Positions 1-64,000 of a stretch of DNA of 64,000 nucleotides are shown one piece after another. The position numbers were made by a program, and so were the translations under genes. The notes beneath the pieces were generated by a model. It did no database searches and was not told the origin of the DNA. It saw only the letters and a list, made by a program, of their open reading frames with translations. Position 1 is the first letter of the stretch, and the number at the start of each line of letters is the position of its first letter. Where the stretch lies: NCBI RefSeq assembly GCF_027856955.1, contig NZ_JAPSMD010000003.1, positions 1 through 64,000 of the forward strand. The letters are read 5' to 3'. The DNA is from Falsiroseomonas oryzae. Its GTDB lineage: Bacteria; Pseudomonadota; Alphaproteobacteria; Acetobacterales; Acetobacteraceae.

Positions 1-2
1 GG

Positions 3-161
3 CAGCGGGCGGCCCGGCCGCCGGTGCTGCCGTCGGAGGTCGCGGCGCTGCGTGGGGAATGCCCGCCGGCCGAGGGCCGCGCCGCCGACCTGGCGGCCGC
101 CCGCGTGCTGATCGAGACGCCTGCCGCCTACGCGACGGCGCTGCGCGCGGTTCGGCCTTGA
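3..161 (+). CDS. 3' end of an unidentified gene (truncated by window edge)
   Basis: An open frame enters from the left edge and stops at TGA 159-161. The visible 52 residues are rich in Ala, Arg and Pro and end in a helix-like stretch (ETPAAYATALRAVRP). Codon choice is strongly GC-biased at third positions, as expected for coding sequence here. It lies 117 bp upstream of rpmG on the same strand and could be in the same transcription unit. The fragment is too short to identify, and it could still be a non-coding frame. Confidence 0.35.
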   Translation, partial: QRAARPPVLPSEVAALRGECPPAEGRAADLAAARVLIETPAAYATALRAVRP

Positions 162-278
162 CCCGGCGACCGGGCCGACTATGGTGCCGGCCTTCGCCGT
201 GCGGCCCGGGGTCGCGCGGAGCTTCCCGTTTCGACCCGCTCCAGGACCGCCCCTGCAGCGCCTGCTGGAACCAGACCG

Positions 279-446
279 ATGGCCAAGGCCAACACCGTCC
301 TGATCAAGCTCGTGAGCACCGCCGACACGGGCTATTTCTACGTCACGAAGAAGAACACCCGCACGGCGACGGGCAAGCTCGAGCTGAAGAAGTACGACCC
401 GGTGGCGCGCAAGCACGTCGCCTTCCGCGAAGCCAAGATCAAGTGA
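279..446 (+). CDS. rpmG: 50S ribosomal protein L33
   Basis: A 55-residue basic protein starting [18 protein letters not shown], with the family motifs GYFYVTKKN and [14 protein letters not shown]. Size and sequence match bacterial L33, a structural protein of the large ribosomal subunit near the E site. This is the zinc-independent type, with no CXXC pairs. The ATG at 279 gives the canonical N-terminus. A strong hairpin terminator follows at 492-515. pleD is convergent on the other strand, an arrangement often seen in Alphaproteobacteria. Confidence 0.97.
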
Positions 447-491
447 TCCCCGCGGGCACCCTGCCCGCCCCCTGATCTCGTCCGCTGGTCC

Positions 492-515
492 AGGCCCGGC
501 CACTCGGCCGGGCCT
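492..515. terminator. Rho-independent terminator between rpmG and pleD
   Basis: A perfect 10-bp stem (AGGCCCGGCC / GGCCGGGCCT) with a 4-nt loop ACTC, followed by a T-rich stretch (TGCTGTTT). It sits 46 bp after the rpmG stop and 30 bp before the end of the convergent pleD gene. It most likely ends rpmG transcription and may act in both directions. Confidence 0.8.
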
Positions 516-545
516 TGCTGTTTCGTGGCCTTTATGGCCCCTGCC

Positions 546-1934
546 TCAGGGCAGGCGCGGGCGCATCCCGCCACCGTGCGGCCAGTCGGCCGCGTCCGCC
601 GCTTCCACGCGGTCCCGGCCGCCATTCTTGGCGCGGTAGAGCGCCGCATCCGCTGCGCCCACCACCGCCTCGAAAGAGGCGCCCGGCTCGCCGGCGGCAA
701 GGCCCACGCTGGCCGTGACATGCAGGCGGTGGCCGCCGGCCTCGATCGGGGCGGCGGCGATCGCGTTGCGCAGCCGCTCCGCGACCAGCCGTGCCTCGTC
801 AGCGGCGGCGCCCGACATCACCACCATGAACTCCTCGCCGCCATAGCGCGCGACCACGTCGGCGGCGCGGAGATGCGACCGCACGCGCTCGGCGATCTCG
901 CGCAGCACGACGTCGCCGGCCGCATGGCCGTGGGTGTCGTTCACCAGCTTGAAGCGGTCCACGTCGATCAGCAGCACCGCCGCGCCGGCGCTGCGCAGCA
1001 CGGCATCCAGGTGCCGCCGGACATAGCGGCGGTTGCGCAGCCCGGTCAGCGGGTCGGTGACCGCCATTTCCAGCGAGCGGTCGAGCTCGGCGCGCAGCCT
1101 TTCCTGGTAGCGCTTGCGGCGGATCTGGTTGCGCACGCGGGCGCGCAGCTCGTTGGGGTCCACCGGGCGCAGCACATGGTCGTTGGCGCCCAGTTCGAAG
1201 CCGCGCAGCACCTGGCCCTTCTGCGCAGCGTCGGCCACCAGAACCACCGGTACGTCGCGGGTGACCGCATCCGCCCGGAGCCGGGACGCCAGTCGCAACG
1301 CGTCGCCGCCGTCCAGCGACAGGCTGAGCAACACGACATCGGGCGGATGCGCCAGCAGCATCTCCCACGCCGCGGCCGGGTCTGCGCAGGCGCTGACCTC
1401 GAGCCCGTCGAGCCGCAGCACCGTGGCCAGCCGCTCCGCCTCGCCGGCATCGGCATGGACCAGCAGCGCCCGGGCACCGGCGACCGAGGCCGGTGGGCCG
1501 GGCGGCGGCTCGAAGCCCAGGTCGCGCGCGGTCTCGGCGCGCAGGCGCCAGGCGTCCAGCACCTGCTTCATGCGCAGCAGCGCGCGCAGCCTGGCGAACA
1601 GCGTCGCGTCGTCCACCGGCTTGGAGAGGAAGTCGTCGGCCCCGGCCTCCAGCCCACGCACGCGCTCCGCCTGGTCGGTCAGCGCGGTGACCATGACGAC
1701 CGGGATGTGCGCCGTGGCCGGCTGCGCCTTCAGCCGCCGGCACACCTCGTAGCCGTCCATCCCGGGCATCATGACGTCGAGCAGCACGACATCCGGCATC
1801 CAGCCGCCGATGATGGTCAGCGCCTCCTGCCCGGAGGAGGCGATGGCGACATCGTAGTACTCGTTCAGCAGCTTCGCCTCGAGCAGGCGGAGATTGGCCA
1901 GGATGTCGTCAACCACCAGGACGCGCGCGGTCAT
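546..1934 (-). CDS. pleD: Response regulator with diguanylate cyclase domain (PleD family)
   Basis: A 462-residue protein with the PleD layout REC-REC-GGDEF. REC1 (about 1-120) has the acidic pair DD9-10, the phospho-acceptor Asp53 in VVLLDVMMPGMDG and the Lys of LSKPVD. In REC2 (about 155-275) the acceptor position is Ser (VVLLSLSLDGGD), so it is probably a dimerisation adaptor, as in Caulobacter PleD. The cyclase domain (about 295-450) carries the active-site GGEEF near residue 364 and an RxxD inhibitory site (RAAD) five residues before it. It should make cyclic di-GMP from two GTP when phosphorylated and be feedback-inhibited by product. No divK is visible beside it. Confidence 0.93.
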   Translation of the reverse strand: MTARVLVVDDILANLRLLEAKLLNEYYDVAIASSGQEALTIIGGWMPDVVLLDVMMPGMDGYEVCRRLKAQPATAHIPVVMVTALTDQAERVRGLEAGADDFLSKPVDDATLFARLRALLRMKQVLDAWRLRAETARDLGFEPPPGPPASVAGARALLVHADAGEAERLATVLRLDGLEVSACADPAAAWEMLLAHPPDVVLLSLSLDGGDALRLASRLRADAVTRDVPVVLVADAAQKGQVLRGFELGANDHVLRPVDPNELRARVRNQIRRKRYQERLRAELDRSLEMAVTDPLTGLRNRRYVRRHLDAVLRSAGAAVLLIDVDRFKLVNDTHGHAAGDVVLREIAERVRSHLRAADVVARYGGEEFMVVMSGAAADEARLVAERLRNAIAAAPIEAGGHRLHVTASVGLAAGEPGASFEAVVGAADAALYRAKNGGRDRVEAADAADWPHGGGMRPRLP

Positions 1935-2086
1935 GCGGCGCCTCGCCGAACCGTGAGAGTTGCGCCGCGAACGGGCGCCGGAGTCCGCGACTTGTCACGC
2001 GGGTGACGCGGAAGCAGGCGGGCGCCGCCAACGGCGCCCCGGTAGCCGTCTCCGCGCTCTGTCACGGGCTTGTCGAGGAGTCGTTC

Positions 2087-2710
2087 ATGTCGGAGATCGC
2101 CGCGGGTCGCCAGCGGAGGGGGGAGCCTGTCGCCGGCCGGTCGCATGGGGAGGTGCGGAACACGACGCTGTTCCTGCGGCGCTGGCTTGCCAACCCCCTG
2201 CAGATGGGCTCGGTCATTCCGTCCTCGCCGGCGCTCTGCCGGCGCATCGCCGCCCTGGTCGAGCTGGCGGAGGACGAGGTGGTGGTGGAACTCGGCGCCG
2301 GCACCGGCGTGATCAGCCGGGCGCTGCTGGAGGCCGGGGTGCCGCCGGAGCGTCTGGTCGTGGTCGAGATCGTGCGCGACATGGCCGAGCACCTGCGCGG
2401 GGTGCTGCCGGGCGTGAACGTGATCCAGGGGGATGCCTTCGACCTGGCGCATGCCCTGCCGGCGCGGCTGCACCGCAAGGTCGGCACGGCGATCTGCGGC
2501 ATCCCGCTGGTGATGCTGCCGCTGGCCCAGCAGCGGCGCTTCGTGGATGCGGTGGAGAGCGTGGCACCGGGCAAGGGCTTCCTGCTCTACACCTATTGCA
2601 TCACCTCGCCCCTGCCCTACCGGAAGCTGGGCCTGCAGGCGACGCGCGAGGCCTGGACGCCGTGGAACATCCCGCCGGCGAGCGTCTGGCGCTATCGGCC
2701 CGAGCGGTGA
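2087..2710 (+). CDS. PmtA-like SAM-dependent methyltransferase (phospholipid N-methyltransferase family)
   Basis: A 207-residue class I methyltransferase. The SAM-binding motif I is ELGAGTGVIS around residue 67. Upstream, NPLQMGSVIPSSPAL is typical of the PmtA/rRNA-dimethylase-like subfamily that methylates phosphatidylethanolamine in Alphaproteobacteria, and the acidic motif II end (VVVEI) follows. The ATG at 2087 is preceded by GAGGAG with good spacing, so it is preferred over an in-frame upstream start at 2003. The protein is soluble and probably membrane-associated. Family assignment is good; whether PE is the substrate is inferred. Confidence 0.8.
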   Translation: MSEIAAGRQRRGEPVAGRSHGEVRNTTLFLRRWLANPLQMGSVIPSSPALCRRIAALVELAEDEVVVELGAGTGVISRALLEAGVPPERLVVVEIVRDMAEHLRGVLPGVNVIQGDAFDLAHALPARLHRKVGTAICGIPLVMLPLAQQRRFVDAVESVAPGKGFLLYTYCITSPLPYRKLGLQATREAWTPWNIPPASVWRYRPER

Positions 2711-2888
2711 TGCGGGACGCCGCGGCGGCATGAGGGTCCTTCCGGCACGCGGCCGCGCGCGCCCCGCGGCCCACTTGCGAAGCGCGATACGGAAGCTTCG
2801 CGCTGGCACGCAACGGTAGCATGGCTGGCCCGAATCGACCACCGGCCCGCGCGGTTCCATCACGTCCGGCAAGGCGGCCGAGCGACGG

Positions 2889-3524
2889 TCAGCGGCTGGC
2901 CAGCACAGCCTCCCGGCCGTCGGGGCGGGTGAAGCGGGCGACCAGGCGAGCCTGAGGGCTGCGGCGCAGCCGCAGCGCCTCCTCCAGGCCGCGCTGCGCC
3001 AGGGCGTTGCGCAGCGCGTCGACCTCGGGATGCTCGGCTTCCAGCGCCACCAGCCGTACGCCCGAATCGGGCAGGCGCGGGCGATGGTCGTCCCACTGGA
3101 TCAGCGCCGGGATCAGGTTGCTCATGTCCTGGTTCTGCGGCGGCATCGCCAGCCGCCAAGAGAGCTTGCCGCGCTTCATCGCCCGGATCTCGCCCGCGTG
3201 GTGCGTGCCGAGCCGGGTGACCACGGCGTCCAGGACGGGGGTGCGCGCCACCCAGGCGACCAGGCGGGGCTCGGCTTCCAGCATCAGCTTCACGCCCGGG
3301 TCGTCCAGGTCGAAGGGGCGCGGATGCGGCGGATCGGGCTGGTCCGGGTCAGGCGCGATCACCTCCAGGTAGCAGCTTGGCCCGAGGCCCAGCAGCATGT
3401 TGTGCGTGCCCACCCCCTCATGCCGGCCGCCCGGACCCGGCCTGACGCCAAGATGCGCTTCGATGTAAGCGGCGCCCGCTTCGAGCGTGCGGGCACCGAC
3501 GACGATGTGGTCGATCTCGGCCAT
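2889..3524 (-). CDS. Glyoxalase-like (VOC fold) domain protein
   Basis: A 211-residue protein beginning MAEIDHIVVGARTLEAG, the first strand of a vicinal-oxygen-chelate fold with the His metal-ligand position. GGRHEGVGTHNMLLGLG and the YLEVI strand carry further typical positions (His, Glu). It matches the Glyoxalase_3-like family of uncharacterised VOC proteins. The start codon lies 2 nt downstream of the GST stop codon, so the two genes are transcribed and probably translated together (GST first). A role in handling electrophiles or glutathione adducts is plausible from that pairing, but no substrate can be read from sequence. Confidence 0.75.
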   Translation of the reverse strand: MAEIDHIVVGARTLEAGAAYIEAHLGVRPGPGGRHEGVGTHNMLLGLGPSCYLEVIAPDPDQPDPPHPRPFDLDDPGVKLMLEAEPRLVAWVARTPVLDAVVTRLGTHHAGEIRAMKRGKLSWRLAMPPQNQDMSNLIPALIQWDDHRPRLPDSGVRLVALEAEHPEVDALRNALAQRGLEEALRLRRSPQARLVARFTRPDGREAVLASR

Positions 3525-3526
3525 GG

Positions 3527-4225
3527 TCAGCGCACCTGGAACTGTGTGGAGCCAAAGAGATTCTCGCGCTCGGCGTCGCTGATCTGGCCGCGACGCTGAC
3601 GCTCGGACAGGACCTCGACCCCGCGCTGCACCGCCGGCCGCGCGGCGATCGCATCGTGCCAGCGCTTCACGGCCGGGAACCGGGCGAGGTCGATGCCCCG
3701 GCGCTCGGGCAGGCGCACCCAGGGGAAGGTCGCGATGTCGGCGATGGAGTATTCGGCGCCGGCCAGCCAAGGCGTCTCGCTCAGCCGCTTCTCCAGCACG
3801 CGGTGCAGGCGCTGCACCTCCTTGGCGTAGCGGTCCATCGCGTAGGGAATCCTCTCCGGCGCGTAGGTGTGGAAGTGGCCGTACTGCCCGAACATCGGCC
3901 CGATGCCGCCCATCTGGAACATCAGCCACTGCAGGCAGGCATAGCGGCCCGCCGGGTCCTTCGGGACCAGCGCGCCGGCCTTCTCCGCCAGGTAGATCAG
4001 GATGGCGCCGGACTCGAACAACGCGATGCGCTGCCCGCCAGGGCCGTCCGGGTCGACGATGGCGGGGATCCGGTGGTTCGGCGTGATCGCCAGGAATTCG
4101 GGCCTGAACTGCTCCCCGGCGCCGATGTTCACCGGCACCACCGTATAGGGCAGGCCCAGTTCCTCCAGCGCGATGTGCACCTTGTGTCCGTTCGGCGTCG
4201 GCCAGGTCCAGACCTCGATCGGCAT
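3527..4225 (-). CDS. Glutathione S-transferase (YfcG/YghU-like)
   Basis: A 232-residue two-domain GST. The N-terminal thioredoxin-like domain contains the TPNGHKVHIALEELG helix start, the cis-Pro segment NHRIPAIVD and the glutathione-binding ESGAILIYL (Glu-Ser). The C-terminal helical domain holds the N-capping region SIADIATFPWV. YfcG/YghU-type enzymes have disulfide-bond reductase activity with glutathione. The ATG at 4225 has an AGGAACGGAG Shine-Dalgarno; an upstream in-frame start would add a low-complexity leader. It is the first gene of an operon with the glyoxalase-fold gene. Confidence 0.9.
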   Translation of the reverse strand: MPIEVWTWPTPNGHKVHIALEELGLPYTVVPVNIGAGEQFRPEFLAITPNHRIPAIVDPDGPGGQRIALFESGAILIYLAEKAGALVPKDPAGRYACLQWLMFQMGGIGPMFGQYGHFHTYAPERIPYAMDRYAKEVQRLHRVLEKRLSETPWLAGAEYSIADIATFPWVRLPERRGIDLARFPAVKRWHDAIAARPAVQRGVEVLSERQRRGQISDAERENLFGSTQFQVR

Positions 4226-4375
4226 TCCGTGCTCCGTTCCTCGCCCGGCAGCATGGCCCGGTGGCGGAGGACGCGTCCAGCCTGACCCCCCGTCGCGCGC
4301 TCCGTCGCTCAACCACTGGACGAAGCGCCCCGCAAGGTCTGTGCTGTCGCCTGGCCTTGGACGCGGGAGGGCGGC

Positions 4376-4615
4376 GTGGGCGCCACGACGGGGAATGGCG
4401 GCAACCAGGGCGGCGGGCGCAACATCGGGGAGCTCGACCGCACGATCCGGATCGCGGTCGGGACCGCGCTGGTGATGATGTGGATCTTCGGCCCGCTGGG
4501 CTGGTGGGGGATCCTGGGCTTCCTGCCGCTCGTCACCGGGCTGACGGGTGTCTGCCCGGTGTATCCGCTGTTCGGCATCAGCACCTGCCGGCCGCCGGCG
4601 CCCCGCGAAGGCTGA
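4376..4615 (+). CDS. Small DUF2892-type inner-membrane protein
   Basis: A 79-residue protein with a Gly/Asn-rich N-terminus, then two hydrophobic helices (around IAVGTALVMMWIFG and LGFLPLVTGLTG) and a Cys-containing tail (GVCPVYPLFGISTC). This matches the YgaP-like transmembrane domain family, often called DUF2892. A GTG start at 4376 follows a GGAGGG Shine-Dalgarno. The metallophosphoesterase gene begins 11 nt downstream, so they are likely cotranscribed. Function unknown. Confidence 0.8.
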   Translation: MGATTGNGGNQGGGRNIGELDRTIRIAVGTALVMMWIFGPLGWWGILGFLPLVTGLTGVCPVYPLFGISTCRPPAPREG

Positions 4616-4626
4616 GGCCGGTCGCC

Positions 4627-5442
4627 GTGCCCACCATCTTGCAGCTGTCCGACGCGCATCTCTCGCCGCGCAACGGGCTGTTCCGCGCCAACCTGGAGCG
4701 TGTGCGCCAAGCCGTGGCGGCGGACCCGCCCGACCTCGTGGTCGCCACAGGCGACCTCTCGCTGGACGGCGCCGACCGCGAGCCCGACATGGAGCTCGCG
4801 GCGGCGCTGCACCGCGCCTTTCCCGCCCCGCTGCTGGCGCTGCCCGGCAACCACGACATCGGCAGCGAGCCGCGGCTGCAGCCGAAGCAGCCGGTGGACG
4901 ACGCGCGGCTGGATCGCTGGCGCCGGCATCTGGGCCCCGGGCGCGGCGTGGTGGACCTGCCCGGCTGGCGCGTGGTGGGGCTGAACTCCGAGGTGATGGG
5001 CACCGGCCACCCCGAAGAAGCGGCCCAGGCCGCCTTCATCGCCGAGGCCGCCGCCGACGCCGGCGAGCGGCGGATCGCGCTGTTCCTGCACAAGCCGCCC
5101 TTCCTGGCCGCGGCGGACGAGCCCTGGAACCCCTGGTCGGTGCCGCCGGAGGCCCGCGCGGCGCTGGCGCCGCTGCTCGGTCACCCCGGGCTGCGCCTGG
5201 TCGCCTCCGGCCATCTGCACCTGCACCATCAGGTCCGGCGCGGGCAGGTGGAGCATGTCTGGGCGCCGGCCCTGTCCTTCTACGTGAAGCCGGCCGACCA
5301 GGCCGGCATCCCCGGCGGGCGCGAGCCGGGCGCGCTGCTGCACCGCCTTCACGCCGACCATGTCGAGACGGTGCGGCTGGCGCCGGCCGGGATGGAGGCG
5401 GTGCTGATCGACACCGTGCAGGACCAGACCTACCCTCGGTAG
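4627..5442 (+). CDS. Calcineurin-like metallophosphoesterase
   Basis: A 271-residue binuclear metal phosphoesterase with the ordered family motifs: QLSDAHLS (D-x-H), ATGDLS (GD), PGNHD (GNHD) and GHLHLHH (GH-x-H). Resembles the cyclic-nucleotide phosphodiesterase/Icc branch. The GTG at 4627 puts the first catalytic motif directly after the start, as usual; a longer upstream frame is open only because of high GC. The natural phosphodiester substrate cannot be deduced. Confidence 0.88.
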   Translation: MPTILQLSDAHLSPRNGLFRANLERVRQAVAADPPDLVVATGDLSLDGADREPDMELAAALHRAFPAPLLALPGNHDIGSEPRLQPKQPVDDARLDRWRRHLGPGRGVVDLPGWRVVGLNSEVMGTGHPEEAAQAAFIAEAAADAGERRIALFLHKPPFLAAADEPWNPWSVPPEARAALAPLLGHPGLRLVASGHLHLHHQVRRGQVEHVWAPALSFYVKPADQAGIPGGREPGALLHRLHADHVETVRLAPAGMEAVLIDTVQDQTYPR

Positions 5443-5513
5443 CGGTCCGGCTCGCGCCCCCTTGCGCTCCCGGTCGTCGCGGATATGGTCCGGCGCCCCT
5501 TTCGGAGACGCGC

Positions 5514-7031
5514 ATGTCCGGCTTCCGCACCGTGCCCCAGCTTCTCGAGGTGGGCGAGGCGACACGCCCGGCGCTGCGCGCCACCGAGGGCCGCGCGCCG
5601 CTGACCTATGCCGCGCTGCGCGACTTGGGTGCGCGCACCATAGCGACGCTGAACGCCAAGGGGATCGGGCGCGGCGACCGGGTGGCGATCGTGTTGCCGA
5701 ACGGGCCGGAGATGGCGGCGGTCTTCGTCAGCGTCGCCTGCGGCGCCACCACCGCGCCGCTGAACCCCGCCTACCGGGAGGACGAGTTCGCCTTCTACAT
5801 CGACGACCTGAAGGCCAAGGCGCTGGTCGTCGCCAGGGGCGTCGAGACCCCGGCCCGCGCGGCCGCGGCGAAGCTGGGTGTCCCCATCCTGGAGGTCGTG
5901 CCCGGCGTGGCCGCCGGCGACTTCACGCTGGAAGGCGGCGCGGCCGGCCAGGCCGCCCTGCCCGGCACGGCGCAGGAGGACGACGTGGCGCTGGTGCTGC
6001 ACACCTCCGGCACCACGGCGCGGCCGAAGATCGTGCCGCTCACCCATGGCAACGTGACGGCCAGCGCGCGGCACATCGGCGCGAGCCTCTCTCTGACGCG
6101 CGACGACACCTGCCTGAACGTGATGCCGCTGTTCCACATCCACGGATTGATCGCCGCGGTGCTGTCCAGCCTTGGTGCCGGCGGGGCGGTGGTCTGCACG
6201 CCGGGCTTCGACGCGCTGAAGTTCTTCCGCTGGATGGACGAGGAGAAGCCGAGCTGGTTCACCGCGGTGCCCACCATGCACCAGGCGATCCTGAGCCGCG
6301 CGGAGCGCAACGCGGAGATCATCAGGCGGGTGCCGCTGCGCTTCATCCGCTCCTCCTCGGCGTCGCTGCCGGGGCCGGTAATGGAGCAGATCGAGAAGGT
6401 GTTCGGCTGCCCGCTCGTGGAGAGCTACGGCATGACCGAGGCCAGCCACCAGATGTGCTCCAACCCGCTGGAAGGCCCGCGCAAGCCCGGCAAGGTGGGC
6501 CGCGCGGCCGGACCGGAGGTGGCGATCATGGCCGATGACGGCACCATCCTGCCGCAGGGCGAGATCGGCGAGGTGGTGATCCGAGGCCCGAACGTGACCA
6601 AGGGCTACGAGGCCAACCCGGAGGCCAACGCCAAAGCCTTCACCAATGGCTGGTTCCGCACCGGCGACCAGGGCCTGTTCGACGAGGACGGCTTCCTGCT
6701 GCTGACCGGGCGCCTGAAGGAGTTGATCAACCGCGGCGGCGAGAAGGTCAGCCCGCTGGAGGTGGATGGCGTGCTCTCCGCCCATCCGGCGGTGGCGCAG
6801 GTGCTCTGCTTCGCCATCCCGCACGCCAAGCTGGGCGAGGAGGTCGGCGCCGCCGTAGTCCTGCGCGAGGGAATGGAGCTGACCGAGCGCGAGCTGCGCG
6901 ACTTCGCCGCGAAGCAGCTGGCCGACTTCAAGGTGCCGCGGAAGGTCGTGTTCGTGCCGGAGATCCCGAAGGGCGCCACCGGCAAGCTGATGCGCATCGG
7001 CCTGGCCGAGAAGCTCGGCATCGCGCTCTGA
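5514..7031 (+). CDS. AMP-dependent acyl-CoA ligase, oxalate-CoA ligase-like
   Basis: A 505-residue member of the ANL adenylating superfamily: P-loop LHTSGTTARPK near residue 163, A5 motif ESYGMTEASHQM, A7 FRTGDQG, A8 NRGGEKVSPLEV and the C-terminal catalytic Lys in PKGATGKLMR. Length and the A5/A8 details resemble the plant/fungal AAE3-Pcs60 oxalyl-CoA synthetases. It would form acyl-AMP and then acyl-CoA in the cytoplasm. The ATG at 5514 follows TTTCGGAGACGCGC. A ketopantoate-reductase-like gene follows after 10 nt, suggesting an operon for a short organic acid. Oxalate specificity is an inference. Confidence 0.85.
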   Translation: MSGFRTVPQLLEVGEATRPALRATEGRAPLTYAALRDLGARTIATLNAKGIGRGDRVAIVLPNGPEMAAVFVSVACGATTAPLNPAYREDEFAFYIDDLKAKALVVARGVETPARAAAAKLGVPILEVVPGVAAGDFTLEGGAAGQAALPGTAQEDDVALVLHTSGTTARPKIVPLTHGNVTASARHIGASLSLTRDDTCLNVMPLFHIHGLIAAVLSSLGAGGAVVCTPGFDALKFFRWMDEEKPSWFTAVPTMHQAILSRAERNAEIIRRVPLRFIRSSSASLPGPVMEQIEKVFGCPLVESYGMTEASHQMCSNPLEGPRKPGKVGRAAGPEVAIMADDGTILPQGEIGEVVIRGPNVTKGYEANPEANAKAFTNGWFRTGDQGLFDEDGFLLLTGRLKELINRGGEKVSPLEVDGVLSAHPAVAQVLCFAIPHAKLGEEVGAAVVLREGMELTERELRDFAAKQLADFKVPRKVVFVPEIPKGATGKLMRIGLAEKLGIAL

Positions 7032-7041
7032 GGACCGGACC

Positions 7042-8019
7042 ATGAAGCTCTGCGTCTTCGGCGCCGGCGCGATCGGCGGGCTGATGGCGGCGAAGCTCGC
7101 CGCCAAGGGTGACGTCGCGGTCACCGTCATCGCACGTGGCCCGCATCTGGAAGCGATGCAGGCGCGCGGCCTGACGCTGCGCACGGAGGGGACGGAGACC
7201 GTCATCCCCGTGCGTGCCGTGGCCAGCGCGGCGGAAGCCGGGCCGCAGGACTACGTGGTCGTCACGCTGAAGTCGCATTCGCTGCCCGGCGCGGCCAAGC
7301 AGATGCAGCCGCTGCTGGGGCCGGAGACAGCGATCGTCTCCGCGGTGAACGGCATTCCCTGGTGGTACTTCCACAAGCTGGCCGGCCCCTGGGAAGGCCG
7401 TCGGGTGGAGAGCGTGGACCCCGGCGGCGTGGTGTCTGAACTGCTGCCGCCCGAGCGCGCCATCGGCTGCATCGTCTATCCCGCCGCCGAGGTGCCGGAG
7501 CCCGGCGTGATCGAGCACACCTATGGCGACCGCTTCACGCTGGGCGAGCCGGACGGGCAGAAGACGCCGCGCGCGACGGCCCTGTCCGAAGCGCTGATCG
7601 CCGCCGGCTTCAAGGCCCCGGTGCGCCCGAAGATCCGCGACGAGATGTGGGTGAAGCTGTGGGGCAACATGGCCTTCAACCCGATCAGCGCGCTGACCAC
7701 CGCGACGCTCGACGTGCTGATCGCCGATGACGGGCAGCGCGGGGTCGCGCGCGCGATGATGCTGGAAGGCCAGGCGGTGGCCGAGAAGCTCGGCGTGCGC
7801 TTCGCCATCGACGTGGACAAGCGCATCGCCGGCGGCGCGGAGGTCGGCGCGCACAAGACCTCCATGCTGCAGGACCTGGAACGCGGTCGACCGATGGAGA
7901 TCGACGCGCTACTCGGCGTGGTGGTGGAGCTGGCGGAACTGGTCGAGGTGCCGGTCCCGACCTGCCGCACCGTCCTCGCCCTGGTCCGCGCCCGCGGCCG
8001 CGCGGCGGGGTGCTACTGA
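7042..8019 (+). CDS. Ketopantoate reductase family NADPH oxidoreductase (PanE/ApbA-like)
   Basis: A 325-residue protein starting MKLCVFGAGAIGGLMAAKLA (Rossmann GxGxxG), with the central helix Lys in MWVKLWGNMAFNPISAL and the C-terminal ApbA_C domain ending in VPVPTCRTVLALVRAR. Family members reduce 2-dehydropantoate to pantoate with NADPH, but many paralogues beside catabolic genes act on other 2-oxo acids. Given its operon position after an acyl/oxalyl-CoA ligase, a catabolic paralogue is at least as likely as true PanE. Two hairpins follow directly. Confidence 0.82.
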   Translation: MKLCVFGAGAIGGLMAAKLAAKGDVAVTVIARGPHLEAMQARGLTLRTEGTETVIPVRAVASAAEAGPQDYVVVTLKSHSLPGAAKQMQPLLGPETAIVSAVNGIPWWYFHKLAGPWEGRRVESVDPGGVVSELLPPERAIGCIVYPAAEVPEPGVIEHTYGDRFTLGEPDGQKTPRATALSEALIAAGFKAPVRPKIRDEMWVKLWGNMAFNPISALTTATLDVLIADDGQRGVARAMMLEGQAVAEKLGVRFAIDVDKRIAGGAEVGAHKTSMLQDLERGRPMEIDALLGVVVELAELVEVPVPTCRTVLALVRARGRAAGCY

Positions 8020-8022
8020 ATT

Positions 8023-8053
8023 CCCCGCAACAACGCTTCGCGTTGCCGCGGGG
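8023..8053 (+). terminator. Hairpin after the panE-like gene
   Basis: CCCCGC....CAACGC, loop TTC, GCGTTG....GCGGGG form two 6-bp helices separated by a 2-nt mismatch, four bases after the stop codon. The stem is strong but lacks a clear T-run, so it may be a processing or attenuated terminator. Confidence 0.5.
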
Positions 8054-8090
8054 GCCCCGGCATGGCGTCGACCTCGGCAGCATAGCGCCG

Positions 8091-8114
8091 CCTCCCGCGG
8101 CGAGCCGCGGGAGG
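8091..8114. terminator. Second hairpin at the left island boundary
   Basis: A perfect 10-bp stem CCTCCCGCGG / CCGCGGGAGG with loop CGAG. There is no T-tract. Together with the hairpin at 8023-8053 it probably isolates the chromosomal operon from the inserted DNA. Confidence 0.45.
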
Positions 8115-8245
8115 ACACCGGGGGACGCCAGCGGTCGGGGCTCGGCTAGCACTACTTTGGCAGAATTGGGCGGGCGGCTGCCGATCTCGAATTCCCCTGT
8201 CGGCTATTGCGTGATTCATGAGGGATCGGCGTCGGAGAGCCGATC

Positions 8246-9480
8246 ATGGCGCGAGAGGGTATCAGCGCGGGCTGGCGGGGTGATCTGGAGCGCTGGCTCG
8301 CGCCCTTCCTGGAGTTGCTCGGTCACAAGGCGCGCCAGCGGATGTGCCCGCTCTACGTTGCCGGGCTGATCGGGCCTGGCGATCGCAAGAGCATCCAGCC
8401 GATGGCCGAGCGGCTCGGCCTCGGCATGCACGATCGGCTCCACCACTTCGTCTCGGCCGGCACCTGGGACCCCGCGCCGCTGTTGGAGGGACTGGCCCAT
8501 GACGCCGATGGGCTGCTCGGTAGCGATGACGCGGTGCTGGTGGTGGACGACACCGCGCTGCCGAAGAAGGGCAGCGCCTCGGTCGGCGTGGCGCCGCAAT
8601 ACGCCTCGGCGCTCGGCAAGCAGGCGAACTGCCAAACACTAGTGTCGCTCACCCTGGCCCGCGGCGCGATCCCCGTGATGGTAAGGCTGCGGCTGTTCCT
8701 GCCCGACAGTTGGACCGCCAATCCCGAGAGAATGCAGCGCGCCGGAGTGCCGGTGGAGTTCCAGGCCGCGAGGACGAAGCCCGAGATCGCCATCGAGGAG
8801 GTCGACCGTCTGCGCGCGGCGCGGCTGCGCTTCGGCACGGTGCTGGCCGATGCCGGCTCCGGCCTGAGCGCACCCTTCCGTCAGGCGCTGAGTGGGCGCG
8901 ACCTGCGCTGGGCGGTCGGCATCCCCCGCCACCAGAAGGTCTATCTGGCCGATGTCGCGCTGATCTTTCCCGGCGCTGGCCGCGGCCGACCGCGCCAGCG
9001 TCACATCCCTGACCAGACGTCGCAGGCAGCCGAGGCGATCCTCGCCGGCGCGACCTGGCAGTCGGTTTCCTGGCGCAGCGGCACCTAGGGACGGCTCTCG
9101 GCGCGCTTCGCGGCGCTGCGCGTGCGCATCGCCGACGGGCCGACGCAGCGGATCGGCGACCTGGGCGACCAGCACATGCCGGGTGAGGAGGTGTGGCTCG
9201 TCGGTGAGCGACGCGCCGGTGATGAGCGGAAGTTCTATCTCTCTAATCTTCCCGCGGGCACTTCCCTGCGCGCCCTCGCCGCCGCCATCAAGGCACGCTG
9301 GATTTGTGAGCAGGCGCATCAGCAGCTAAAGGAAGCACTCGGCCTCGATCACTTCGAAGGCCGATCATGGGCCGGACTGCACCGCCACGCGCTGATGACG
9401 ATGATCGCCTATGCCTTCCTGCAAGCCCAGAGGCTCGCCATGACGAAGGGGGAAAAACGCACAGCAGGACCGCCGCCTAG
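8246..9480 (+). pseudogene. IS701-family transposase, broken by an amber codon and by an IS insertion
   Basis: The DDE_5/IS701-type transposase is recognisable over about 410 codons: LVVDDTALPKKG (first Asp), GTVLADAGSG (second Asp) and, after the break, ARWICEQAHQQLKEALGLDHFEGR (catalytic Glu region). TAG at 9086-9088 interrupts the frame where family members usually read GTKG, consistent with an AAG to TAG change; the same frame then continues to 9480. There the 845-bp IS5-type element has inserted, cutting off the C-terminus. Beyond that element the frame resumes at 10330 and stays open to 10690. The gene is inactive. Confidence 0.85.
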
Positions 9481-10325
9481 GTAGGGACCTCAAACAACCT
9501 TCTGAGGTGACTTGCGTTCTTGCCTTCTGAATGGGTTCCACCTGTTGAGGAGGCGGCGATGGCGCGGCTGTTCTGGCCGTCGGACGAAGCGTGGGCGGTG
9601 GTCGCGCAGCACCTGCCGCGGGGCAAGCCGGGGCGACCGCGCGTGGACGACCGGCGGATCATCAGCGGCATCCTGCACGTGCTGAAGACGGGTTGCCGGT
9701 GGCGCGATGTGCCGCCCGACTACGGCCCGCCGACCACCGTCTACAACCGCTACAACAGATGGTCGCAGCGCGGCCTCTGGGCCCGCCTGTTCGAGCGGGT
9801 TGCCGCCTTGGGCGAGGTGCCGGCCGAGTTGATGATCGACAGCACCCACGTGAAGGCGCACCGCTCGGCGGCGGGTGGAAAAGGGGGGAGTGGACGCTGG
9901 GAGTCGGGCGCTCGAGGGGCGGCCGCACCTCGAAAATCCATCTCCTGGCCGATGATCGCGGCCGACCGGTCGCGCTCGCGCTAACGCCTGGCAACGTCGC
10001 CGACATCACCATCGCACCGCGCCTGCTCGGCGCCGTCGAGCCATCCTGGCGCGGGATCGCGGACAAGGCCTACGACGCCGCCAGCCTCCGTCGCTGGCTC
10101 GCGACGCGCGGCACCGAGGCGGTCATCCCCTCCAACGCCACCCGGCGCACACCCTACCCGCTGGATAAGACAGCCTATGCCCGCAGGAACCTCGTCGAGC
10201 GCCTTGTCGGCAGGCTCAAGAACTGGCGCCGGATCGCCACACGCTACGACCGCCTGGCCCGCAACTACATCGCCGCGCTCGCTCTCGTCGCCACCGTCGC
10301 AGACTGGGTCAAATGAGTCCCCGAC
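9481..10325 (+). mobile_element. IS5-family element (IS427 group), 845 bp
   Basis: The element is bounded by imperfect inverted repeats: GTAGGGACCTC on the left and, reading inward from the right end, GTCGGGGACTC. A direct CTAG lies on each side (9477-9480 and 10326-10329), the 4-bp target duplication seen with many IS427-group members. Size and a two-frame transposase fit the group. It lies inside the IS701-type transposase gene. Confidence 0.85.
9559..10316 (+). CDS. IS427-group transposase, expressed by -1 frameshifting
   Basis: OrfA (from ATG 9559, Shine-Dalgarno GAGGAGG) gives MARLFWPSDEAWAVV..., the TGCRWRDVPPDYGP motif and the first catalytic Asp in LMIDSTHVKAH. Near 9885-9900 (GGAAAAGGGGGG) the reading must move to the -1 frame, which continues GRSRGGRTSKIHLLADD, the second Asp in IADKAYDA and the C-terminal NLVERLVGRLKNWRRIATRYD with the catalytic Glu. 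A slippery A/G run is the usual programmed frameshift signal in this IS group, so this is probably an intact two-frame transposase ending at TGA 10316. Confidence 0.82.
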
Positions 10326-10329
10326 CTAG

Positions 10330-10667
10330 GGCGTCGGTCCGACGCCAGGCTGGAGGCGCCGCCAAGCCTCCACTCCGTTCGCGCGCTCACGGGCGGGTAG
10401 TGGATACGTGTCGGTCGTGTTCGACGTGGGCTTCACCGAGCGACGCGAAGCTGAGCGAGGAATTCACGCCGAACTGCCTGATCCGACCTAAGGCATTGCC
10501 GCACTTCGCCGCGGCCGCCGGTGACCCGTCCCAATTCAAGGAAATCGATTCGGTCTGCACGCCCGAGCGCGCTGTCGGCGTTGCCGCGGGCAGCACCAAG
10601 AGGCTGAACGCGCCCCGTCTTCGATCTTCCGTCTCGGCGGAAGCGGACGTCCGCTTTGGGTCCAGCC
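10330..10667. other. Residual segment between two insertion sequences
   Basis: This is about 340 bp between the two IS elements. If the 845-bp element and one CTAG copy are removed, the IS701 transposase frame reads through the junction without a stop until 10690. The residues do not look like the expected Cys/His-containing C-terminus, so this may be fused foreign sequence. No gene, RNA or clear inverted repeat of the older IS was recognised here. Confidence 0.5.
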
Positions 10668-12273
10668 CGTGTGAAAACTCTCTGACGTGATAGGATTCCC
10701 GCGCTGCTGGGGAGGCCGGGATGAAGCGCTTCGTCGAAGGCGAGGACCGCCGCCAGACGGCACTGCTTCCCCGTGCATCGACGACTACGTGTCCGAGGAG
10801 AATCCAGTACGGGTCATCGATGCCTTCGTCGCGAAGATCGATCTTGCCGAGCTCGGCTTCGAGGGCGTCGTGCCCGAGCACACCGGCAGGCCCGCCTACC
10901 ACCCGGCGACGCTGCTGAAGATCTACATCTACGGCTACCTGAACCGTATTCCCTCGAGCCGCCGCCTGGAGCGCGAGGCGGGTCGGAACCTCGAGCTGAT
11001 GTGGCTGACGGGCCGGCTCGCGCCCGACTTCAAGACGATCGCCGACTTCCGCAAGGACAACGGCCCGGCGATCCGCGCCACCTGCCGGCGCTTCGTCCTT
11101 CTCTGCCGCGAGCTCGATCTGCTGTCGGGGGCCTCGGTCGCGATCGACAGCAGCAGGTTCAAGGCGGTGAACGCCCGAGAGCGTAACTACACCCTCAACA
11201 TCGTCCGGCATCGCATGGAGCAGACCGAGGCGAGTGTCGTGCGCTACCTCGCCCAGCTGGAGAGCGCGGACCGGCAGGAGGAAGAGATGGCGCGCGCACG
11301 GACTGAGCGCCTGAAGGACCGACTTGCTCGGCTCGATGAGCGCATGGCCCACCTCCGAGAGATGGAGGCAGCGGTCCGCGCGGCACCCGATGGGCAGGTC
11401 TCGCTGACGGACCCGGATGCGCGCGCGATGGCGACGACGGGCAAGGATACGGGCTTGGTCGGCTACAACGTGCAGGCCGCAGTCGACACGAAGCACCACC
11501 TGATCGTCGCGCACGAGGTGACGAACATCGGCAGCGACCGCGCCCAGCTCTCGACGATGGCGGCGAAGGCCGGCGAGGCGATGGGCCACAACGCGCTGAC
11601 GGTCCTCGCCGACCGTGGCTACTTCGCCGGCGAGGAGGTCCTGGCGTGCACGGAGGCCGGCCACATCCCGCTTGTGCCCAAGCCGATGACTTCCGGCGCG
11701 AAGGCGGACGGTCGCTTCGGCAAGCAGGACTTCGTCTACCTGCCCGAGGTGGACGTCTACCGCTGTCCTGCCGGCGAGACGATGAAGTGGTGGTTCAACC
11801 GCGTCGACGAGAACGGGATGACGCTGCGCTACTACTGGACCACCAGGTGCCCGGCCTGCCCGCTGAAGACCAAGTGCACGCCGGCCAAGTTGCGCCGCAT
11901 CACGCGGTGGGAGCACGAGGGCGTGTTAGATGCCATGCAGCGCCGGCTCGACGCCCAGCCAGACGCCATGCGACTGCGACGGCAGACGGCTGAGCATCCG
12001 TTCGGCACGCTGAAGGCCTGGATGGGCGCCGCGCACTTCCTGACGCGGACCATAAAGCGGGTCAGTACGGAGATGAGCCTGCAGGTGCTGGCCTACAACA
12101 TGAAGCGGGTGATCGCGATCAAGGGCATCGGGCCGCTCCTGGAAGCCATCCCAGCCAGGTAGGGGTCGCGGACCCGGCCCGCCCAGCGCCTGCGAGGTCA
12201 CCGCCAGTCTGTCGAACGCCGGGCTCCGGCGCCGGCTGACGCCGGCCTCAATCGACCTGACGAGTTTCCACAC
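10668..12273 (+). mobile_element. IS1182-family element, about 1.6 kb
   Basis: Terminal inverted repeats GTGTGAAAACTC (10668-10679) and GAGTTTCCACAC (12262-12273) flank an IS1182-type transposase. AGCC occurs at 10663-10666 and again at 12274-12277, a possible 4-bp target duplication if the left end is one base longer. Confidence 0.8.
10721..12162 (+). pseudogene. IS1182-family transposase with N-terminal frameshift
   Basis: The family start MKRFVEGEDRRQTALLP is read from ATG 10721 (Shine-Dalgarno GGGGAGG), but the expected continuation (CIDDYVSEENPVRVIDAFV) is in the next frame. A single base seems lost in the C-run near 10768-10773. The rest is full length: TGRLAPDFKTIADFRKDN, VAIDSSRFKAVN (Asp), VLADRGYFAGEE (Asp), the Cys pair CPACPLKTKC and TAEHPFGTLKAWMG (Glu). 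Without ribosomal slippage the protein cannot be made from its own start, so the copy is probably dead. Confidence 0.8.
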
Positions 12274-13055
12274 AGCCTCGGTCGTGAGCGGACATACCCG
12301 CTCGTCTTCGCTCACGGAGGACGTTCACGCGGACGCCGTGATTCGGCAATCAACGATTCGGCGGTTGTCCTCTTTGGTCCCCGATCGCTTTCTCCAACTC
12401 CGCCACACCTTCGCCCCAGAACCCCGAGGAATTACGCGGCTTTCAGCCTGGCGGGTAAATCGGCCAAGTCGCCAGGTTTGGAGAAGCCGGGGCCGGAGAG
12501 AGGCGTTTTTGGCCCTCGTTCCGCCGGCGCATCCGCCAGTCCGCGCGCCAAACCCACGGAAAATCTGCGCCTTACGGCGCCGGCATGCTTCCGGGAGAGA
12601 GTTCGTTGCGGCGTGAGGTGGCGTCCCGTCTGCGACGAAACTGAGAACTGGTGCGTGTCAGCACCAAATCCGAAGATGCTTGGCGAAACAGCGTCCCATC
12701 TTCCGCGATGGAGTTAGTTCGGCGGGACTGCAAATGACGCTCGGCGCGAAGCTGCGGAGGAATGCGATGCTTGGGCGACCCAGCGCTCGCGCTACATGAC
12801 CCTCGACGCCATCAGCACCGTCAGCGATAGTGCCACCGTCAGGCTCTTGGCCGTGCCCGCCTGACCCCGCGGTGCAACCCGCCGAGGATCATTGCCCTCC
12901 TACACCACGCGATATGACACGACCGGCTTCCGTGAGACACGGGCATCGGGCAGTTACGTCAGCGCTTGCTGATGACGGGAGCACCTCGCAGTATCCTGCC
13001 CCATTCGGAGCGCGACTCCGAGGCATGGCAAAGGCAGAGAAGGGGTAGGCAGGCG
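12274..13055. other. Gene-poor stretch between IS1182-type element and methyltransferase
   Basis: About 780 bp with no convincing coding frame: the short open frames lack family resemblance and Shine-Dalgarno sites. Base composition is lower in GC than the left flank. The 150 bp before 13056 must contain the methyltransferase promoter, but no clear -35/-10 pair stands out. It may be decayed mobile DNA. Confidence 0.4.
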
Positions 13056-14549
13056 ATGGACGCCGCCATCGCTGCAAAGATCGAGAGGCTGCGAAACGGA
13101 GGCGCTCCGCGGGTGCTCGACCTGTTCTCCGGATGTGGCGGCATGTCGGTCGGCTTCCAGCGAGCCGCGTTCCAAATAGTGGCCGGCATAGACCGGGATC
13201 CGGAAGCCATCGCCTCGCATGCGCTGAACTTCCATGCCGGAACGGGCGAGGACACCGTGGCTAGGCTGCGCAAGCCGCGCAACATCGAGACAACAGAGCC
13301 CGAGGGCCTCCTGGCGGACCTTGGGTGCGCCGGGCGGCCTGAGCAAGCGATTGACATCGTGGTGGGCGGTCCTCCCTGCCAAGCCTATGCGCGCGTGGGC
13401 CGTGCAAAGCTCGCTGCGGTTTCCGGTGCCAAGGACGCCTTCCTGACCGACGGGCGCGGCCAGCTGCATCGGCGTTATCTCCACTATGTCGAGCGGCTCC
13501 GGCCTCTGGCCCTGCTCATGGAGAATGTGCCCGATGCCCTCAACTACGGCGGCGAGAACGTCATTCAGAGGGTTGCGGACCGTCTCCACGCGCTGGGTTA
13601 TGTCGCACGCTACGGCATCCTGAACGCGGCTGATTATGGCGTCCCTCAGATCAGGCTGCGCGTGTTCCTCATGGCCTACCGGGAGGAGCTCGGCATCATC
13701 CCGGCGTTTCCCGAGAGAACACACCAATCCGAGCTACCGATCGGCTACCGAGGCACGCTGGCAACTGCGCTACAGCAGGTCGACCTCTTCTCCACGCAAG
13801 ACTACACGGTCCCGCCCGCCGCGCGCCGCGATGCGCCGGCCGCCATTTCAGCGAAAGAGGCCTTGCAGGATCTGCCGCTCCTCTCCGCACATCTTTCGGA
13901 GCAGGCCAAGCGGGGGCCGCGCCGCTTTACGACGGCGATGCCGTACGCCGCTCAAGCGGCATCACGCACCTATGCGGCAGACATGCGGGAGTGGCCCGGC
14001 TTCGAGGCGCCGGACGGGATTTCCGATCACGTGATCAGACATCTTCCGCGGGATTTTCCGATCTTTCGTGAGATGAACCCAGGCGACGAGTATCCCGAAG
14101 CTCTGGAGGCAGCCGAACGGCTGGTTCAGCGTGAGCTGAAGGCTCGACGACAGGCAGGGCGCCAAGCCGGCGTGATGACTGCCGAAAAGCTGCGAAAGAA
14201 GATGGTCCCGCCTTATCCTGTGGGCAGCTATCCGAACCGTTGGTGGAAACTCATTCCCGATCGCCCCAGTCGCACCCTGCTCGCGCACCTCGGAAAGGAC
14301 TCCTACACGCACATCCACTACGCCAAAGATCAGGCACGCACGATCAGCGTGCGTGAGGCGGCTCGCCTGCAGAGCTTCCCGGACGGGTTCCGGTTCTATG
14401 GAGCGATGAACGCGGCCTTCCGGCAGATCGGCAATGCGGTGCCGCCGCTCCTGGCCTTCAAGCTTGCATGCACCATGGCTGACACCCTGAAAGGTGTCGC
14501 AGGCGCAACTCCGGAGCGCGAGACGGATCGCCAGATCGCCGAGGCCTGA
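13056..14549 (+). CDS. C5-cytosine DNA methyltransferase (M1, beside the DndFGH-like module)
   Basis: A 497-residue 5mC methyltransferase with motif I RVLDLFSGCGGMSVGF, motif IV with the catalytic Cys GGPPCQAYARVG, motif VI LLMENVPD, motif VIII QIRLRVFLM, a long target-recognition region (about 200-390), motif IX around SVREAARLQSFPD and motif X GNAVPPLLAFKLA. It transfers methyl from SAM to C5 of cytosine in a fixed DNA sequence. The ATG at 13056 follows AGGGGTAGGCAGG; an in-frame start 90 bp upstream is less likely. It converges on the three-gene restriction-like operon ending at 14748, with no methylase or dnd modification gene nearer. Target sequence unknown. Confidence 0.92.
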   Translation: MDAAIAAKIERLRNGGAPRVLDLFSGCGGMSVGFQRAAFQIVAGIDRDPEAIASHALNFHAGTGEDTVARLRKPRNIETTEPEGLLADLGCAGRPEQAIDIVVGGPPCQAYARVGRAKLAAVSGAKDAFLTDGRGQLHRRYLHYVERLRPLALLMENVPDALNYGGENVIQRVADRLHALGYVARYGILNAADYGVPQIRLRVFLMAYREELGIIPAFPERTHQSELPIGYRGTLATALQQVDLFSTQDYTVPPAARRDAPAAISAKEALQDLPLLSAHLSEQAKRGPRRFTTAMPYAAQAASRTYAADMREWPGFEAPDGISDHVIRHLPRDFPIFREMNPGDEYPEALEAAERLVQRELKARRQAGRQAGVMTAEKLRKKMVPPYPVGSYPNRWWKLIPDRPSRTLLAHLGKDSYTHIHYAKDQARTISVREAARLQSFPDGFRFYGAMNAAFRQIGNAVPPLLAFKLACTMADTLKGVAGATPERETDRQIAEA

Positions 14550-14747
14550 CGGGCTGGAGGTTGGTGCAATCGATCAGCGCTGCCCGGCCGCCTGCCTTCA
14601 CAGCGAAGTTGCCTCGGACGTGGTGATCAAAGCCCACCGTGACAGGTCAAGGCAGCTTCCGCCCTGGAGCGCGCTCCCGCCGCAAGTCGTCGAGTGTCCG
14701 GGCCGCGCGCAGTCTGCGGCAGCCTCGTCTAGGAACAGCCCGGCTCA

Positions 14748-17700
14748 TCATTTCACCAGCGCACACTGAACCCGCTCCACACGATCGCCGACCTTGAGGA
14801 ACGCGTCACCCTTTCCGTTCAGGGTTTCGGCGCCAGGCTCATCCATCACCACACGGCTCTCCGCGACGCCTCGGCACTTGAGAGCAAGTTGTGCCGGAAG
14901 ATTGGAGCGGACTGTGGTGCTGATGTTCTCGGCGCTTGGCTTCTGAGTGGCGATGATCACGTGGATGCCGCAAGCCCGCGCCTTCTGGGAGAGCCGCTTC
15001 ACGGCTGCCTCAACCTGCCTGCGGGTTTCGCCTTCCGACACGAGATCCGCGTACTCGTCCAGTACGACGACTTGCCAGGGCAGCCGGTCCGAGGGGAACT
15101 TCGCATTGTACTCTGGCAGGTCGCGCACGCGTTCGGTGCGAAAGCGCTGGTAGCGAGATTGCATCTCCTCTACGGCCGCCTCCAGGCATTCGATTGCATC
15201 ATCCTCGAAATACCCGATCTGCCCCAACAGGTGCGGGCTACCCTCGAAGGGCGCCAGCTCGGTCTGCTTTGGATCGACGAGCACGAGGCGCAGCTCGTCG
15301 GGCGAGTAGAACCGTGTCAAGCCGCGAAGCACCGTGTTCAGTGCCTCAGATTTTCCGCTGCCTGTCGCTCCACCGATCAGCAGGTGCGGGGAGTTCGGGG
15401 AAGAGAAATTGATAGCGACCACCTCACCCAGCTGATTCTCCCCAATCGGCACGGCCAGCTGGCCGCTGCTGGGCCGGGACCAAGCCGACCAGAGATCCTC
15501 GGCTCTTACGAAGTACCGGTCTGCATCAAGTTTGGGGACGTCGATGTTGACCGTCCCGCCACCAATGGCGAAGCGCAGCCTTTTGCCCTCTTCAAGCTTA
15601 AGGGCGAGGCGCAGCGCATCCTCGCAGCCAGCAACCCGCTTTGGGTCTACCCCCCTTGCAGGCAGGACGCGGTACTGAACGAAGGCTGGTCCCTCGATGA
15701 ACGGCGAACGGCCGTCATCAGGCGTCTGAACCGAGATCTTGAATTCGGCCAGGGTGTCGAGGACGACTTGGTAGGCCGCCTGCATTCTCGCATCGCCCAT
15801 CCCGCCGCGAAGTGCCGTCGCTGTCGGGCCTGAAGTTAGGCTGGGTGTCTTCACCGTTGTGACTGTGACGGCGGATCGCGGCTCAAGGTCGGTGTTGCCA
15901 CCCGCAATGGAATCGGTGCCCTCTGACATCTCGGCTTCGTTCTGCCGCACGGGAGCTGCGCGGCCGCCAAGAGCGGGGTTCGCTTCCACAAGTTCGAGGA
16001 GGTGCTTGGCTGAAGAGCGGAAGACAGTGACGCCCTCAAGCATCTCCCTATCCAGTTTGCCCTGCCGTTCATAGAGGCAGATGGAGTACAGTGCCCGTTG
16101 CGATACGACTTCGAACGATCCCGCGCGGATGTCGATTGCGTCCTCGATGTCCAGTCGCGCCGCGACGGCATCACCACCGCTGCGAACATGATGCACCGCC
16201 GCCTTGTCGCTCACGCCGCGCAGAGCACTCAGTATCGACCTTCGCCAGAAATGCGCATCGGCCATGTTCTCGTCCGAGCCTTCGACGCGTGGAGCGAGGC
16301 CCCCGCGGATGAGCGCTGCCGCCCGAGACGCCTGAGCCACGCCATACGGATCAAACTGCTGACGAAGCTTGCCCTCGACTGCCACGATGCCGATCTGGAG
16401 ACGGCCCATACGAGTCTGAGGATCGTCCTGCCGAGCGAGGTCGACGCGGCAAAGGTCCGCGCGGACACCATGGTCGCCGCCGAACCAGTCCGAATGCTCG
16501 TCCAGAGAAATCCAGATCGACGTCGCCCCCGGTGGCGCGGGCATCTCACGATCTGCGATCAGCTTGGCCACCATAAGGCCAAGGACCTCTTCCGTTATCC
16601 GCGATATGCCCATCGATCGGAGGATCAGGCCTGGTGCAACCTCTCGGATCTCGTCGTAGATGCGTGTGGCAAGCTTCGACACGTCCAACCCGGAGACGGA
16701 GCCGGACAGTCGTTCAAGCTTGCGGGCGAGACGCTGAATGACGAATTTTCGGCCGGCGTTGGAAGACACCACAAGGGTCGCGAGCCCGTTCTGACCCACG
16801 CCTTCGCGCACAGTCAGCACGTCCGGCCGCTGCGGCAGGCTCTCGATCTGGCTCCGGCCGACGTAGCGATCGAGGGTCACGACCCAATGGCTGCATTCGT
16901 GCAGGCTGCTGAAGAGCGCTGCCGCCTCTTCAAAACGAATGCGCAGCTTCACAAAGTCGGTCCACTCGGGCGACGAGGGAACGATCGCCTCCGACCGGAG
17001 GAGCCGAACGTTTATGGTCGACCAGTCGTCGAGAACAGGGTCGGGCATATCGGGCGTGAGCACGATCGAGACCGACCCGGGGTCAGCGTCCACATCGACA
17101 TGAACCGGCGCGTCGTAAAGCGGATCGAAGCGTCCCCGCCCGGCCCGAGGTGCTTCGGCATGCTCGTTGACGTCGACCTTATCGCCAAAAAAGTTGGGAA
17201 CAATGGCGACGTCGAACGAAAGCTGCCTCAGCAGCTGGCTGGCAGATACCTCGCCCTGCCAGTCCAGGAGCTCAAGCTGGAGCGGAGGGTTTAGGCGGCC
17301 AGCGCCCGCCATCCGGCTCTCCGTCTCGAGCACCTGAAAATGCTCGATCACTCCCGGCCACTTCGCGCGCGGCGCCACGACGTGGCAGCGGACCGGCAGA
17401 TCTCTCCACTCGCCTTTTCGGATCAGCTGGACCACCCGACCAGGAACCGAGCCACCCGAAGGCAGAACAAACAGGAGGCTGATCCCGTCGGCCTTATGGG
17501 GGTGAGCGCGCAGGTACTCCAGCACCTGCTGTGAAATGTCCCCCAGTGAGGTCTCGTCGAGCTCGGATTTCCAGAGCGTCGTTATCTGCCCTTCCTGCTT
17601 GATTGCAGCATACGCCTCGGCAACCCCATGCTCGGAAACCGGCACGAGAAGCGTGCGTGCATCGGTGGCGAGCATCGGCGGCTGGCCGTGCGCCGAAAGC

Positions 17701-19805
17701 CGCTCAAGCTTGTCGAGATAGTAGGTCTCATTGATGCTGTTCAGTCGCAAGCGGCCACCAAGCGCGCTCATGGTGACATTCATGAGCTCTCGAAGATAAG
17801 CGGAGAACCAACGTAGACGCAGCGGGTGCGACATGAGCATCAGCGCCCGAAGGCGCGAGTTGCAGTGCACGACGTCCTGTCCTGCAAGCAGCCGGAGCCG
17901 AGGGTCCAGCACGCCATTCGGAATGTACTCTCCGCGAAGACGATGCAGCAGCTCTCCCCAGGATTCCGCATACGCAGCCAGTGTGGATACGGAAAGGCCG
18001 GAGCGAGCGACCTCGGTGAGGAAATCCCTGCGCAACCGCTGAAGCTCGTGGATGCCGGGATCGGATGCGTATGCAACGTTGGATCCAGCGGCCCCGAATG
18101 CGCGATCGAGCGGGGTCAGACGCTGCGCGGCCTGTGTGACAAGATCGGGCCACTCGGTCGAAGCTTCGAGGGGCCCGTCGCTACGAGGCGCGTCCACCGC
18201 CGCCATCATCAGCCAGCCGAATGCCAGCCATTCGATGTCATCAGGACGCCAACGCAGGGTGGCGTTCTCTTCCAGAACCGTCCCGTCTGCCCGCATGATC
18301 CGCAACTCGAGCGGGACGCCTGTCCAGGTCAGCGGTAGGTCGGTAGCACCTTCTTCCAGCTCGTCCGATGTCCCTTCCGCATGGCCCTCCCTCGCACGCG
18401 GTTCAGGCGGCGGGACGATGGAGGTCAGCTCAGGATCGGTCACGAACAGGATGCCGGGCGCCTGGAGCGCCGATCCTTCTGCCATCTCTGCCAGGCTCGG
18501 CCCGTAGAGGAAGGCGAACAGCCCAAGCGAGGCTCGATCGGCTTCTTCGAGTCGACCACAGCGCAGCTCGCACCGAGCGGCCTCCTCGTGGGGCACGCTC
18601 CGAATGATCTCCACAATCTGTGTGAAGATGTTGTCGAAGCTACGGTTGCGAGGATAGGCCAGCCTCTGGAGCAGCTTCTGTGTCGACATGGGGAGGCCGT
18701 CGACGAGCGGAGGCGTGTCTTCCGGCGGTACGGCTTCTATGAGGGCTCGCGCAGCCTCTCCTTCACGACGGTTGAGGCCATCCTGCACGCCCAGCGCCTC
18801 GAACTCAGTAATCCGCTCGGGAGCTGCGGCCAGGATCTCCTCATGTACGCGGTCGCCCAGCGTCACGCCCGTCACGGCCGACTTTGCAAAGATCTGGCGA
18901 TAGACCGCAAATGGGACCGCCTCTCGGGCGGCGTCAGAGCGCTCGTGGACGTACGCAACACAAAGCCGACGCCATCGAGCAAGCTCCTCGCCCGTCAGGG
19001 GCTGCTGGCCGTTCTTGAAAATCGTGCGTTCGATCAGCTCGGTCAGCTCATCGGGGTCCTGATCCACACCGGCTGGGTTCATGAGATCCGCAAGGCGGAA
19101 ATTGAGCGCCAGCCGTCTCCTGGGGTCGCTGTCCTCGCTCCATGCCTCATCAGGAAAGAGCTGAAGCATGGGCAGAGCCCGACCGATCCCGCGGTCCAGC
19201 GTCTGCTCGTCTATTGCGCTGCGCCTGAACGCCAGGATCTCCCGCGCAGCACGCTCGACGAATGCGGCAAAGGGTCTGACGGAGACGGCGATGCCGCTGT
19301 CCCGCAGCGCGGTCCTGACGATCTCCAGACGCTCCGGCAGCTGCTTTGGAGGCTCCACGCCCAGGCCACACACGGCCTCCCATCCCAGCTGCATCAGACG
19401 CCGCAGCGGCGAGAAGCCCTGCGTTTCCAGGGATCCGTCGAGATAGTTGCGGTCGAGCACCGTGAACATCGACTCGAGACCCTGCTCGTCCGACTCAACC
19501 TTGGTCTGCAGGTAGAGAAGCCCCGTCTCGTTGTGGTTTCGGTACCACGTGATCGACTTGTCCGGATCGGCGAAATAGCGAGCATCACAGGCGATCTCGC
19601 TGTCTCGCGCGATCACGACCCGAATGGCTGCAAGCCCGTCGGTGTGAGCGTGTCTTGTCCAGAGCTCCAGTAGATCGCCGACCTCGCCTGGCAGCAAATT
19701 CTTGAGCCGCAGAGCCGGACGACCGTCGGCGCTCTTCTCGCCAGGATTGAGGAGGAAGTGACGTGCCGTCTCGTAAGCCAGGCAAGCGATAAGGTTCGCA
19801 GTCAT
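14748..19805 (-). CDS. Giant FtsK/HerA-type motor protein, DndH/DptH-like
   Basis: A 1685-residue protein. The last 220 residues form an FtsK/SpoIIIE-type ATPase: Walker A GGATGSGKSEAL near residue 1480, Walker B VVVLDEYADLV near 1570, and sensor IIATQKPSAENISTTVRSN. The 1400-residue N-terminal part has no motif I can name; it is mixed alpha/beta with acidic linkers near 500 and 1320. Size, C-terminal motor and position as third gene after an ATPase and a ~430-residue protein match DptH of the DndFGH restriction module, which cuts DNA lacking phosphorothioate marks. The start overlaps the upstream stop by 4 bp (ATGA). Assignment rests on architecture, not alignment. Confidence 0.6.
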   Translation of the reverse strand: MTANLIACLAYETARHFLLNPGEKSADGRPALRLKNLLPGEVGDLLELWTRHAHTDGLAAIRVVIARDSEIACDARYFADPDKSITWYRNHNETGLLYLQTKVESDEQGLESMFTVLDRNYLDGSLETQGFSPLRRLMQLGWEAVCGLGVEPPKQLPERLEIVRTALRDSGIAVSVRPFAAFVERAAREILAFRRSAIDEQTLDRGIGRALPMLQLFPDEAWSEDSDPRRRLALNFRLADLMNPAGVDQDPDELTELIERTIFKNGQQPLTGEELARWRRLCVAYVHERSDAAREAVPFAVYRQIFAKSAVTGVTLGDRVHEEILAAAPERITEFEALGVQDGLNRREGEAARALIEAVPPEDTPPLVDGLPMSTQKLLQRLAYPRNRSFDNIFTQIVEIIRSVPHEEAARCELRCGRLEEADRASLGLFAFLYGPSLAEMAEGSALQAPGILFVTDPELTSIVPPPEPRAREGHAEGTSDELEEGATDLPLTWTGVPLELRIMRADGTVLEENATLRWRPDDIEWLAFGWLMMAAVDAPRSDGPLEASTEWPDLVTQAAQRLTPLDRAFGAAGSNVAYASDPGIHELQRLRRDFLTEVARSGLSVSTLAAYAESWGELLHRLRGEYIPNGVLDPRLRLLAGQDVVHCNSRLRALMLMSHPLRLRWFSAYLRELMNVTMSALGGRLRLNSINETYYLDKLERLSAHGQPPMLATDARTLLVPVSEHGVAEAYAAIKQEGQITTLWKSELDETSLGDISQQVLEYLRAHPHKADGISLLFVLPSGGSVPGRVVQLIRKGEWRDLPVRCHVVAPRAKWPGVIEHFQVLETESRMAGAGRLNPPLQLELLDWQGEVSASQLLRQLSFDVAIVPNFFGDKVDVNEHAEAPRAGRGRFDPLYDAPVHVDVDADPGSVSIVLTPDMPDPVLDDWSTINVRLLRSEAIVPSSPEWTDFVKLRIRFEEAAALFSSLHECSHWVVTLDRYVGRSQIESLPQRPDVLTVREGVGQNGLATLVVSSNAGRKFVIQRLARKLERLSGSVSGLDVSKLATRIYDEIREVAPGLILRSMGISRITEEVLGLMVAKLIADREMPAPPGATSIWISLDEHSDWFGGDHGVRADLCRVDLARQDDPQTRMGRLQIGIVAVEGKLRQQFDPYGVAQASRAAALIRGGLAPRVEGSDENMADAHFWRRSILSALRGVSDKAAVHHVRSGGDAVAARLDIEDAIDIRAGSFEVVSQRALYSICLYERQGKLDREMLEGVTVFRSSAKHLLELVEANPALGGRAAPVRQNEAEMSEGTDSIAGGNTDLEPRSAVTVTTVKTPSLTSGPTATALRGGMGDARMQAAYQVVLDTLAEFKISVQTPDDGRSPFIEGPAFVQYRVLPARGVDPKRVAGCEDALRLALKLEEGKRLRFAIGGGTVNIDVPKLDADRYFVRAEDLWSAWSRPSSGQLAVPIGENQLGEVVAINFSSPNSPHLLIGGATGSGKSEALNTVLRGLTRFYSPDELRLVLVDPKQTELAPFEGSPHLLGQIGYFEDDAIECLEAAVEEMQSRYQRFRTERVRDLPEYNAKFPSDRLPWQVVVLDEYADLVSEGETRRQVEAAVKRLSQKARACGIHVIIATQKPSAENISTTVRSNLPAQLALKCRGVAESRVVMDEPGAETLNGKGDAFLKVGDRVERVQCALVK

Positions 19806-21088
19806 CGTACGTTCCGAAAGCCGACCATGCGTGTCGAGTCCGAGTAGGCCTTGAGAAAGCCTGCCGCGGAGAGCTGAGCGGCAAATGCGTCTTCATTATC
19901 CTCGAACATGCTCGCGTCCAGCCGGCTCAGCAGACCTTCGCGGGCTGCGGCCTCACGCCCAACAACGATACCGAAGCGTCTGTTCAGGACCTTGTCGATG
20001 AATGCTTCGAACGGTACTTCTTCCAGTGCCGGAATCTGGGAGAGCACCAGTGCTTCGAGCAGATCCAGGCCGATCGTAAAGTGCCGCTTGCCCGTGAACG
20101 CGTTGACGAGCTGCGTCCATGCACAGGTGCGCGTGAAGAAGCCAGTCAGGTCGCGTCGCGCCTTCGGCTTCAGGTCCGTACCGTCAGGAAGGCACGCTTC
20201 GGCGGCGTCGCCGATCAGTACCACGACGTCCTTCAGCGCTCGCGCGGACTCCCGGCGAAGCTGACTGGGACCTGATCCACAGTCGACGATTATCGGCGGA
20301 CGCACCTGTCCGAGCCGGCGTGCTGCCCGGTCACGCTGCACGAGGGTCAGCCACATTCCCGTCCAGTTTACGACAGCCTTTACGCGCGCCGTCGACGAGA
20401 TGTCGGTATGCGAGAGGATTCGCGCCATGCCGGCGCGGAACTGCTCATCCAGCTCGTCCCCCTGCGGCTGCGCGCCCTGTTCGATCTCATCGCCTGTGAC
20501 GTTGATGTACTTGCTGTGGGAAGCCAGGACGGCAGCCAGACGTTCCAACGGCGTGTTGGCCTGCTTGGGCATCAGCTCCCGAAAGCCAGCTATCAGCTCA
20601 GCGCGGCGCTTTGGATCCGGATCGGTCCTCAGAACCTTGTATGCGAGCGCGCCACCACCACGCAGGTAGCGGCGCTCGACCTGCACGTCTCCGCGCCCCT
20701 GAGATCGGGCGTTGCGTGCGTCCCAGTGGATGAGCGATCGGCTGTAAGGGAAGAAGTGGGCCGCCTCCCAATTCGGGGTCTTTCGATCGGGCACGCGCAG
20801 CTGAAGGCAGCTGAGGAGATGCCGGAGGATCTCGTCGGCGTTCTCGCCGACGAAGAACTTCTCGCCGAGCCCGAGCTTTGCAAATCGCTCCGGATCCCAG
20901 ACGAGGCGCCGTGCGAAATCCAGGCCCGTTCTCGTGAATGTCGGCGTGTCTGTGCTGGTCAGGATATCGTCAGCCGTGCCGTAGACGTAGTTGAACAGCT
21001 CCAACCCAGGATAGTGGCCGGCTGCATCGGAGACGAGAATGCCGCCGGTGAGGGCGAGCGAGATCTGCGGGGTCTTCACGTCAGCCAC
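19802..21088 (-). CDS. DndG/DptG-like protein of the restriction-like operon
   Basis: A 428-residue protein of unknown fold. A GTG start at 21088 overlaps the previous gene by 8 bp, and its stop overlaps the next start by 4 bp, so it is made in step with both partners. No catalytic motif is visible. The C-terminal 100 residues (from about FGIVVGREAAAREGL) look like a helix-rich, winged-helix-like segment. Length and middle position between a P-loop ATPase and a giant FtsK-type protein are those of DndG/DptG, a partner subunit of the DndFGH complex. Homology was not verifiable. Confidence 0.5.
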   Translation of the reverse strand: MADVKTPQISLALTGGILVSDAAGHYPGLELFNYVYGTADDILTSTDTPTFTRTGLDFARRLVWDPERFAKLGLGEKFFVGENADEILRHLLSCLQLRVPDRKTPNWEAAHFFPYSRSLIHWDARNARSQGRGDVQVERRYLRGGGALAYKVLRTDPDPKRRAELIAGFRELMPKQANTPLERLAAVLASHSKYINVTGDEIEQGAQPQGDELDEQFRAGMARILSHTDISSTARVKAVVNWTGMWLTLVQRDRAARRLGQVRPPIIVDCGSGPSQLRRESARALKDVVVLIGDAAEACLPDGTDLKPKARRDLTGFFTRTCAWTQLVNAFTGKRHFTIGLDLLEALVLSQIPALEEVPFEAFIDKVLNRRFGIVVGREAAAREGLLSRLDASMFEDNEDAFAAQLSAAGFLKAYSDSTRMVGFRNVR

Positions 21089-22928
21089 CCCCGACGACGA
21101 TCACGCCGCCCTCCTCCAGGGCCACCGTATGCAAGGCTCCATGCACCATTATGCTGATGCTGTCGTGAGCATCCTGTCGGCTCCGCTCGGCAAGCAGCCC
21201 TAGGAAGTTGAGGATCCGCCGGATGTCCGGGGCGTAAAACGTCTCCGGCAGATAGCCAGCGGCGGCGCGCATCACGCAGTCGAAGGCCAGCAGATCGAGC
21301 GCGTGCTGACGCTGAACTCCGTCTCCCAGCTCCACGAGAAGGAGGATGCTGCGCTCGATCCAGTCCACCGCGTTGCGGAGCGCATGCGGCTCGCCAGCCA
21401 CCAATCTCCAGCCATCAGACTGACGCAGGAGCCTGATCTGATTCGACGAGATCTTGCGCGATATGATTGCCGCCTGGCCCATCGAGCGCCCGAATGCGGG
21501 ATCCACCAGATGCAGGGTGGCCTCCGACGACGGCAGCCTCAGGCCCTGAAGCGTATGTAGGCCAGCTATCAGCCTGTTCTTGATCTTCACTCGCCGGCTG
21601 ACATCGTTCTCGTCTGAAAGCAGGAACTGAAAGTCGCCGTAATGGCTCACGCCGAGGCGCCGGGCCTCGAAATCCTCGCCATCCGAATGCTCAAAGAAGT
21701 CCCGACGGCGAAGTGCGCTCACGACGTCCCTGGTAAAGGCCGCCTCAGCACGCCGCTCATCGCTGTTTCGTCCTTCTCCGACTATGTCGTCGATGCCTCG
21801 GGTGGCGTCGATCGTTATCGTCCGGCTTCCGATCCGACGCGTGAACAGCAGCTCACAACCGGCATCCTTGAAGCCGTCAGGGTTGTTGATGAGGCGCTCG
21901 TCGACGCGACGCTCGGCCAGACGGCCTGGGTCCAGGGCTGCCAGTTCCTTCAGGACAGGAATCCTTGCCAGCTTGTCGCGACCGATGCTGCGCGGCGCAA
22001 AGAAAAGCGTGCTGTAGAACATGTACTCGTGCTGCCAGCCTTGCCGGTGCGCGTCGGCGCGTACGTCGCGGCACCGGAGCCCGCCAGTGAGCGCATAGGC
22101 AAGCGCCATGAGGATCTCGCGGATCGTGATGACCGTTCCCAGGCGCTCCATGAGCGCCATCAGCTCCTTCAGCCGCCGCCGCCGGACGGCACCTGTCTGC
22201 CCGCCCAACAGCGTGGCGTTCCGGTTGATCGGACAACCGGACTTTGCGTCGCAACTGTCACAGATGTTCCAGCGCCGCTGGTCGAGCCATCCCCACATCC
22301 TGCTCTCACCCGACAACACGCGCTCGGCGATCGAATCTGGCTCGGCCGCGACCGACTGGTAGTTCAGGTTCACGATGTGAAGGCGGCCATCATCTGAGGC
22401 TAGGCCTGACTGAAAAGAGTTCAGGAAGGCGGATCTCAGCCTGTGCAGCGAGGTGTCTTCCGCTGCAGCCAGGATGGATCTCAGGCGCCCCTCGTTCACA
22501 CAGACTATCGTGGCGCAAGTGGTGTCGGCCAGAGCCGCGGTCAGGAGATCCCGTGCCGCATCGGGGGTTGGTTCGGAGAAGTCCTTGAAGATACGTAGAG
22601 CACGCGCTCCCTGGCGCAGTTCCAGCGGCTCGAGCCTGCGTCCATCGCACGCCTCGCGCACTGCGCGCCGTGCAGCTGCCTCATCGTAGCCGAGATGTTC
22701 GCGGAGGATCCGGTTGCAAAGGTGCGTCTTGCCGTGTCCGGCGTCCCCGGTGAGCACAATCAGCGTGGGCTCGTCACCGAGCACGGCGGCCAGATATCGC
22801 AGTGCTCGAGTCTCGATCTCCAGGGAGTCGCGAGCCGTCCGGTTCTCTTCGTAGATCTGGTCGAAGGACACGTCGAACGGCAGGTAACGGTGAAGCCGCT
22901 CAACATGGTCGTTGATTTCGAACGCCAT
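21081..22928 (-). CDS. P-loop ATPase with Cys cluster, DndF/DptF-like
   Basis: A 615-residue protein from ATG 22928 (Shine-Dalgarno-like GGGGACC); a longer upstream start is unneeded. Walker A is LTGDAGHGKTHLC near residue 65, a possible Walker B is ATIVCVNEGR, and a Cys cluster CDSCDAKSGCP near residue 230 probably binds zinc. The rest is helical. As first gene of the operon it corresponds in size and features to DptF, the ATPase of the DndFGH restriction complex. An IS5-type element lies only 130 bp upstream and may have altered or supplied its promoter. An AAA/STAND-type ATPase of another defence system is the alternative. Confidence 0.55.
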   Translation of the reverse strand: MAFEINDHVERLHRYLPFDVSFDQIYEENRTARDSLEIETRALRYLAAVLGDEPTLIVLTGDAGHGKTHLCNRILREHLGYDEAAARRAVREACDGRRLEPLELRQGARALRIFKDFSEPTPDAARDLLTAALADTTCATIVCVNEGRLRSILAAAEDTSLHRLRSAFLNSFQSGLASDDGRLHIVNLNYQSVAAEPDSIAERVLSGESRMWGWLDQRRWNICDSCDAKSGCPINRNATLLGGQTGAVRRRRLKELMALMERLGTVITIREILMALAYALTGGLRCRDVRADAHRQGWQHEYMFYSTLFFAPRSIGRDKLARIPVLKELAALDPGRLAERRVDERLINNPDGFKDAGCELLFTRRIGSRTITIDATRGIDDIVGEGRNSDERRAEAAFTRDVVSALRRRDFFEHSDGEDFEARRLGVSHYGDFQFLLSDENDVSRRVKIKNRLIAGLHTLQGLRLPSSEATLHLVDPAFGRSMGQAAIISRKISSNQIRLLRQSDGWRLVAGEPHALRNAVDWIERSILLLVELGDGVQRQHALDLLAFDCVMRAAAGYLPETFYAPDIRRILNFLGLLAERSRQDAHDSISIMVHGALHTVALEEGGVIVVGGG

Positions 22929-23057
22929 TTGGTCCCCGGAGGCCAGCGCCTGAGGTCGGCTCCGGTGTGAAATCCGGATACCCGACAGCTGTCCTAACTT
23001 AAGCCCGCCAGGGATCGGCATTTCAACCCCTGAGTACTGTGACCGTTGCGGCGTCAG

Positions 23058-24273
23058 CTGGACACCTCCAGAAACCCTCTCGTCACGATAATGTCTGGCT
23101 GATTCACTGACGCGGATCAGCGCGGGGGATGGCGATGGTTCGGCAGCCTGGGTTCTTCGATGTGGAGGAGCGGCTGCGCGACCTGCCGGCCAAGAGCGAT
23201 GACCTCGAACGCATCGCGGCGTTGGTGGATTTCGCGCTGTTCCGGCGGGAGTTGGAACGGGCTGTGCCGCGCGCCGACGGCACGAAGGGCGGCCGGCCTG
23301 CCTTCGATCATGTGCTGATGTTCAAGATCCCGCTGCTGCAGGCGATGCACGGGCTGTCGGATGAACGCTGCGAGTACCTGATCAAGGATCGGCTCTCCTT
23401 CATGCGCTTCCTCGGCCTCGGGCTGGCCGATTCGGTGCCGGACGCCAACACCATCTGGGCGTTCCGCGAGGCGCTGAAGAGGGCAGGCGCGGTCGAGCGG
23501 CTGTTCGCGCAGTTCGACGCCACGCTGCGCGGCGCCGGCTACCTAGCGATGGGCGCGCAGATCCCAGAGGGCTGGGCGGAGAAGCCCACGAAGCTGCGCC
23601 AGAAGGACCGCGACGCGCGCTGGACGGTGAAGTTCTCCAAGGCCAAGCCGCGCGAGGATGGCGCGCCGCAGGTCGATCTCGCCGTACCGGCCTTTGGCTA
23701 CAAGAACCATGTCGCGATCGATCGCAGGCATGGCCTGATCCGCGGCTGGACCGCGAGCCACGCCGCGGCCCATGACGGGGCACGGTTGGCGGAGGTGGTC
23801 GATGCCGGCAACACCGCTGGCGATGTCTGGGGCGATACTGGCTATCGCTCGGCGAAGAACGAGGCCTGGCTGGCCGAGCGTGGCTCGGTCTCGCGCATCC
23901 ATCGCAAGAAGCCGCCGGGGCGGCCGATGTCGGCGCGGACACGGCAGGCCAATGCGCGCAAATCCGCCGTGCGCTCCGCGGTCGAACACGTCTTTGCCCG
24001 GCAGAAGGGGCCGATGGGCTTGGTGGTGCGCACCATCGGCATCGCCCGAGCGAGGGTGAAGATCGGCCTCGCCAACCTAGCCTACAACATCAAGCGCCTT
24101 GTCTGGCTCAGCGGCAGGCCCGCGCCGGTGTAGCAACCGCCCCAATCTGCCGCTGACCAGACCAGCGGTCCCCGGCGAGGTGCCGCCGCCTCGTCTCCAA
24201 TCGCCAATCACACGGCCACCAGCCCTGCGCTGACCTCATCGGCCGCCATCAACGGGTTTCTGGAGGTGTCCAG
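23058..24273 (+). mobile_element. IS5-family element with 20-bp perfect inverted repeats
   Basis: CTGGACACCTCCAGAAACCC at 23058-23077 is repeated exactly in inverted orientation at 24254-24273. The 1216-bp element carries one transposase gene. No target duplication is obvious at these ends. It sits between the start of the DndF-like operon and the NACHT operon, so it splits two defence modules. Confidence 0.85.
23129..24133 (+). pseudogene. IS5-group transposase lacking the first catalytic Asp
   Basis: A 334-residue IS5-type transposase, open throughout: MVRQPGFFDVEERL, FKIPLLQAMHGLSDERCEYL, RDARWTVKFSKAKP, the second Asp in GDTGYRS and the Glu in RSAVEHVFARQKG. Around residue 143-146 the sequence goes straight from GYLAMGAQ to IPEGWAEKP. 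In full-length relatives I know this spot holds a VDAT block carrying the first catalytic Asp plus about 20-25 more residues. An in-frame deletion near 23558-23564 therefore seems to have removed an essential residue, making the enzyme inactive though the frame is intact. Confidence 0.7.
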
Positions 24274-24316
24274 GTGACAGCATTCACCATCGTCAGTGAT
24301 GATTTCGGATGCAATA

Positions 24317-24344
24317 GTAGGCACCATTATGAAACAATGCCTAC
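24317..24344. promoter_or_regulatory. Inverted repeat upstream of the RNase H-like/NACHT operon
   Basis: GTAGGCA at 24317-24323 and TGCCTAC at 24338-24344 form 7-bp arms around an AT-rich 14-bp centre, about 90 bp before the first gene of the operon. Arm length and spacing suit a dimeric repressor or activator site. No regulator gene is adjacent. Confidence 0.4.
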
Positions 24345-24431
24345 AGTGCAAACGCTGGACCGCTCCGAGGGTAGATCCTTGCCGCCAGCGTACCATCGGT
24401 ATCTCAACACGGCAGGCAAGACGCTCGCGCG

Positions 24432-26738
24432 ATGACAGACAGTGACCCGATTTGGCTGGCCTATCTCCGGGCATCCTGGGGCCCCTCGCCGGAGCGACAA
24501 AGAGAACTGCAGGACCTCGAGGACAGGGTTCGCGCGGAGGGACGCTCGGGCGGAGTCGATGCGTTCCGGGCCGCACGCGCTGCAGGGGAGAAAGCCTACC
24601 AGGCCAAGCTGGAACTCGAGCAGGTGTTTGACACTCGGGGGGAGCATGCTGCCCGACAATGGCTTGTCGAGGCGAAGAGATCCTGGCTGAGCGACAGCAG
24701 GATTGTCAGAAGTCTGGAACTGAAGCTCAACGAGCGGATCACGCGCGGGCACACTCTTCGTAACCGCCACGGGCAGCCGACGAGGGTACGGACGACCCTG
24801 TTGGATGGCCGGCACCCGAACTGTCTGCGTGCGCTGCAACCAGCCGACTCCTGGGCGATCTACGTCGACGAAACCGGAGCCGTATTCGATGGCACGGTTG
24901 AACTGCCCGCCGACTCGAAGCGAGTGGGCCGTATGGTGGCCCTAGCTGTCCCCGATGGCGTCGATTTGCCCGATTGCAGCGGGTTTCATGCCAGCGAGCG
25001 AACCTTTGCCGAGGTCGACGAGGTGCTGCAACGCGTTCTCGATGCGCCGGTCGGCATCTTCGGCTTCAGCGTTCGAGACGATACTGCGCGACATCGGTAC
25101 TGGATCGGCCATGTCCTCCATCTCGTGCGCTGGACGCTGCTTCAACTGCCGTTGCCGACCGATGGCCGCAAAAGCCGGGTTCGCATCCTGATAGAAAAGC
25201 GTGACGCCTATGAGCCGTCGACAGATCTGAAAACCATGGCCCAGGCCATCGAGAGCGAGGTTGCGGCGATTGATCCGCGGCGATTCGACGGACTGGCGCT
25301 GGACATGGGGTTCATGGACAAAAGCCATTCGATGACCGGCTATGTCGATACCGTGGCCTTTACCTGGGGCAGTTCGGACAGATGGAACAAGGAGCGTTTG
25401 CGAAAATCGCAATTGCTCGGCCATTGCTTCATCGAGGCTACCGAACGCAGCCTTCACCACCTGTTTCTGGCACTGACGCAGGGCGGGCCGCTGGCACCGG
25501 CTGATTGGTATGAGCTTTGTGCGGCGGCAGATAATCAGGAGGACAGCTTCCTGCGCCGCGAGCTCGAGCGCCTCGGCAAGGCAATGGTGCGCTTTCCGAG
25601 GCATTGGGAGCTTTACCTTGCAGAGGTGCAGACGCGTCTGATGAGCAAGCAATATTCCCTTGCCGAGCTGGGCCATGCCATCGCCTGGCTGCAGCAGTAT
25701 GCGGACCCGTCGCAGATCATTCCGGGTACGCTCCGGCTACAGCTTGAAAGCAGCAACCTTGCGCTGGCCAACCACCGCGGGCAGATCCAGGCTGATCTGG
25801 TTTTCCGCTGCCTCGACTGGGTTGGAAAGCTGGAGGACGAGGCTCCGCAATTGGCGGCCGAGGCGCTTTTGCGCATGGCAAGCACCATGACAAATAATTT
25901 CGAGTTCAGCGCGCTACAAGACGCTGTCGAGGATTGGCTGTCGAAACCCATCGCGGTGGCGGGGCTGCTGAACTACGGCAAACTGCAATCGACGCAGGGC
26001 CAGATGCGTGCCTTTTCGGGAGATCCGTCCGCAGCCGTTTCCTGTTTCCACGCAGCCACGGCGACTTTTGCCCGTCTAAGCGATCCACAGCAGGTCACCC
26101 GCGAGACGCGCCAGACCAAAATCTACGAGATCATCGCACGGATGGACGCCATGCCTTTCAGCGCCGCCGGCGGCGAGCAGTCCGCCGAGGTCGAAACGGT
26201 GCTGGACGCCATTCGTCAATTGCTCGGCAACCGCGAGCCGGAGGCCATCAGCCGGTCGCTGTCCACGTCCGATCAGGCCGGGCGTTTCGAACATCATCTG
26301 TGGCTTCGCGCGATGGCCCGCTTCCCCCGCCAAATGGCCAGTGCCCGCGCGGCCTATCTCGACAATCGCGACCACTGGAAGACCGGGAGCGATCACCCAT
26401 GGCCGCTGATCCTTGCCTATCGGGCCTGGCTGCTGAACGACTCTGGCGAGACGGCAGAAGCGCGCTCCTGGCTGGAAGAGGCGGTTGCGGTCTGTCGCGA
26501 CGATGAACACGGTCCGACGCTCGAGTGGATGGCACGAGTTCTTGATATCCTGGCACAGGCGATCTGCTTGCCGCCTGGCGGTTCCGAGTGGGCGGCAGAG
26601 GCTGGATTGCGCAACCGCCTGCCGCATGCGCCCTGGTCGGCGCTAGCCGACTTTGCCGGCGAGGCCGCGCAGGGCGGAATGCCGCGTGACCGGATCTGGT
26701 CGCATCTCGCGAGATGCCTTCCCTTCAACTTCCACTGA
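24432..26738 (+). CDS. Putative RNase H-fold (DUF3800-like) protein with TPR-like C-terminal half
   Basis: A 768-residue protein I cannot place in a named family. Residues about 140-330 show a DUF3800/RNase H-like pattern: an Asp on the first strand (AIYVDETGAVFDG near 143), a strand with acidic residues (RILIEKRDAYE) and a later helix with Asp (GYVDTVAFTWG near 303). The N-terminus is helical and charged; residues 400-760 look like helical repeats of the TPR class. Its end overlaps the upstream in-frame ATG of the NACHT gene, and the likelier start is 39 bp on, so the two proteins are probably partners. A nuclease or nuclease-like effector is a reasonable guess; the metal-binding set is not complete enough to be sure. 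Confidence 0.6.
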   Translation: MTDSDPIWLAYLRASWGPSPERQRELQDLEDRVRAEGRSGGVDAFRAARAAGEKAYQAKLELEQVFDTRGEHAARQWLVEAKRSWLSDSRIVRSLELKLNERITRGHTLRNRHGQPTRVRTTLLDGRHPNCLRALQPADSWAIYVDETGAVFDGTVELPADSKRVGRMVALAVPDGVDLPDCSGFHASERTFAEVDEVLQRVLDAPVGIFGFSVRDDTARHRYWIGHVLHLVRWTLLQLPLPTDGRKSRVRILIEKRDAYEPSTDLKTMAQAIESEVAAIDPRRFDGLALDMGFMDKSHSMTGYVDTVAFTWGSSDRWNKERLRKSQLLGHCFIEATERSLHHLFLALTQGGPLAPADWYELCAAADNQEDSFLRRELERLGKAMVRFPRHWELYLAEVQTRLMSKQYSLAELGHAIAWLQQYADPSQIIPGTLRLQLESSNLALANHRGQIQADLVFRCLDWVGKLEDEAPQLAAEALLRMASTMTNNFEFSALQDAVEDWLSKPIAVAGLLNYGKLQSTQGQMRAFSGDPSAAVSCFHAATATFARLSDPQQVTRETRQTKIYEIIARMDAMPFSAAGGEQSAEVETVLDAIRQLLGNREPEAISRSLSTSDQAGRFEHHLWLRAMARFPRQMASARAAYLDNRDHWKTGSDHPWPLILAYRAWLLNDSGETAEARSWLEEAVAVCRDDEHGPTLEWMARVLDILAQAICLPPGGSEWAAEAGLRNRLPHAPWSALADFAGEAAQGGMPRDRIWSHLARCLPFNFH

Positions 26739-26776
26739 GCAGCGCGCCGTACCGCCTGACAGCAGCAGTTAGACAG

Positions 26777-29700
26777 ATGTCTCTTCTCAAAACGTCCCTC
26801 GCGCCTCGACTAGCCAAACATGTTCTTCTGCATCCCCGTGGAGGGGTGGAGACGCTGCTGCAGCTGTTGGGGAACAGCGAAACGGAATGGCTGGAACTGA
26901 AGGCCTCGAGCTATCCCGAGGGTGGCCGTTTCGAGCAGGGGACGAATGCGGACGATTACCGCTGGAACGTGGCGAAGGCGGTCATTGCACTGGCCAACTC
27001 GATTGGGGGGGTGGTGCTGCTGGGGGTCGCCGACGATGGCGGCGTGGTCGGCATCGAGGCCAGCGATCCCAAGTGCCGGCGGCGGTCGAAGGGGGCTGAG
27101 GCGTTTCGCCGCGAGGTGATCATGCAGCAGGTGCTGCTGCGGACCAACGGCTGGAAGACCGGCAAGCAGGGAGAATTCCGCTTGGTGAATGCCGCCTTGC
27201 TGGAGCGGCTGGTGGCGTTGGAGGAGATCCCTCACGGCGAGCAGAGCGTGCTGGCGATCTTCGTGGATCCGGCGCCTAAGGGCTATGGCTTTGTCGAGGT
27301 CGAGGCGCGGCAGGATGCCGCGGCGGCCCGCCGGGTGGTATATCTGCGCAAGCGCGGCGCGGTCGGGCAGGTCGTGGCGCTGACCGCGGATCAGGTGGAT
27401 GCCATAGCGGCGCATGAGACGCAGCGCCAGCAGCTTGCCGCCGAGATACCGCTGCTCTGGAAACGCTTCGAGGAGAGTGGCCGGCTTGCCCGTTCGGCCG
27501 AGGAACTCCTGCCGGATGTTCGCCGCTATGTCGCGGCCCTTGAGGCGCGGCTGGCGCCGGCCGCGGCGAGCTTCACCCCGCTTGTGGCAGTGCAGCGCCG
27601 CGGCACAGGGCCGAACGCCGACGGCAAGGCGTGGGCGCGCGATGATGGCGATAATTGGGCCCGGAGCGACGCCTCGCGCGCCAGCGAGAGCCGCGAGCTG
27701 CTGCGGACAGAACCGGAGCCGCGCAAAGGGCCGGCGACCGAACTGCTCGGACAACGCCGCCGGGCGCTGCTGATCGGCGAGGGTGGATCGGGCAAGAGTC
27801 GATGCGTTGCAGCGCTCGCTCACGATGCGGCGCGCGACTGGCAGCCCGGCCGGCCCTGGCCGCTGCTGGTCTCGCTCTCGGCCTATACGGCAGAGGGGCT
27901 TCGGGGGTTGCTGGCGATCGAAAGCCGCATCGACTGGCAGGATCTGGCGCCACGGATCGAAGCGGGCGAGCTGACCCTCTGTCTCGATGGACTGAATGAA
28001 TGTCCGGACCCGCTCTATGACCAATGCTTGGCCGAGATCGAGGGGATCTTGCGCGAATATCCCGCCGCGGGTGTGCTGCTGACCAGCCGGACTGCCCAGC
28101 TGCCGGCGGGACTGCGGCTCGAGACATTCGAGCTCAAGCCGATGGACCGGGCGGGGCAGAGCACGTTTCTGGCGAGCTATCTCGGGCAGCCGCAGCAGGT
28201 CGAGCCGATCCTTGCGCAACTGCACCTTCATGCCGGTGGCCGCGCGATCGCCGGCAGCCCGATGCTGCTGCGCATCGCCGCCGAGGTTGCCCGCGAGAGC
28301 CACGAGATCCCGACCGAGCGCTCGGCTCTCTATCGCCGCTTTTTCGATGCCTGGTTCCGACGCGAGGTCGAGACGGCGCAGCGCAGCGGCCAAGCGCTGC
28401 CCTGGGATCGCGAACTGACCATCGGCGCGCTGGCGGAGCTGGCCTTTCAGGCGCGGCGGAAGGGCAGCGGCCGAATGCCCTTGGCCAGGGCCCACGCCCT
28501 GCTGATCTTTCGCCTTGGCGCGGATACCGAGCGCTTCATTGACTGGGCGTCGCAGGGCACCGTGCTGGTGCGTACCGCCGGCCAAGAGGATCTGGTCTTC
28601 GAGCACGAGACGATCCAGGAGTATCTTTGCGCCGAATACCTCGTGGCGCGGCATGAGGACATGCATGGCGATATTCTGGCTCTGCGCGCCGATGCCAAGC
28701 CTGGCATCTGGGCCATGCCGCTGGCCTTCGCCTTTGAGATGCTCGCACAGCCGTCGCCGGCACTGATGGATGCGGCCTGGAGGGTTGAGCCGCTGATCGT
28801 GGCCGCCGGAACCCGAGACGCGGCGCCCCATCGCGCCGAAGAGGTGGCCGATGACCTTTGGATCCGGGCGGTGCTGAAGGTTCTGCTCGGGCAGGATGCC
28901 ACCGCACAGGCCCGCGCAATCTCGATCATTGCCCGTCTGCCGCCGAAGTATCCGATCTCGCGCGATCTGTTGGCCAGCCTGCACGGAAGCGGCTTCTGGT
29001 ACTCGGCACTGACCCATTCCGCCGGTGCGGCTAGGCTCGAGCGGCTGCGCGGTCTGGTCTGCGGCCCCGATTTCCCTTGGATCGAACTGTTGCCCGATGC
29101 GCTGGTCGGCTGTGAGGCTTGGGGCGAAGGGCTCTCGCCGGCGCTGCGCGCCATCGCAGGCGTGAGCCCGACGCCGACCCTGACCGAAGTGCTGTCCTCG
29201 GCCTCTGTCTCCGAGCTCTGCGCCCTCCGGAGGCGCGAGATGATCTCGCCAGAGACCTTCGTCTCCTCATGGAAGGCCGCGCTCGATCGCTCACGGGCGG
29301 AGCGGCTGGATCTCGACCTGCTGGATATTCTGCGCACCGAGAAGAAGCAGTTGACCGAGATCCTGCGCGGCATGCTACCGCGCTACAGGGCCGAGCTGCG
29401 TCGGATTGCTGTAGAGCCCGAGCTGTCACCGCGGGTGCTCAGCATCCTGCTGCGCGCGGGTGCGGTGCGCGCCGGCGAGCTTCGCGAGCGACCTGGCTTT
29501 CTGGCGAATGTCTGTGCGCGCATGTCAATGATGAACGCGATCCGGCTGACCCGGGCAGGGCTGCTGCGGCGGGCGGATATCGACGCAACGACGCGGGCGC
29601 GCCTTGTCTATGACAGTCTTATCCATGACAGCGACACCAAATCCGACAAGCTCCGGCAGGCGATCGAACTAGGCCTGCTGGATTCAGAGGATCTGCCACC

Positions 29701-30067
29701 GAAGTTGCGCGAGCGGATCAAGGTTGCCGCCCCGTCGCCGCGTCATGCCCCGGCCGCAAGACCGGGGGGGGGCAGGTTTACGACCGCGATTCTGGGCGAC
29801 GCCAATTCCCGGATTAAGGTCAACGCCGAACTTGCCAAAACGCGCTGGAAGGTCGTGCTGAAGCGGATCACGGCCGAGCGGGGTTTTGGTTTTGCCCGGC
29901 ACCCGGATTTCGAGCAGGAAATCTTCTGTCTGCTCTCGAAGATTGCCGTAACCGACGGCAACGGGCTGCGCGAGGGTCAGGCACTCGACGTGAGGATTAC
30001 CGCGAGATTTGACGCTAAACGGCAGAGTTGGGGTTTTGCGGTTGAGTCTGGGCGCTGCATCGATTAG
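26777..30067 (+). CDS. AlbA_2-NACHT-cold-shock-like STAND protein
   Basis: A 1096-residue multidomain protein. Residues about 30-190 form a Schlafen AlbA_2 nucleic-acid-binding domain (SETEWLELKAS, ANSIGGVVLLGVADDG). A NACHT NTPase follows with Walker A IGEGGSGKS (about 332), Walker B TLCLDGLNE (about 401) and the downstream FEHETIQEYLCAEYL motif typical of NACHT proteins. A long helical sensor-like region spans 650-1000, and the C-terminus (about 1020-1096) resembles a cold-shock/S1 OB fold with GFGFARHPDFEQEIF. Bacterial NACHT proteins are phage sensors and effectors. ATG 26777 is chosen because the domain starts soon after; an in-frame ATG at 26714 overlaps the previous gene. Confidence 0.8.
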   Translation: MSLLKTSLAPRLAKHVLLHPRGGVETLLQLLGNSETEWLELKASSYPEGGRFEQGTNADDYRWNVAKAVIALANSIGGVVLLGVADDGGVVGIEASDPKCRRRSKGAEAFRREVIMQQVLLRTNGWKTGKQGEFRLVNAALLERLVALEEIPHGEQSVLAIFVDPAPKGYGFVEVEARQDAAAARRVVYLRKRGAVGQVVALTADQVDAIAAHETQRQQLAAEIPLLWKRFEESGRLARSAEELLPDVRRYVAALEARLAPAAASFTPLVAVQRRGTGPNADGKAWARDDGDNWARSDASRASESRELLRTEPEPRKGPATELLGQRRRALLIGEGGSGKSRCVAALAHDAARDWQPGRPWPLLVSLSAYTAEGLRGLLAIESRIDWQDLAPRIEAGELTLCLDGLNECPDPLYDQCLAEIEGILREYPAAGVLLTSRTAQLPAGLRLETFELKPMDRAGQSTFLASYLGQPQQVEPILAQLHLHAGGRAIAGSPMLLRIAAEVARESHEIPTERSALYRRFFDAWFRREVETAQRSGQALPWDRELTIGALAELAFQARRKGSGRMPLARAHALLIFRLGADTERFIDWASQGTVLVRTAGQEDLVFEHETIQEYLCAEYLVARHEDMHGDILALRADAKPGIWAMPLAFAFEMLAQPSPALMDAAWRVEPLIVAAGTRDAAPHRAEEVADDLWIRAVLKVLLGQDATAQARAISIIARLPPKYPISRDLLASLHGSGFWYSALTHSAGAARLERLRGLVCGPDFPWIELLPDALVGCEAWGEGLSPALRAIAGVSPTPTLTEVLSSASVSELCALRRREMISPETFVSSWKAALDRSRAERLDLDLLDILRTEKKQLTEILRGMLPRYRAELRRIAVEPELSPRVLSILLRAGAVRAGELRERPGFLANVCARMSMMNAIRLTRAGLLRRADIDATTRARLVYDSLIHDSDTKSDKLRQAIELGLLDSEDLPPKLRERIKVAAPSPRHAPAARPGGGRFTTAILGDANSRIKVNAELAKTRWKVVLKRITAERGFGFARHPDFEQEIFCLLSKIAVTDGNGLREGQALDVRITARFDAKRQSWGFAVESGRCID

Positions 30068-30083
30068 CGCTGCACCAGCGGGA

Positions 30084-30779
30084 TCATGCCCCGGACGGCC
30101 GCGGGCCGAGTTCATGGTATCTGTCGGCAATCCTGATCGGGGCGCCGACAATCAGCTTGCGGGCGTCGTCGATGTCGAAGGCATAGATATGTGCTGATGC
30201 GACATAGCCGCGCAGCACGCCGCTGACTGTGTTGCAGCGCCGCGCCAAGTCGCTCTGCAGCCGCGCCAGCGCCGCTAGATTGGCGTATTGGCGACCGAAG
30301 ATGTTCTGGCTGCGGAAAAAAAACTGCAGGTCCAGCTGCCCCCGCCGGATCTTGGCGTCAAGCGTCGTCAGGCAAGGCAGGCCGGCAGCGGTGCTGCCGG
30401 TAACCAACAGGTTTATTGTTGCGGATTTCGTGTCGGGCTTGCGTAGCAGCCGCTCGACCATCCAGTCGAGCTGATCTACGCCGTCCATGTCGAAAATGCG
30501 CTGGCCGTAGGTGAAGGGACGCTCGGGCATGGAGGCGCCCCGCGCGAATTTTGCGAGGGTCCGGGTCACGACCGCCGGATCACCATGGGCCAAGATGATC
30601 GGATCCTCCTCCCTCGGCGCCGTGATCTCGACGGCCAGCCCAAGCAGTTCGATCAGCCCGACCTCTCCGTCGTGATGGGGCTGTCCGTGGTTCAGCACAT
30701 AGCGGATGCTCCCGAGCCAGCATTCTCCGATGGTCTGCGCATGGATGCCCGGCGGCCGGGCTGGCTTGTCATGCTGCAT
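30084..30779 (-). CDS. Thymidylate synthase-like enzyme
   Basis: A 231-residue ThyA-fold homologue. GIHAQTIGECWLGSI, YGQRIFD, the Cys loop GLPCLTTLD, the phosphate-binding FFFRSQNIFGRQYANLAA and SAHIYAFD align in order with the E. coli ThyA active-site Cys, RS-x-D...N and HxY blocks. By eye, Cys146, Arg166, Asn177 and His207/Tyr209 equivalents are kept, whereas Asp169 is Asn. Retention of Asn177 suggests a uridine-type nucleotide rather than dCMP. It could methylate or hydroxymethylate a nucleotide with methylene-THF, but it is divergent from housekeeping ThyA. It follows the ThiL-like gene after 17 bp. Confidence 0.72.
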   Translation of the reverse strand: MQHDKPARPPGIHAQTIGECWLGSIRYVLNHGQPHHDGEVGLIELLGLAVEITAPREEDPIILAHGDPAVVTRTLAKFARGASMPERPFTYGQRIFDMDGVDQLDWMVERLLRKPDTKSATINLLVTGSTAAGLPCLTTLDAKIRRGQLDLQFFFRSQNIFGRQYANLAALARLQSDLARRCNTVSGVLRGYVASAHIYAFDIDDARKLIVGAPIRIADRYHELGPRPSGA

Positions 30780-30796
30780 GAGAATGGCCCCCCGTT

Positions 30797-31915
30797 TCAG
30801 AAGTTTCGGTTCCAGAGCGCCTCGAAGTGCTGCGGTTCGAGCGTCGCGCCGCGCCGTGAGGCGGCCGCCTCGATCCGCGAGAAATGGCCGCTGCCATTAC
30901 CGTCATCCGCGAAACTGTCGTGCTCGATGCGCTCGAGCCGATGCCAGGCGCCGTCGAGATGGCGAACGGCGATCTCTCGGCTCTCGGTGACGCTGCCGAT
31001 AACGGTGACCCTTGCATCCTGCGCTGCGGCCAGTTGTTTCAGCGCCAACAGGTGCTCGGGCGGTACGGCATAGAGAAACTGCCAGTCGCCGCCCGCGGCC
31101 CCCAGCTGCAGCGGCGAGAGACCCGACGCCAAAATGAGTTCGTCAAGGTCGGGATGCATCGGGATGCGCCGCTCATCGACAAGGGCGCCGCATTCGCTTG
31201 CGCCGCATATCGCGTGGATTGCCCCGGGCAGGCCATCGCTGATGTCGGTTCCGGCGTGCGGTATGCCAGCCTCGGCAATGGTGCGGCCGAGGCTGAAGGG
31301 CGGTCGCTGCTCGATGATCGCCCGTTCGACGATGCGGCGGGCGCGATCGCCGAGCGGGAGTGCGCGCTTGCAGGCGATCAGTCCTAGCAGCATCGAACCG
31401 AGGACGCCCGTGACCACCAGCGCATCGCCGGTCCGGGCACCCGAGCGGCGGATGCGTTTCTCGCGCGATACCGTGCCCAGGGCGGTGGCGATAAGGGCGA
31501 ATTTCGGGTTCTGCTTGGTGTCGCCGGCGACGATCTCGGCGCCGTAGCGCTTGGCGGCATCGGCGGCGCCCTGCATGACACCGCGGACGAACCCGAGCGT
31601 ACTGTCGACGGGAAGCAGCAAGGCCACGGTCACTGTGCGCGGAATGCCACCGGCGACGACAATATCGCTGATGGCATGGGAAACGCCAAAGTCTCCAACA
31701 CATTCTGGGCCGGCCAACCCGAGCCCGTAGGCAGCGTTGAGCCCGGATCTGTCTGTGTTCAGCACCAGCAACTCGTCGTCCCTAAGACGAAGATCGACGA
31801 AGGCCGCATCGTGGCCGAATCCGTCGACCAGGATGCTGGGGGCGGTCATCAGGCTAGTTATCTCGGCCACGACACGACGCTCCCCGGCTTGGCGGACCGT
31901 CAATTCTTTGTCCAT
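30797..31915 (-). CDS. ThiL/PurM-like ATP-dependent kinase family protein
   Basis: A 372-residue member of the PurM/ThiL/SelD/HypE superfamily. GHDAAFVDL near the N-terminus, AISDIVVAGGIPRTVTVALLL, the metal/ATP loop GDTKQ, TGDALVVTGVLGSMLLG and DISDGLPGAIHAI correspond to the ThiL pattern (thiamine-monophosphate kinase). The C-terminal extension is unusual. Because the downstream gene is thymidylate-synthase-like and no thiamine gene is near, the substrate may be a nucleotide or another phosphorylated intermediate. ATG 31915 is chosen; ATG 31927 (TGGAG upstream) is also possible. Confidence 0.75.
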   Translation of the reverse strand: MDKELTVRQAGERRVVAEITSLMTAPSILVDGFGHDAAFVDLRLRDDELLVLNTDRSGLNAAYGLGLAGPECVGDFGVSHAISDIVVAGGIPRTVTVALLLPVDSTLGFVRGVMQGAADAAKRYGAEIVAGDTKQNPKFALIATALGTVSREKRIRRSGARTGDALVVTGVLGSMLLGLIACKRALPLGDRARRIVERAIIEQRPPFSLGRTIAEAGIPHAGTDISDGLPGAIHAICGASECGALVDERRIPMHPDLDELILASGLSPLQLGAAGGDWQFLYAVPPEHLLALKQLAAAQDARVTVIGSVTESREIAVRHLDGAWHRLERIEHDSFADDGNGSGHFSRIEAAASRRGATLEPQHFEALWNRNF

Positions 31916-32342
31916 CGCCTGTCCCATTACTCCATTTGCAGAAAAACGATCTCTGTTGGCCACGTGGCGGAGTGACAACAGCTTCTCCCGGCACAGTCAA
32001 TGTTGCCCCACGCCGGCTTAAAGCCAACCAGCCGCCTCTGGGCTTGAACCCCTGGCGTTCTCGGCTGCCGGGGAGAACATCGTGCCGTCCGATCTACGGA
32101 CGCACACAGCCCGTTCCATCCCGGCAGCACTCTCTCCGCAAGTTCCCTGACAAACCGCGCTCCGCATGACCGAGCGCAACGCCGTGTGGCAGGCTGCCGA
32201 GAGTTTCGGGGCAGACCTGTTCAGTGACCCGGCGCGGAACCGTCGGAAAATCCGCCTCCGGCCGCCAACTCTCTCAGGACCTTCTGATGCCACCGAGCCC
32301 ATGAACTGACCTTCGCCAGCCACTGGAACGCGCAAGAGGATG
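31916..32342. other. Intergenic stretch before the IS427-type element
   Basis: About 430 bp without a supportable gene. It must hold the promoter of the ThiL-like/ThyA-like operon at its left end. The remainder has short frames with no family features, and its right end is the CTAG target copy of the adjacent IS. Confidence 0.5.
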
Positions 32343-33121
32343 CTAGGTCACGTGGGCAAACCTAATCCATAGACGGATCGAGGACAGGGCGGCGAAGCCG
32401 AGGAAGCTGTCGGCAGTCTGGTCGTAGCGGGTGGCGACGCGACGGCTGTTCTTCAGGCGGTTGATGAAGCACTCGATGCGGCTGCGCAGCGCGTAGAGGG
32501 GCCGGCTGACGTAGTGCTGGAGGTGGCGGTTCCGCTTCGTCGGGATCTCCGGCACGGCACCGCGGTCGCTCAGATCCCGCCGGATCGGGTCACTGTCGTA
32601 GCCCTTGTCGCCGAGCATGATGGCGGGATCGCTGTCGCGCGCTTCCATCAGCGCGTCGTAGTTCGAGCAGTCCGCCTCCTGCCCGGCGGTCACGTGCAGG
32701 GCGATGGGCAAGCCGTGCGCGTTGCCGCGGATGTGGAGCTTGCTCGTGAAGCCACCTCGCGAGCGCCCAAGACCCTGTCGATGAGTCCCCCCCTTCCGCC
32801 GGCGGCGCAGTGGTGCGCCCGGATGCTGGTGCTGTCGATCATCTGCAGGAGGTCCGCCTCGCCGGCGCCGTCGGCCAAGGCTTCCAGCACCACATCCCAC
32901 AAGCCGGAGGCGGTCCAGCGCCGGAACTGGCGGAACACCGAGTTCCAGTTGCCGAGTTCGACCGGCAGGTCACGCCATGGCGCGCCGGTGCGGGCAATCC
33001 AGAAGATCGCGTCCAGCACGCGCCGGTGGTCGCGGGCGGGCCGGCCGCCAAGCGGGCTGGCCGACACCAAGAAGGGTTCGAAGAAAGACCACTCTTCGTC
33101 CGTCAGCAGCCCGCGGATCAA
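32343..33121 (-). CDS. IS427-group transposase in two frames; stop codon lies in the target duplication
   Basis: OrfA starts at ATG 33121 (MIRGLLTDEEWSFFEPFL, ARTGAPWRDLPVELG, first Asp in LQMIDSTSIRAHH). At a G-rich run near 32785-32800 (GGAAGGGGGG) a -1 shift leads into the frame encoding GRSRGGFTSKLHI, the second Asp in MLGDKGYDSD and SRIECFINRLKNSRRVATRYD with the Glu. The reading ends at a TAG whose bases (32343-32345) belong to the flanking CTAG copy, not to the element itself. The transposase is probably functional if frameshifting occurs. Confidence 0.82.
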
Positions 33122-33205
33122 CGCCGATCTCCATGCCAGAGATCAGCTTGGAATCACGACCGCGTCCGGCTGGGAATCCCCGTTCGGCAGGTTTGTCCAC
33201 GTGAC
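32347..33205 (-). mobile_element. IS5-family element (IS427 group), 859 bp
   Basis: Inverted repeats GGTCACGTGG(G/A)CAAACCT differ at a single position between the two ends. CTAG is directly repeated at 32343-32346 and 33206-33209. The transposase is on the minus strand in two frames. Same target preference as the element at 9481-10325 but clearly a different member by repeat and protein sequence. Confidence 0.88.
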
Positions 33206-33316
33206 CTAGGGGCGCGACAGGCCCAGCGTGTATCGACACCACTGCCTTTGCGCTGGCCGAATCCGTTGCGGTGTTGCAAGTTCGGCCCATGCAATTCCAT
33301 TCGCAGTCGATCCACC

Positions 33317-35086
33317 ATGATTGAGCATCTGACACTCAAGAGCTTCCGAAAATTCCAAGAATTCAGCATCGCGCTGAAAGCTGGGAACATTCTGGTCGGC
33401 CCCAATAACGCCGGAAAATCATCAATCCTAGATGCCTTGCGTCTCCTTGAGGCCTGCTTCCGCTACACCACAAACAAGACCCCTGTTATGATGTCGGCAC
33501 CAGGACACGGGGTAGTCGCAGGCTACGAAATCCCCGACACCGCCTTCCCGTTCAGCATGGCGAACGCGACCTACAACTACACAGACGACCCGGCCATACT
33601 GACCTTCCAGCACGCTAATGGCACAACAGCAATAATCCATTTCGACCCTCAATCTAACACAAAATTCTTTGTTGAGGGATCAACAGCACGCCTCAGTACG
33701 GGAGCCAAATTCCGTTCTGCGTTTCCGGTCGATTTTGTTCTTATTCCAACTCTCTCGCCGCTCGAGCCAGACGAGCAGCTTGTTCGCGATGAGACCGTCC
33801 GCAGGAACGCGGGCAACCGCCTCGCCAGTCGGGTGCTCCGCAACATCTGGTATCGCAGAACCGACAGCGAATTTGACGAATTTGCCCGGGAGATAGCGTC
33901 GGCGTGGACGGGCATCGAGATCAAGAAGCCCGAGTTGCAACGCGCCGAAGACCGCACCTTCCTGCGGATGTACTATGCCGAGAATAGGATTGATCGGGAA
34001 GTACAGTGGTCTGGCTTCGGCTTTCAAGCTTGGCTGCAGATCCAGACGCATATTCGGCGAGCCACTGAAAACAGTATCCTCGTCATCGACGAGCCCGATG
34101 TCTATCTACACCCCGATCTGCAGAGGCGCCTCCTCTCTGATATCCGAACGAGATTTCCGCAGTACGTCATGGCCACGCATGCCATAGAGATCATAAACGA
34201 GGCGGACGCGGGTGAGATCGTCGCCATCAACAACAGGCAGAAATCAGCGCGGCGCGTGCGCACTGACGAGGACTACCAATCCGTCTATCGATACATCGGT
34301 TCAGGAGAGAACGCCGCCTTCGCCCGGCTGGCGAAGGCGAAGAAAGTGATTTTTGTCGAAGGTGAAGATGGGCGGCTGCTACGGAGGTTCGCATCACGGC
34401 TCGGCTTTTCTGCCCTGGCCCAGGCCGAGAGCGTGCCGATCGTAAGGCTTGGCGACTTCAGCGATTTGAAGCGCGCCACCAGCGCTGTGTCGGCGCTCGG
34501 CCGCATCCTTCAAATGGACATACAGATCGCCTGTGTCTTTGACAGGGGATATCGGTCAGACTTGGAGATCGACGAGTTCCTTTCCGATCAGCCAGCCGAG
34601 AACATGCAGTGCTTCATTCTACCCCGCAACGAGATCGAAAATTTCCTGCTGGTCTCGGGCGCGCTGCATAGGGCCGTCCTTCATCGGATGGGCGAGCGAA
34701 AGGCAGCAGCCCTCCTGCCCGACGGCGCAATCGACATCCTGCTGAACGATGCCGTGTCCGAGCTCCGACACCTCGTGGAAGGTCAAATGATTGGCCACGC
34801 GATTCGATATGCGAAGCGCGTCGACCAAGGTATCGACGAGGGGGCCATCGCCGGCAGTGTCGTGAGAAAACTCTCTGGAGCCTGGGATGACCTCGGGAAG
34901 TCCTGCGGCTTGGTTCCGGGCAAGGAGACGTTCAGCATGCTTCTGGGAATGCTTCGCGGCCGCCACGGCGTGAGCATCAGCGACACGTCCGTCATCGATG
35001 CCATGCAAAGAAGCGATTTTGATCCTGATCTGGTTCGAATTCTGCGTGAACTTAATGCGTTTTGCGAAGAAGCCCAAGAAAAATAA
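33317..35086 (+). CDS. OLD-like AAA ATPase-TOPRIM nuclease (possible fused PARIS-type protein)
   Basis: A 589-residue protein. The N-terminal SMC/OLD-type ATPase has MIEHLTLKSFRKFQEF, Walker A VGPNNAGKSSILDALR and Walker B VIDEPDVYLHPDLQRR, followed by MATHAIEIIN (switch His). The C-terminal part is TOPRIM-like: VIFVEGEDGRLLRRF near 344, CVFDRGYRSDLEID near 406 and the later LPRNEIENFL. This fits OLD-family anti-phage nucleases; it could also be compared with fused AriA-AriB (PARIS) proteins. GC content is visibly lower than the surroundings, suggesting recent acquisition. It is monocistronic, with the start 108 bp downstream of the IS. No partner gene is adjacent on the same strand. Confidence 0.75.
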   Translation: MIEHLTLKSFRKFQEFSIALKAGNILVGPNNAGKSSILDALRLLEACFRYTTNKTPVMMSAPGHGVVAGYEIPDTAFPFSMANATYNYTDDPAILTFQHANGTTAIIHFDPQSNTKFFVEGSTARLSTGAKFRSAFPVDFVLIPTLSPLEPDEQLVRDETVRRNAGNRLASRVLRNIWYRRTDSEFDEFAREIASAWTGIEIKKPELQRAEDRTFLRMYYAENRIDREVQWSGFGFQAWLQIQTHIRRATENSILVIDEPDVYLHPDLQRRLLSDIRTRFPQYVMATHAIEIINEADAGEIVAINNRQKSARRVRTDEDYQSVYRYIGSGENAAFARLAKAKKVIFVEGEDGRLLRRFASRLGFSALAQAESVPIVRLGDFSDLKRATSAVSALGRILQMDIQIACVFDRGYRSDLEIDEFLSDQPAENMQCFILPRNEIENFLLVSGALHRAVLHRMGERKAAALLPDGAIDILLNDAVSELRHLVEGQMIGHAIRYAKRVDQGIDEGAIAGSVVRKLSGAWDDLGKSCGLVPGKETFSMLLGMLRGRHGVSISDTSVIDAMQRSDFDPDLVRILRELNAFCEEAQEK

Positions 35087-35134
35087 CATGCGGTGAAGAT
35101 GGATGCGCTCTGTCGAAGCTGAAGCCGGCTGAAG

Positions 35135-35434
35135 CTATGTCAGATCCGGCTTCTGAGCTTGTAGTTTATTACGCAAGATCTCTGCTGCATCGGCAAAGGC
35201 GCATGAGGGGTTCGCCAAGGGGCGCACCATCATGACCGACGGAGGCGGTCCTTCATAAGGGTTGCCTTCCATGATCGCGAGCCATCCTCCGACGCCGAGC
35301 CGCTGCAAGCTGCTCTCAGCCTCGACAATCTCCGTCTCGGAGGGGTCCGAGTGACGGCCAAGCGTCACATACCGACCATCATCTCCGAGAAGGATCCAGC
35401 GCCGCTCACGGCTACGCTGTTGATCAGAAGGCAA
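35135..35434 (-). CDS. Conserved small hypothetical protein
   Basis: A 99-residue acidic protein with the segments RRWILLGDDGRYVTLGRHSD, VGGWLAIMEGNPY and PSVMMVRPLANP. Similar short proteins with this WxLLGxDGRxxTLGR pattern recur in alphaproteobacterial mobile islands. The TTG start at 35434 is supported by GGGAGG five bases upstream. It lies just downstream of the AIPR gene on the same strand (gap about 36 bp) and may be the last gene of the restriction operon or its own unit. Function unknown. Confidence 0.65.
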   Translation of the reverse strand: MPSDQQRSRERRWILLGDDGRYVTLGRHSDPSETEIVEAESSLQRLGVGGWLAIMEGNPYEGPPPSVMMVRPLANPSCAFADAAEILRNKLQAQKPDLT

Positions 35435-35470
35435 ACGGTCGGTCCTCCCTTATGGACACTTCCGGGAGCG

Positions 35471-37240
35471 TCACGCCGTCGGCTGGTCAGGCAGGTTCAG
35501 AGAGCGGACGTACTCCCAGCAATCTTGCTTCTTTGCCCACTCCGAAACCATGCGGCCTGCCGACGACGCCTGCAACGCTTCGTCCACCTGCTTCGCCCAG
35601 GTCGTCGCCACGGCGACCGCCTGTGGCGTCATGGCCTGCTCCGTCCAGACCCTGTCAAGATCGATGTGTGCCCGTAGCCTCTCTGACATCAGCGCCACCG
35701 TGTACACGGTCACGTTCGCCTGGAAGGCGGTAACCAGCGGCCGCACCAGCTTCTGAACCGTACGGAAGACGATGACCTGCGCGACGATACGCTTGTAGTC
35801 CGAAGCGTTGGAGATCGGCCACCGCGCCGCCCCCTCCTCCTCGTCAAGCAGCTGGCTGAACCTCTCGAAGTTCTTCTGAAGGCCGAAACTGGCGACCTGC
35901 GGAAACCCGGCCCAGGTCATGAGGCACTTGGCCAACTCCGTCTTGTTGAACTTCTTCGCCGGCGGGAACTCTGCCTTCAGCTTCTTGAGGCGAGACGCCG
36001 TATCGCCCTTCCGCGCCAGCATGACGTTGTAGCTGCCCGCCGCCCGCTCGTAGAACCAACGCGTCGTCCCATCAGGGCAGAAGGTCGACTGCGACAGCTG
36101 CTCGAGCTGGCGGTGGAATGGCCGGTTGGCGGAGAGGTCGGAAACCTTCACCGCACTCTGGCTGTTCGCGAAGCGCGAGACGTTGGACACCAGCGCTTCC
36201 CGCGCGGCCTCGCCGTCCTCCCCTCCAGCACCGAGGATGATGATCTTCGCCGGAACCCGCACCGAGCGCAGATCGGTGTCTGCCGCCTTCTTCTTTGTGA
36301 AGTAGATCGACGCGGTGGTCTGCCCACCGTTCACGATCTGAACGCCGCGCAGCCACGCGATGCCAGGTCCACCATCAGCTGTAGCCTCATACCCGGCCTC
36401 GTCGGCGATCATCACCACGCCGTTGTTGAACGCCATGAAGTGCTCGGGGCTTGTCCGAAGCGTGTCACGTATGCCGCGGTTCACCTTGTTCGTAGAACTC
36501 AGGAAGGAGCGGACATTCGCCTCCAGCAGCCGCGCCCCGAACTTCTCGTAGGTCACCCGCAGCGCTTCGCCTGGCAGCGCGGCAAGTGCAACGCTGTAGA
36601 CAGTCTCCTGACCGGGTATCAGCACACAAGGGAGGGGAGCCCCCGAAAGGGACTTGAAGTCGAACACCATCTCGTCCCGCGGCTTTCCCTCGGAAAGGTG
36701 ACGATACAGTCGCTCGATGTCCATGACCTCCAGGCGCACGGTCTTCCCATTCACCTCGCGGCTCTTGAAGCTTTTCGACTTCGCGACCCGATCGGTCAGC
36801 ACGTGGATGGTGATGTGGTCCAGCTTCGGGAAGATCATCTCGATGATCTGCGCGAGCTCGTGGGCCTCGTTCGCCTCGTCGATCCGGCTGGCGAGGCGCC
36901 CCTCAGCGCACTTTGCAAGGAAGGCAAGACAGCGGCCCGCCGCCTGCGTGGTCTCGCTGTCCGGGACGGGTGCAACAGTCTCCATCCCATCGTAGAGGCT
37001 GACGAACAAGTCGAGCTGCTCGTCGTCCCGACTGACCGCGTAGCCGCTCAGCCTGAGCTCGGCGCGATCCACGCGTGCAGCGTAGTGGCAGACCACCGGA
37101 TCGGACGTCATGCCGATCTCCGCCATATGGTCCATGACAAGCTCGGCGAAGACCATCTCGCTGTATGGCGGGGCATCACCCTCCGCCATGCGCTCGCGGA
37201 TATCGGTCTGGAGCTGCTTCAGGAAATCCTCAACCGTCAT
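35471..37240 (-). CDS. AIPR-family abortive infection protein
   Basis: A 589-residue protein of the AIPR family (first linked to abortive phage infection). Diagnostic segments are EHFMAFNNGVVMIADEA and RGVQIVNGGQTTASIYF (the N-G-x-Q-T core), then VSRFANSQSAVKVSDL and RWFYERAAGSYN. Such proteins recur in restriction-modification loci; their biochemical role is unclear. The start overlaps the end of the PD-(D/E)XK gene by 4 bp, making it the last tightly coupled gene of the five-gene operon. Confidence 0.88.
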   Translation of the reverse strand: MTVEDFLKQLQTDIRERMAEGDAPPYSEMVFAELVMDHMAEIGMTSDPVVCHYAARVDRAELRLSGYAVSRDDEQLDLFVSLYDGMETVAPVPDSETTQAAGRCLAFLAKCAEGRLASRIDEANEAHELAQIIEMIFPKLDHITIHVLTDRVAKSKSFKSREVNGKTVRLEVMDIERLYRHLSEGKPRDEMVFDFKSLSGAPLPCVLIPGQETVYSVALAALPGEALRVTYEKFGARLLEANVRSFLSSTNKVNRGIRDTLRTSPEHFMAFNNGVVMIADEAGYEATADGGPGIAWLRGVQIVNGGQTTASIYFTKKKAADTDLRSVRVPAKIIILGAGGEDGEAAREALVSNVSRFANSQSAVKVSDLSANRPFHRQLEQLSQSTFCPDGTTRWFYERAAGSYNVMLARKGDTASRLKKLKAEFPPAKKFNKTELAKCLMTWAGFPQVASFGLQKNFERFSQLLDEEEGAARWPISNASDYKRIVAQVIVFRTVQKLVRPLVTAFQANVTVYTVALMSERLRAHIDLDRVWTEQAMTPQAVAVATTWAKQVDEALQASSAGRMVSEWAKKQDCWEYVRSLNLPDQPTA

Positions 37241-38256
37241 TTCAGGCCTGCCGCCTCCAGGATGGTCGTGAGCGAGGTTGTCGGAAGTGCACGCATGTCG
37301 AGGTCGATCACGTACCGCGCTGACACCACACCGCGAGGCACCGACGCAGCGGTCAGGAGCGGGAAATCGCTACCCACCTCGATCCAGCGCAGGTCAGATA
37401 AGGTCAGGCGCCGCGTATATCGGTCGGCGAACGCGTCGATGTAGCCTGCGCGGAGCAGACGAGCCGAGAAGCTCTGACCGGCATGGCCACTACACGCGGC
37501 CAGCCGCGCTCGGAGCTGGGCCACACGGTGCGGCAGTGTCGATCCGGCATCGGAGCCGGCCAACCGCACAGCGGCGAGGTATATTGGCGACCTGATCGCG
37601 AGGTCCAACTGCTCCAGGGAGCCGATCGTCGCCCTGAAGCCAATAGCCGAAGTCGTCGCCTTGGCCTCCAGCGCCCCGACAGGAAGCATGAAGTCGTGCA
37701 GGCCGCGCAGGGGACCCTGCCACATGTCAACGACCGCCGCGCTGTCAGGAAGCGCTGCCAGCAGCTGTTCGAGCACGACCAGCTCGCCGTGCAAACCGAT
37801 CTCCTCGTCCTCGCTCAGGATCCCGGCGCGCTGATACGACATGAAGTCCTGCCAGGCGCGGATACGAGCGAGAACGGCATCCGCGACTGCCTGCTCATCG
37901 TCATGGAGCGCGTCGGCAAGCAGGCCGATGAGGTCCTGCGCCATGGCCTCGAAAAGGTCTGACCTCGCGCCCTGCTGCCGCGTCAGTGCCAGCAGCAGGA
38001 GGTTCGGGAGAGTGGGATGCCGGATCGCCTCGACAGCAAAGCCGCGGCTGGCCGGCAACTGGCTTGGAGCGGGCAGACGGGCCTGGTGGAAACCAATCAG
38101 CAGCGCCTCACGGTCGTCGGGCTTCTGCCGACCGGCCAGAACGGCTACCTCGCCCAGCCGCACCAGATGAACGATCCGCCAGCCAGAGCTTCCTGCATCG
38201 CCGGCCAGAGCCCGCCAGGCTTCAGCGAGGCGAACTCCATCACTCCGAGGAGCCAT
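37237..38256 (-). CDS. PD-(D/E)XK motif protein, putative restriction endonuclease
   Basis: A 339-residue protein matching the PD-(D/E)XK motif family (also called DUF4420). A helix Glu in IGLHGELVVLEQLL precedes the nuclease core: an Asp in LHDFMLP and E-x-K in ALEAKATTS. It is the likely DNA-cleaving subunit of the GHKL-ATPase/Z1 system. It overlaps the Z1 gene by 17 bp upstream and the AIPR gene by 4 bp downstream. The family and context are established for this system class; the cleavage site is unknown. Confidence 0.85.
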   Translation of the reverse strand: MAPRSDGVRLAEAWRALAGDAGSSGWRIVHLVRLGEVAVLAGRQKPDDREALLIGFHQARLPAPSQLPASRGFAVEAIRHPTLPNLLLLALTRQQGARSDLFEAMAQDLIGLLADALHDDEQAVADAVLARIRAWQDFMSYQRAGILSEDEEIGLHGELVVLEQLLAALPDSAAVVDMWQGPLRGLHDFMLPVGALEAKATTSAIGFRATIGSLEQLDLAIRSPIYLAAVRLAGSDAGSTLPHRVAQLRARLAACSGHAGQSFSARLLRAGYIDAFADRYTRRLTLSDLRWIEVGSDFPLLTAASVPRGVVSARYVIDLDMRALPTTSLTTILEAAGLK

Positions 38257-41098
38257 ATTCCTGCTCCCAGAGCACGTTGTTGACCTTGTACTCCACCTTC
38301 ACGCCGGACCGGCTCCCGGGAAAGCTGATGCCGAGGCCGACGATCCCTTCCACATCGGCCGGGAACTCGACACCAGTCCTGCCGGGATCAAGGACGTAGA
38401 GCAGAAGCAATCCGGAATTGGATCTCGGCGGAACGCCATCAGCACCGAAGCCGCGCACGCGCCGGATAGCTATGCCGTTAGGCGCATCAGGCTCGCTGGT
38501 TTGGTTGCGTCCAGCATCCGCCTTCCACGCCTCTCTGGTCAGGTCGAGTGCAGCCGCCCAGGAGGCATGATCCAGATCGATCGCCTCGTCACGTGGCGCC
38601 AGAAGTCGCCCGATCGAGAAGCGGTCCGCGGTGAACGTGCGCTGGCTACGCTGCGGCATCTTCACCGCGACGCCCTGGCCGAGCTCGATCACACGACGAT
38701 CACCTCCGCCGAGAATAGCGACCGTCCATGAGGTCAACTCTCCCGTCCTCGACATCGACTCGATGAATTCTCCAAGGAGGCGAGCATCCGTCTTGTAGGC
38801 ATCCGGATGGGTCTTGTACGCGGCGAGAAATGCAGTGATCCGGTCCGCCGGAACAGCCCGCCAGAGTGCACCTTCCCATTCGTGCTTCATCGATGGTCGG
38901 ATGCGCTCGATCCGCGGGCTCTCATCCGGCACCCCGATGGCGTCAACCAGGGCACGCAGCGCCTTCAGATTGCCTCGCAGCACTCCAGGGTCTCGATGGA
39001 AGGCTACCGTCTCGACCACCTGCCCGCTGAAGGACAGCATGAGGGTCTTCGCCGACCTCATCTTTAGACGCGATGTGACCATCAGCACCGGATGTGACTG
39101 CACCTTCAGGCCGTAGTCGCGCGGCGTCCCGCCGCTGGCCTGCATGAGATCGAACTCCTCCCTCAGTTCCTCGGACGCATCGGCGATATGCCCGAACCAG
39201 TCGATGAGATCGGACGTGGTGTAGAGGCGGCAGAGATCGAGATATCCGGGCCTGTAGCCGAACCAGCGCCCCATCTGCATCAGCGTGTCGTACATGCGCG
39301 AGGCTCGGAGGAAGTAGCTCGTGCAGAGGCCCTCGAGGGTGAGCCCCCTCGCAAGCTTGTCTCCGCCAATGGCGATGACCTTGAGGCCCGTGGCCGCATT
39401 GTCGACGTAGTCCAGCGCGTCCTTCGCCGTGCCGTTGATCATCCGGACCTCAATGTCCGATGCGACATCAGGCAGGACGTCTGCGATCTGCTCCCAGCTC
39501 ACCGGCCGGATCGAGGGATCGTCGACACGCGCTCGCACTGCTTCCGTGGCCGGGACGAAATCCTCCACCCAGAGCTTCCGGAGGTCCTCGACCAGGCGTG
39601 CGCTGTCGATGCGACGCTGAAGGCGCTGGGTTATGCCGCGCATCAGGTCAGCGACCTGCCGATGCACTTCGGTCTGCACGGCGTTGAACCTGGTGACGTG
39701 GATCAGCATCGAGCAGTGCCGATTGCCCTGGCCTCGGACCGTCCGCGCGGCACATGCCAGCAGGAACGAAAGGATCGCCGTCCTGAGAGAAGCCGGTACC
39801 CCGTCAGAAGTGACTGCGGGCGGGCTGTGAGTGCTCTTGTGACCCTGTGGCATCCACCCGCCGGCAACAGCGGCGTCCTGGTGATCGGCGACAACCCTGA
39901 CCAGCGGAAGGCCGCCATCGCGTCCGTTCGTGGTGCGGAGGCCGAATATCCGCGCCGGGCCGACGTAGGTCGAAGGTGCCGCAAGATTCACGATGAACGC
40001 ACTCGGGAACAGGTCCAGCCCCTCCTCGCGAGTGGCGCCTCGCTCGTGGATGAAGATGTTGGCGAAGGGCGTCGCCGTGTATCCGACGTAGGCCGACCGC
40101 GTGAACGAGTGCAGCAGCCTCCGGATGAGCTTGTTGATCTCCGTCGGGGAGTGGTTCTCGTCCGGCCTCCCCTGCTCATCGAAGACCTGCTCGCCGGTGT
40201 CGACCGACGCATGGTCCGCTTCGTCGTCCAGAAGCAGGAGCGGCAACTTCGTCACAAGCCGACGGCCTGTCTCCTGATCCCTCGAGTCGGCGACATGGTT
40301 CCTGACCCAGGCAAGGAGGCGCGTGAGGACCGTCTTGTTCTTCTTGACCACGAAGAGCCACGGCCGCTGCTCGGGGCTTATGCCGAGGTTCCGCGCAATG
40401 GCAGTCGAGAAGTCGCCGTTGTTGGTCCGGTTGGTCACATAGTTCGGTCGGATCGCGGGATCCCCGTCGATCTCACCGACGCCGATCGGCGCGGTGTCAC
40501 CTGCCAGGGGAGCTGTCGCGTATCCCAGGAAGCCCTCATCAAGGCGCATCTGCGTCTGCGCACGCAGGTTGTTGTGAAGCCCCGCGAGGACGATGATGAT
40601 CTTGTAGCCGGCATCTGCCGCCTTGCAGATGAGCCCGGTATAGTTGCCCGTCTTCCCCGACTGCACATGGCCGACCACGAGGCCGCGGCGATCCCAGTCA
40701 CCCTCACGCCGGGGATCCTCGAGCAGCCCGAGTATGCCGTCGGTCGATCGGTCAAGAGCGTCGATGGCATCAAGCGGGAGGTCGCGCTCAAGCCACTCTC
40801 GGTACCTCTGCCAGAGACGCCAATCCTTCTTCCGCGCAGCCTCCAGCCAGGCGACATGTCCGGCATCGTTCTTCAGCGTTCCGTCGCGGCCGATCCACAT
40901 GGAGAAGCGCCGGATGAGTTCCTCGGTGACCGCTGCACGGTCAAGGCCTTCGCCCCATGACGGCTTCATCCTGAGAACGAGATCGATCTGGTCGGCAATC
41001 AGCGCCGGCCCGATCCTGCTGCGGTCAGTCTCCTCCAGCAGGAGTTCCTGCACGAACTTGACCACCTTCTGCGCGTGCGTTTCCGGCGTTGCGTTCAT
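38240..41098 (-). CDS. Z1 domain helicase-like ATPase
   Basis: A 952-residue protein with a superfamily-II-like P-loop (Walker A VVGHVQSGKTGNYTGLI near 146), Walker B LLLLDDEADHAS near 294, VGYTATPFANIF, and the Z1-domain segments VIAIGGDKLARGLTLEGL and MGRWFGYRPGYLDLCRLY. Z1 proteins are found beside MORC/MutL-type GHKL ATPases and nucleases in predicted R-M systems, where they probably translocate on or remodel DNA. The start is 6 bp from the end of the GHKL ATPase gene. Confidence 0.9.
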   Translation of the reverse strand: MNATPETHAQKVVKFVQELLLEETDRSRIGPALIADQIDLVLRMKPSWGEGLDRAAVTEELIRRFSMWIGRDGTLKNDAGHVAWLEAARKKDWRLWQRYREWLERDLPLDAIDALDRSTDGILGLLEDPRREGDWDRRGLVVGHVQSGKTGNYTGLICKAADAGYKIIIVLAGLHNNLRAQTQMRLDEGFLGYATAPLAGDTAPIGVGEIDGDPAIRPNYVTNRTNNGDFSTAIARNLGISPEQRPWLFVVKKNKTVLTRLLAWVRNHVADSRDQETGRRLVTKLPLLLLDDEADHASVDTGEQVFDEQGRPDENHSPTEINKLIRRLLHSFTRSAYVGYTATPFANIFIHERGATREEGLDLFPSAFIVNLAAPSTYVGPARIFGLRTTNGRDGGLPLVRVVADHQDAAVAGGWMPQGHKSTHSPPAVTSDGVPASLRTAILSFLLACAARTVRGQGNRHCSMLIHVTRFNAVQTEVHRQVADLMRGITQRLQRRIDSARLVEDLRKLWVEDFVPATEAVRARVDDPSIRPVSWEQIADVLPDVASDIEVRMINGTAKDALDYVDNAATGLKVIAIGGDKLARGLTLEGLCTSYFLRASRMYDTLMQMGRWFGYRPGYLDLCRLYTTSDLIDWFGHIADASEELREEFDLMQASGGTPRDYGLKVQSHPVLMVTSRLKMRSAKTLMLSFSGQVVETVAFHRDPGVLRGNLKALRALVDAIGVPDESPRIERIRPSMKHEWEGALWRAVPADRITAFLAAYKTHPDAYKTDARLLGEFIESMSRTGELTSWTVAILGGGDRRVIELGQGVAVKMPQRSQRTFTADRFSIGRLLAPRDEAIDLDHASWAAALDLTREAWKADAGRNQTSEPDAPNGIAIRRVRGFGADGVPPRSNSGLLLLYVLDPGRTGVEFPADVEGIVGLGISFPGSRSGVKVEYKVNNVLWEQEYGSSE

Positions 41099-41104
41099 TC
41101 GCGC

Positions 41105-42619
41105 TCAGGCCTCATTGGCAGGCATGTCAGGAAGTGCAGCGACGAGGTCCGGGTAGCCGTCGAACGGCTCCGACAGGAGCAGCCGCTCACGGGCTTCGGC
41201 AGGGCTGAGGCCGCGTCGCCTCACGAGATTCCGGTACATCACTTCGAGAACCTGACGGACCTCTGCAGGTGGCGACGCCGTGAAGCCGGTGCGCGGCGTC
41301 TCCTTCGCTTCCGCCGTGTCGAGCCAGATCCTCTGCACGGGGACCGTCTCCTCGACCACGCGAAGCATTGCCCGGACAAGCGGCGTCAGATCGCCTGCCT
41401 GGTGGAGCACGGCAGCCACTGCAGGGTGCGTCTCGTCGATCCGATAGCGCACGCCGTCTGCCGTATGCTGGGCGGTCCAGGCCTGGACGACCGGCTGCCC
41501 CGTCCGTCTGGCAATCACCCGCCCGCGCCATGCAAAGACCCTGCGCGCACGTTCGCGCGTGTCCTCCGCGAGTGCCGTGAGCCGGGGCCGGACCTCTACC
41601 GGTGGACGGGCCGTCGACTTGCGGACATCGATCTTCCAGGCTTCGTCTGCGCCGGAGCCGATCTCGACCCGGATCCGGGCGAGGCGGTGAGCCTCCTCCT
41701 TGGTCCAGGCACGCCCCCGGCCCAGTCCGAGCCATGTGCCACCGAGGAGCAGGCGCTCCTGACGATAGACGTAGAAGCCCTGCTGCGCGGTCCAGCCATC
41801 AGGCCCCCCTCCGGCAGCGTAGGCACGGGGGTCAAGGCGATCCTTGTGCGGCAGCACATGGGCCTGGACGACGATCGCACCGGCCGAACTCTGGATCCGC
41901 TCCTCCGGAGAAGACCATGTGTCCCGATGATCCTTGAGGAAGGGATCCCATGGCTCCACACGACGGCCGTTCAGCGTGATCCTGAAGCGCGGGCGTGAAC
42001 CCTCGATGTAGCGGTGGAAGACCATCGCGAGATGGCGCTCAACCCGATCGATCAGATCGAGCATGTCCTGCTCGCGGAAGCCGGAAGTCAGGATCCGGTC
42101 CATAACCTCCCATGCCACAAGGGTCCCCGTCCCTTCCGGCGGCAGCACTGCGAGCAGCTGTTCCGATCCCGGTGCTGGTCCCTCGAGGAGTTCCCATTCG
42201 TGACCACCGGTCGCAGCAATCTCGTCCAGGTCCCAGCGGAGGCAGGACACTGACCCTGCCTGTCGGCTCGCGACCGTCAGCCGCCGGCACTGTGAGAAGG
42301 AGGCCGTCTTCAGGCCGAGGCCGAAGCGTCCGAGATCACCAGGGGCGCGTGGGTCGAGCGGATTGCGGTCGCCGAGACGCATGGACCGCTCGAGGTCCGC
42401 CGCGCTCATTCCGCGGCCATCGTCCACGATGGTCACATACGAAGACGAGCCAGCCCAGACGAACTCGATGTCGACCTTCGATGCTGCTGCGGCAATGCTG
42501 TTGTCGATGATGTCTGCCAGGGCCGAGGACGTCGAGTAGCCGAGGCCACGGAGGGCCTCGATCATCGCTGTCGCCTTTGGCGGCGCCAGGATCCGGCGGG
42601 GTGGGCGATTGCCGGTCAT
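41105..42619 (-). CDS. MORC/MutL-like GHKL ATPase
   Basis: A 504-residue protein with the Bergerat fold: N-box SALADIIDNSIAAA, G1 VDDGRGM, G2 GRFGLGLKTASFSQ, and an S5-like middle domain (FYVYRQERLLLGG, IDVRKSTARPPVEVR). This matches the prokaryotic GHKL ATPases related to MutL and eukaryotic MORC described in R-M operons. It probably undergoes ATP-driven dimer clamping on DNA and signals to the Z1 and nuclease subunits. The start codon overlaps the stop of the sigma-like gene (ATGA), so its translation depends on that gene. Confidence 0.88.
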   Translation of the reverse strand: MTGNRPPRRILAPPKATAMIEALRGLGYSTSSALADIIDNSIAAAASKVDIEFVWAGSSSYVTIVDDGRGMSAADLERSMRLGDRNPLDPRAPGDLGRFGLGLKTASFSQCRRLTVASRQAGSVSCLRWDLDEIAATGGHEWELLEGPAPGSEQLLAVLPPEGTGTLVAWEVMDRILTSGFREQDMLDLIDRVERHLAMVFHRYIEGSRPRFRITLNGRRVEPWDPFLKDHRDTWSSPEERIQSSAGAIVVQAHVLPHKDRLDPRAYAAGGGPDGWTAQQGFYVYRQERLLLGGTWLGLGRGRAWTKEEAHRLARIRVEIGSGADEAWKIDVRKSTARPPVEVRPRLTALAEDTRERARRVFAWRGRVIARRTGQPVVQAWTAQHTADGVRYRIDETHPAVAAVLHQAGDLTPLVRAMLRVVEETVPVQRIWLDTAEAKETPRTGFTASPPAEVRQVLEVMYRNLVRRRGLSPAEARERLLLSEPFDGYPDLVAALPDMPANEA

Positions 42620-45600
42620 GGTACCAGGTTCTCGAATTGACGGTTCGGCAGAAGGCGCGGCAGGCGCTTAAGCGTTTTGGCCTCGATCTGCCGGATCCGC
42701 TCGCGGGTCACGCGGTAGACCTGCCCCACCTCCTCCAGGGTCAGCGGATTGCCGTCCGTCAGACCGAACCGAAGATCGATGATGCGGGCCTGTCGGGCGT
42801 CCAGATTGCGGAGGCTGGCGGCGAGAAGCCGCCGCAGGTCATGGTGCAGCAGGGCAGTCAAAGGCGTTGCTTCATCTACGAGGGGGGCTGGGACTGCGGC
42901 CTCCTCGTCAGGCCGCGTCCCCGTATCGTCCAACCAGATACCTTCCAGATCCGCCGCCAGGGCGCGTTCGACGGACAGAACGTCTGTCTCAAGCGCGTCC
43001 GCCAGCTCCCGTGGTGTCGGCTCCAGCCCGCTCTTGACGCGCAGGGCTTCTGAAACACGCTTCGCCTTGGCGATCCGCTCCAGCATATGCACCGGCACGC
43101 GAACCGTGCGCCCCTGGTCCTGCACGTAGCGGCTGATCGACTGCCGGATCCACCATGTCGCGTAGGTCCCGAAGCGGAAGCCGCGATTTGGATCAAAGCG
43201 GTCTATCGCCCGCAGCAGTCCGATCTGGCCCTCCTGGACTAGGTCGAGGAAGGGCACGGCGGCACGGGCATAGCGGCGAGCCAACCAGACCACGCGCTTC
43301 AGATTGGCCTCGACGATCGCCTGTCGCGCGTCGACGTAGCGCTGGAAGACATCGCTCAGGCCTGCCGGTCCAGCCGGCTGCTGTACCCTGAAGGCTGGCC
43401 GCCGCAGAACGGCAAGTTCGTGGCCAATGTCATCCGGGCGCCGGATGCTGGCGCGCAGGCCCTCACGGCCACACATGCCGTTCCGACCCAGACATGCCTC
43501 GGTCAGCTCCAGGATACGGCGAGGCGTCAGTCGAGCAGCAGCCAGAAGTTCCTGCGCCGCGCCTCGCTGAAGGAGTGTCCTCGCGGTCGCACGAAGATGC
43601 GCAGCCAGGGCGTCTGCTGCCGGGTTGCCTGCATCGCCAGGAAAATCGGCGAAGGCCTTCTCTCCCGGTTCCGCTTGGGTGTCCTGATCAGGATCCGATG
43701 CGTCCGCGCCGTCCTGGTCGTCTGCGCCCCAGTCGGCCTCCGATATCTCCCGCGGAAGCACGGAACGAGCATTGAGCTGATCCGCCCATTTCTCAAGAAG
43801 CGATGCCACCAGAGGGTTGGAGGAAGCAGCTCGCTGCAGGAAAGTCAGCGATGCAGCGATCTCGTGGAAGAGGCGCGTCTCCGCCGCCTTGGACAGAACC
43901 GGCGCGCGTGCCGCGGCTTCGAGCAGAAGACGCTCAGCATCGGGCGACGCGCCCCAGATCTCGGTCAGCCGTTCGGCTGCTGCTGCGACCTCGTATCCGG
44001 TCCCTGTCGTCCGCAGGTCATCGCCCTCGACAACGGCCATGCGCGTCCAGTCGATGGCATGCTCGTCTTCCACGAGGATCCCGAGGTCCTCCAGCAGGAT
44101 CTCGAGCGCCGCGACAAGGCGGTGCCCCCGTTCGCCGTCGACCAGGCTTTCACGCAGGGCATCGAGTTCCTCGACAAGGATGCAGCCCTCGCGGAGACCA
44201 GCCGAGACCAGGTGGGTGACTGCGCGAAAGCCGTCAGATCCTTCCCTGAACGCGTCCGTCCAGTCCGGTGCCGTGTCAGGCAGGTCGATGTGTGTGTCAG
44301 CCCAGTCGGCATCCGGCAAAGCAGCTGCATGCCGGCTGACTGCCGTCTCGCGCTGTGCTGCCGCAGCGGCGATATCCGCCCCGGAAGGCGTCAGGTCCGG
44401 CTCAGGTTCGGGCTCCCATGCTGCTTCGACAGCTTCGTCCGGGATTATGCTTTTCGCCAGGATGTCGACTGCGTTCGACATCCCGGTAGCTTCCGATGAA
44501 CCATTGTGAGCCTGTCGCAGCGTGGCTGCCGCTCCACGCATCATCGAGAGGCCGACAGGTGACAGCGCCTCCTGAGTAAGGTCCGACCAGTCAGTGGTGG
44601 TCCGGCTGGCCAGCGTGGCCGGATGGCAGGCCTGTTCGTCTTCGACGAACGGATGAGCCGGCTCGGCGCTCGGGCGTTCGGGTCCATCTTCAAGGGGCGC
44701 GTCATTCGACGGTCTCGGCAGGGGCCCGTCGCTGGGCCCTGGGCTCACTACAGGCGGCCCAGGATCCTGCTGACAGCCCCACTCCGTCGACGCCCCACCA
44801 TCCTCCGGAACCCAGCAGACATCCTGAGCCGCGGCTTGTGTGTCGATGCCGCACGTGTCGATGGTGGTTTCGTGGGATTGCGCCCAGCCGGATGGGCGGT
44901 CTCCAGTCTGCGGCGCGTTGCCTTCGTGCAGTAGGACGTCGGCCGGCATAGTGGGGACGTCACCACCGCCCTGAAGAGCTGTCACACCCACGGAGGTGAA
45001 CACATCGGCAGATGCGAACGGCAGTTGATAGGAGTTTAGCAGACCAGGGGCGGCCTTTCCGGACTGCACGCCATGATGGCTGCCCTGTTCGCCCGTTACG
45101 AGCGGGTCAGCCAATTCGGCTTCCTCTGCAGCAGGAACCTCAATCGCCGACCTTGGTGCCTCCCCGTCATCAGGCCCAGAGCCTGTCCGAGCCGCACTCC
45201 GGTCATCCTCGACGACCCAGCCGTCTGATGCATCAGCGCCGTCCGGAACCACGGAGACGTCACGAGCCTCAGCCTGCCCGTCGGTGGCGCAAGAGGCGTT
45301 GGACGTTGCTGGTGGGGGCGCCACGCCAGACGCAGCAGGAGCCTCAGGCTGCTCTGCAGCCTGCTTCTGCAGTGAGACGGCACCCAGCAGTGAGGCTGCT
45401 TCACCATCGTCGTGTATAGCTGCAGGCGGCTCAGCCGAGGCCGGCAGGCTTGGCGCCGAGTGTGCCGCTAGGAGGGCCAGGACGGGCGAATGACCCTTCA
45501 CCCGCGCAAGCGAGATCGCGTCGTCACCACTCAAGTCACGCAGGGCTGGGTTGGCACCGGCCTGCAGCAACACCCGACAGACATCCAGGTGACCACGCAT

Positions 45601-45786
45601 CGCCGCCAGCATGAGGGGCGTACGTCCCTGGGCGTCGCGACCGTCAATCGGCGCGCCGCGTCTGAGATGGAGTTCCACGGCGGCCGCAACACCCGAGGCC
45701 AAGGTCAGCCGGAACAGCGTCCCGAGGCTAGGCGACGTGCTCAAGCAGCCTTCCCCGCGCGCATGGTCCACGTTACCTGATAACAC
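42616..45786 (-). CDS. Ankyrin repeat-sigma70 fusion protein, first gene of the MORC-type restriction operon
   Basis: A 1056-residue protein. Residues about 25-105 are ankyrin repeats (DAQGRTPLMLAAMRGHLDVC, VLLQAGANPALRDLSGDDA). About 110-560 is acidic, Ala/Glu/Pro-rich and partly repetitive. About 560-760 resembles the non-conserved and 1.2-like part of RpoD. From about 815 there is a full sigma70 core: region 2 with DLVQEGQIGLLRAIDRFD and GFRFGTYATWWIRQSI, region 3, and region 4 with LTLEEVGQVYRVTRERIRQIEA (-35 helix). It is the promoter-proximal gene of the operon, joined to the GHKL ATPase by ATGA. The GTG at 45786 is used here, but TTG 45744 has the better Shine-Dalgarno (GGGGAAGG). It may direct RNA polymerase to island promoters. 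Confidence 0.85.
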   Translation of the reverse strand: MLSGNVDHARGEGCLSTSPSLGTLFRLTLASGVAAAVELHLRRGAPIDGRDAQGRTPLMLAAMRGHLDVCRVLLQAGANPALRDLSGDDAISLARVKGHSPVLALLAAHSAPSLPASAEPPAAIHDDGEAASLLGAVSLQKQAAEQPEAPAASGVAPPPATSNASCATDGQAEARDVSVVPDGADASDGWVVEDDRSAARTGSGPDDGEAPRSAIEVPAAEEAELADPLVTGEQGSHHGVQSGKAAPGLLNSYQLPFASADVFTSVGVTALQGGGDVPTMPADVLLHEGNAPQTGDRPSGWAQSHETTIDTCGIDTQAAAQDVCWVPEDGGASTEWGCQQDPGPPVVSPGPSDGPLPRPSNDAPLEDGPERPSAEPAHPFVEDEQACHPATLASRTTTDWSDLTQEALSPVGLSMMRGAAATLRQAHNGSSEATGMSNAVDILAKSIIPDEAVEAAWEPEPEPDLTPSGADIAAAAAQRETAVSRHAAALPDADWADTHIDLPDTAPDWTDAFREGSDGFRAVTHLVSAGLREGCILVEELDALRESLVDGERGHRLVAALEILLEDLGILVEDEHAIDWTRMAVVEGDDLRTTGTGYEVAAAAERLTEIWGASPDAERLLLEAAARAPVLSKAAETRLFHEIAASLTFLQRAASSNPLVASLLEKWADQLNARSVLPREISEADWGADDQDGADASDPDQDTQAEPGEKAFADFPGDAGNPAADALAAHLRATARTLLQRGAAQELLAAARLTPRRILELTEACLGRNGMCGREGLRASIRRPDDIGHELAVLRRPAFRVQQPAGPAGLSDVFQRYVDARQAIVEANLKRVVWLARRYARAAVPFLDLVQEGQIGLLRAIDRFDPNRGFRFGTYATWWIRQSISRYVQDQGRTVRVPVHMLERIAKAKRVSEALRVKSGLEPTPRELADALETDVLSVERALAADLEGIWLDDTGTRPDEEAAVPAPLVDEATPLTALLHHDLRRLLAASLRNLDARQARIIDLRFGLTDGNPLTLEEVGQVYRVTRERIRQIEAKTLKRLPRLLPNRQFENLVP

Positions 45787-45891
45787 TTCCTACGGGCCGG
45801 CAAGTCGCCGGGCCGCCCCCTGGTCCATTCTGATGTAGAACAGATTCGGCCCTGGCGGCCAGAAGTTCAAGCCCGCAGCGAGGGGCAGAGC
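45787..45891. promoter_or_regulatory. Divergent promoter region between restriction and modification genes
   Basis: A 105-bp spacer between the leftward sigma-restriction operon and the rightward vsr-methyltransferase pair; both promoters must lie here or overlap the 5' ends. It contains the odd palindrome CTGGCGGCCAG at 45852-45862, a possible operator. No convincing -35/-10 pair could be assigned by eye, which would be natural if the operon's own sigma factor reads it. Confidence 0.5.
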
Positions 45892-46413
45892 GTGCCGCGA
45901 AAGCAGTCCATCACCAGACGAAGCGACACACCGCCCGGACAAGGGCAACGGCTCGATTCCAGCAGCACACGCCGGCACCGCGGCGACATCATGTCCCCCG
46001 AGAAGCGCAGCGCCGTCATGGCGAAGATCCGGGGGCGGGATACGGGACCCGAAAGGATCGTCGCAGGGCTGCTCCAAGACGCCGGCCTGACCTTCGAGAG
46101 CCATGCCCGGGACCTGCCGGGCAGGCCCGATTTCGTGCTGCGTGACCGACAGGTCGCCATCCTGGTGGATGGGGACTTCTGGCACGGCTGGCGCTTCCCG
46201 GAATGGCGGGACAAGCTCTCGCCAGCATGGGAGGCCAAGATCGAAGCCAACCGCCAGCGGGATAGGCGGAACATCCGACGTCTGCGACGGCTGGGCTGGG
46301 CAGTGATCCGCCTGTGGGAGCATCAGGTGAAGCGGGATCCAGCGAAATGCCTGTCGCGGGTGCTTCTCCTTGTTGAACGTGCGTCGGACGGTCAGGCCGC
46401 CGGCCAACTATAG
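45892..46413 (+). CDS. vsr: Vsr-type very short patch mismatch endonuclease
   Basis: A 173-residue protein with the Vsr core: SAVMAKIRGRDTGPE, LPGRPDFVL (catalytic Asp), VAILVDGDFWHGWRFP (His) and RNIRRLRRLGWAVIRLWEH. Vsr nicks 5' of the T in T:G mismatches that arise when 5-methylcytosine deaminates, protecting methylated sites. It precedes the C5-methyltransferase gene by 46 bp, its expected partner. The GTG at 45892 has GAGGGG upstream; ATG 45991, which begins at the conserved core, is the alternative start. In MORC-type loci Vsr-like enzymes may also take part in restriction. Confidence 0.88.
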   Translation: MPRKQSITRRSDTPPGQGQRLDSSSTRRHRGDIMSPEKRSAVMAKIRGRDTGPERIVAGLLQDAGLTFESHARDLPGRPDFVLRDRQVAILVDGDFWHGWRFPEWRDKLSPAWEAKIEANRQRDRRNIRRLRRLGWAVIRLWEHQVKRDPAKCLSRVLLLVERASDGQAAGQL

Positions 46414-46459
46414 ACAGCCTGCTGGTCGACGCCTCGGAAGCCTGGTAGGACCAGGTTCG

Positions 46460-47416
46460 ATGACGATTCGAACACTTGACCTGTTCTGCGGCGGCGGTGG
46501 GAGCAGCTACGGGGCGAGGCGTGCCGGCGCACAGATCGTCTGTGGGGTCGATGCCTGGGACGTCGCGATCACGGCATACCGCTCGAACTTTCCTGAGGCG
46601 CGCACTGTCCAGCTGCGAATGACCGATCGCACGACGGTCGGCGAGGTCGGTGATCTCGGCGGCATTGACCTGCTTCTGGCCTCCCCCGAATGCACCAATC
46701 ACACCTGTGCCCGGGGAAGCCGTCCACGGGACGAGGAGAGCCGCGCAACAGCACGCTACGTGCTCACCTTCGCTGCCGCACTCGAACCTCGCTGGATCGT
46801 CCTGGAGAATGTGGTGCAGATGAAGAGTTGGGATGGCTACCCAGGTCTTCTGGAAGAACTGAAGCGCCTCGGTTACTGCCTCCGCGTCGAAGTGCTCGAC
46901 GCGTCAAAGTTCGGGGTCCGCCAATCGCGACGCCGCCTGTTCATCGTGGGAGATCGAAAGGCGGAACCTCCGCCGATCCCCCAACGCAAGGGGCGCGCAC
47001 CTGCGGCTGCGGGGATCCTGGACAGACCCGGCCTTTGGCCGACCAAGCCGCTCTACACCCCAGGCAGGGCAGCCGCGACGATCGAGCGGGCCGAGCGGGG
47101 GATGACCGAGCTTGGGATGTATGAGGATTTCCTCATCGTTTACTATGGCAGCGATGGATCGGGGGGGTGGCAGCCGCTTGACCGACCCCTTCGAACAATC
47201 ACGACCCTGGACCGCTTCGCATTGGTGACGTGGCAGGGGAAGGAGCCCATGATCAGGATGCTCCAGCCTTCTGAGCTGTCACGTGCGATGGGCTTCGACG
47301 GCGATTACTCGCTCACTGCCGTTCGCAGCCGACGCGACCGGATCAAGGTGTTGGGCAATGGCGTTGCCCCCCCCGTCATGGAAGCGATCGTGAAGAGCCT
47401 CGCCTCCGCCGGCTGA
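46460..47416 (+). CDS. C5-cytosine DNA methyltransferase with SPEC motif IV (M2)
   Basis: A 318-residue methyltransferase: motif I RTLDLFCGGGGSSYGA, motif IV ASPECTNHT (Pro-Cys core altered to P-E-C, Cys kept), motif VI IVLENVVQMK, motif VIII VRQSRRRLFIVG, short recognition region, motif IX around MLQPSELSRAMGF, motif X VLGNGVAPPVMEAI. It should place 5mC to protect the host from the divergent GHKL/Z1/PD-(D/E)XK restriction genes. The ATG at 46460 gives motif I at the usual position; the frame is open further upstream by chance. The recognition region is short, suggesting a short target. Confidence 0.88.
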   Translation: MTIRTLDLFCGGGGSSYGARRAGAQIVCGVDAWDVAITAYRSNFPEARTVQLRMTDRTTVGEVGDLGGIDLLLASPECTNHTCARGSRPRDEESRATARYVLTFAAALEPRWIVLENVVQMKSWDGYPGLLEELKRLGYCLRVEVLDASKFGVRQSRRRLFIVGDRKAEPPPIPQRKGRAPAAAGILDRPGLWPTKPLYTPGRAAATIERAERGMTELGMYEDFLIVYYGSDGSGGWQPLDRPLRTITTLDRFALVTWQGKEPMIRMLQPSELSRAMGFDGDYSLTAVRSRRDRIKVLGNGVAPPVMEAIVKSLASAG

Positions 47417-47720
47417 ACCAGCCTGTTCCGGTTGCTCCACTAGGTACTCACGTTTGCGGCGGGAGGGATGTTGACGCCGAGCCATCAAGTTCCTATCATG
47501 TTCTCTTATGACACATGAGCGCTCGACCCGGTGCGCGCCCACCCAGCTCTGCGGCACACAGTTGCCTGCAGTTGGGACCATGCTGTCCTCCTTCTCCGCT
47601 CGAATAGCCCGGGCTGCCGCGCAAGCCTGAGCCACTCTGGGAGATTTCCCTGCTCGCTCGGGCGACCGCGGCCTGCCGTCGATGACGGCTCCCGGAAACC
47701 TCGAGCGGAAACTGCACACG
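47417..47720. other. Intergenic stretch after the M2 methyltransferase gene
   Basis: About 300 bp with no supportable gene. It contains an AT-richer patch near 47490-47515 (TTCCTATCATGTTCTCTTATG) that may carry the promoter of the following DUF6634/protease operon. Confidence 0.4.
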
Positions 47721-48074
47721 ATGACGATCATCATCGGTCCGAACGGCATCATCGAAGGTGCCGTTGCGGGCGAGATCCAGCGGCTGGCTGGGCTCCTCCA
47801 CGATCTCAGACGCATTGCTGGCGGCCTGCCGCCAGATCCTGGCCACCTCCGCAGTGCGCCGCAGCTTGACGGATGGTCCATCACGTCACGCCCTTCGGCG
47901 TGCCTGACCGGTGTCGTCAGCGGACACCCGACAGCAAGCGGGCCCCGCATCATCACAAGTGACCTCTGGGTCATCGCGCCGACGGCAGGTTGGGCCCGCA
48001 CGATGTCGAGGCTCTACCGGCTCGGCGATCCGGCATGCCCGACAGATATCACCTCCCAGGCTGCAGCGAGGTGA
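47721..48074 (+). CDS. DUF6634-like small protein
   Basis: A 117-residue protein beginning MTIIIGPNGIIEGAVAGEI, with the later segments LHDLRRIAGGLPPDPGHL, APQLDGWSI, GVVSGHP and TSDLWVIAPTAGWARTMSRL-YRLG. The last pattern is what I recall for DUF6634 proteins of alphaproteobacterial islands. Its stop codon lies inside the Shine-Dalgarno region of the FtsH-like protease gene, 7 bp before that start, so the two are coexpressed. Function unknown; it may be an adaptor or antidote for the protease. Confidence 0.6.
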   Translation: MTIIIGPNGIIEGAVAGEIQRLAGLLHDLRRIAGGLPPDPGHLRSAPQLDGWSITSRPSACLTGVVSGHPTASGPRIITSDLWVIAPTAGWARTMSRLYRLGDPACPTDITSQAAAR

Positions 48075-48081
48075 CGCAGCG

Positions 48082-50118
48082 ATGTGGCACAATCAGCAAG
48101 AGAGTTCGGTCGACAACGGGGCGCTCGACGCCAACTGCGACGCCGAGAACTCCGCACCGAGCACCACGCAGAGAACAGCCCCGGAGCTGTGCCCTGTTCG
48201 CGCAACCGCGCATGTGATGGTCCGCCGTGCCCTGCACGCCAATCCCACCCTTCGTACGCTCTCCCGCGCCGGATCAACGGTCATCGTAATCCGCGCACCA
48301 GATGAGCGTTGGGCTCAGGCCGTCGTGGATGCATGGTCGGCAGAGTGGCGCAGCGTAGCATGCGAGGCATCAATCGATGAACCAGATGCCGCCATGCCGG
48401 CGGACGCGCTGATGATCCGCGGCACGACGACGCTGCCGGGAGGTCGCGATCGAGAGGATCTTGTCAGGCGGATTGCTTCGGCGCTCGCGGAAGGCAGGCA
48501 AGTCCACGCACTGGCGTGCGCGCCTGATCGTGAGCTGCTGCCGGAGTTGCTCCAATTGGCGAATGCAACCGCAGCGATTGAGTGGCCGGACGGGGCGGAT
48601 CTCGCAGAGGCCTTGGGACTGCACTACGGCCGTGCGCCTTCCTGGACGCCAACCAACGCGAACTCCGTGAACATCTTGCCGGCCGACCTGCTCCTCACCC
48701 ACCGGCCGGATCGTGACCCGGACGCGCACCTGCGGAGAGCGATGGTTTTTGTCTCCCGCCGGCATCAAGCCGCCGTCGGTCAGCTTCGCCTTGAAGACCT
48801 TCACGGCATGCAGGCAGTTGTGGAATGGGGCCTCCGTCTGCGCACCGACCTTGCGCTTTACCGCAGCGGCCGGCTGCCGTGGCGTGACGTAGACAAGGGA
48901 GCGCTTATCGTAGGCCCGCCCGGAACCGGCAAGACCACGTTCGGCCGCGCGCTTGCTGCGTCCTGCTCGGTGCCGCTGATCCAGGGCAGCGTGGCCAAGT
49001 GGCAGGCGTCAGGAACTGGGCACCTGGGCGACATGCTCAAGGCAATGCGCCGCACGTTCGACGAGGCGCGTGCAGCGGCTCCGTGCATCCTCTTTGTGGA
49101 CGAGATCGACAGCCTCGGGGACCGCAGCAGGTTCGATAGCCGCAATCGTGACTACAGCACGCAAGTGCTCAATTCGATGCTTGAGCTGTTGGATGGACTC
49201 GAAGCTAGGGACGGCGTCGTGTTCGTCGGCGCCACCAACCGTCCCGAGGCGCTCGACCCTGCCCTCATCAGAGCGGGACGCCTTGACCGGATGATCCGCA
49301 TCGACCTCCCCTCTGCCGAGGAACTCCAGAAGATCTTCCGCCACCATCTTGGTCAGGAGCTGCCTGACGCTGATCTGCAGATGATTGTGCGATCGCGCGT
49401 CGGGATGACCGGTGCGGATGTGGAGCGAGCGGTGCGGGGCATGCGACAGCGCGCCAGGCATGAGGCCCGGGCTCCATGCATGAACGACCTTCTCTCCGAA
49501 CTGTCGGATGCAAAGGTCATCTTGTCTGAAGACATGCGCTGGCGGATCGCCGTCCATGAGGCCGGTCACGCCGTCGCAATCCTGCATCTCCGCCCAGAAG
49601 CATTGAGGTCTGTGTCAGTCGGACGAACGGCAGGAGATACGGGCGTGCTGGGCGTCGTCGCTACAGCACCGGATCTCTGCGGTTCTGGTCCGGGGACACC
49701 CATCACGCGGCATGCAATCCTGAACGCGATTGCCGAGCGGCTCGCCGGACGGGCCGCCGAATGGCAACTGCAGGGAGAGGTCAGCGCGGGCGCCGGTGGA
49801 TCGCCAAGCAGCGATATCGCGATGGCGACCTGGCTTGCGACGGTCGCCGTTTCCGCTTTTGGGCTGGACGGTAGCGGCAGTCATGCCCCCGTCTGGCGTG
49901 GCCTGCCGGATGTCGATGATGTCCCGCGGCTCCTGCTGCAGCATCCTGGGATCGCCCGGCAGGTCGAGGCCATGCTGCACGAAGGCTACGAGCGCGCCCT
50001 CTGCCTCATGCGGGACGAGGCCAGTTCCGTCGAGCAGGTGGCGAAGCGATTGATGGTTGCCGATTGTCTGACCGCGGATGAAGTGCGGGAAACGGTCTCA
50101 GCTGCGAGACAGGCCTGA
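48082..50118 (+). CDS. Soluble FtsH-like AAA+ zinc protease
   Basis: A 678-residue AAA+ protease. The N-terminal 250 residues are unique and lack any transmembrane segment. The AAA module has Walker A IVGPPGTGKTTFG (about 275), Walker B CILFVDEIDSLGDR and the second region of homology VGATNRPEALDPALIRAGRLD. The M41 peptidase has zinc ligands HEAGHA (about 491) and a probable third ligand in SPSSDIAMAT. It is therefore catalytically complete but, unlike housekeeping FtsH, not membrane-anchored. The ATG at 48082 is preceded by GAGGTGA. It sits between a DUF6634-like gene and a small hypothetical. Regulated proteolysis of island factors is a guess. Confidence 0.85.
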   Translation: MWHNQQESSVDNGALDANCDAENSAPSTTQRTAPELCPVRATAHVMVRRALHANPTLRTLSRAGSTVIVIRAPDERWAQAVVDAWSAEWRSVACEASIDEPDAAMPADALMIRGTTTLPGGRDREDLVRRIASALAEGRQVHALACAPDRELLPELLQLANATAAIEWPDGADLAEALGLHYGRAPSWTPTNANSVNILPADLLLTHRPDRDPDAHLRRAMVFVSRRHQAAVGQLRLEDLHGMQAVVEWGLRLRTDLALYRSGRLPWRDVDKGALIVGPPGTGKTTFGRALAASCSVPLIQGSVAKWQASGTGHLGDMLKAMRRTFDEARAAAPCILFVDEIDSLGDRSRFDSRNRDYSTQVLNSMLELLDGLEARDGVVFVGATNRPEALDPALIRAGRLDRMIRIDLPSAEELQKIFRHHLGQELPDADLQMIVRSRVGMTGADVERAVRGMRQRARHEARAPCMNDLLSELSDAKVILSEDMRWRIAVHEAGHAVAILHLRPEALRSVSVGRTAGDTGVLGVVATAPDLCGSGPGTPITRHAILNAIAERLAGRAAEWQLQGEVSAGAGGSPSSDIAMATWLATVAVSAFGLDGSGSHAPVWRGLPDVDDVPRLLLQHPGIARQVEAMLHEGYERALCLMRDEASSVEQVAKRLMVADCLTADEVRETVSAARQA

Positions 50119-50122
50119 ACTC

Positions 50123-50410
50123 ATGAGCAATGATGCCTCCATCGGAGACGCTCGCGACCTCGATACGGAGCGACCGGAAACCTATTCCTGCCCAGCCGAG
50201 GACGGGCAGGAACTGCAGGACGGGATGCGAATCGGGCGTTACCTCGTCTTGCGCGATGCCGAGGGACGGCAGCTTGCGATCGCCGCCCATGCGGTAGCCG
50301 CCGCCTCGGCGCTGGACGACGGCACACTTCTGATGCTGCCCGCCGGAAAGCTGGCGGTCGTGCCCCACCCATTCGCGAGGGTCGTCGGGTGGCTGGCTGC
50401 ACTTCGTTGA
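50123..50410 (+). CDS. Small hypothetical protein downstream of the FtsH-like protease
   Basis: A 95-residue acidic protein starting 4 bp after the protease stop codon, so very likely cotranscribed. RIGRYLVLRDAEGRQLAIAAHAVAAASALDDGTLLMLPAGK is a beta-rich stretch reminiscent of a small regulatory fold. No known motif. Its position suggests a partner or regulator of the protease. Confidence 0.55.
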   Translation: MSNDASIGDARDLDTERPETYSCPAEDGQELQDGMRIGRYLVLRDAEGRQLAIAAHAVAAASALDDGTLLMLPAGKLAVVPHPFARVVGWLAALR

Positions 50411-50488
50411 TCCGGCCGACGTCGGGGACCACCCGGCGCTGACGTGCGGCTCAGCCGTCAGCTTGCCGGCCGCTCGGCTTCATGACTG

Positions 50489-50755
50489 TCACTCCGGACC
50501 GCTACCGCGATCGGTGGTGGAGACTTCCGACGCCCTCAATCGGACGCCTGGTCCGACGGTATCGTCACCCGGCAGGAAGATCAGGCCAGCCTCCTCAAGT
50601 ACACCGCGGACGGCCTCGGTCGTCCGCGCGTAGAGGCGATCGCCGCGCTCGAGGCGCGCGATGGTATTCGGCGATACCTTGGCAAGCGTTGCCAACTCCC
50701 GGACTCCGAGACCGAGGGCTGCACGTGCCATCCGGCATTGAGCGGCTGAAAGCAT
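50489..50755 (-). CDS. XRE-family helix-turn-helix regulator
   Basis: An 88-residue protein with a clear HTH: QCRMARAALGLGVRELATLA-KVSPNTIARLERGD, followed by a second helical segment and a short tail. Such minimal XRE proteins bind operator DNA as dimers. The ATG at 50755 gives the HTH at the usual distance; GTG 50785 is an alternative. TAGTAACAC motifs lie around its start, so it may autoregulate and control the divergent gene at 50911. Confidence 0.8.
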   Translation of the reverse strand: MLSAAQCRMARAALGLGVRELATLAKVSPNTIARLERGDRLYARTTEAVRGVLEEAGLIFLPGDDTVGPGVRLRASEVSTTDRGSGPE

Positions 50756-50939
50756 AGTAACACCGTTATCATTTTCCCTTGACACGGTCAGGGGAAACCA
50801 CCACCTCTGTTACTACCTTGCGACAATGTCTCAAGGTTGAAGCGGCCGGGTTAGCGGCTGGTACCCGCGAACCCGGCCTGACCAGACACGGAGCCTCAGG
50901 AGCCCAGTGCATGGCTGAGATTGCTAGTAACACAACTAA
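50754..50939. promoter_or_regulatory. Repeated TAGTAAC motifs around the XRE gene start
   Basis: TAGTAACACCGTTAT (start near 50755), GTTACTA (near 50813) and TAGTAACACAACTAAC (near 50924) share a TAGTAAC/GTTACTA core in an otherwise GC-rich intergenic region. Three copies flanking a divergent regulator gene suggest operator sites. Inferred by eye only. Confidence 0.35.
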
Positions 50940-51585
50940 CGGCCGCGGAGCGGGCGGATCGGCGATTGTCCCAACTGACGCCCTTCTCTCGGATAAGGGC
51001 GCAAGCGCTGGAGGCTGGCGAGAACGCGACCTGTCGGTCCTGCTCCATGGCACAGCTTCCCAGGGAAAGCGGGGACACGCACGCGCAACCCGGCTTGCCC
51101 GGCAGTTGGATGCCGGCCTCGTCGAGTTCGGCGGCACCGCCTTGGCTTGGCAGTTGCCTGTTCTGCCGGATCAGCGTGTGCGGACCCTGCTTGCAATGGC
51201 TGGCTCAACGGACGTCGCGGAAGGTCCGCAGCACGCGAGGTTGAAGCTCACCGCCCTGCTCCTCGGCTTGGCCGCCTTGCGCGCAGAGGAACGCCTCGTC
51301 ATCGAGGCTACCATGAGCTACGGGCGCCGACCGGACCTCGCGATCATGCCGCAAGAAAATGGGGTGCCGGCGGTCTGCCTTGAGTGCGGTGCGACACCGG
51401 GCAACACGATCGCCGACCACTTGCGCCACGGCGTGGCTGCCGTCTGGGTGTTGCCTTTCGCGCTCAATGCAGAACCGGACGACCCGCTGCTTGTCTTCGA
51501 CCTTCGCAGGACCGACGTGACGCGGCGTCCGACACCACGCTGTGCCGAACTCCGGCACGCGTGGAACCAGCTGCAGACCTCCTGA
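50911..51585 (+). CDS. Hypothetical protein, possible PD-(D/E)XK-like fold
   Basis: A 224-residue protein. The ATG at 50911 has CAGGAG upstream at proper spacing; a longer open frame begins at 50779 but lacks a Shine-Dalgarno. The C-terminal half reads RRPDLAIMPQENGVPAVCLECGATPG followed by a GVAAVWVLPF strand. The spaced Asp and Glu-x-Gly resemble a degenerate PD-(D/E)XK core, but the Lys is missing. No family is recognised. It is divergent from the XRE gene and just upstream of another hypothetical, possibly in one unit. Confidence 0.5.
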   Translation: MAEIASNTTNGRGAGGSAIVPTDALLSDKGASAGGWRERDLSVLLHGTASQGKRGHARATRLARQLDAGLVEFGGTALAWQLPVLPDQRVRTLLAMAGSTDVAEGPQHARLKLTALLLGLAALRAEERLVIEATMSYGRRPDLAIMPQENGVPAVCLECGATPGNTIADHLRHGVAAVWVLPFALNAEPDDPLLVFDLRRTDVTRRPTPRCAELRHAWNQLQTS

Positions 51586-51610
51586 CATGTCGCGGAAAGG
51601 AGAAGTGCAG

Positions 51611-52231
51611 ATGGCTTTGCCTGTCGACCGGCCCCTGCTGACGACGGATGTTGTGCCGGCACTCGGGCTTGATCGCCCTGTGAAGGAACGGCTCCACAGC
51701 ACACTGGAAGCCGCGTGGCTCCTGGGTCTTGACGGTGGCGGCTGGGCTGCCGTGCAGAACGACACAAGCGACGGTCCTCCGTCACTGCTTGGGCCATCGC
51801 AAGCCATCCTGCTGCGCTGGCTCGAGCGTTGGCCCCACGCAGTTCTTCGTCGCATGGGCGTCGCCAGTCCGAGAGAGCTATACCTCCAGCTGCAGGAGGC
51901 TGGGTGCGTGATCAGCCGCCGCAACTACGGCCTCGCTCTTGGCTGCGATGGTTCCGCCGGTTCGAGATGGCTGAATTCCAGCGACGAGAGCGCATCTCCG
52001 ATCGTGCGCCGCATCTGCGCTTTCGTCTCCGGCGAGGGCGATCCGACGCAGATGACCGCACGCTGGTCCGACATCTACAAGTGTGCGGAGACCGAGGCCA
52101 TCGCTCGTCGCGGATGCGGCCTGAAGTCGCTGAGGTCATGGTACGCCGAGCACGAGGCTGTCGTCCCACGGCAGAAAGGTTGCGCCGGTCTGAGGTGGGC
52201 GCAGCAGGTAGAGGCCGCTGACCACAGCTAG
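51611..52231 (+). CDS. Hypothetical protein
   Basis: A 206-residue protein from ATG 51611 with a strong AAGGAG-type Shine-Dalgarno; an upstream ATG at 51587 is weaker. Segments RRMGVASPRELYLQLQEAG, SRRNYGLALGCDGSAGSRWL and SPIVRRICAFVSGEGDP look structured, and the middle part resembles an HTH-like regulator of plasmid or ICE genes, but I cannot assign a family. It follows the previous gene by 25 bp and is probably cotranscribed. Confidence 0.5.
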   Translation: MALPVDRPLLTTDVVPALGLDRPVKERLHSTLEAAWLLGLDGGGWAAVQNDTSDGPPSLLGPSQAILLRWLERWPHAVLRRMGVASPRELYLQLQEAGCVISRRNYGLALGCDGSAGSRWLNSSDESASPIVRRICAFVSGEGDPTQMTARWSDIYKCAETEAIARRGCGLKSLRSWYAEHEAVVPRQKGCAGLRWAQQVEAADHS

Positions 52232-52497
52232 CCGCTGACCACGACGCAGCGGTGGCGGGCAGCCAACCGCCCCCTTGGCGGCAGGGCATAGCACTGACCC
52301 AGCCTGCCTGGGGCGCCAGCCGGCAGGCTTCGTCCGAGCCCCTGAGGTCTGGCCGCGACGGTCCGCCCTTGCAGCCGGACCGCCCCGCCGACTGCTTGCG
52401 TTCGGCCGCCCCACGGCAAGCTTCCCGGATGGGCGCGAGTTGTCCCGCGCCCATCGGTACGCACGACACCAATCGCGAACCTGACGAGGAAAGCAGC

Positions 52498-53367
52498 ATG
52501 ACTACCGACCTGGAAACGGCGGTGAACCTGGCGAAAGGTCCCGGATCCAGCTTCGGACCGGACGCTCTCGTGGCACGGCTCGGGGTCAACCGTCGCATCG
52601 CAAACGAATTGGCGCGGGAGGCGCAAAGGGCGATTGCTCTCCAAATGGCTGGGGAACGACTGAGGGCGCATGAGGCCTCCGGGGCGGACCGGGCGGCCGC
52701 AAGCCTGCTTGACGTCGTGATGACCGCACTCGGGGAGCTGACGCTCAAGCTGCAGGATCTACTGCAGGAGCGGCATGACGAAACGGGCCGTGCGCTGGCC
52801 GACGCTCGGCTTTCCGGACGTCGGGAAGCTGAAGCCGAACAGGCTATCCTCGTGCAGCGGAGCCAGGCAGACGCACAGACGGCACGTGACGACGCCGAAA
52901 GCGCGAAGGCCAGGACATTGGAACTGGAGCAGGAGCTCCGGCAGGCCCAGCATGAGCGCAACGAAGCTCTGGCCCGGTGCGAGCGGCTTGGCGCCGAGCT
53001 GGCCTTGCGCGGGTCACGGGAAGATGCGCTTCAAGCCGAACTCGATGCCTGCCGGGCGGCGGGCGTTTCGCGGGACCACGCCGTCCTTCAGGAGTTGCGC
53101 GAGCATGAACGGCTCCGAGGCGAACTTTCCGCGCGTACCGACCAGGTGGCAGCAGCACATGAGCAGATCAGGGTGCTGCAGGAAGCGCTCATCAGCATTG
53201 GATCCAGGCAGGGTCACCCAAGCGCTGCCACGAGCAAGACCCAAGCAGGACCGCTACGGCGGGCCAGAAAGGGTGGCGGCGCCGCTCCCCATTCGGGTAC
53301 CCGCACCGCCAGGACCATGGGTGACGGCCGTCCGCTGGATCAGCCGCCATCACCACAATCGTGCTGA
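52498..53367 (+). CDS. Coiled-coil protein with possible N-terminal DNA-binding domain
   Basis: A 289-residue protein. Residues 15-55 (FGPDALVARLGVNRRIANEL) may form an HTH; residues 75-240 are one long coiled coil rich in Glu, Arg, Ala and Gln; the basic C-terminus (ARKGGGAAPHSG) is low complexity. The layout resembles KfrA-type plasmid or island maintenance proteins. The ATG at 52498 has GAGGAAAG upstream. Its 3' end overlaps the convergent tyrosine recombinase gene by 28 bp. Confidence 0.6.
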   Translation: MTTDLETAVNLAKGPGSSFGPDALVARLGVNRRIANELAREAQRAIALQMAGERLRAHEASGADRAAASLLDVVMTALGELTLKLQDLLQERHDETGRALADARLSGRREAEAEQAILVQRSQADAQTARDDAESAKARTLELEQELRQAQHERNEALARCERLGAELALRGSREDALQAELDACRAAGVSRDHAVLQELREHERLRGELSARTDQVAAAHEQIRVLQEALISIGSRQGHPSAATSKTQAGPLRRARKGGGAAPHSGTRTARTMGDGRPLDQPPSPQSC

Positions 53368-54446
53368 GCCATCCGAGGCGGCTGCATCGGGGGCGAGCGC
53401 CTGCTGACCCGTACCCGGCAGACCTCTTCCGGTGCAGGCACTGGAAGGCATGGCTCACCATCGGGCCCGAACGTCAGTTCTGCACGCGACCTGCGGGCGT
53501 AGTGGACGTAGGCGGTGCGACTGCTGGCATGGCCCATCAACGCGGCGACCTCCGCGGCAGACCGAGCGCACTTCGCGTTGGCCGCGTACTGATGCCGCGC
53601 GCTGTAGAGACCGATGATGGCTTTGCGCCGGGGCCATATCAGCCGATTGACCTTGTAGAGGAGGTCGGAACAGGACGCGTGCAAGCGGCGAAAGCCTGTG
53701 ACGCCCTCGATCTGGATGGCCTTGAGCAACTCCGAAGCCGCATCCAGTTGCTGCGGCAGCAGGTGACCAAGATTGAGGGTCCTCGTGGCACCATGCGCGC
53801 GGCCATTGGTTGCCTTTGCGTTGCGCACCTTGAGGAGTGGATCGCCGCTCGGCGATTGAAGCAACTCGGCGTCCCGCCATTCCACCGGCCGGAGCCCGGT
53901 AGCGTGCCCGGCGATCAACCAACAGATCAGGACACGTGCGATGCGGGAGGTCTTCGCCTGTTCGCTGAGCTTCCGCAGCAGTTTGGCGAGATCATTCTGC
54001 TTGATCCCTTTGGCTCGCGGTGCTCGCCGTGGCGTCGACAAGGAAGGCGGCGGCGGGGCATCTCGTATCATGCGCTCTGCCTGTCGCGCCGACGCCGCAC
54101 CCGACAGGTCCAGGCCAGCAAGCGCCGCCTGGCGCACTTTCCGCCAATAGGCGGGCCGCATCCTGGCGCGCTCCACAACGACCCATTCTGCGAACCCGAG
54201 GTGGTCGTCGTGGCCAACTCCGACTTCTGCTGCCCTGTCGCGCAGCGCGTGGTAGCGGCAGAGGTACTCCTGCTGCGTGAGCCAGGTTCGCGTTGGCTTC
54301 GCAGTGTGATCGGTCTCGGTCAGCCCCGCCGCGCACCGTTCGTCTACTGTCGCGTTCCAGCGGTTCCCGGCTGTGGCGGTTTGAAGCGTTCCAGCGGTTG
54401 CGCCACCGCGATCGCGCCCTTCCGGGCATGCATGCTGTATAGCCAT
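53340..54446 (-). CDS. Tyrosine-type site-specific recombinase
   Basis: A 368-residue integrase-like protein. Catalytic-domain signatures: GHATGLRPVEW (first Arg), LYSARHQYAANAK (second Arg box; the first position, usually His, is Tyr), LMGHASSRTAYVHYARR (His and the nucleophile Tyr). The N-terminal part (RTWLTQQEYLCRYHAL) resembles a SAM-like core-binding domain. It could integrate or resolve the island. The atypical box and the presence of a second recombinase leave its activity open. Confidence 0.72.
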   Translation of the reverse strand: MAIQHACPEGRDRGGATAGTLQTATAGNRWNATVDERCAAGLTETDHTAKPTRTWLTQQEYLCRYHALRDRAAEVGVGHDDHLGFAEWVVVERARMRPAYWRKVRQAALAGLDLSGAASARQAERMIRDAPPPPSLSTPRRAPRAKGIKQNDLAKLLRKLSEQAKTSRIARVLICWLIAGHATGLRPVEWRDAELLQSPSGDPLLKVRNAKATNGRAHGATRTLNLGHLLPQQLDAASELLKAIQIEGVTGFRRLHASCSDLLYKVNRLIWPRRKAIIGLYSARHQYAANAKCARSAAEVAALMGHASSRTAYVHYARRSRAELTFGPDGEPCLPVPAPEEVCRVRVSRRSPPMQPPRMAQHDCGDGG

Positions 54447-54577
54447 GGTCTCCAGCTCTCCTCCACGTCACCCGGCGTGGGCGACATCCATGGCTGATGG
54501 TGAGACAGGCGTCGGAAACTCCACGCTGATGCTCGGCCCTGGGTTGCCCAGGCACGCCGAAGCACTACGATGTGCAC

Positions 54578-54814
54578 ATGGAAGTCACACCGTGTCAGCT
54601 GCGTGCTGCCAGGGCGTTGCTAGGCTGGTCACAGCGCGAACTGGCCGAGAGGGCCGTGATGGCTCGCGCAACCGTCGCCGAAGCCGAGCGGGACGGCGGC
54701 CGCATATCGCGCATGATGCTGCAGGCGCTCGTCGACACACTGCAGAAGGAAGGGATCACCTTCGTCTCCGCCTCAGGCGCGGCGTGTGTCTGCCTCAGGG
54801 CGCCCACCACCTAG
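54578..54814 (+). CDS. Small XRE-type helix-turn-helix protein
   Basis: A 78-residue protein: TPCQLRAARALLGWSQRELA-ERAVMARATVAEAERDG is a canonical HTH_3 domain, followed by a helix and the short tail LQKEGITFVSASG. Similar to the XRE gene at 50489-50755 in size and layout, suggesting related regulators. GTG 54572 or ATG 54578 can start it; ATG is used here. It is divergent from the tyrosine recombinase gene, which it may control. Confidence 0.75.
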   Translation: MEVTPCQLRAARALLGWSQRELAERAVMARATVAEAERDGGRISRMMLQALVDTLQKEGITFVSASGAACVCLRAPTT

Positions 54815-54934
54815 CCTCTCAAGTATTGGGCGCGTGCCACACCTGCCCTTGCGATGGGCCGGCTTGGCGGCAACTTGGACCAACGGCCGACTATTGTGGC
54901 GAGCCGTTTGTCGAGCGGCATCTCCGAGTGGGCC

Positions 54935-55159
54935 ATGCCTGCTCGACGTGTTTCGAAAACCCGCCTGCCGCCGGATCGACGCCAGACTACGACGCGTGCC
55001 TGCGGCGATCGAGGTCAGCGGCCGTCCAAGGTGTTCAACGCGACGCTCGAGGGAGATCTGGCTGGGTTGCTCGGCGATGAGCCACTGCCGGACGAGGTCT
55101 CCCTCCTGATGCACTGTCTCGCCCGCGAGATCGCAGAGATCGTCGACGATGCCGGATGA
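54935..55159 (+). CDS. Possible small hypothetical protein
   Basis: A 74-residue frame with a basic N-terminus and an acidic, helical C-terminus (EGDLAGLLGDEPLPDEVSLL). The C-terminal part looks protein-like, but start and Shine-Dalgarno are unclear and no family is recognised. It could be a degraded longer gene. Confidence 0.35.
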   Translation: MPARRVSKTRLPPDRRQTTTRACGDRGQRPSKVFNATLEGDLAGLLGDEPLPDEVSLLMHCLAREIAEIVDDAG

Positions 55160-55222
55160 CGTAGCGTCGTGACACTCGGACGCGCGGTCGGCGGGCGCCT
55201 CGCGGTGCGAAATCCGAGAGTG

Positions 55223-55240
55223 ACCAGTCGGCGTACTGGT
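55223..55240. promoter_or_regulatory. Perfect palindrome upstream of the serine recombinase
   Basis: ACCAGT-CGGCGT-ACTGGT, 6-bp arms with a 6-bp spacer, 62 bp before the recombinase start. It may be an operator or part of the recombinase's attachment site; neither can be confirmed from one copy. Confidence 0.3.
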
Positions 55241-55301
55241 GCTCGGCTGGCTCGATCTTTTCAGGCCCAGTCTTCGTGACGGTTGATGGACACAGGATCA
55301 G

Positions 55302-57014
55302 ATGCGGAAGACATCAAAGCTCCCCCTCGCCTCAGACGTGGTCATCGGCAAAGGCCCAGACGGTACCGTTCGTGTCGCCCTGTACGTGCGGGTGTCCACA
55401 GGGCGCCAAGCAGCGGGGGAACTGTCTGTGCCGGACCAGATCGCTCGCATGACGGAGTACTGCGAGGCAAAGGGCTGGAAGGTCGTCGCGATCTACACCG
55501 AAGCCGCGACGGCGACCGACTACAACCGGCCGGAGTTCACCAAGCTCATCGATACTGCGACAGCGCTGCCCCGCCCATACGAAGTCGTCGCTGTGCACTC
55601 ATACAGCCGGATCGCCCGCGATAGCGTAGCGAACGAGCTTGCCCACAGGCAGTTGGCCAAGGTGGGTGCGCGAATGATCTCGATCACGCAGAATGTCGGT
55701 CAGGGCACAACGGGTGAACTGACGCGCAAGATCATCGCCGTTTTCGACGAATTCCAATCGCACGAAAACTCGAAGCATACGCACCGAACCATGCTGGAGA
55801 ATGCGCGGCAAGGCTATTTCAACGGATCGATCGCTCCGTTCGGGTTCCACGCCAATGCGGTCGGCAAGAAGGGCGCGCGGGTCAAGAAAATTCTCGATAT
55901 CGACGAAGATGAAGCGAGCATCGTGAGGCGCGCCTATGCCATGTGCCTCGGTCGTGAAGGGGAGCCACTAGGCCTAAAGCGGATCGTGGAGCGTCTCCAC
56001 GGCGAAGGCCTGAAGTTTCGTGGTAAGCGCTTCACGACCTCGAATGTATATAGAATTTTGACGTCCGAGGTCTATGCTGGAACGCTCTGGTACAATCGGA
56101 TCTGCGCGCGCACAGGAGTTCTGCGTCCCCGGGAAGAGTGGGTGGCAGTCTCAGTGCCACCTACCGTGTCGAAGGAGGACTTCGACCGGGTGCAGGAGGT
56201 CCTCGCTTCTCGCGCCCCGAAAAAGACCCCGCCTCGCATCACGAGCAGCCCAGTCCTTCTGACCGGGCTGGCAACATGCGCGACCTGTGGCGGAGGCATG
56301 ACCCTGCGTACCGGCAAGTCGGGCCGCTACCGGTACTATACCTGCGCCTCAGCGGCGCATTCCGGGAAGGCCGTCTGTCCGGGGCGCTCCCTCCCCATGG
56401 ACGGCCTTGACCAAGCTGTCGTCGACGTCCTGGCCGACGCTGTTCTCAAGCCAGAGCGCCTGAGCAGGATCCTCGAGGCCTACCTTGCCCGGAGCGCAGA
56501 GGGGGACGTCGCTCGGCGCGAGCGCTTGGCGCGGGCCCGCAAGGACGCGACAGGGGCGGTCGGCACCAAGGCCCGCCTCATGAAGCTCGTCGCCGCGGGG
56601 GCCGTCGAACCCGATGATCCGCAGCTGGCGGAGGAGCTCCGCAACACAGAGGCGCGCCGACGCCGGGCGGAGGAGGAGATCGCACTTCTCGAAACAGAAG
56701 GGCTTCAGGCGAAGCCTCAGAATATCACACCGGCCAAGATCGAGCGGCTCGGAATGGCCATCCGCGAGGCGCTCCGGACGGGCACACCGGAGTTCAGGCG
56801 GGCCTACGTCAGGCTGTTCGTCCGGCAGGTCGTCGTCGGTGACACGGAGATCAAGGTATCCGGCCCCACCGCAGCTCTGGCTGGCGCCGTGGCGCGTCAC
56901 CGCCCTCAGTCGACTGCCGACTCAGGTTCTCAGTTTCATGCGGAGTGGCGTAGGAAAGGGAACCCACGCCAACCGTTCTCTGAGGCGACCCCGACAGTCA
57001 TTCGTGTAGCTTGA
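55302..57014 (+). CDS. Large serine recombinase (integrase/resolvase family)
   Basis: A 570-residue serine integrase. The resolvase domain has ALYVRVSTGRQ with the nucleophilic Ser and VHSYSRIARDS; the recombinase domain follows (GLKRIVERLHGEGL, NVYRILTSEVYAGTLWYN), then a zinc ribbon (CATCGGGMT ... YYTCASAAHSGKAVCPG) and a C-terminal coiled coil. It cuts and rejoins att sites without a host partner. Its place at the right end of the accessory DNA, facing the chromosomal AraC gene, makes it the best candidate for moving the island. The ATG at 55302 follows CAGGATC. Confidence 0.9.
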   Translation: MRKTSKLPLASDVVIGKGPDGTVRVALYVRVSTGRQAAGELSVPDQIARMTEYCEAKGWKVVAIYTEAATATDYNRPEFTKLIDTATALPRPYEVVAVHSYSRIARDSVANELAHRQLAKVGARMISITQNVGQGTTGELTRKIIAVFDEFQSHENSKHTHRTMLENARQGYFNGSIAPFGFHANAVGKKGARVKKILDIDEDEASIVRRAYAMCLGREGEPLGLKRIVERLHGEGLKFRGKRFTTSNVYRILTSEVYAGTLWYNRICARTGVLRPREEWVAVSVPPTVSKEDFDRVQEVLASRAPKKTPPRITSSPVLLTGLATCATCGGGMTLRTGKSGRYRYYTCASAAHSGKAVCPGRSLPMDGLDQAVVDVLADAVLKPERLSRILEAYLARSAEGDVARRERLARARKDATGAVGTKARLMKLVAAGAVEPDDPQLAEELRNTEARRRRAEEEIALLETEGLQAKPQNITPAKIERLGMAIREALRTGTPEFRRAYVRLFVRQVVVGDTEIKVSGPTAALAGAVARHRPQSTADSGSQFHAEWRRKGNPRQPFSEATPTVIRVA

Positions 57015-57137
57015 GCCCACGGGCGGTGAAAGCATAAAACTTGCGCTAACACCCGACCTCGCGACGTCGGCGTCAGCACTGCACGATCGGCGAAGGGAGG
57101 TGCATCACGCCGCCTCGGCGGAGCGGGTGCGGAGACG

Positions 57138-58241
57138 CTACAGCTGCACCAGCAGGCGTGTGAGTGACGGCGGCGCCGCAGTCGCACCCCGCATCGGTTC
57201 CGGCGCGCAAATGAGCGCCGTCAACGCGTCTACCCTGAATTCGCGCGGAGTACAGCCGAATCGGCGGCGGAACGCGCGGGCGAAGGCGCCGGCGTCGAAG
57301 AAGCCGACGCTGATGGCGATCTCCGCAATTGAGCGGATATCGTCCCGCGCGGCCAGCGACCGATGCGCCTTCCGCATCCTGGCCTCGAGGATATATGCCG
57401 CGACGCCGCCGAAAGGCTCGAACAGTCTGTAGAGCGTTGCGCGCGAGATGGCCTGCGTGCGGCAGAGCCATTCCGCGTCGAGACGGGCAGAACCTAGGTT
57501 CTCCTCGATGACGCGCCTGAGCTGCGCCAGCCGCAGCACGGACGTCCCGCTGGCGAGCAGCGGCGTGGTTCCGGCGGCCATGGCAGCGGCGGCGGCGATC
57601 AGGCCGCGGCAGGCAGCTGCGAGCGCCAGCGCCTCGGATCGCGGCATCGTCTCCAGCTCCGTAGTAAGCATCGCGGCGGTGGCGCCGAGGAGGCGCGCCG
57701 AGGTGCCGAGCATCGGCCTGCCGCGTGCCGCGTCCAAGACCCCTGCAATGTCGGGAAAGGCATCTCGCGGCAGGAACATGGACACCCAATCGCCGCCTGG
57801 CCGCACGAACTCGACCGGCTCATGCATCGCGACGATGAAGGGGACGCCGGCGGGGATGACGACGGATGCATCCCCGAGGCGCGCGCGCGTCACCGTGTGG
57901 GGGTGCACCAGCAACAGCCAGTGGTCCAGCGCATCCCGCCGCAGCCGTTGCGGCGTGCGGACCCATTCAAGGCCCGGAGCGCGGCCGTGCTGCACGGCGA
58001 TCCGGCCGATGTGCCATGTGCGCTGCCGGGTCGCGAAGCCGGCGCGCGCCAATGGGCCCGGCACGCGGTCCACGATGCCACCCTGGGTGTCGCAGAACGC
58101 CTCGAACTGCTGCTCCGGCGGCAGCGCCTCCGTCGAGACCTCGATCATCGGCAGGAGATCGGAGGCTTGCAGGCCTGTCGCCGCGCCCATCTTCCCTATC
58201 CCGGACTGCGGGGTTTTCCCCGGATTGCGCCTGCACACCAT
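57138..58241 (-). CDS. AraC-family transcriptional regulator
   Basis: A 367-residue regulator with an N-terminal AraC_binding_2-like domain (EQQFEAFCD..., HWLLLVHPH) and a C-terminal AraC HTH pair: WLCRTQAISRATLYRLFEPF and SIAEIAISVGFFDAGAFARAF followed by FGCTPREFR. Likely a ligand-responsive activator. It is divergent from the two-component genes with 250 bp between. The true start may be ATG 58190 or later; 58241 is the longest frame. Confidence 0.85.
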   Translation of the reverse strand: MVCRRNPGKTPQSGIGKMGAATGLQASDLLPMIEVSTEALPPEQQFEAFCDTQGGIVDRVPGPLARAGFATRQRTWHIGRIAVQHGRAPGLEWVRTPQRLRRDALDHWLLLVHPHTVTRARLGDASVVIPAGVPFIVAMHEPVEFVRPGGDWVSMFLPRDAFPDIAGVLDAARGRPMLGTSARLLGATAAMLTTELETMPRSEALALAAACRGLIAAAAAMAAGTTPLLASGTSVLRLAQLRRVIEENLGSARLDAEWLCRTQAISRATLYRLFEPFGGVAAYILEARMRKAHRSLAARDDIRSIAEIAISVGFFDAGAFARAFRRRFGCTPREFRVDALTALICAPEPMRGATAAPPSLTRLLVQL

Positions 58242-58491
58242 CCGATGCGATCGGTTCCCGCAACAGAAAAGGAGACCTTCACATTATTGTCAGCCTGACC
58301 GTCGGCGGCCCTCCGCGAGCACTGCACGGACGGCTGCGACGTCCAATTGTCTCAAGAAGTTGGCACCACTTCTCGCACCTGAGCGCCATCCGTCGCACGC
58401 AGCCAACGCACCGTCCCGCCGCGAGACTTCGTTGTGGATCGCCAGCCATGCGCAACGTCATCCTCGTCCTAGCAATTCTACGGAGGGACGC

Positions 58492-59322
58492 ATGGGGGCT
58501 TCGAACCCGAAGATTCACGCCTGCCAAGTTAGGACAGACGCGAAGCCCCTGTTGCGCCTGCCCCTTCCCGATAATGCAAAGCAGCCGCCCTGCTCGGCAG
58601 CCGCCGCTGGGCTGCGCTGTCGCCAGCACCGGCGCTCGACGCCGGCGACGACTCCGCACATGGCCGCCGCAATTCGTGTGCTGGTCTGGCAGGACGCGGA
58701 GCGCCGTCGCATCGCGCGGGAGCTGCACGACACTACCGTGCAGGACATCGCCGCCGCCGTCGTTGAGCTGGACGACGTCACGGGCGGGCGCTCCCCTACG
58801 CGCGGCGACTGTGCGATCGTTCGCGCCCGGACGCTGCTGACTCGGTCGCTCGAGGATCTGCGCACGCTCTCCTACACGCTGCATCCGCCGCTACTCGACG
58901 AATGCGGCTTCGCCACCGCGCTTGAAACCCTTGCTGAGGGCTTCGCCCGGCGACGGGGGCTCGCCTGCCATATCGCGCTCGACCGGGACGCGGCGCGCGC
59001 CGTGCCGACCGAGATGGGCGTGGCGCTGATTCGCGTTGCGCAGGAAGCCTTCGTCAATGCCCACCGCCACGGCCGGGCGACCCGGCTTACGCTCCGCTTC
59101 CGCGCGCTGCCCAGGGGGGGCGTGGAGCTGCGCATCGCCGACAACGGAACCGGCTTCGCCGCGCGCCAGCAGGACAAGGCCGCGACCGGCGTCGGCATCC
59201 CCGGCATGCAGGCCCGCATGCGCCAGCTCGGCGGGCGGCTGCGCATACGCTCCGGCAGCAGCGGGACACATGTGGTAGCGGAGATGCCGCTCGCGGGGAT
59301 CCCGCGATCCCCGCGCTGGTAA
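58492..59322 (+). CDS. NarL-type sensor histidine kinase without visible sensor domain
   Basis: A 276-residue kinase starting at ATG 58492 with a perfect CGGAGGGACGC Shine-Dalgarno. The HisKA_3 dimerisation box is RRRIARELHDTTVQDIAAAV (phospho-His), and the HATPase_c has an N-box-like ALIRVAQEAFVNAHRHG and the G1/G2 boxes IADNGTGF and GVGIPGMQARM. The 70 residues before the H-box contain no transmembrane helix or PAS domain, so it is cytosolic and must be steered by a partner. Its stop overlaps an upstream ATG of the response regulator (TAATG), indicating coupling. Confidence 0.88.
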   Translation: MGASNPKIHACQVRTDAKPLLRLPLPDNAKQPPCSAAAAGLRCRQHRRSTPATTPHMAAAIRVLVWQDAERRRIARELHDTTVQDIAAAVVELDDVTGGRSPTRGDCAIVRARTLLTRSLEDLRTLSYTLHPPLLDECGFATALETLAEGFARRRGLACHIALDRDAARAVPTEMGVALIRVAQEAFVNAHRHGRATRLTLRFRALPRGGVELRIADNGTGFAARQQDKAATGVGIPGMQARMRQLGGRLRIRSGSSGTHVVAEMPLAGIPRSPRW

Positions 59323-59420
59323 TGTCCCCGCCTGCGACCGGGGTGATTCCGAATGTCGCCCCACCGGCGCCGGCGATAGCGTCTGCGGCGATGAAGGGCG
59401 GTCGCGAGTACCGCAAGGCG

Positions 59421-60065
59421 ATGGTGCGCATCCTGCTGGCCGATGACCACGAGGTGGTGCGCCAAGGGCTGCGCCACCTCCTCGAACGCCCCGCCGGCTG
59501 GGCGATCTGCGGGGAGGCCGCGACCGGCCGCGAGGCCGTGGCGATGGCTGCGGAGCTGAAGCCCGACGTGGCCGTGCTGGATGTCGCCATGCCGGACCTG
59601 AACGGGCTAGACGCCACGCGCCAGATCCGTAAGGCAAGCCCGCGCACCGAGGTGCTGGCCTTTACCATGCACGAATCCGAGGCTCTGGTGCGCGAGGCGC
59701 TGGCGGCCGGCGCCAAGGGCTACCTGCTGAAGTCGGATGCCGGCCTGCACATCGTCGCCGCCGTCGAGGCGCTGGCGTCTGGCAAGACCTACTTCAACGC
59801 GAAGGTATCGGCGACGATCGTCGAGGGCTTCTTGCGCGCGGCCGCCGCCAACGCACCGCGGGCCGAGCGGCAACTGACGTCGCGCGAGCGCGAGGTGATG
59901 CAGCTCCTCGCCGAAGGGTGCAGCAACAAGGAAGTCGCGACCCGCCTCTCCATCAGCCTCAAGACGGCGGAAGCGCATCGCGGCGCAATCATGCGCAAGC
60001 TCGAGGCGCGTTCGCTGGCGGACATCGTTCGCTACGCGATGCGCAACGGGATCACGCCCCCCTGA
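59421..60065 (+). CDS. NarL/FixJ-type response regulator
   Basis: A 214-residue regulator: MVRILLADDHEVVRQGLRHL (acidic pair), VAVLDVAMPDLNGLDA (phospho-Asp), YLLKSDAG (Lys), then a LuxR HTH with LTSREREVMQLLAEGCSNKE-VATRLSISLKTAEAHRGAIM. An in-frame ATG at 59322 would overlap the kinase stop and add 33 low-complexity residues. The phosphorylated dimer should control transcription of unknown targets. Confidence 0.9.
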   Translation: MVRILLADDHEVVRQGLRHLLERPAGWAICGEAATGREAVAMAAELKPDVAVLDVAMPDLNGLDATRQIRKASPRTEVLAFTMHESEALVREALAAGAKGYLLKSDAGLHIVAAVEALASGKTYFNAKVSATIVEGFLRAAAANAPRAERQLTSREREVMQLLAEGCSNKEVATRLSISLKTAEAHRGAIMRKLEARSLADIVRYAMRNGITPP

Positions 60066-60201
60066 CGATAGGGCGTTCCCTGTGCGACCCCGGGGAGTTT
60101 GCCCGATAGGGCCACCGCCCCTGGCGCACCCACACTGGCGCGGCGCGCGTCTCCGCGAGTGCGGCGCGGCGCAAGCTCCGAGCCGGAAGGGAGACCATCA
60201 C

Positions 60202-61713
60202 ATGTCGCTCCGCCACGCGCACTGGCGCACCCCGCTGCGGGTCGCGGCCATCGCCCTGACGGCCGCGCTCTCGCTCGGCGCCTGCCAGTCCGCCGTCCCG
60301 GCGGTGAACCAGCCGCTTCCGCGCGATGCGGCAGGACGCCCTGACTACGCGCGCAACTACGGCTTCGGCTCCTTCCCGCAGCACCGAGAGACGACGGGCA
60401 GTGAGCTGATGGTGCTGCTTGCATTTTCCGGCGGCGGCAAGCGTTCGGCGGCCTTCGCCCATGGCGTGCTACGCGGTCTGCGTACCGTGTCGGTGCGCGG
60501 CCTCGGCGGCACGAACGGGCGGCCGATGCTGAGCGAGGTCCACTACATCGCCTCGGTCTCCGGCGGCAGCTTCCCAGCCGCGCATTACGGGCTCTATCGC
60601 GACCGCAGCTTCGACACCTTCCCCGAAGAGTTCCTGCACCGCGACATTGAGGCCTACATCTACGGCATGTTCCTGCTCCCGTGGAACTGGCGCTGGATGG
60701 TGGACGACGCCTACGGCACCAACGACCGGATGGCGGAGGTGTACGACGCGCTGATGTTCCGGGGCGCGACCTTCGCTGACCTCGCGCGGCGCGGGCCGCC
60801 GCTGATCTCGATCAACGCGACCGAGATTGGAACCGGCCTCGTCTTTCCCTTCCAGGGGACGCTGTTTGGCCTGCTCTGCTCGGACATGACCGCCTATCCG
60901 CTGGCGCGCGCGGTCGCCGCCAGCAACGGCTTCCCGGTCCTGTTCTCGGCGATCACGCTGCAGAGCCATGCCCGGGAGTGTGGCGACGCGCGGCCGCCGG
61001 TGGCGCCGCAGGCTGACCTTGCGGCTCCGCGGTCCGAGACGTCGCGCCGCGCGCAGCTCGCGCGCGTGGCGCAGCGGCTGTCGGATTCCGAGCGCACGCG
61101 CTGGGTGCACCTGATGGATGGGGGCATCGCCGACAACCTGGCCCTGCGGGGCCTGCTCAACATCCTCATCACGCTGGACGACGGGAACGAGTTGTTCCGC
61201 GCCGCCGCGCTCCGTACGCGGCGGATCGTCGTGCTCAGCGCCGATGGGCAGGCGGCGGCCGACCCGACGCTCAGCCAGCAGCGCAGCGTCGGCGGGCTTG
61301 GGCAGCTCTTCTCGGCGGTCTCCGGCACCCAGATCGACGCCTACAACTTCGAGACGCTGGCGCTCGCTGAGGCGCAGGTAGATGCGCTGGTACGTCGCTT
61401 CCGCGCGGTGCGCTGCGCGGAAGCAGCGATCATCGGCGGCCATCCCTGCGACGATGTGCGGGGCGAACTGGTGCACGTCTCGCTCTCCGGCATCGAGGAT
61501 CCGGAACTGCGCCAGCGCATGCAGTCCATCCCGACGGGGCTCACCATCCCACGCAATGACGTGGATGAGCTCGTCGCAGCGGGAGAGCGCCTGACTGCGA
61601 CGCACCCGGTGCTGCGGGAGATGGCGACCGACACCTCCGCCGCAGCCGCGCGGCCAGCTCCGGCGCCGCGCCGCGCTCGCCCCGGCGGCGGCGTCGCCGC
61701 ATCCGCGCGATGA
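60202..61713 (+). CDS. Patatin-like phospholipase, predicted lipoprotein
   Basis: A 503-residue secreted protein. The signal peptide ends in the lipobox LSLGAC (Cys near 29), so it is probably anchored by lipid in the outer or inner membrane facing the periplasm. The patatin fold shows the oxyanion loop FSGGGKRSAAFAHGVL, the nucleophile region ASVSGGSF (the usual G-x-S-x-G here reads S-x-S-G-G) and the D-G-G of LMDGGIADNLALRG. It should hydrolyse acyl esters of phospholipids. The ATG at 60202 has GGAAGGGAG upstream. Confidence 0.85.
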   Translation: MSLRHAHWRTPLRVAAIALTAALSLGACQSAVPAVNQPLPRDAAGRPDYARNYGFGSFPQHRETTGSELMVLLAFSGGGKRSAAFAHGVLRGLRTVSVRGLGGTNGRPMLSEVHYIASVSGGSFPAAHYGLYRDRSFDTFPEEFLHRDIEAYIYGMFLLPWNWRWMVDDAYGTNDRMAEVYDALMFRGATFADLARRGPPLISINATEIGTGLVFPFQGTLFGLLCSDMTAYPLARAVAASNGFPVLFSAITLQSHARECGDARPPVAPQADLAAPRSETSRRAQLARVAQRLSDSERTRWVHLMDGGIADNLALRGLLNILITLDDGNELFRAAALRTRRIVVLSADGQAAADPTLSQQRSVGGLGQLFSAVSGTQIDAYNFETLALAEAQVDALVRRFRAVRCAEAAIIGGHPCDDVRGELVHVSLSGIEDPELRQRMQSIPTGLTIPRNDVDELVAAGERLTATHPVLREMATDTSAAAARPAPAPRRARPGGGVAASAR

Positions 61714-61879
61714 CGTGCCGCCGCGTGGATTCCGGCCGTGGCGTAGGTGATGCCGGCCGAGGGCATGGGGAGTCCACCCAATAGGCGCTCCCAGGTCCCG
61801 CTGCCTAGCTTCGGCGGCGAGGCTGCAGGGCGCGGCAGGGCGCGCCCGGTGCGACAGCAGGGATGGGGAGTGAGAGCGC

Positions 61880-64000
61880 ATGGCCACGCGTGACGCCGCC
61901 ACGACGGACGGATCTCGCATAGACCACTTCTTCTCCACCCCCGCCGCGCGCGCCGACCGCTGGCGCGACCTTGCCGGGGTCGCGCAGCGCTGGTCGGCCG
62001 GCCAGGTGGCGCGCACGGCGGTCGAGGCGGCCTTCCGCCAGGTGGAGCTGCACGAGGAATTTCATGCCTATCCGGGCAGCCGGCTCGTCGCCGCGCTGCG
62101 CGAAAAGCTGGCGGGCGACGGCGGCGCCGCCGCCTTCGCCGCGCTGGTCCGGCGCGTCTCCTCGGCAATCATCTCGCGTGCCTACAAGCACGACGACGGG
62201 CTTTGGGAGGCCACTGAGGATGCGCCGGAGCCCGCCGACCGCCTGCCGCCCACGCTCGGCCACGGCCAGGCGCGGCGGCCCTATTTCGAGCTGCTGGTGG
62301 TTTCCCCGGTGTCGGCCGCGCGCTGGCCGGCGATCTCGGCCGAGATGCGCCGCCTTCGCCGTCCGGAGGATCCCTATGCCTACGAGGCGGTGCCGGTTGG
62401 CAGTTTCGAGGACGCGATCTGCGCCGCCGTGCTCAACCCGGACATCGCAGCCGTCGCGATCTATGAAGGGTTTCCCTACCAGTCGCGCCACGACGCCCCG
62501 CTGCTGCGCCAGATCCTGCAGAGCCATGACGGCGCCGCTGGCGACGAGGCGGAGACGGCGATCCTGCTGGCCGACGCGCTGAAGCGCATCCGGCCGGAGC
62601 TTGACATCTACCTGCTGTCCGACCGGCGGGTGGAGAAGCTGGCCGGCGACCCGCGTTCGAACTGCATCCGCCGCATCTTCTACGAGGTGGAGGAGCCACT
62701 GGAGTTGCACCTCGCGATCCTGGAAGGCGTGCGCGACCGGCACCAGACGCCGTTCTTCGACAACCTGAAGACCTATGCGCAGCGGCCGATCGGCACCTTC
62801 CACGCCCTACCCATCGCGCGCGGCAAGTCGGTGTTCAAGTCCGACTGGATACGCGACATGGGCGAGTTCTACGGGATCAACCTGTTCCTCGCCGAGAGCA
62901 GCGCGACCACGGGCGGCCTCGACAGCCTGCTGGAGCCGACGGGCAACATCAAGAAGGCGCAGGAGCTGGCGGCACGCGCCTTCGGCGCGGACTACGTCTT
63001 CTTCGTCACCAACGGCACCTCGACCAGCAACAAGATGGTGCACCAGGCGCTGGTCCAGCCGGGCGACATCGTCATCCTCGACCGCAACTGCCACAAGTCG
63101 CACCACTATGGCCTGGTGCTGGCCGGCGGGCAGCCGCTCTACGTCGAGGCCTATCCGATGACCGCCTACTCAATGTACGGCGCCGTCCCGCTGCGCACGA
63201 TCAAGCAGGCGCTGCTCGACCTGCGCGACGAGGGGCGGCTCGACCGGGTGCGGATGGTGGACCTGACCAACTGCACCTTCGACGGCCACGTGTACAACAC
63301 CCGCCGCGTCATGGAGGAGTGCCTGGCGATCAAGCCGGACGTCGTCTTCCTGTGGGACGAGGCGTGGTTCGGCTTCGCGCACTGGTCGCCCTTCCTGCGG
63401 CCGCGCACCGCGATGGGGGCGGCGGCCGACATCCAGCGCTGGCTGCGCGACCCGGCCTCGGTGGCGGCCTACGAGAAGCAGCGCGCGGAGCTCGGCGAGA
63501 GCCCGTCGCGAGAGACGCTGCTGAAGACGCGGCTGATCCCCGACCCGCGCAGGGTGCGGCTGCGGGTTTACCAGACCAACTCGACGCACAAATCCATGTC
63601 GGCGATCCGCCAGGGCTCGATGGTGTTGGTGAAGGACGTGGACTTCGCGACGGTGGAGGCGCAGTTTCACGAGGCGATCTTCACCCACGCTTCCACCAGC
63701 CCGAACCAGCAGCTCATCGCCGGGCTCGACGTCGCGCGCCGGCAGATGGAGCTGGAGGGCTACGGGCTGGTGATGAACGCGATCGAGATCGCGCTCGCCA
63801 TCCGCGCCGAGGTGAACGGCCATCCGCTGATCTCGAAGTACTTCCGCGTGCTCGGCGCCGACGATATGGTCCCGGCCGAGTACCGCGCGAGCGGCTTCAA
63901 CGACTACCTCGCGCCTGACACGACCTGGGCGACGGCGCTGAGAAGCCTGCGGGAGGACGAGTTCTGCCTCGATCCCACGCGCATGACGCTGGTCTGCGGC
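61880..64000 (+). CDS. Orn/Lys/Arg decarboxylase, PLP-dependent (3' end beyond the window)
   Basis: The frame is open from ATG 61880 to the window edge (707 codons). A fold-type I decarboxylase core is evident: FFVTNGTSTSNKMVHQALV (PLP phosphate loop), DRNCHKSHHYGL, FLWDEAWFGFA (Asp to pyridine N) and the PLP Lys in YQTNSTHKSMSAIRQGS near residue 569, followed by HASTSPNQQLIAGLD. A 450-residue N-terminal part makes it larger than E. coli LdcI. It would remove CO2 from arginine, lysine or ornithine for acid resistance or polyamines. No stop codon is seen, so the C-terminus is missing here. Confidence 0.9.
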   Translation, partial: MATRDAATTDGSRIDHFFSTPAARADRWRDLAGVAQRWSAGQVARTAVEAAFRQVELHEEFHAYPGSRLVAALREKLAGDGGAAAFAALVRRVSSAIISRAYKHDDGLWEATEDAPEPADRLPPTLGHGQARRPYFELLVVSPVSAARWPAISAEMRRLRRPEDPYAYEAVPVGSFEDAICAAVLNPDIAAVAIYEGFPYQSRHDAPLLRQILQSHDGAAGDEAETAILLADALKRIRPELDIYLLSDRRVEKLAGDPRSNCIRRIFYEVEEPLELHLAILEGVRDRHQTPFFDNLKTYAQRPIGTFHALPIARGKSVFKSDWIRDMGEFYGINLFLAESSATTGGLDSLLEPTGNIKKAQELAARAFGADYVFFVTNGTSTSNKMVHQALVQPGDIVILDRNCHKSHHYGLVLAGGQPLYVEAYPMTAYSMYGAVPLRTIKQALLDLRDEGRLDRVRMVDLTNCTFDGHVYNTRRVMEECLAIKPDVVFLWDEAWFGFAHWSPFLRPRTAMGAAADIQRWLRDPASVAAYEKQRAELGESPSRETLLKTRLIPDPRRVRLRVYQTNSTHKSMSAIRQGSMVLVKDVDFATVEAQFHEAIFTHASTSPNQQLIAGLDVARRQMELEGYGLVMNAIEIALAIRAEVNGHPLISKYFRVLGADDMVPAEYRASGFNDYLAPDTTWATALRSLREDEFCLDPTRMTLVCG

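Follow-up and report, generated by a model that had tools for sequence, protein, structure and literature searches.

What do a divergent thymidylate-synthase-like enzyme and a ThiL-like kinase do beside a gene for a NACHT protein? We addressed this question in a stretch of 64,000 nucleotides of Falsiroseomonas oryzae DNA (here called the window), in which the two enzyme genes belong to a set of four:

24432 to 26738, forward strand: TPR partner, 768 aa, with weak TPR matches.
26714 to 30067, forward strand: SLFN/AlbA_2 plus NACHT protein, 1117 aa, with both domains over the Pfam cut-off.
30084 to 30779, reverse strand: ThyA-like protein (thymidylate synthase [TS] fold) with an RSQN motif, 231 aa, assigned by Pfam, fold model and alignment.
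30797 to 31915, reverse strand: ThiL-like putative nucleotide kinase of the PurM/AIRS superfamily, 372 aa, with its start at a conserved ATG.

The ThiL-like gene lies directly upstream of the ThyA-like gene, with 17 bp between them, and the NACHT gene is convergent with this enzyme pair, separated from the ThyA-like gene by 16 bp. The TPR gene and the NACHT gene downstream of it share 25 bp, the end of the former and the start of the latter. The original prediction, which placed a ThiL/PurM-like gene 17 bp from a ThyA homologue and a NACHT gene next to both, was borne out by the open reading frames, by Pfam matches of the ThiL-like protein to AIRS (8.1e-15) and AIRS_C (6.4e-10), both above cut-off, and by the NACHT domain of the adjoining protein. 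A search of the four proteins against the PADLOC models returned no match at E <= 0.1, and a promoter and terminator scan found nothing exceeding shuffled sequences. Transposase-like open reading frames, recognized by eye, flank the four genes at 23129 to 24133 and at 32343 to 33121, the second in two frames.

Querying GTDB genomes with the ThyA-like protein returned six loci (L002 to L007), which with the window make seven. In all seven, the ThiL-like gene is directly upstream of the ThyA-like gene and the NACHT and TPR genes are present; the TPR partner of L006 is a divergent open reading frame of 842 aa upstream of the ThiL-like gene. One new carrier, G1449, was found among 100 genomes of the L005 host's family with the ThyA-like alignment as the only query, and its neighbours were read afterwards, so that this locus constitutes an independent test. 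Its region carries, on a single strand, ThiL-like, ThyA-like, TPR, DUF932-like and NACHT genes. Altogether, the four core genes occurred together in 8/8 ThyA-like loci, which answers in the affirmative the earlier question of whether the enzyme pair travels with the NACHT gene. Four kinds of layout were found among the eight: the convergent arrangement of pair and NACHT gene in the window and L002 to L005; the same arrangement with a relocated TPR gene in L006; and the one-strand layouts of L007, in which a viperin gene comes first, and of G1449. The named hosts represent two bacterial classes, Alphaproteobacteria (Novosphingobium) and Gammaproteobacteria (Mangrovimicrobium), and the ThyA-like proteins are 50 to 55% identical across loci. 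Since the linkage survives rearrangement at this level of identity, we argue for a joint function; likewise, because the same set is conserved in other genomes, its assembly in the window is not due to chance. These data support a functional linkage of the four genes.

Two variations on this gene set were noted. A DUF932-like gene, below the Pfam cut-off, lies between the TPR and NACHT genes in L005 and G1449 (L005:12000-13070; L125:4916-5974), and a remnant of 59 residues is found in L006 beside a transposase-like gene (L017:10838-11014); the DUF932-like protein is possibly an optional component. In L007 (Novosphingobium), the NACHT gene at 9376 to 12663 has one in-frame stop, for which reason this module may be damaged or its NACHT gene split.

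The NACHT domain scored 28.6 bits to PF05729 (cut-off, 26.7), and SLFN_AlbA_2 was also above its cut-off. In an alignment of six rows, Walker A residues G358, G360, K361 and S362 and the Walker B region L424-E429 were invariant, and the AlbA_2 region displayed an E-x4-E-x-K pattern. The C terminus holds a weak cold-shock-like stretch, which reached the domain cut-off in the L007 homologue only. The TPR partner has 113 residues invariant in eight proteins, including the DETG, E255 and GYVD positions, which we take to resemble an RNase-H/DUF3800-type site; Pfam gave no match for such a site in this protein, and a TPR profile run against solved structures returned nothing up to E = 1.

Defence genes were seen around the module in three loci, namely, the window, L002 and L007. 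In the window, SspF-, SspG- and SspH-like genes (14748 to 23021) occupy one flank and MZA genes (MzaE, MzaD, MzaC and MzaB; 35471 to 45786) the other, the last open reading frame of the MZA stretch encoding an MzaA-like protein in which ankyrin repeats and sigma-70 regions are joined in a single chain. The L002 neighbourhood holds a PDC-M55C/HEC-05-type gene, and that of L007 holds an IetA-like ATPase gene. Viperin, the established example in bacteria of a defence enzyme whose product is a modified nucleotide, is encoded at one of the eight loci: in L007 its gene (286.8 bits to NF038283; cut-off, 180) has the same orientation as the ThiL-like gene and stops 24 bp upstream of it. Two proteins of the G1449 region had no match in PADLOC, and L003 and L004 are close to contig ends. 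The NACHT/Schlafen protein, the defence islands and the viperin neighbour make a defence role likely, and the module is probably anti-phage. The window also encodes an AAA_15/OLD-like ATPase at 33314 to 35086, whose best PADLOC match is AriAB.

The observed gene linkage, fold similarity and residue changes frame a proposal whose reaction, substrate, cofactor and defence role we infer. The four genes would make up a module, probably directed against phages, with the pair as its enzyme arm. The ThyA-like enzyme would bind a uracil nucleotide monophosphate, and its Cys136 would attack C6; methylene-tetrahydrofolate (methylene-THF) would not be used, and C5 would most likely be hydroxylated with a flavin, as in the RSQN phage 5-hydroxy-dCMP synthases. 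The ThiL-like enzyme would then convert the product monophosphate to a diphosphate, and the modified nucleotide would either act like the products of viperin, poisoning nucleic-acid synthesis of the phage, or set the NACHT switch that controls an SLFN-type effector domain. The pair probably makes a modified nucleotide, while flavin-dependent 5-hydroxylation by the ThyA-like enzyme is a guess by analogy with the phage enzymes. We hold the enzyme-arm reading as a whole, comprising uracil-nucleotide 5-hydroxylation, ThiL-like phosphorylation and an anti-phage module, to be tentative, with somewhat less than an even chance of being right. A bolder version, in which a NACHT module has its own line of modified uridine nucleotides, made by a non-folate TS-fold 5-hydroxylase and a ThiL-type kinase, with a product that is either a new immune signal arming the NACHT/Schlafen protein or an antiviral nucleotide beside that of viperin, is possible, if doubtful.

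Alternatively, the pair may handle or sense modified nucleotides that the phage itself makes, by binding or phosphorylating them, and then signal to the NACHT protein. Phages do make modified nucleotides with TS-superfamily enzymes, DndF has been proposed to sense modified nucleotides via its kinase domain (PMC10853773), and substrate contacts retained while folate residues are lost are what a binding-only domain might show. However, the nucleophile Cys, invariant in all eight ThyA-like proteins, together with the ATP/metal Asp residues of the ThiL-like protein, exceeds what sensing requires, and the viperin gene found in one operon favours nucleotide making. We therefore regard sensing as unlikely and prefer the reading in which the pair synthesizes a modified nucleotide.

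In support of the original prediction, the nucleotide-binding active-site core is retained in both proteins. The ThyA-like protein matched Pfam Thymidylat_synt (E 1e-9; 38.4 bits against a cut-off of 24.3). Its best NCBIfam model was TIGR03283 (methanogen-type TS) at 85.3 bits, below the cut-off of 174.55, and the ThiL-like protein scored 171.1 bits to TIGR01379 (thiL), below the cut-off of 184.15; with their best NCBIfam scores under the equivalog cut-offs, both proteins are divergent. Alignment with E. coli ThyA revealed retention of Cys146, Arg166, Ser167, Asn177, His207 and Tyr209 and replacement of Asp169 by Asn, in agreement with the residues first read from the window (Cys, Arg, Asn177, His/Tyr and Asn169). 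Both Asn169 and the RSQN motif are found in 8/8 cassette proteins. The residue at 177 is the uracil-reading Asn in the cassette and the cytosine-reading Asp in phage RB69, and the sugar type is ambiguous: by the residue types given for deoxy and ribo substrates at TS positions (PMC5175136), Ser167 is of the deoxy type and Lys at 126 is of the ribo type of MilA. Arg21 and His147 are gone, and the protein stops short of the TS C-terminal tail. We further aligned 22 TS-superfamily proteins, including five of the eight cassette proteins. The Arg126'/Arg127' phosphate pair is Lys/Ser in the cassette, unlike in RB69, so that phosphate binding has changed; Nonomuraea was the one other row with this replacement.

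These residues bear directly on a second alternative, that the ThyA-like protein is a folate-dependent methylase or hydroxymethylase of dUMP, which together with the kinase would yield methyl- or hydroxymethyl-deoxyuridine nucleotides. Such an enzyme would have the TS fold and the dUMP-enzyme frame of Cys, Arg166, Ser167 and Asn177, all of which are present, and the best NCBIfam model is a methanogen TS. In E. coli TS, however, Asp169 touches the pterin, and conserved Glu58/Glu60 serves methylene-THF activation (PMC6400193). In the cassette, position 169 is Asn throughout, and at Glu58 the cassette rows, like that of Nonomuraea, have a gap, in a part where the alignment is weak; the title of PDB entry 1bjg states that a D221(169)N mutant fails to promote cofactor ring opening. 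Asn169 was found in 11 of the 22 proteins (the five cassette proteins, Nonomuraea, RB69, G812, PTm1, P10VF and Candle), none of which has Glu58. The other 11 have Asp169, and 10 of them have Glu58, the exception being vir249, a virus member of the methanogen-type TS. Tyr209 is Phe in RB69 and PTm1. Moreover, RSQN was found in 16/16 viral loci related to RB69 ORF048c, whereas the folate hydroxymethylases of the T4 type carry RSND in 80/80 loci kept among 170 related to T4 gp42. The comparison with ThyA and the hydroxymethylases that had been proposed for this protein thus showed Asn169 to be common to the RB69-type enzymes and not the T4 type. Because the folate residues are lost, and in view of the 1bjg title, folate C1 transfer by the ThyA-like protein is unlikely. 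The original prediction of a methylene-THF-dependent hydroxymethyl-dUMP pathway is unsupported, given that Asp169, Arg21, His147, Arg126/Arg127 and, by alignment, Glu58 are gone, and we consider the folate-dependent alternative improbable. From the residues of the ThyA-like protein, our best guess is a non-folate reaction such as hydroxylation of a uracil nucleotide at C5.

The predicted structure of the ThyA-like protein (pLDDT, 79.9) has a TS fold. With VIA-align, the top matches were to the dCMP hydroxylase AfhB of phage HY126 (9iqu, Z 21.3; 9iqc, Z 20.8; rmsd 2.4 over 197), and the title of 9iqc reads "Monooxygenase dependent on riboflavin with dCMP and FAD." MilA (Z 20.1) and TS (Z 19.9) followed, and Foldseek instead ranked MilA first; Z differences of about 1 between these models are ties or near-ties. 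RB69 belongs to Mosigvirus, and the annotation of its ORF048c notes similarity to dCMP hydroxymethylase. Mosigvirus makes 5-hydroxy-dCMP by a TS-superfamily enzyme that is distinct in activity from the hydroxymethylase (PMC13390438), and from length, place and motif we infer that ORF048c is this enzyme. The phage 5-hydroxy-dCMP synthases (RB69 ORF048c and AfhB of HY126) resemble the cassette protein in their TS fold, RSQN motif, nucleophile Cys and lack of Glu58, and in RB69 a thymidylate kinase gene lies close to ORF048c, comparable to the kinase gene of the cassette. Unlike the cassette protein, they act on dCMP (Asp177), retain Arg126/Arg127, and modify phage DNA. MilA and BcmA share with the cassette the Lys at Arg126' and the absence of a His after the catalytic Cys but differ at Ser167, which is Ala, and at 177, which is Asp, and MilA keeps Asp169 (PMC5175136). 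The RB69-type and cassette enzymes are about 21% identical, and the cassette is nearer to the methanogen-type TS, of which vir249 has Asp169; for these reasons, RSQN may be convergent in the two groups and may have another meaning in the cassette.

The model of the ThiL-like protein (pLDDT, 74.2) had its best structure matches in ThiL (Z 28.4 and 28.2); SelD and HypE scored below these. Compared with E. coli ThiL, the TD, SD, GDT, DxSDGL and GGxD-type Asp positions, which include the ATP/metal Asp residues, are invariant in eight cassettes. The cassette proteins differ from ThiL in having GHD for GDD and in carrying RSG- and DWQFLY-type stretches on the substrate side, where ThiL has the segments around TLVAGNHF and DYELCF, in addition to the score below the TIGR01379 cut-off. 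ThiL converts a monophosphate and a further phosphate into a diphosphate (PMC6416309). Since this is the type of step required, phosphorylation of a modified NMP to an NDP fits the ThiL-like protein, to which we assign it by analogy. The product of BcmA leads to bacimethrin, a thiamine antagonist, and a thiamine-like antimetabolite could conceivably be made by a BcmA-like route with the ThiL-like protein phosphorylating the product. ThiL is the nearest kinase family, and BcmA, of the TS superfamily, prefers a ribosyl cytosine nucleotide (PMC5175136). Nonetheless, the substrate side of ThiL is replaced, the module showed no further gene of the thiamine pathway, and Asn177 indicates uracil and not cytosine, so that this route is very improbable. 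For the kinase of the preferred reading, a uracil-derived monophosphate would be the substrate.

We also determined how widespread the module is, using the ThyA-like profile at E <= 1e-20. It matched 1/385 genomes of the class and 1/398 genomes of the phylum, in both cases the window's own genome, which was also the single match among 100 genomes of its family. With the centre genome counted, matches were found in 1/99 genomes of the L006 host family and 2/100 of the L005 host family. Among 295 genomes of the L002 host family, full-length ThyA-like matches and TPR matches coincided in two genomes; a search of the same genomes at a loose limit matched five, namely, two cassettes, two ordinary ThyA genes (L013 and L014) and one MilA-like gene (L012), the last three of which were excluded from the module count. 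Among 298 genomes of the L007 family, the TPR profile matched L007's genome only, and no TPR gene without the enzyme pair was found in the genomes of these two families (298 and 295, respectively). The module is rare. The original prediction had raised the case of a common core operon unrelated to defence; we rejected a core operon on the basis of these class, phylum and family scans and of the four genes staying together in every locus. A second thymidylate synthase was present in 7/7 carrier genomes searched, ThyX in four and canonical ThyA in three, in one of which the gene is split over two reading pieces. ThiL exceeded the curated cut-off in 4/7 carriers; one of the four is the window's genome, whose copy sits at the edge of a contig. 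In the remaining three (G385, G386 and G387), the best ThiL match is the module's own sub-threshold protein, and because no other passes the cut-off, a housekeeping ThiL role is conceivable there. Although these three carriers would suit an operon of housekeeping or accessory metabolism adjoining the NACHT gene by accident, that explanation is scarcely credible against the persistence of the four genes together despite rearrangement, their rarity and the other TS in every carrier searched.

Origins in mobile elements were considered and rejected as well. Two profile scans of IMG/VR contigs found no relative of the pair. The ThyA-like protein matched 670 phage records, all of them partial TS and none covering 80%, and gave three partial or distant plasmid matches, one of which is the Nonomuraea gene (L009). 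The latter, at L009:8977-9585, is an RSQN ThyA-like gene, with no ThiL-like open reading frame or NACHT neighbour in the stretch from 5000 to 13500.

How does the module compare to known defence systems? Prokaryotic viperins (pVips) share the idea of making an antiviral nucleotide, and one lies directly upstream of the pair; the difference is that pVips form a radical-SAM system, which the pair does not. The NACHT/STAND anti-phage proteins EruA and Avs also have a NACHT domain with intact Walker A and B motifs, and the EruA model matches the NACHT part of our protein, albeit at 30.9 bits against an EruA cut-off of 1000; the module differs in the SLFN/AlbA N terminus of its NACHT protein and in its constant enzyme pair and TPR partner. 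A validated anti-phage system reported with DefensePredictor contains a TS domain (PMC13092281), and a figure legend of that report also abbreviates dNMP kinase, 5-hmdU kinase and NMAD domains. Compared by description only, that system resembles ours in its TS domain, but the main text of the report has no ThiL or AIR synthase. Thus, the use of a TS domain in defence has a precedent. A literature search restricted to open-licence PMC papers returned none whose title or abstract describes the combination of genes found here.

If the proposal is true, defence would have a second, chemically distinct nucleotide route, in which a NACHT protein is coupled to a candidate TS-fold oxygenase and a kinase of the ThiL type, and phage base-modification chemistry would have a bacterial, defensive counterpart that serves the host. 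In addition, folate-using and non-folate enzymes of the superfamily may be distinguishable by TS residue 169 (Asp or Asn) in combination with Glu58, also among phage genes that carry a thymidylate synthase label. Two further sets of genes are of note in this regard. The MilA-like TS-fold protein of about 431 aa at L012:892-2184 (reverse strand; L015) has an RSNN motif, with Asn169 and Arg at 58, and adjoins an ImmA/IrrE-like HEXXH protein recognized by eye; judging from its motif, it may be another non-folate enzyme. The genes of Mycobacterium phage Candle (L131:193-1191) and of L126 and L127, annotated as thymidylate synthase or pyrimidine hydroxymethylase, have Asn169 and no Glu58 and possibly encode 5-hydroxylases, that of Candle being of the uracil type on account of its Asn177.

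What the first reader, a model, noticed from the sequence alone, without database searches (positions are those of the whole stretch)
42616..45786. Ankyrin-sigma70 fusion as first gene of a restriction operon
A 1056-residue protein joins ankyrin repeats, a long acidic linker and a complete RpoD-like sigma70 core with both promoter-recognition helices, and its stop codon overlaps the start of a MORC-type GHKL ATPase in the restriction operon. Sigma factors do not normally belong to R-M operons. A dedicated sigma factor could switch the restriction genes on only when an ankyrin-bound partner is released, for example on phage entry, or protect transcription from phage anti-sigma factors.
Basis: partly seen in the sequence, partly recalled or inferred. 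Interest (0 to 1): 0.88.

Follow-up and report, generated by a model that had tools for sequence, protein, structure and literature searches.

The report
Sigma-factor gene of MZA defence operon
The odd protein that joins ankyrin repeats to a complete sigma factor is real, but it is the normal first gene (mzaA) of a known bacterial anti-phage system called MZA; what the sigma factor does there is still unsolved, and comparative evidence suggests that it is a working promoter-reading factor that travels with its operon.

Summary
Window 45786-42616 (minus strand) is one intact frame: ankyrin repeats, a disordered linker and a complete primary-type sigma factor, overlapping a GHKL ATPase gene by ATGA. 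The true start is probably the conserved TTG at 45744. The "unusual restriction operon" is the known MZA anti-phage system, mzaABCDE. All five genes hit their PADLOC and NCBIfam MZA models, below NCBI's naming cut-offs, so this is a divergent member. Ankyrin plus sigma is the usual MzaA architecture, found directly upstream of MzaB in 72 of 98 related loci. New here: (1) promoter-reading residues are nearly or fully invariant in 73 MzaA proteins and dN/dS is 0.11-0.17 in sigma regions 2-4, so it is not a decayed RpoD; (2) sigma marks one MzaBCDE clade, co-evolves with it, and was lost once, in Pseudomonas, where a cytosine methyltransferase takes its slot; (3) an invariant Trp motif lies between linker and sigma; (4) a cytosine methyltransferase and Vsr usually lie nearby; (5) in seven Comamonadaceae or Xanthomonas genomes, exact TGTAGAATTTGTA occurs once, upstream of mzaA. 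Best guess: a dedicated sigma factor that activates its own operon. The trigger and the ankyrin role are unknown.

The parts
45442..45729 (-). ankyrin-repeat domain of MzaA (residues 20-115), pLDDT mostly above 95
44377..45441 (-). low-confidence, probably disordered, fast-evolving linker of MzaA (residues 116-470)
44275..44328 (-). conserved Trp motif DWxDxxxxLP of MzaA (about residues 487-504; W495 invariant in 71 of 71 rows)
44047..44274 (-). sigma region 1.1-like domain (residues 505-580), weakly supported by sequence, collinear and compatible in the model
43357..44046 (-). sigma region 1.2 and non-conserved region (residues 581-810)
42619..43356 (-). sigma regions 2, 3 and 4 (residues 811-1056), promoter-reading residues intact
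41105..42619 (-). mzaB: GHKL (MutL/MORC-like) ATPase, start overlaps mzaA stop
38240..41098 (-). mzaC: Z1-domain helicase-like protein
37237..38256 (-). mzaD: DUF4420 PD-(D/E)XK nuclease-like protein
35471..37240 (-). mzaE: AIPR protein
45745..45990 (.). probable divergent intergenic region between mzaA and vsr
45857..45908 (.). block conserved among three close relatives (30-column windows up to 83% three-way identity, against 30-47% in the flanks); candidate regulatory region
45991..46413 (+). vsr-like very-short-patch-repair endonuclease (ORF listed from 45892, probable ATG at 45991)
46370..47416 (+). C5-cytosine DNA methyltransferase (dcm superfamily; best PADLOC hit DrmMII), companion of the operon

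Best explanation
This is the mzaA gene of a divergent MZA anti-phage operon (mzaABCDE) with a cytosine methyltransferase-vsr pair beside it. MzaA is most likely a functional, dedicated sigma factor: it binds host RNA polymerase and reads a promoter in front of its own operon, so that the ATPase, Z1, nuclease and AIPR genes are made under its positive control. That would resemble the way controller (C) proteins gate the restriction gene in some restriction-modification systems. The ankyrin domain, linker and Trp motif would be the regulated part, holding the sigma factor back or docking it to a partner. Shown: gene content, domain order, intact and selected promoter-reading residues, stable co-inheritance with MzaBCDE, a sigma-less sister arrangement, and (in other genomes) a site unique to the mzaA upstream region. 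Inferred: RNA polymerase binding, autoregulation, the trigger and the ankyrin role.
For: All five genes hit MzaA-E models in order. In 73 MzaA proteins T572, L573, R584, E585, R588 and Q589 (E. coli sigma70 numbering) are 73/73, and Q406, W434, Q437 and R441 are 71-73/73. dN/dS is 0.11-0.17 for sigma regions 2-4, 0.23-0.35 for ankyrin and 0.47-0.69 for the linker in the closest relatives. The MzaA sigma domain forms one group apart from RpoD, and its distances track MzaC distances (Mantel r 0.79, largest of 500 permutations 0.08). The sigma label needs only two changes on a tree of 96 MzaC proteins (shuffled mean 18.5). The exact site TGTAGAATTTGTA occurs once in each of seven Comamonadaceae or Xanthomonas genomes, each time upstream of mzaA. 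A C5 methyltransferase lies within the fetched flanks of 58 of 72 sigma-bearing loci and a Vsr in 53, several of the rest being cut by contig ends.
Against: No sigma70-type promoter was found in front of mzaA in the window, and the TGTAGAATTTGTA site is absent there and has no recognisable -35 partner, so a promoter read by MzaA is not identified. The seven genomes were chosen because they carry the site near mzaA; only its uniqueness elsewhere is new information. Related MzaBCDE operons live without the sigma factor, even in the same genus (L185), so it is not essential to the nuclease machinery. No experiment on MzaA itself was found in the papers held.
Confidence: 0.45

Rival explanations
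1. MzaA is a sensor or targeting subunit of the defence complex: it joins RNA polymerase or promoter DNA (or meets a phage protein that seizes RNA polymerase) and thereby triggers or directs MzaB-E, without regulating transcription.
For: Stop-start overlap and tight co-evolution with MzaB-E; ankyrin and the invariant Trp motif are typical protein-docking parts; retained sigma surfaces would suit recognition of RNA polymerase capture (inference).
Against: Invariance of the -35 reading residues in all 73 proteins is more than a pure RNA polymerase sensor needs; MzaBCDE exist without it.
Confidence: 0.25
2. MzaA is a timing device like a restriction-modification controller: it delays expression of the nuclease genes after the operon enters a new cell until the neighbouring methyltransferase has protected the host DNA.
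For: A C5 methyltransferase and Vsr accompany most loci; MzaA is the first gene, overlapping the next, as C genes often precede R genes (general knowledge); in the Pseudomonas clade that lost sigma, the methyltransferase occupies the first slot.
Against: In several sigma-bearing loci the methyltransferase also lies just upstream on the same strand (for example L043, L046, L093), so order alone does not separate the cases; it is not known that the methyltransferase protects against MzaBCDE.
Confidence: 0.17
3. MzaA is a spare primary sigma factor that keeps host transcription going when a phage anti-sigma factor inactivates RpoD.
For: Near-complete primary sigma architecture with RpoD-like -10 and -35 residues.
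Against: It is locked to one defence operon and co-evolves with it; the -35 helix is so similar to RpoD that escape from region-4 anti-sigma factors is not obvious. Not tested.
Confidence: 0.1
4. Decayed or misassembled RpoD copy of no function.
For: None found.
Against: Intact frame, invariant key residues, dN/dS far below 1, same architecture in tens of species.
Confidence: 0.02

Closest known systems
MZA anti-phage system (mzaABCDE; Gao et al. 2020, cited in PMC9523054; PADLOC MzaA-E, NCBIfam NF041931-NF041935)
   Same: Same five genes in the same order; MzaA is a sigma70-family protein and its NCBIfam model also covers the ankyrin part (profile positions 2-154).
   Different: All five proteins score below NCBI's curated cut-offs for the named equivalogs; the linker of this MzaA is unusually long; a methyltransferase-vsr pair lies divergently beside it.
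MORC/paraMORC-helicase-nuclease restriction-modification operons (Iyer, Abhiman and Aravind 2008, PMC2292703) and the Type II systems of PMC9523054 (2022)
   Same: GHKL ATPase, helicase-like protein, PD-(D/E)XK nuclease, AIPR, cytosine methyltransferase and Vsr.
   Different: The words sigma and ankyrin do not occur in the 2008 paper; the 2022 paper reports mzaA in only a few of its systems.
Group 1 (primary) sigma70 factors, RpoD
   Same: Regions 1.2, non-conserved, 2, 3, 4 and probably 1.1.
   Different: N-terminal ankyrin domain, long linker and Trp motif; forms its own group apart from RpoD; carried in a defence operon.
Controller (C) proteins of restriction-modification systems (from general knowledge)
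   Same: Would be a regulator encoded as first gene with the nuclease genes.
   Different: C proteins are small helix-turn-helix activators, not sigma factors; the likeness is in proposed role only.

Membership tests
MZA anti-phage system | Five genes mzaA-mzaE, contiguous, one strand, in that order | tested here: met
MZA anti-phage system | MzaA is a sigma70-family protein, usually with N-terminal ankyrin repeats | tested here: met
MZA anti-phage system | Scores above NCBIfam curated cut-offs for the named equivalogs (a naming threshold of the narrow equivalog, not a structural feature of the system) | tested here: not met
   467.8/800, 788.2/850, 1364.3/1500, 339.8/420, 830/1050 bits
MZA anti-phage system | Phylogenetic place within the sigma-bearing clade of MzaC | tested here: met
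   (midpoint root; sample biased towards the window's relatives; the experimentally validated MZA operon is not itself in the tree)
MZA anti-phage system | Protects against phage | not testable with these tools
   needs phage challenge of the cloned operon
Primary-type sigma70 factor | Regions 2, 3, 4 with -10 and -35 reading residues | tested here: met
Primary-type sigma70 factor | Region 1.2 and non-conserved region | tested here: met
   hhalign E 5.7e-14, probability 98
Primary-type sigma70 factor | Region 1.1 | tested here: inconclusive
   hhalign E 1.5e-4, probability 52; collinear, compatible helices in the model
Primary-type sigma70 factor | Binds core RNA polymerase and initiates transcription | not testable with these tools
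   needs biochemistry
Restriction-modification controller (C) protein | Small helix-turn-helix activator with a C-box operator | tested here: not met
   MzaA is a sigma70 protein; only a functional analogy is proposed

The most novel reading that the evidence does not exclude
MZA carries its own dedicated primary-type sigma factor that reads a promoter found only in front of the defence operon, gated by ankyrin repeats and a conserved Trp motif: a self-contained RNA polymerase-reprogramming switch for an anti-phage nuclease system.
Probability: 0.35. Interest if true: 0.65.

Novelty: new member of a known kind. Interest (0 to 1): 0.36.

Why it matters
The gene combination is already catalogued, but no account of why a defence system needs a full sigma factor was found in the papers held. 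The data here make that testable: the sigma part is intact and selected, operons with and without it exist in one genus, one clade has swapped it for a methyltransferase, and one clade has a candidate cis site unique in the genome. If MzaA is a dedicated sigma factor, defence expression would be controlled at the level of RNA polymerase itself, which phages commonly attack.

Tried and rejected
Frameshift or chimaera: rejected by homologues with one continuous frame. Decayed RpoD paralogue: rejected by invariant residues and dN/dS. Sigma70-like promoter in the window spacer: none found. TGTAGAATTTG as a -10 element with a -35 partner: looked for by eye in 15 loci, no shared -35. Idea that sigma simply replaces a methyltransferase-first operon: true for Pseudomonas, but several operons have methyltransferase, sigma and MzaB-E in a row. 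Search for MzaA at a strict E-value in 369 genomes of another class found none, and no control rang, so it says nothing. The primary paper on MZA (PMC7985843) is not held; several literature searches returned no MzaA mechanism.

Full report
OBSERVATION. The frame 45786-42616 on the minus strand encodes one uninterrupted protein. Pfam finds ankyrin repeats at residues 35-109 and sigma70 regions 2, 3 and 4 at 824-1042. The last codon overlaps the next gene's ATG as ATGA. Comparison with the five nearest relatives shows a shared TTG at 45744 as the likeliest start, so the protein is probably 1042 aa rather than 1056. The divergent vsr gene probably starts at ATG 45991, which leaves an intergenic region of about 246 bp.

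IDENTITY. The five genes on the minus strand (45786-35471) each hit, in order, the PADLOC models MzaA, MzaB, MzaC, MzaD and MzaE and the corresponding NCBIfam models. All scores are below the NCBI naming cut-offs (467.8/800, 788/850, 1364/1500, 340/420, 830/1050 bits), so this is a divergent member. The MzaA model of NCBIfam also matches the ankyrin part (profile positions 2-154, 115 bits, window 45232-45726). In Thalassospira marina, whose MzaE carries the MZA name in its record, the neighbouring sigma factor also begins with ankyrin repeats. MZA is described as a validated system, with mzaA called a sigma factor, in PMC9523054, which cites Gao et al. 2020; the original paper is not held.

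CO-OCCURRENCE. A search with MzaC gave 80 genome loci and 14 viral-contig loci; with four plasmid loci these make 98. A sigma-bearing gene lies directly upstream of MzaB in 72. Of the 26 without, several are cut by contig ends or have a transposase there; five Pseudomonas or Stutzerimonas loci (L038, L040, L053, L054, L056) have a C5 DNA methyltransferase in that place. In the window's own family, six genomes (the window's, L180, L181, L182, L183 and L029) have MzaA-E, and in five of them, including the window's, a Vsr gene lies divergently beside MzaA; two more (L184, L185, one of the same genus) have the same methyltransferase-Vsr-MzaBCDE layout without MzaA. A C5 methyltransferase is present within the fetched DNA of 58 of 72 sigma-bearing loci, and a Vsr in 53.

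IS IT A WORKING SIGMA FACTOR? In an alignment of 73 MzaA with RpoD, the -35 reading residues T572, L573, R584, E585, R588 and Q589 are present in 73 of 73; Q406, W434, Q437 and R441 in 71-73; W433 is replaced, mostly by Y or F, in a subgroup. The window protein keeps all of these. dN/dS in sigma regions 2-4 is 0.11-0.17 among the closest relatives, 0.23-0.35 in ankyrin and 0.47-0.69 in the linker, which also varies by hundreds of residues in length. An AlphaFold2 model from 69 sequences has confident ankyrin and sigma parts and a disordered linker (mean pLDDT 66); Foldseek's best matches are E. coli sigma70 chains. Profile comparison supports region 1.2 and the non-conserved region strongly and region 1.1 weakly. 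One tryptophan outside the sigma core, W495 in a DWxDxxxxLP motif between linker and region 1.1, is invariant in 71 of 71 rows; its role is unknown. At least five MzaA (L065, L079, L091, L101, L103) lack the ankyrin region but keep this motif and the sigma part, so ankyrin gating cannot be universal.

HISTORY. On a tree of 96 MzaC proteins the sigma label needs two changes (shuffled mean 18.5): one for the clade and one in Pseudomonas. The root is a midpoint, the sample favours the window's relatives, and some long branches are unsure. The sigma domains of MzaA form one group apart from 21 RpoD-type proteins (a FastTree tree with several long branches), and their distances track those of MzaC (r 0.79; largest of 500 permutations 0.08).

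A DEDICATED SITE. Upstream of mzaA, k-mer counting gave TGTAGAAT in 6 of 52 regions (0.1 expected). It lies 110-177 bp before the inferred start in a Burkholderiales/Xanthomonas group. In 14 further loci of the family of L061 the nine-base core TGTAGAATT is exact in five and one base off in four (one of the exact ones, L154, duplicates L065). In seven genomes the exact 13-mer TGTAGAATTTGTA occurs once, always at mzaA; with one mismatch allowed there is at most one further hit per genome, and the reversed control pattern gives 0-2 hits. Since genomes of two groups share a site found nowhere else in them, a factor encoded in the operon is a natural reader, and MzaA is the obvious candidate. This is inference: there is no recognisable -35, the site could act as an operator or in the mRNA leader, and it is not in the window. 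In the window a different block, 45857-45908, is conserved among the three closest relatives.

MECHANISM. I consider positive self-control by MzaA the likeliest reading (0.45), with a direct role in the defence complex (0.25), a restriction-modification-like timing role (0.17, a special case close to the first) and transcription rescue (0.10) as rivals. The evidence shows an intact, selected sigma factor tied to its operon; it does not show RNA polymerase binding, promoter use, a trigger, or what ankyrin binds.

VERDICT. Real and well observed, but a member of a known system. The open question about the sigma factor is worth an experiment.

Noticed in passing
window 14748-23021 (minus): Three genes matching SspH, SspG and SspF, the phosphorothioation-linked restriction module, in the same defence-rich region.
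   Followed up: partly
window 26714-30067 (plus), with 24432-26738 upstream: Schlafen/AlbA_2 plus NACHT protein with an overlapping 768-aa partner of no known family: candidate NLR-like defence pair.
   Followed up: no
window 32810-35086 (plus): OLD/GajA/AriA/PtuA-like ATPase, convergent with mzaE; its real start is probably near residue 169 of the listed frame.
   Followed up: partly
window 47911-50118 (plus): FtsH/Cdc48-like AAA ATPase with peptidase M41 domain, weakly similar to IetA, beyond the methyltransferase.
   Followed up: no
L061, L066, L067 and other MzaA C-termini: C-terminal extension of about 100-150 aa after sigma region 4; in L061 it matches the EH-signature end of ZorC.
   Followed up: partly
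L080:3-635: Frame before mzaB that by eye resembles an MzaA linker and Trp motif without any sigma part; could be natural sigma loss or an assembly fault.
   Followed up: no
L027:4858-6666: Caspase-like repeat protein upstream of a sigma-less MzaBCDE in Azospirillum, identified by eye only.
   Followed up: no
L061:5679, L065:6129, L105:5777 and others: TGTAGAATTTGTA upstream of mzaA, unique in the genome in seven genomes tested.
   Followed up: yes
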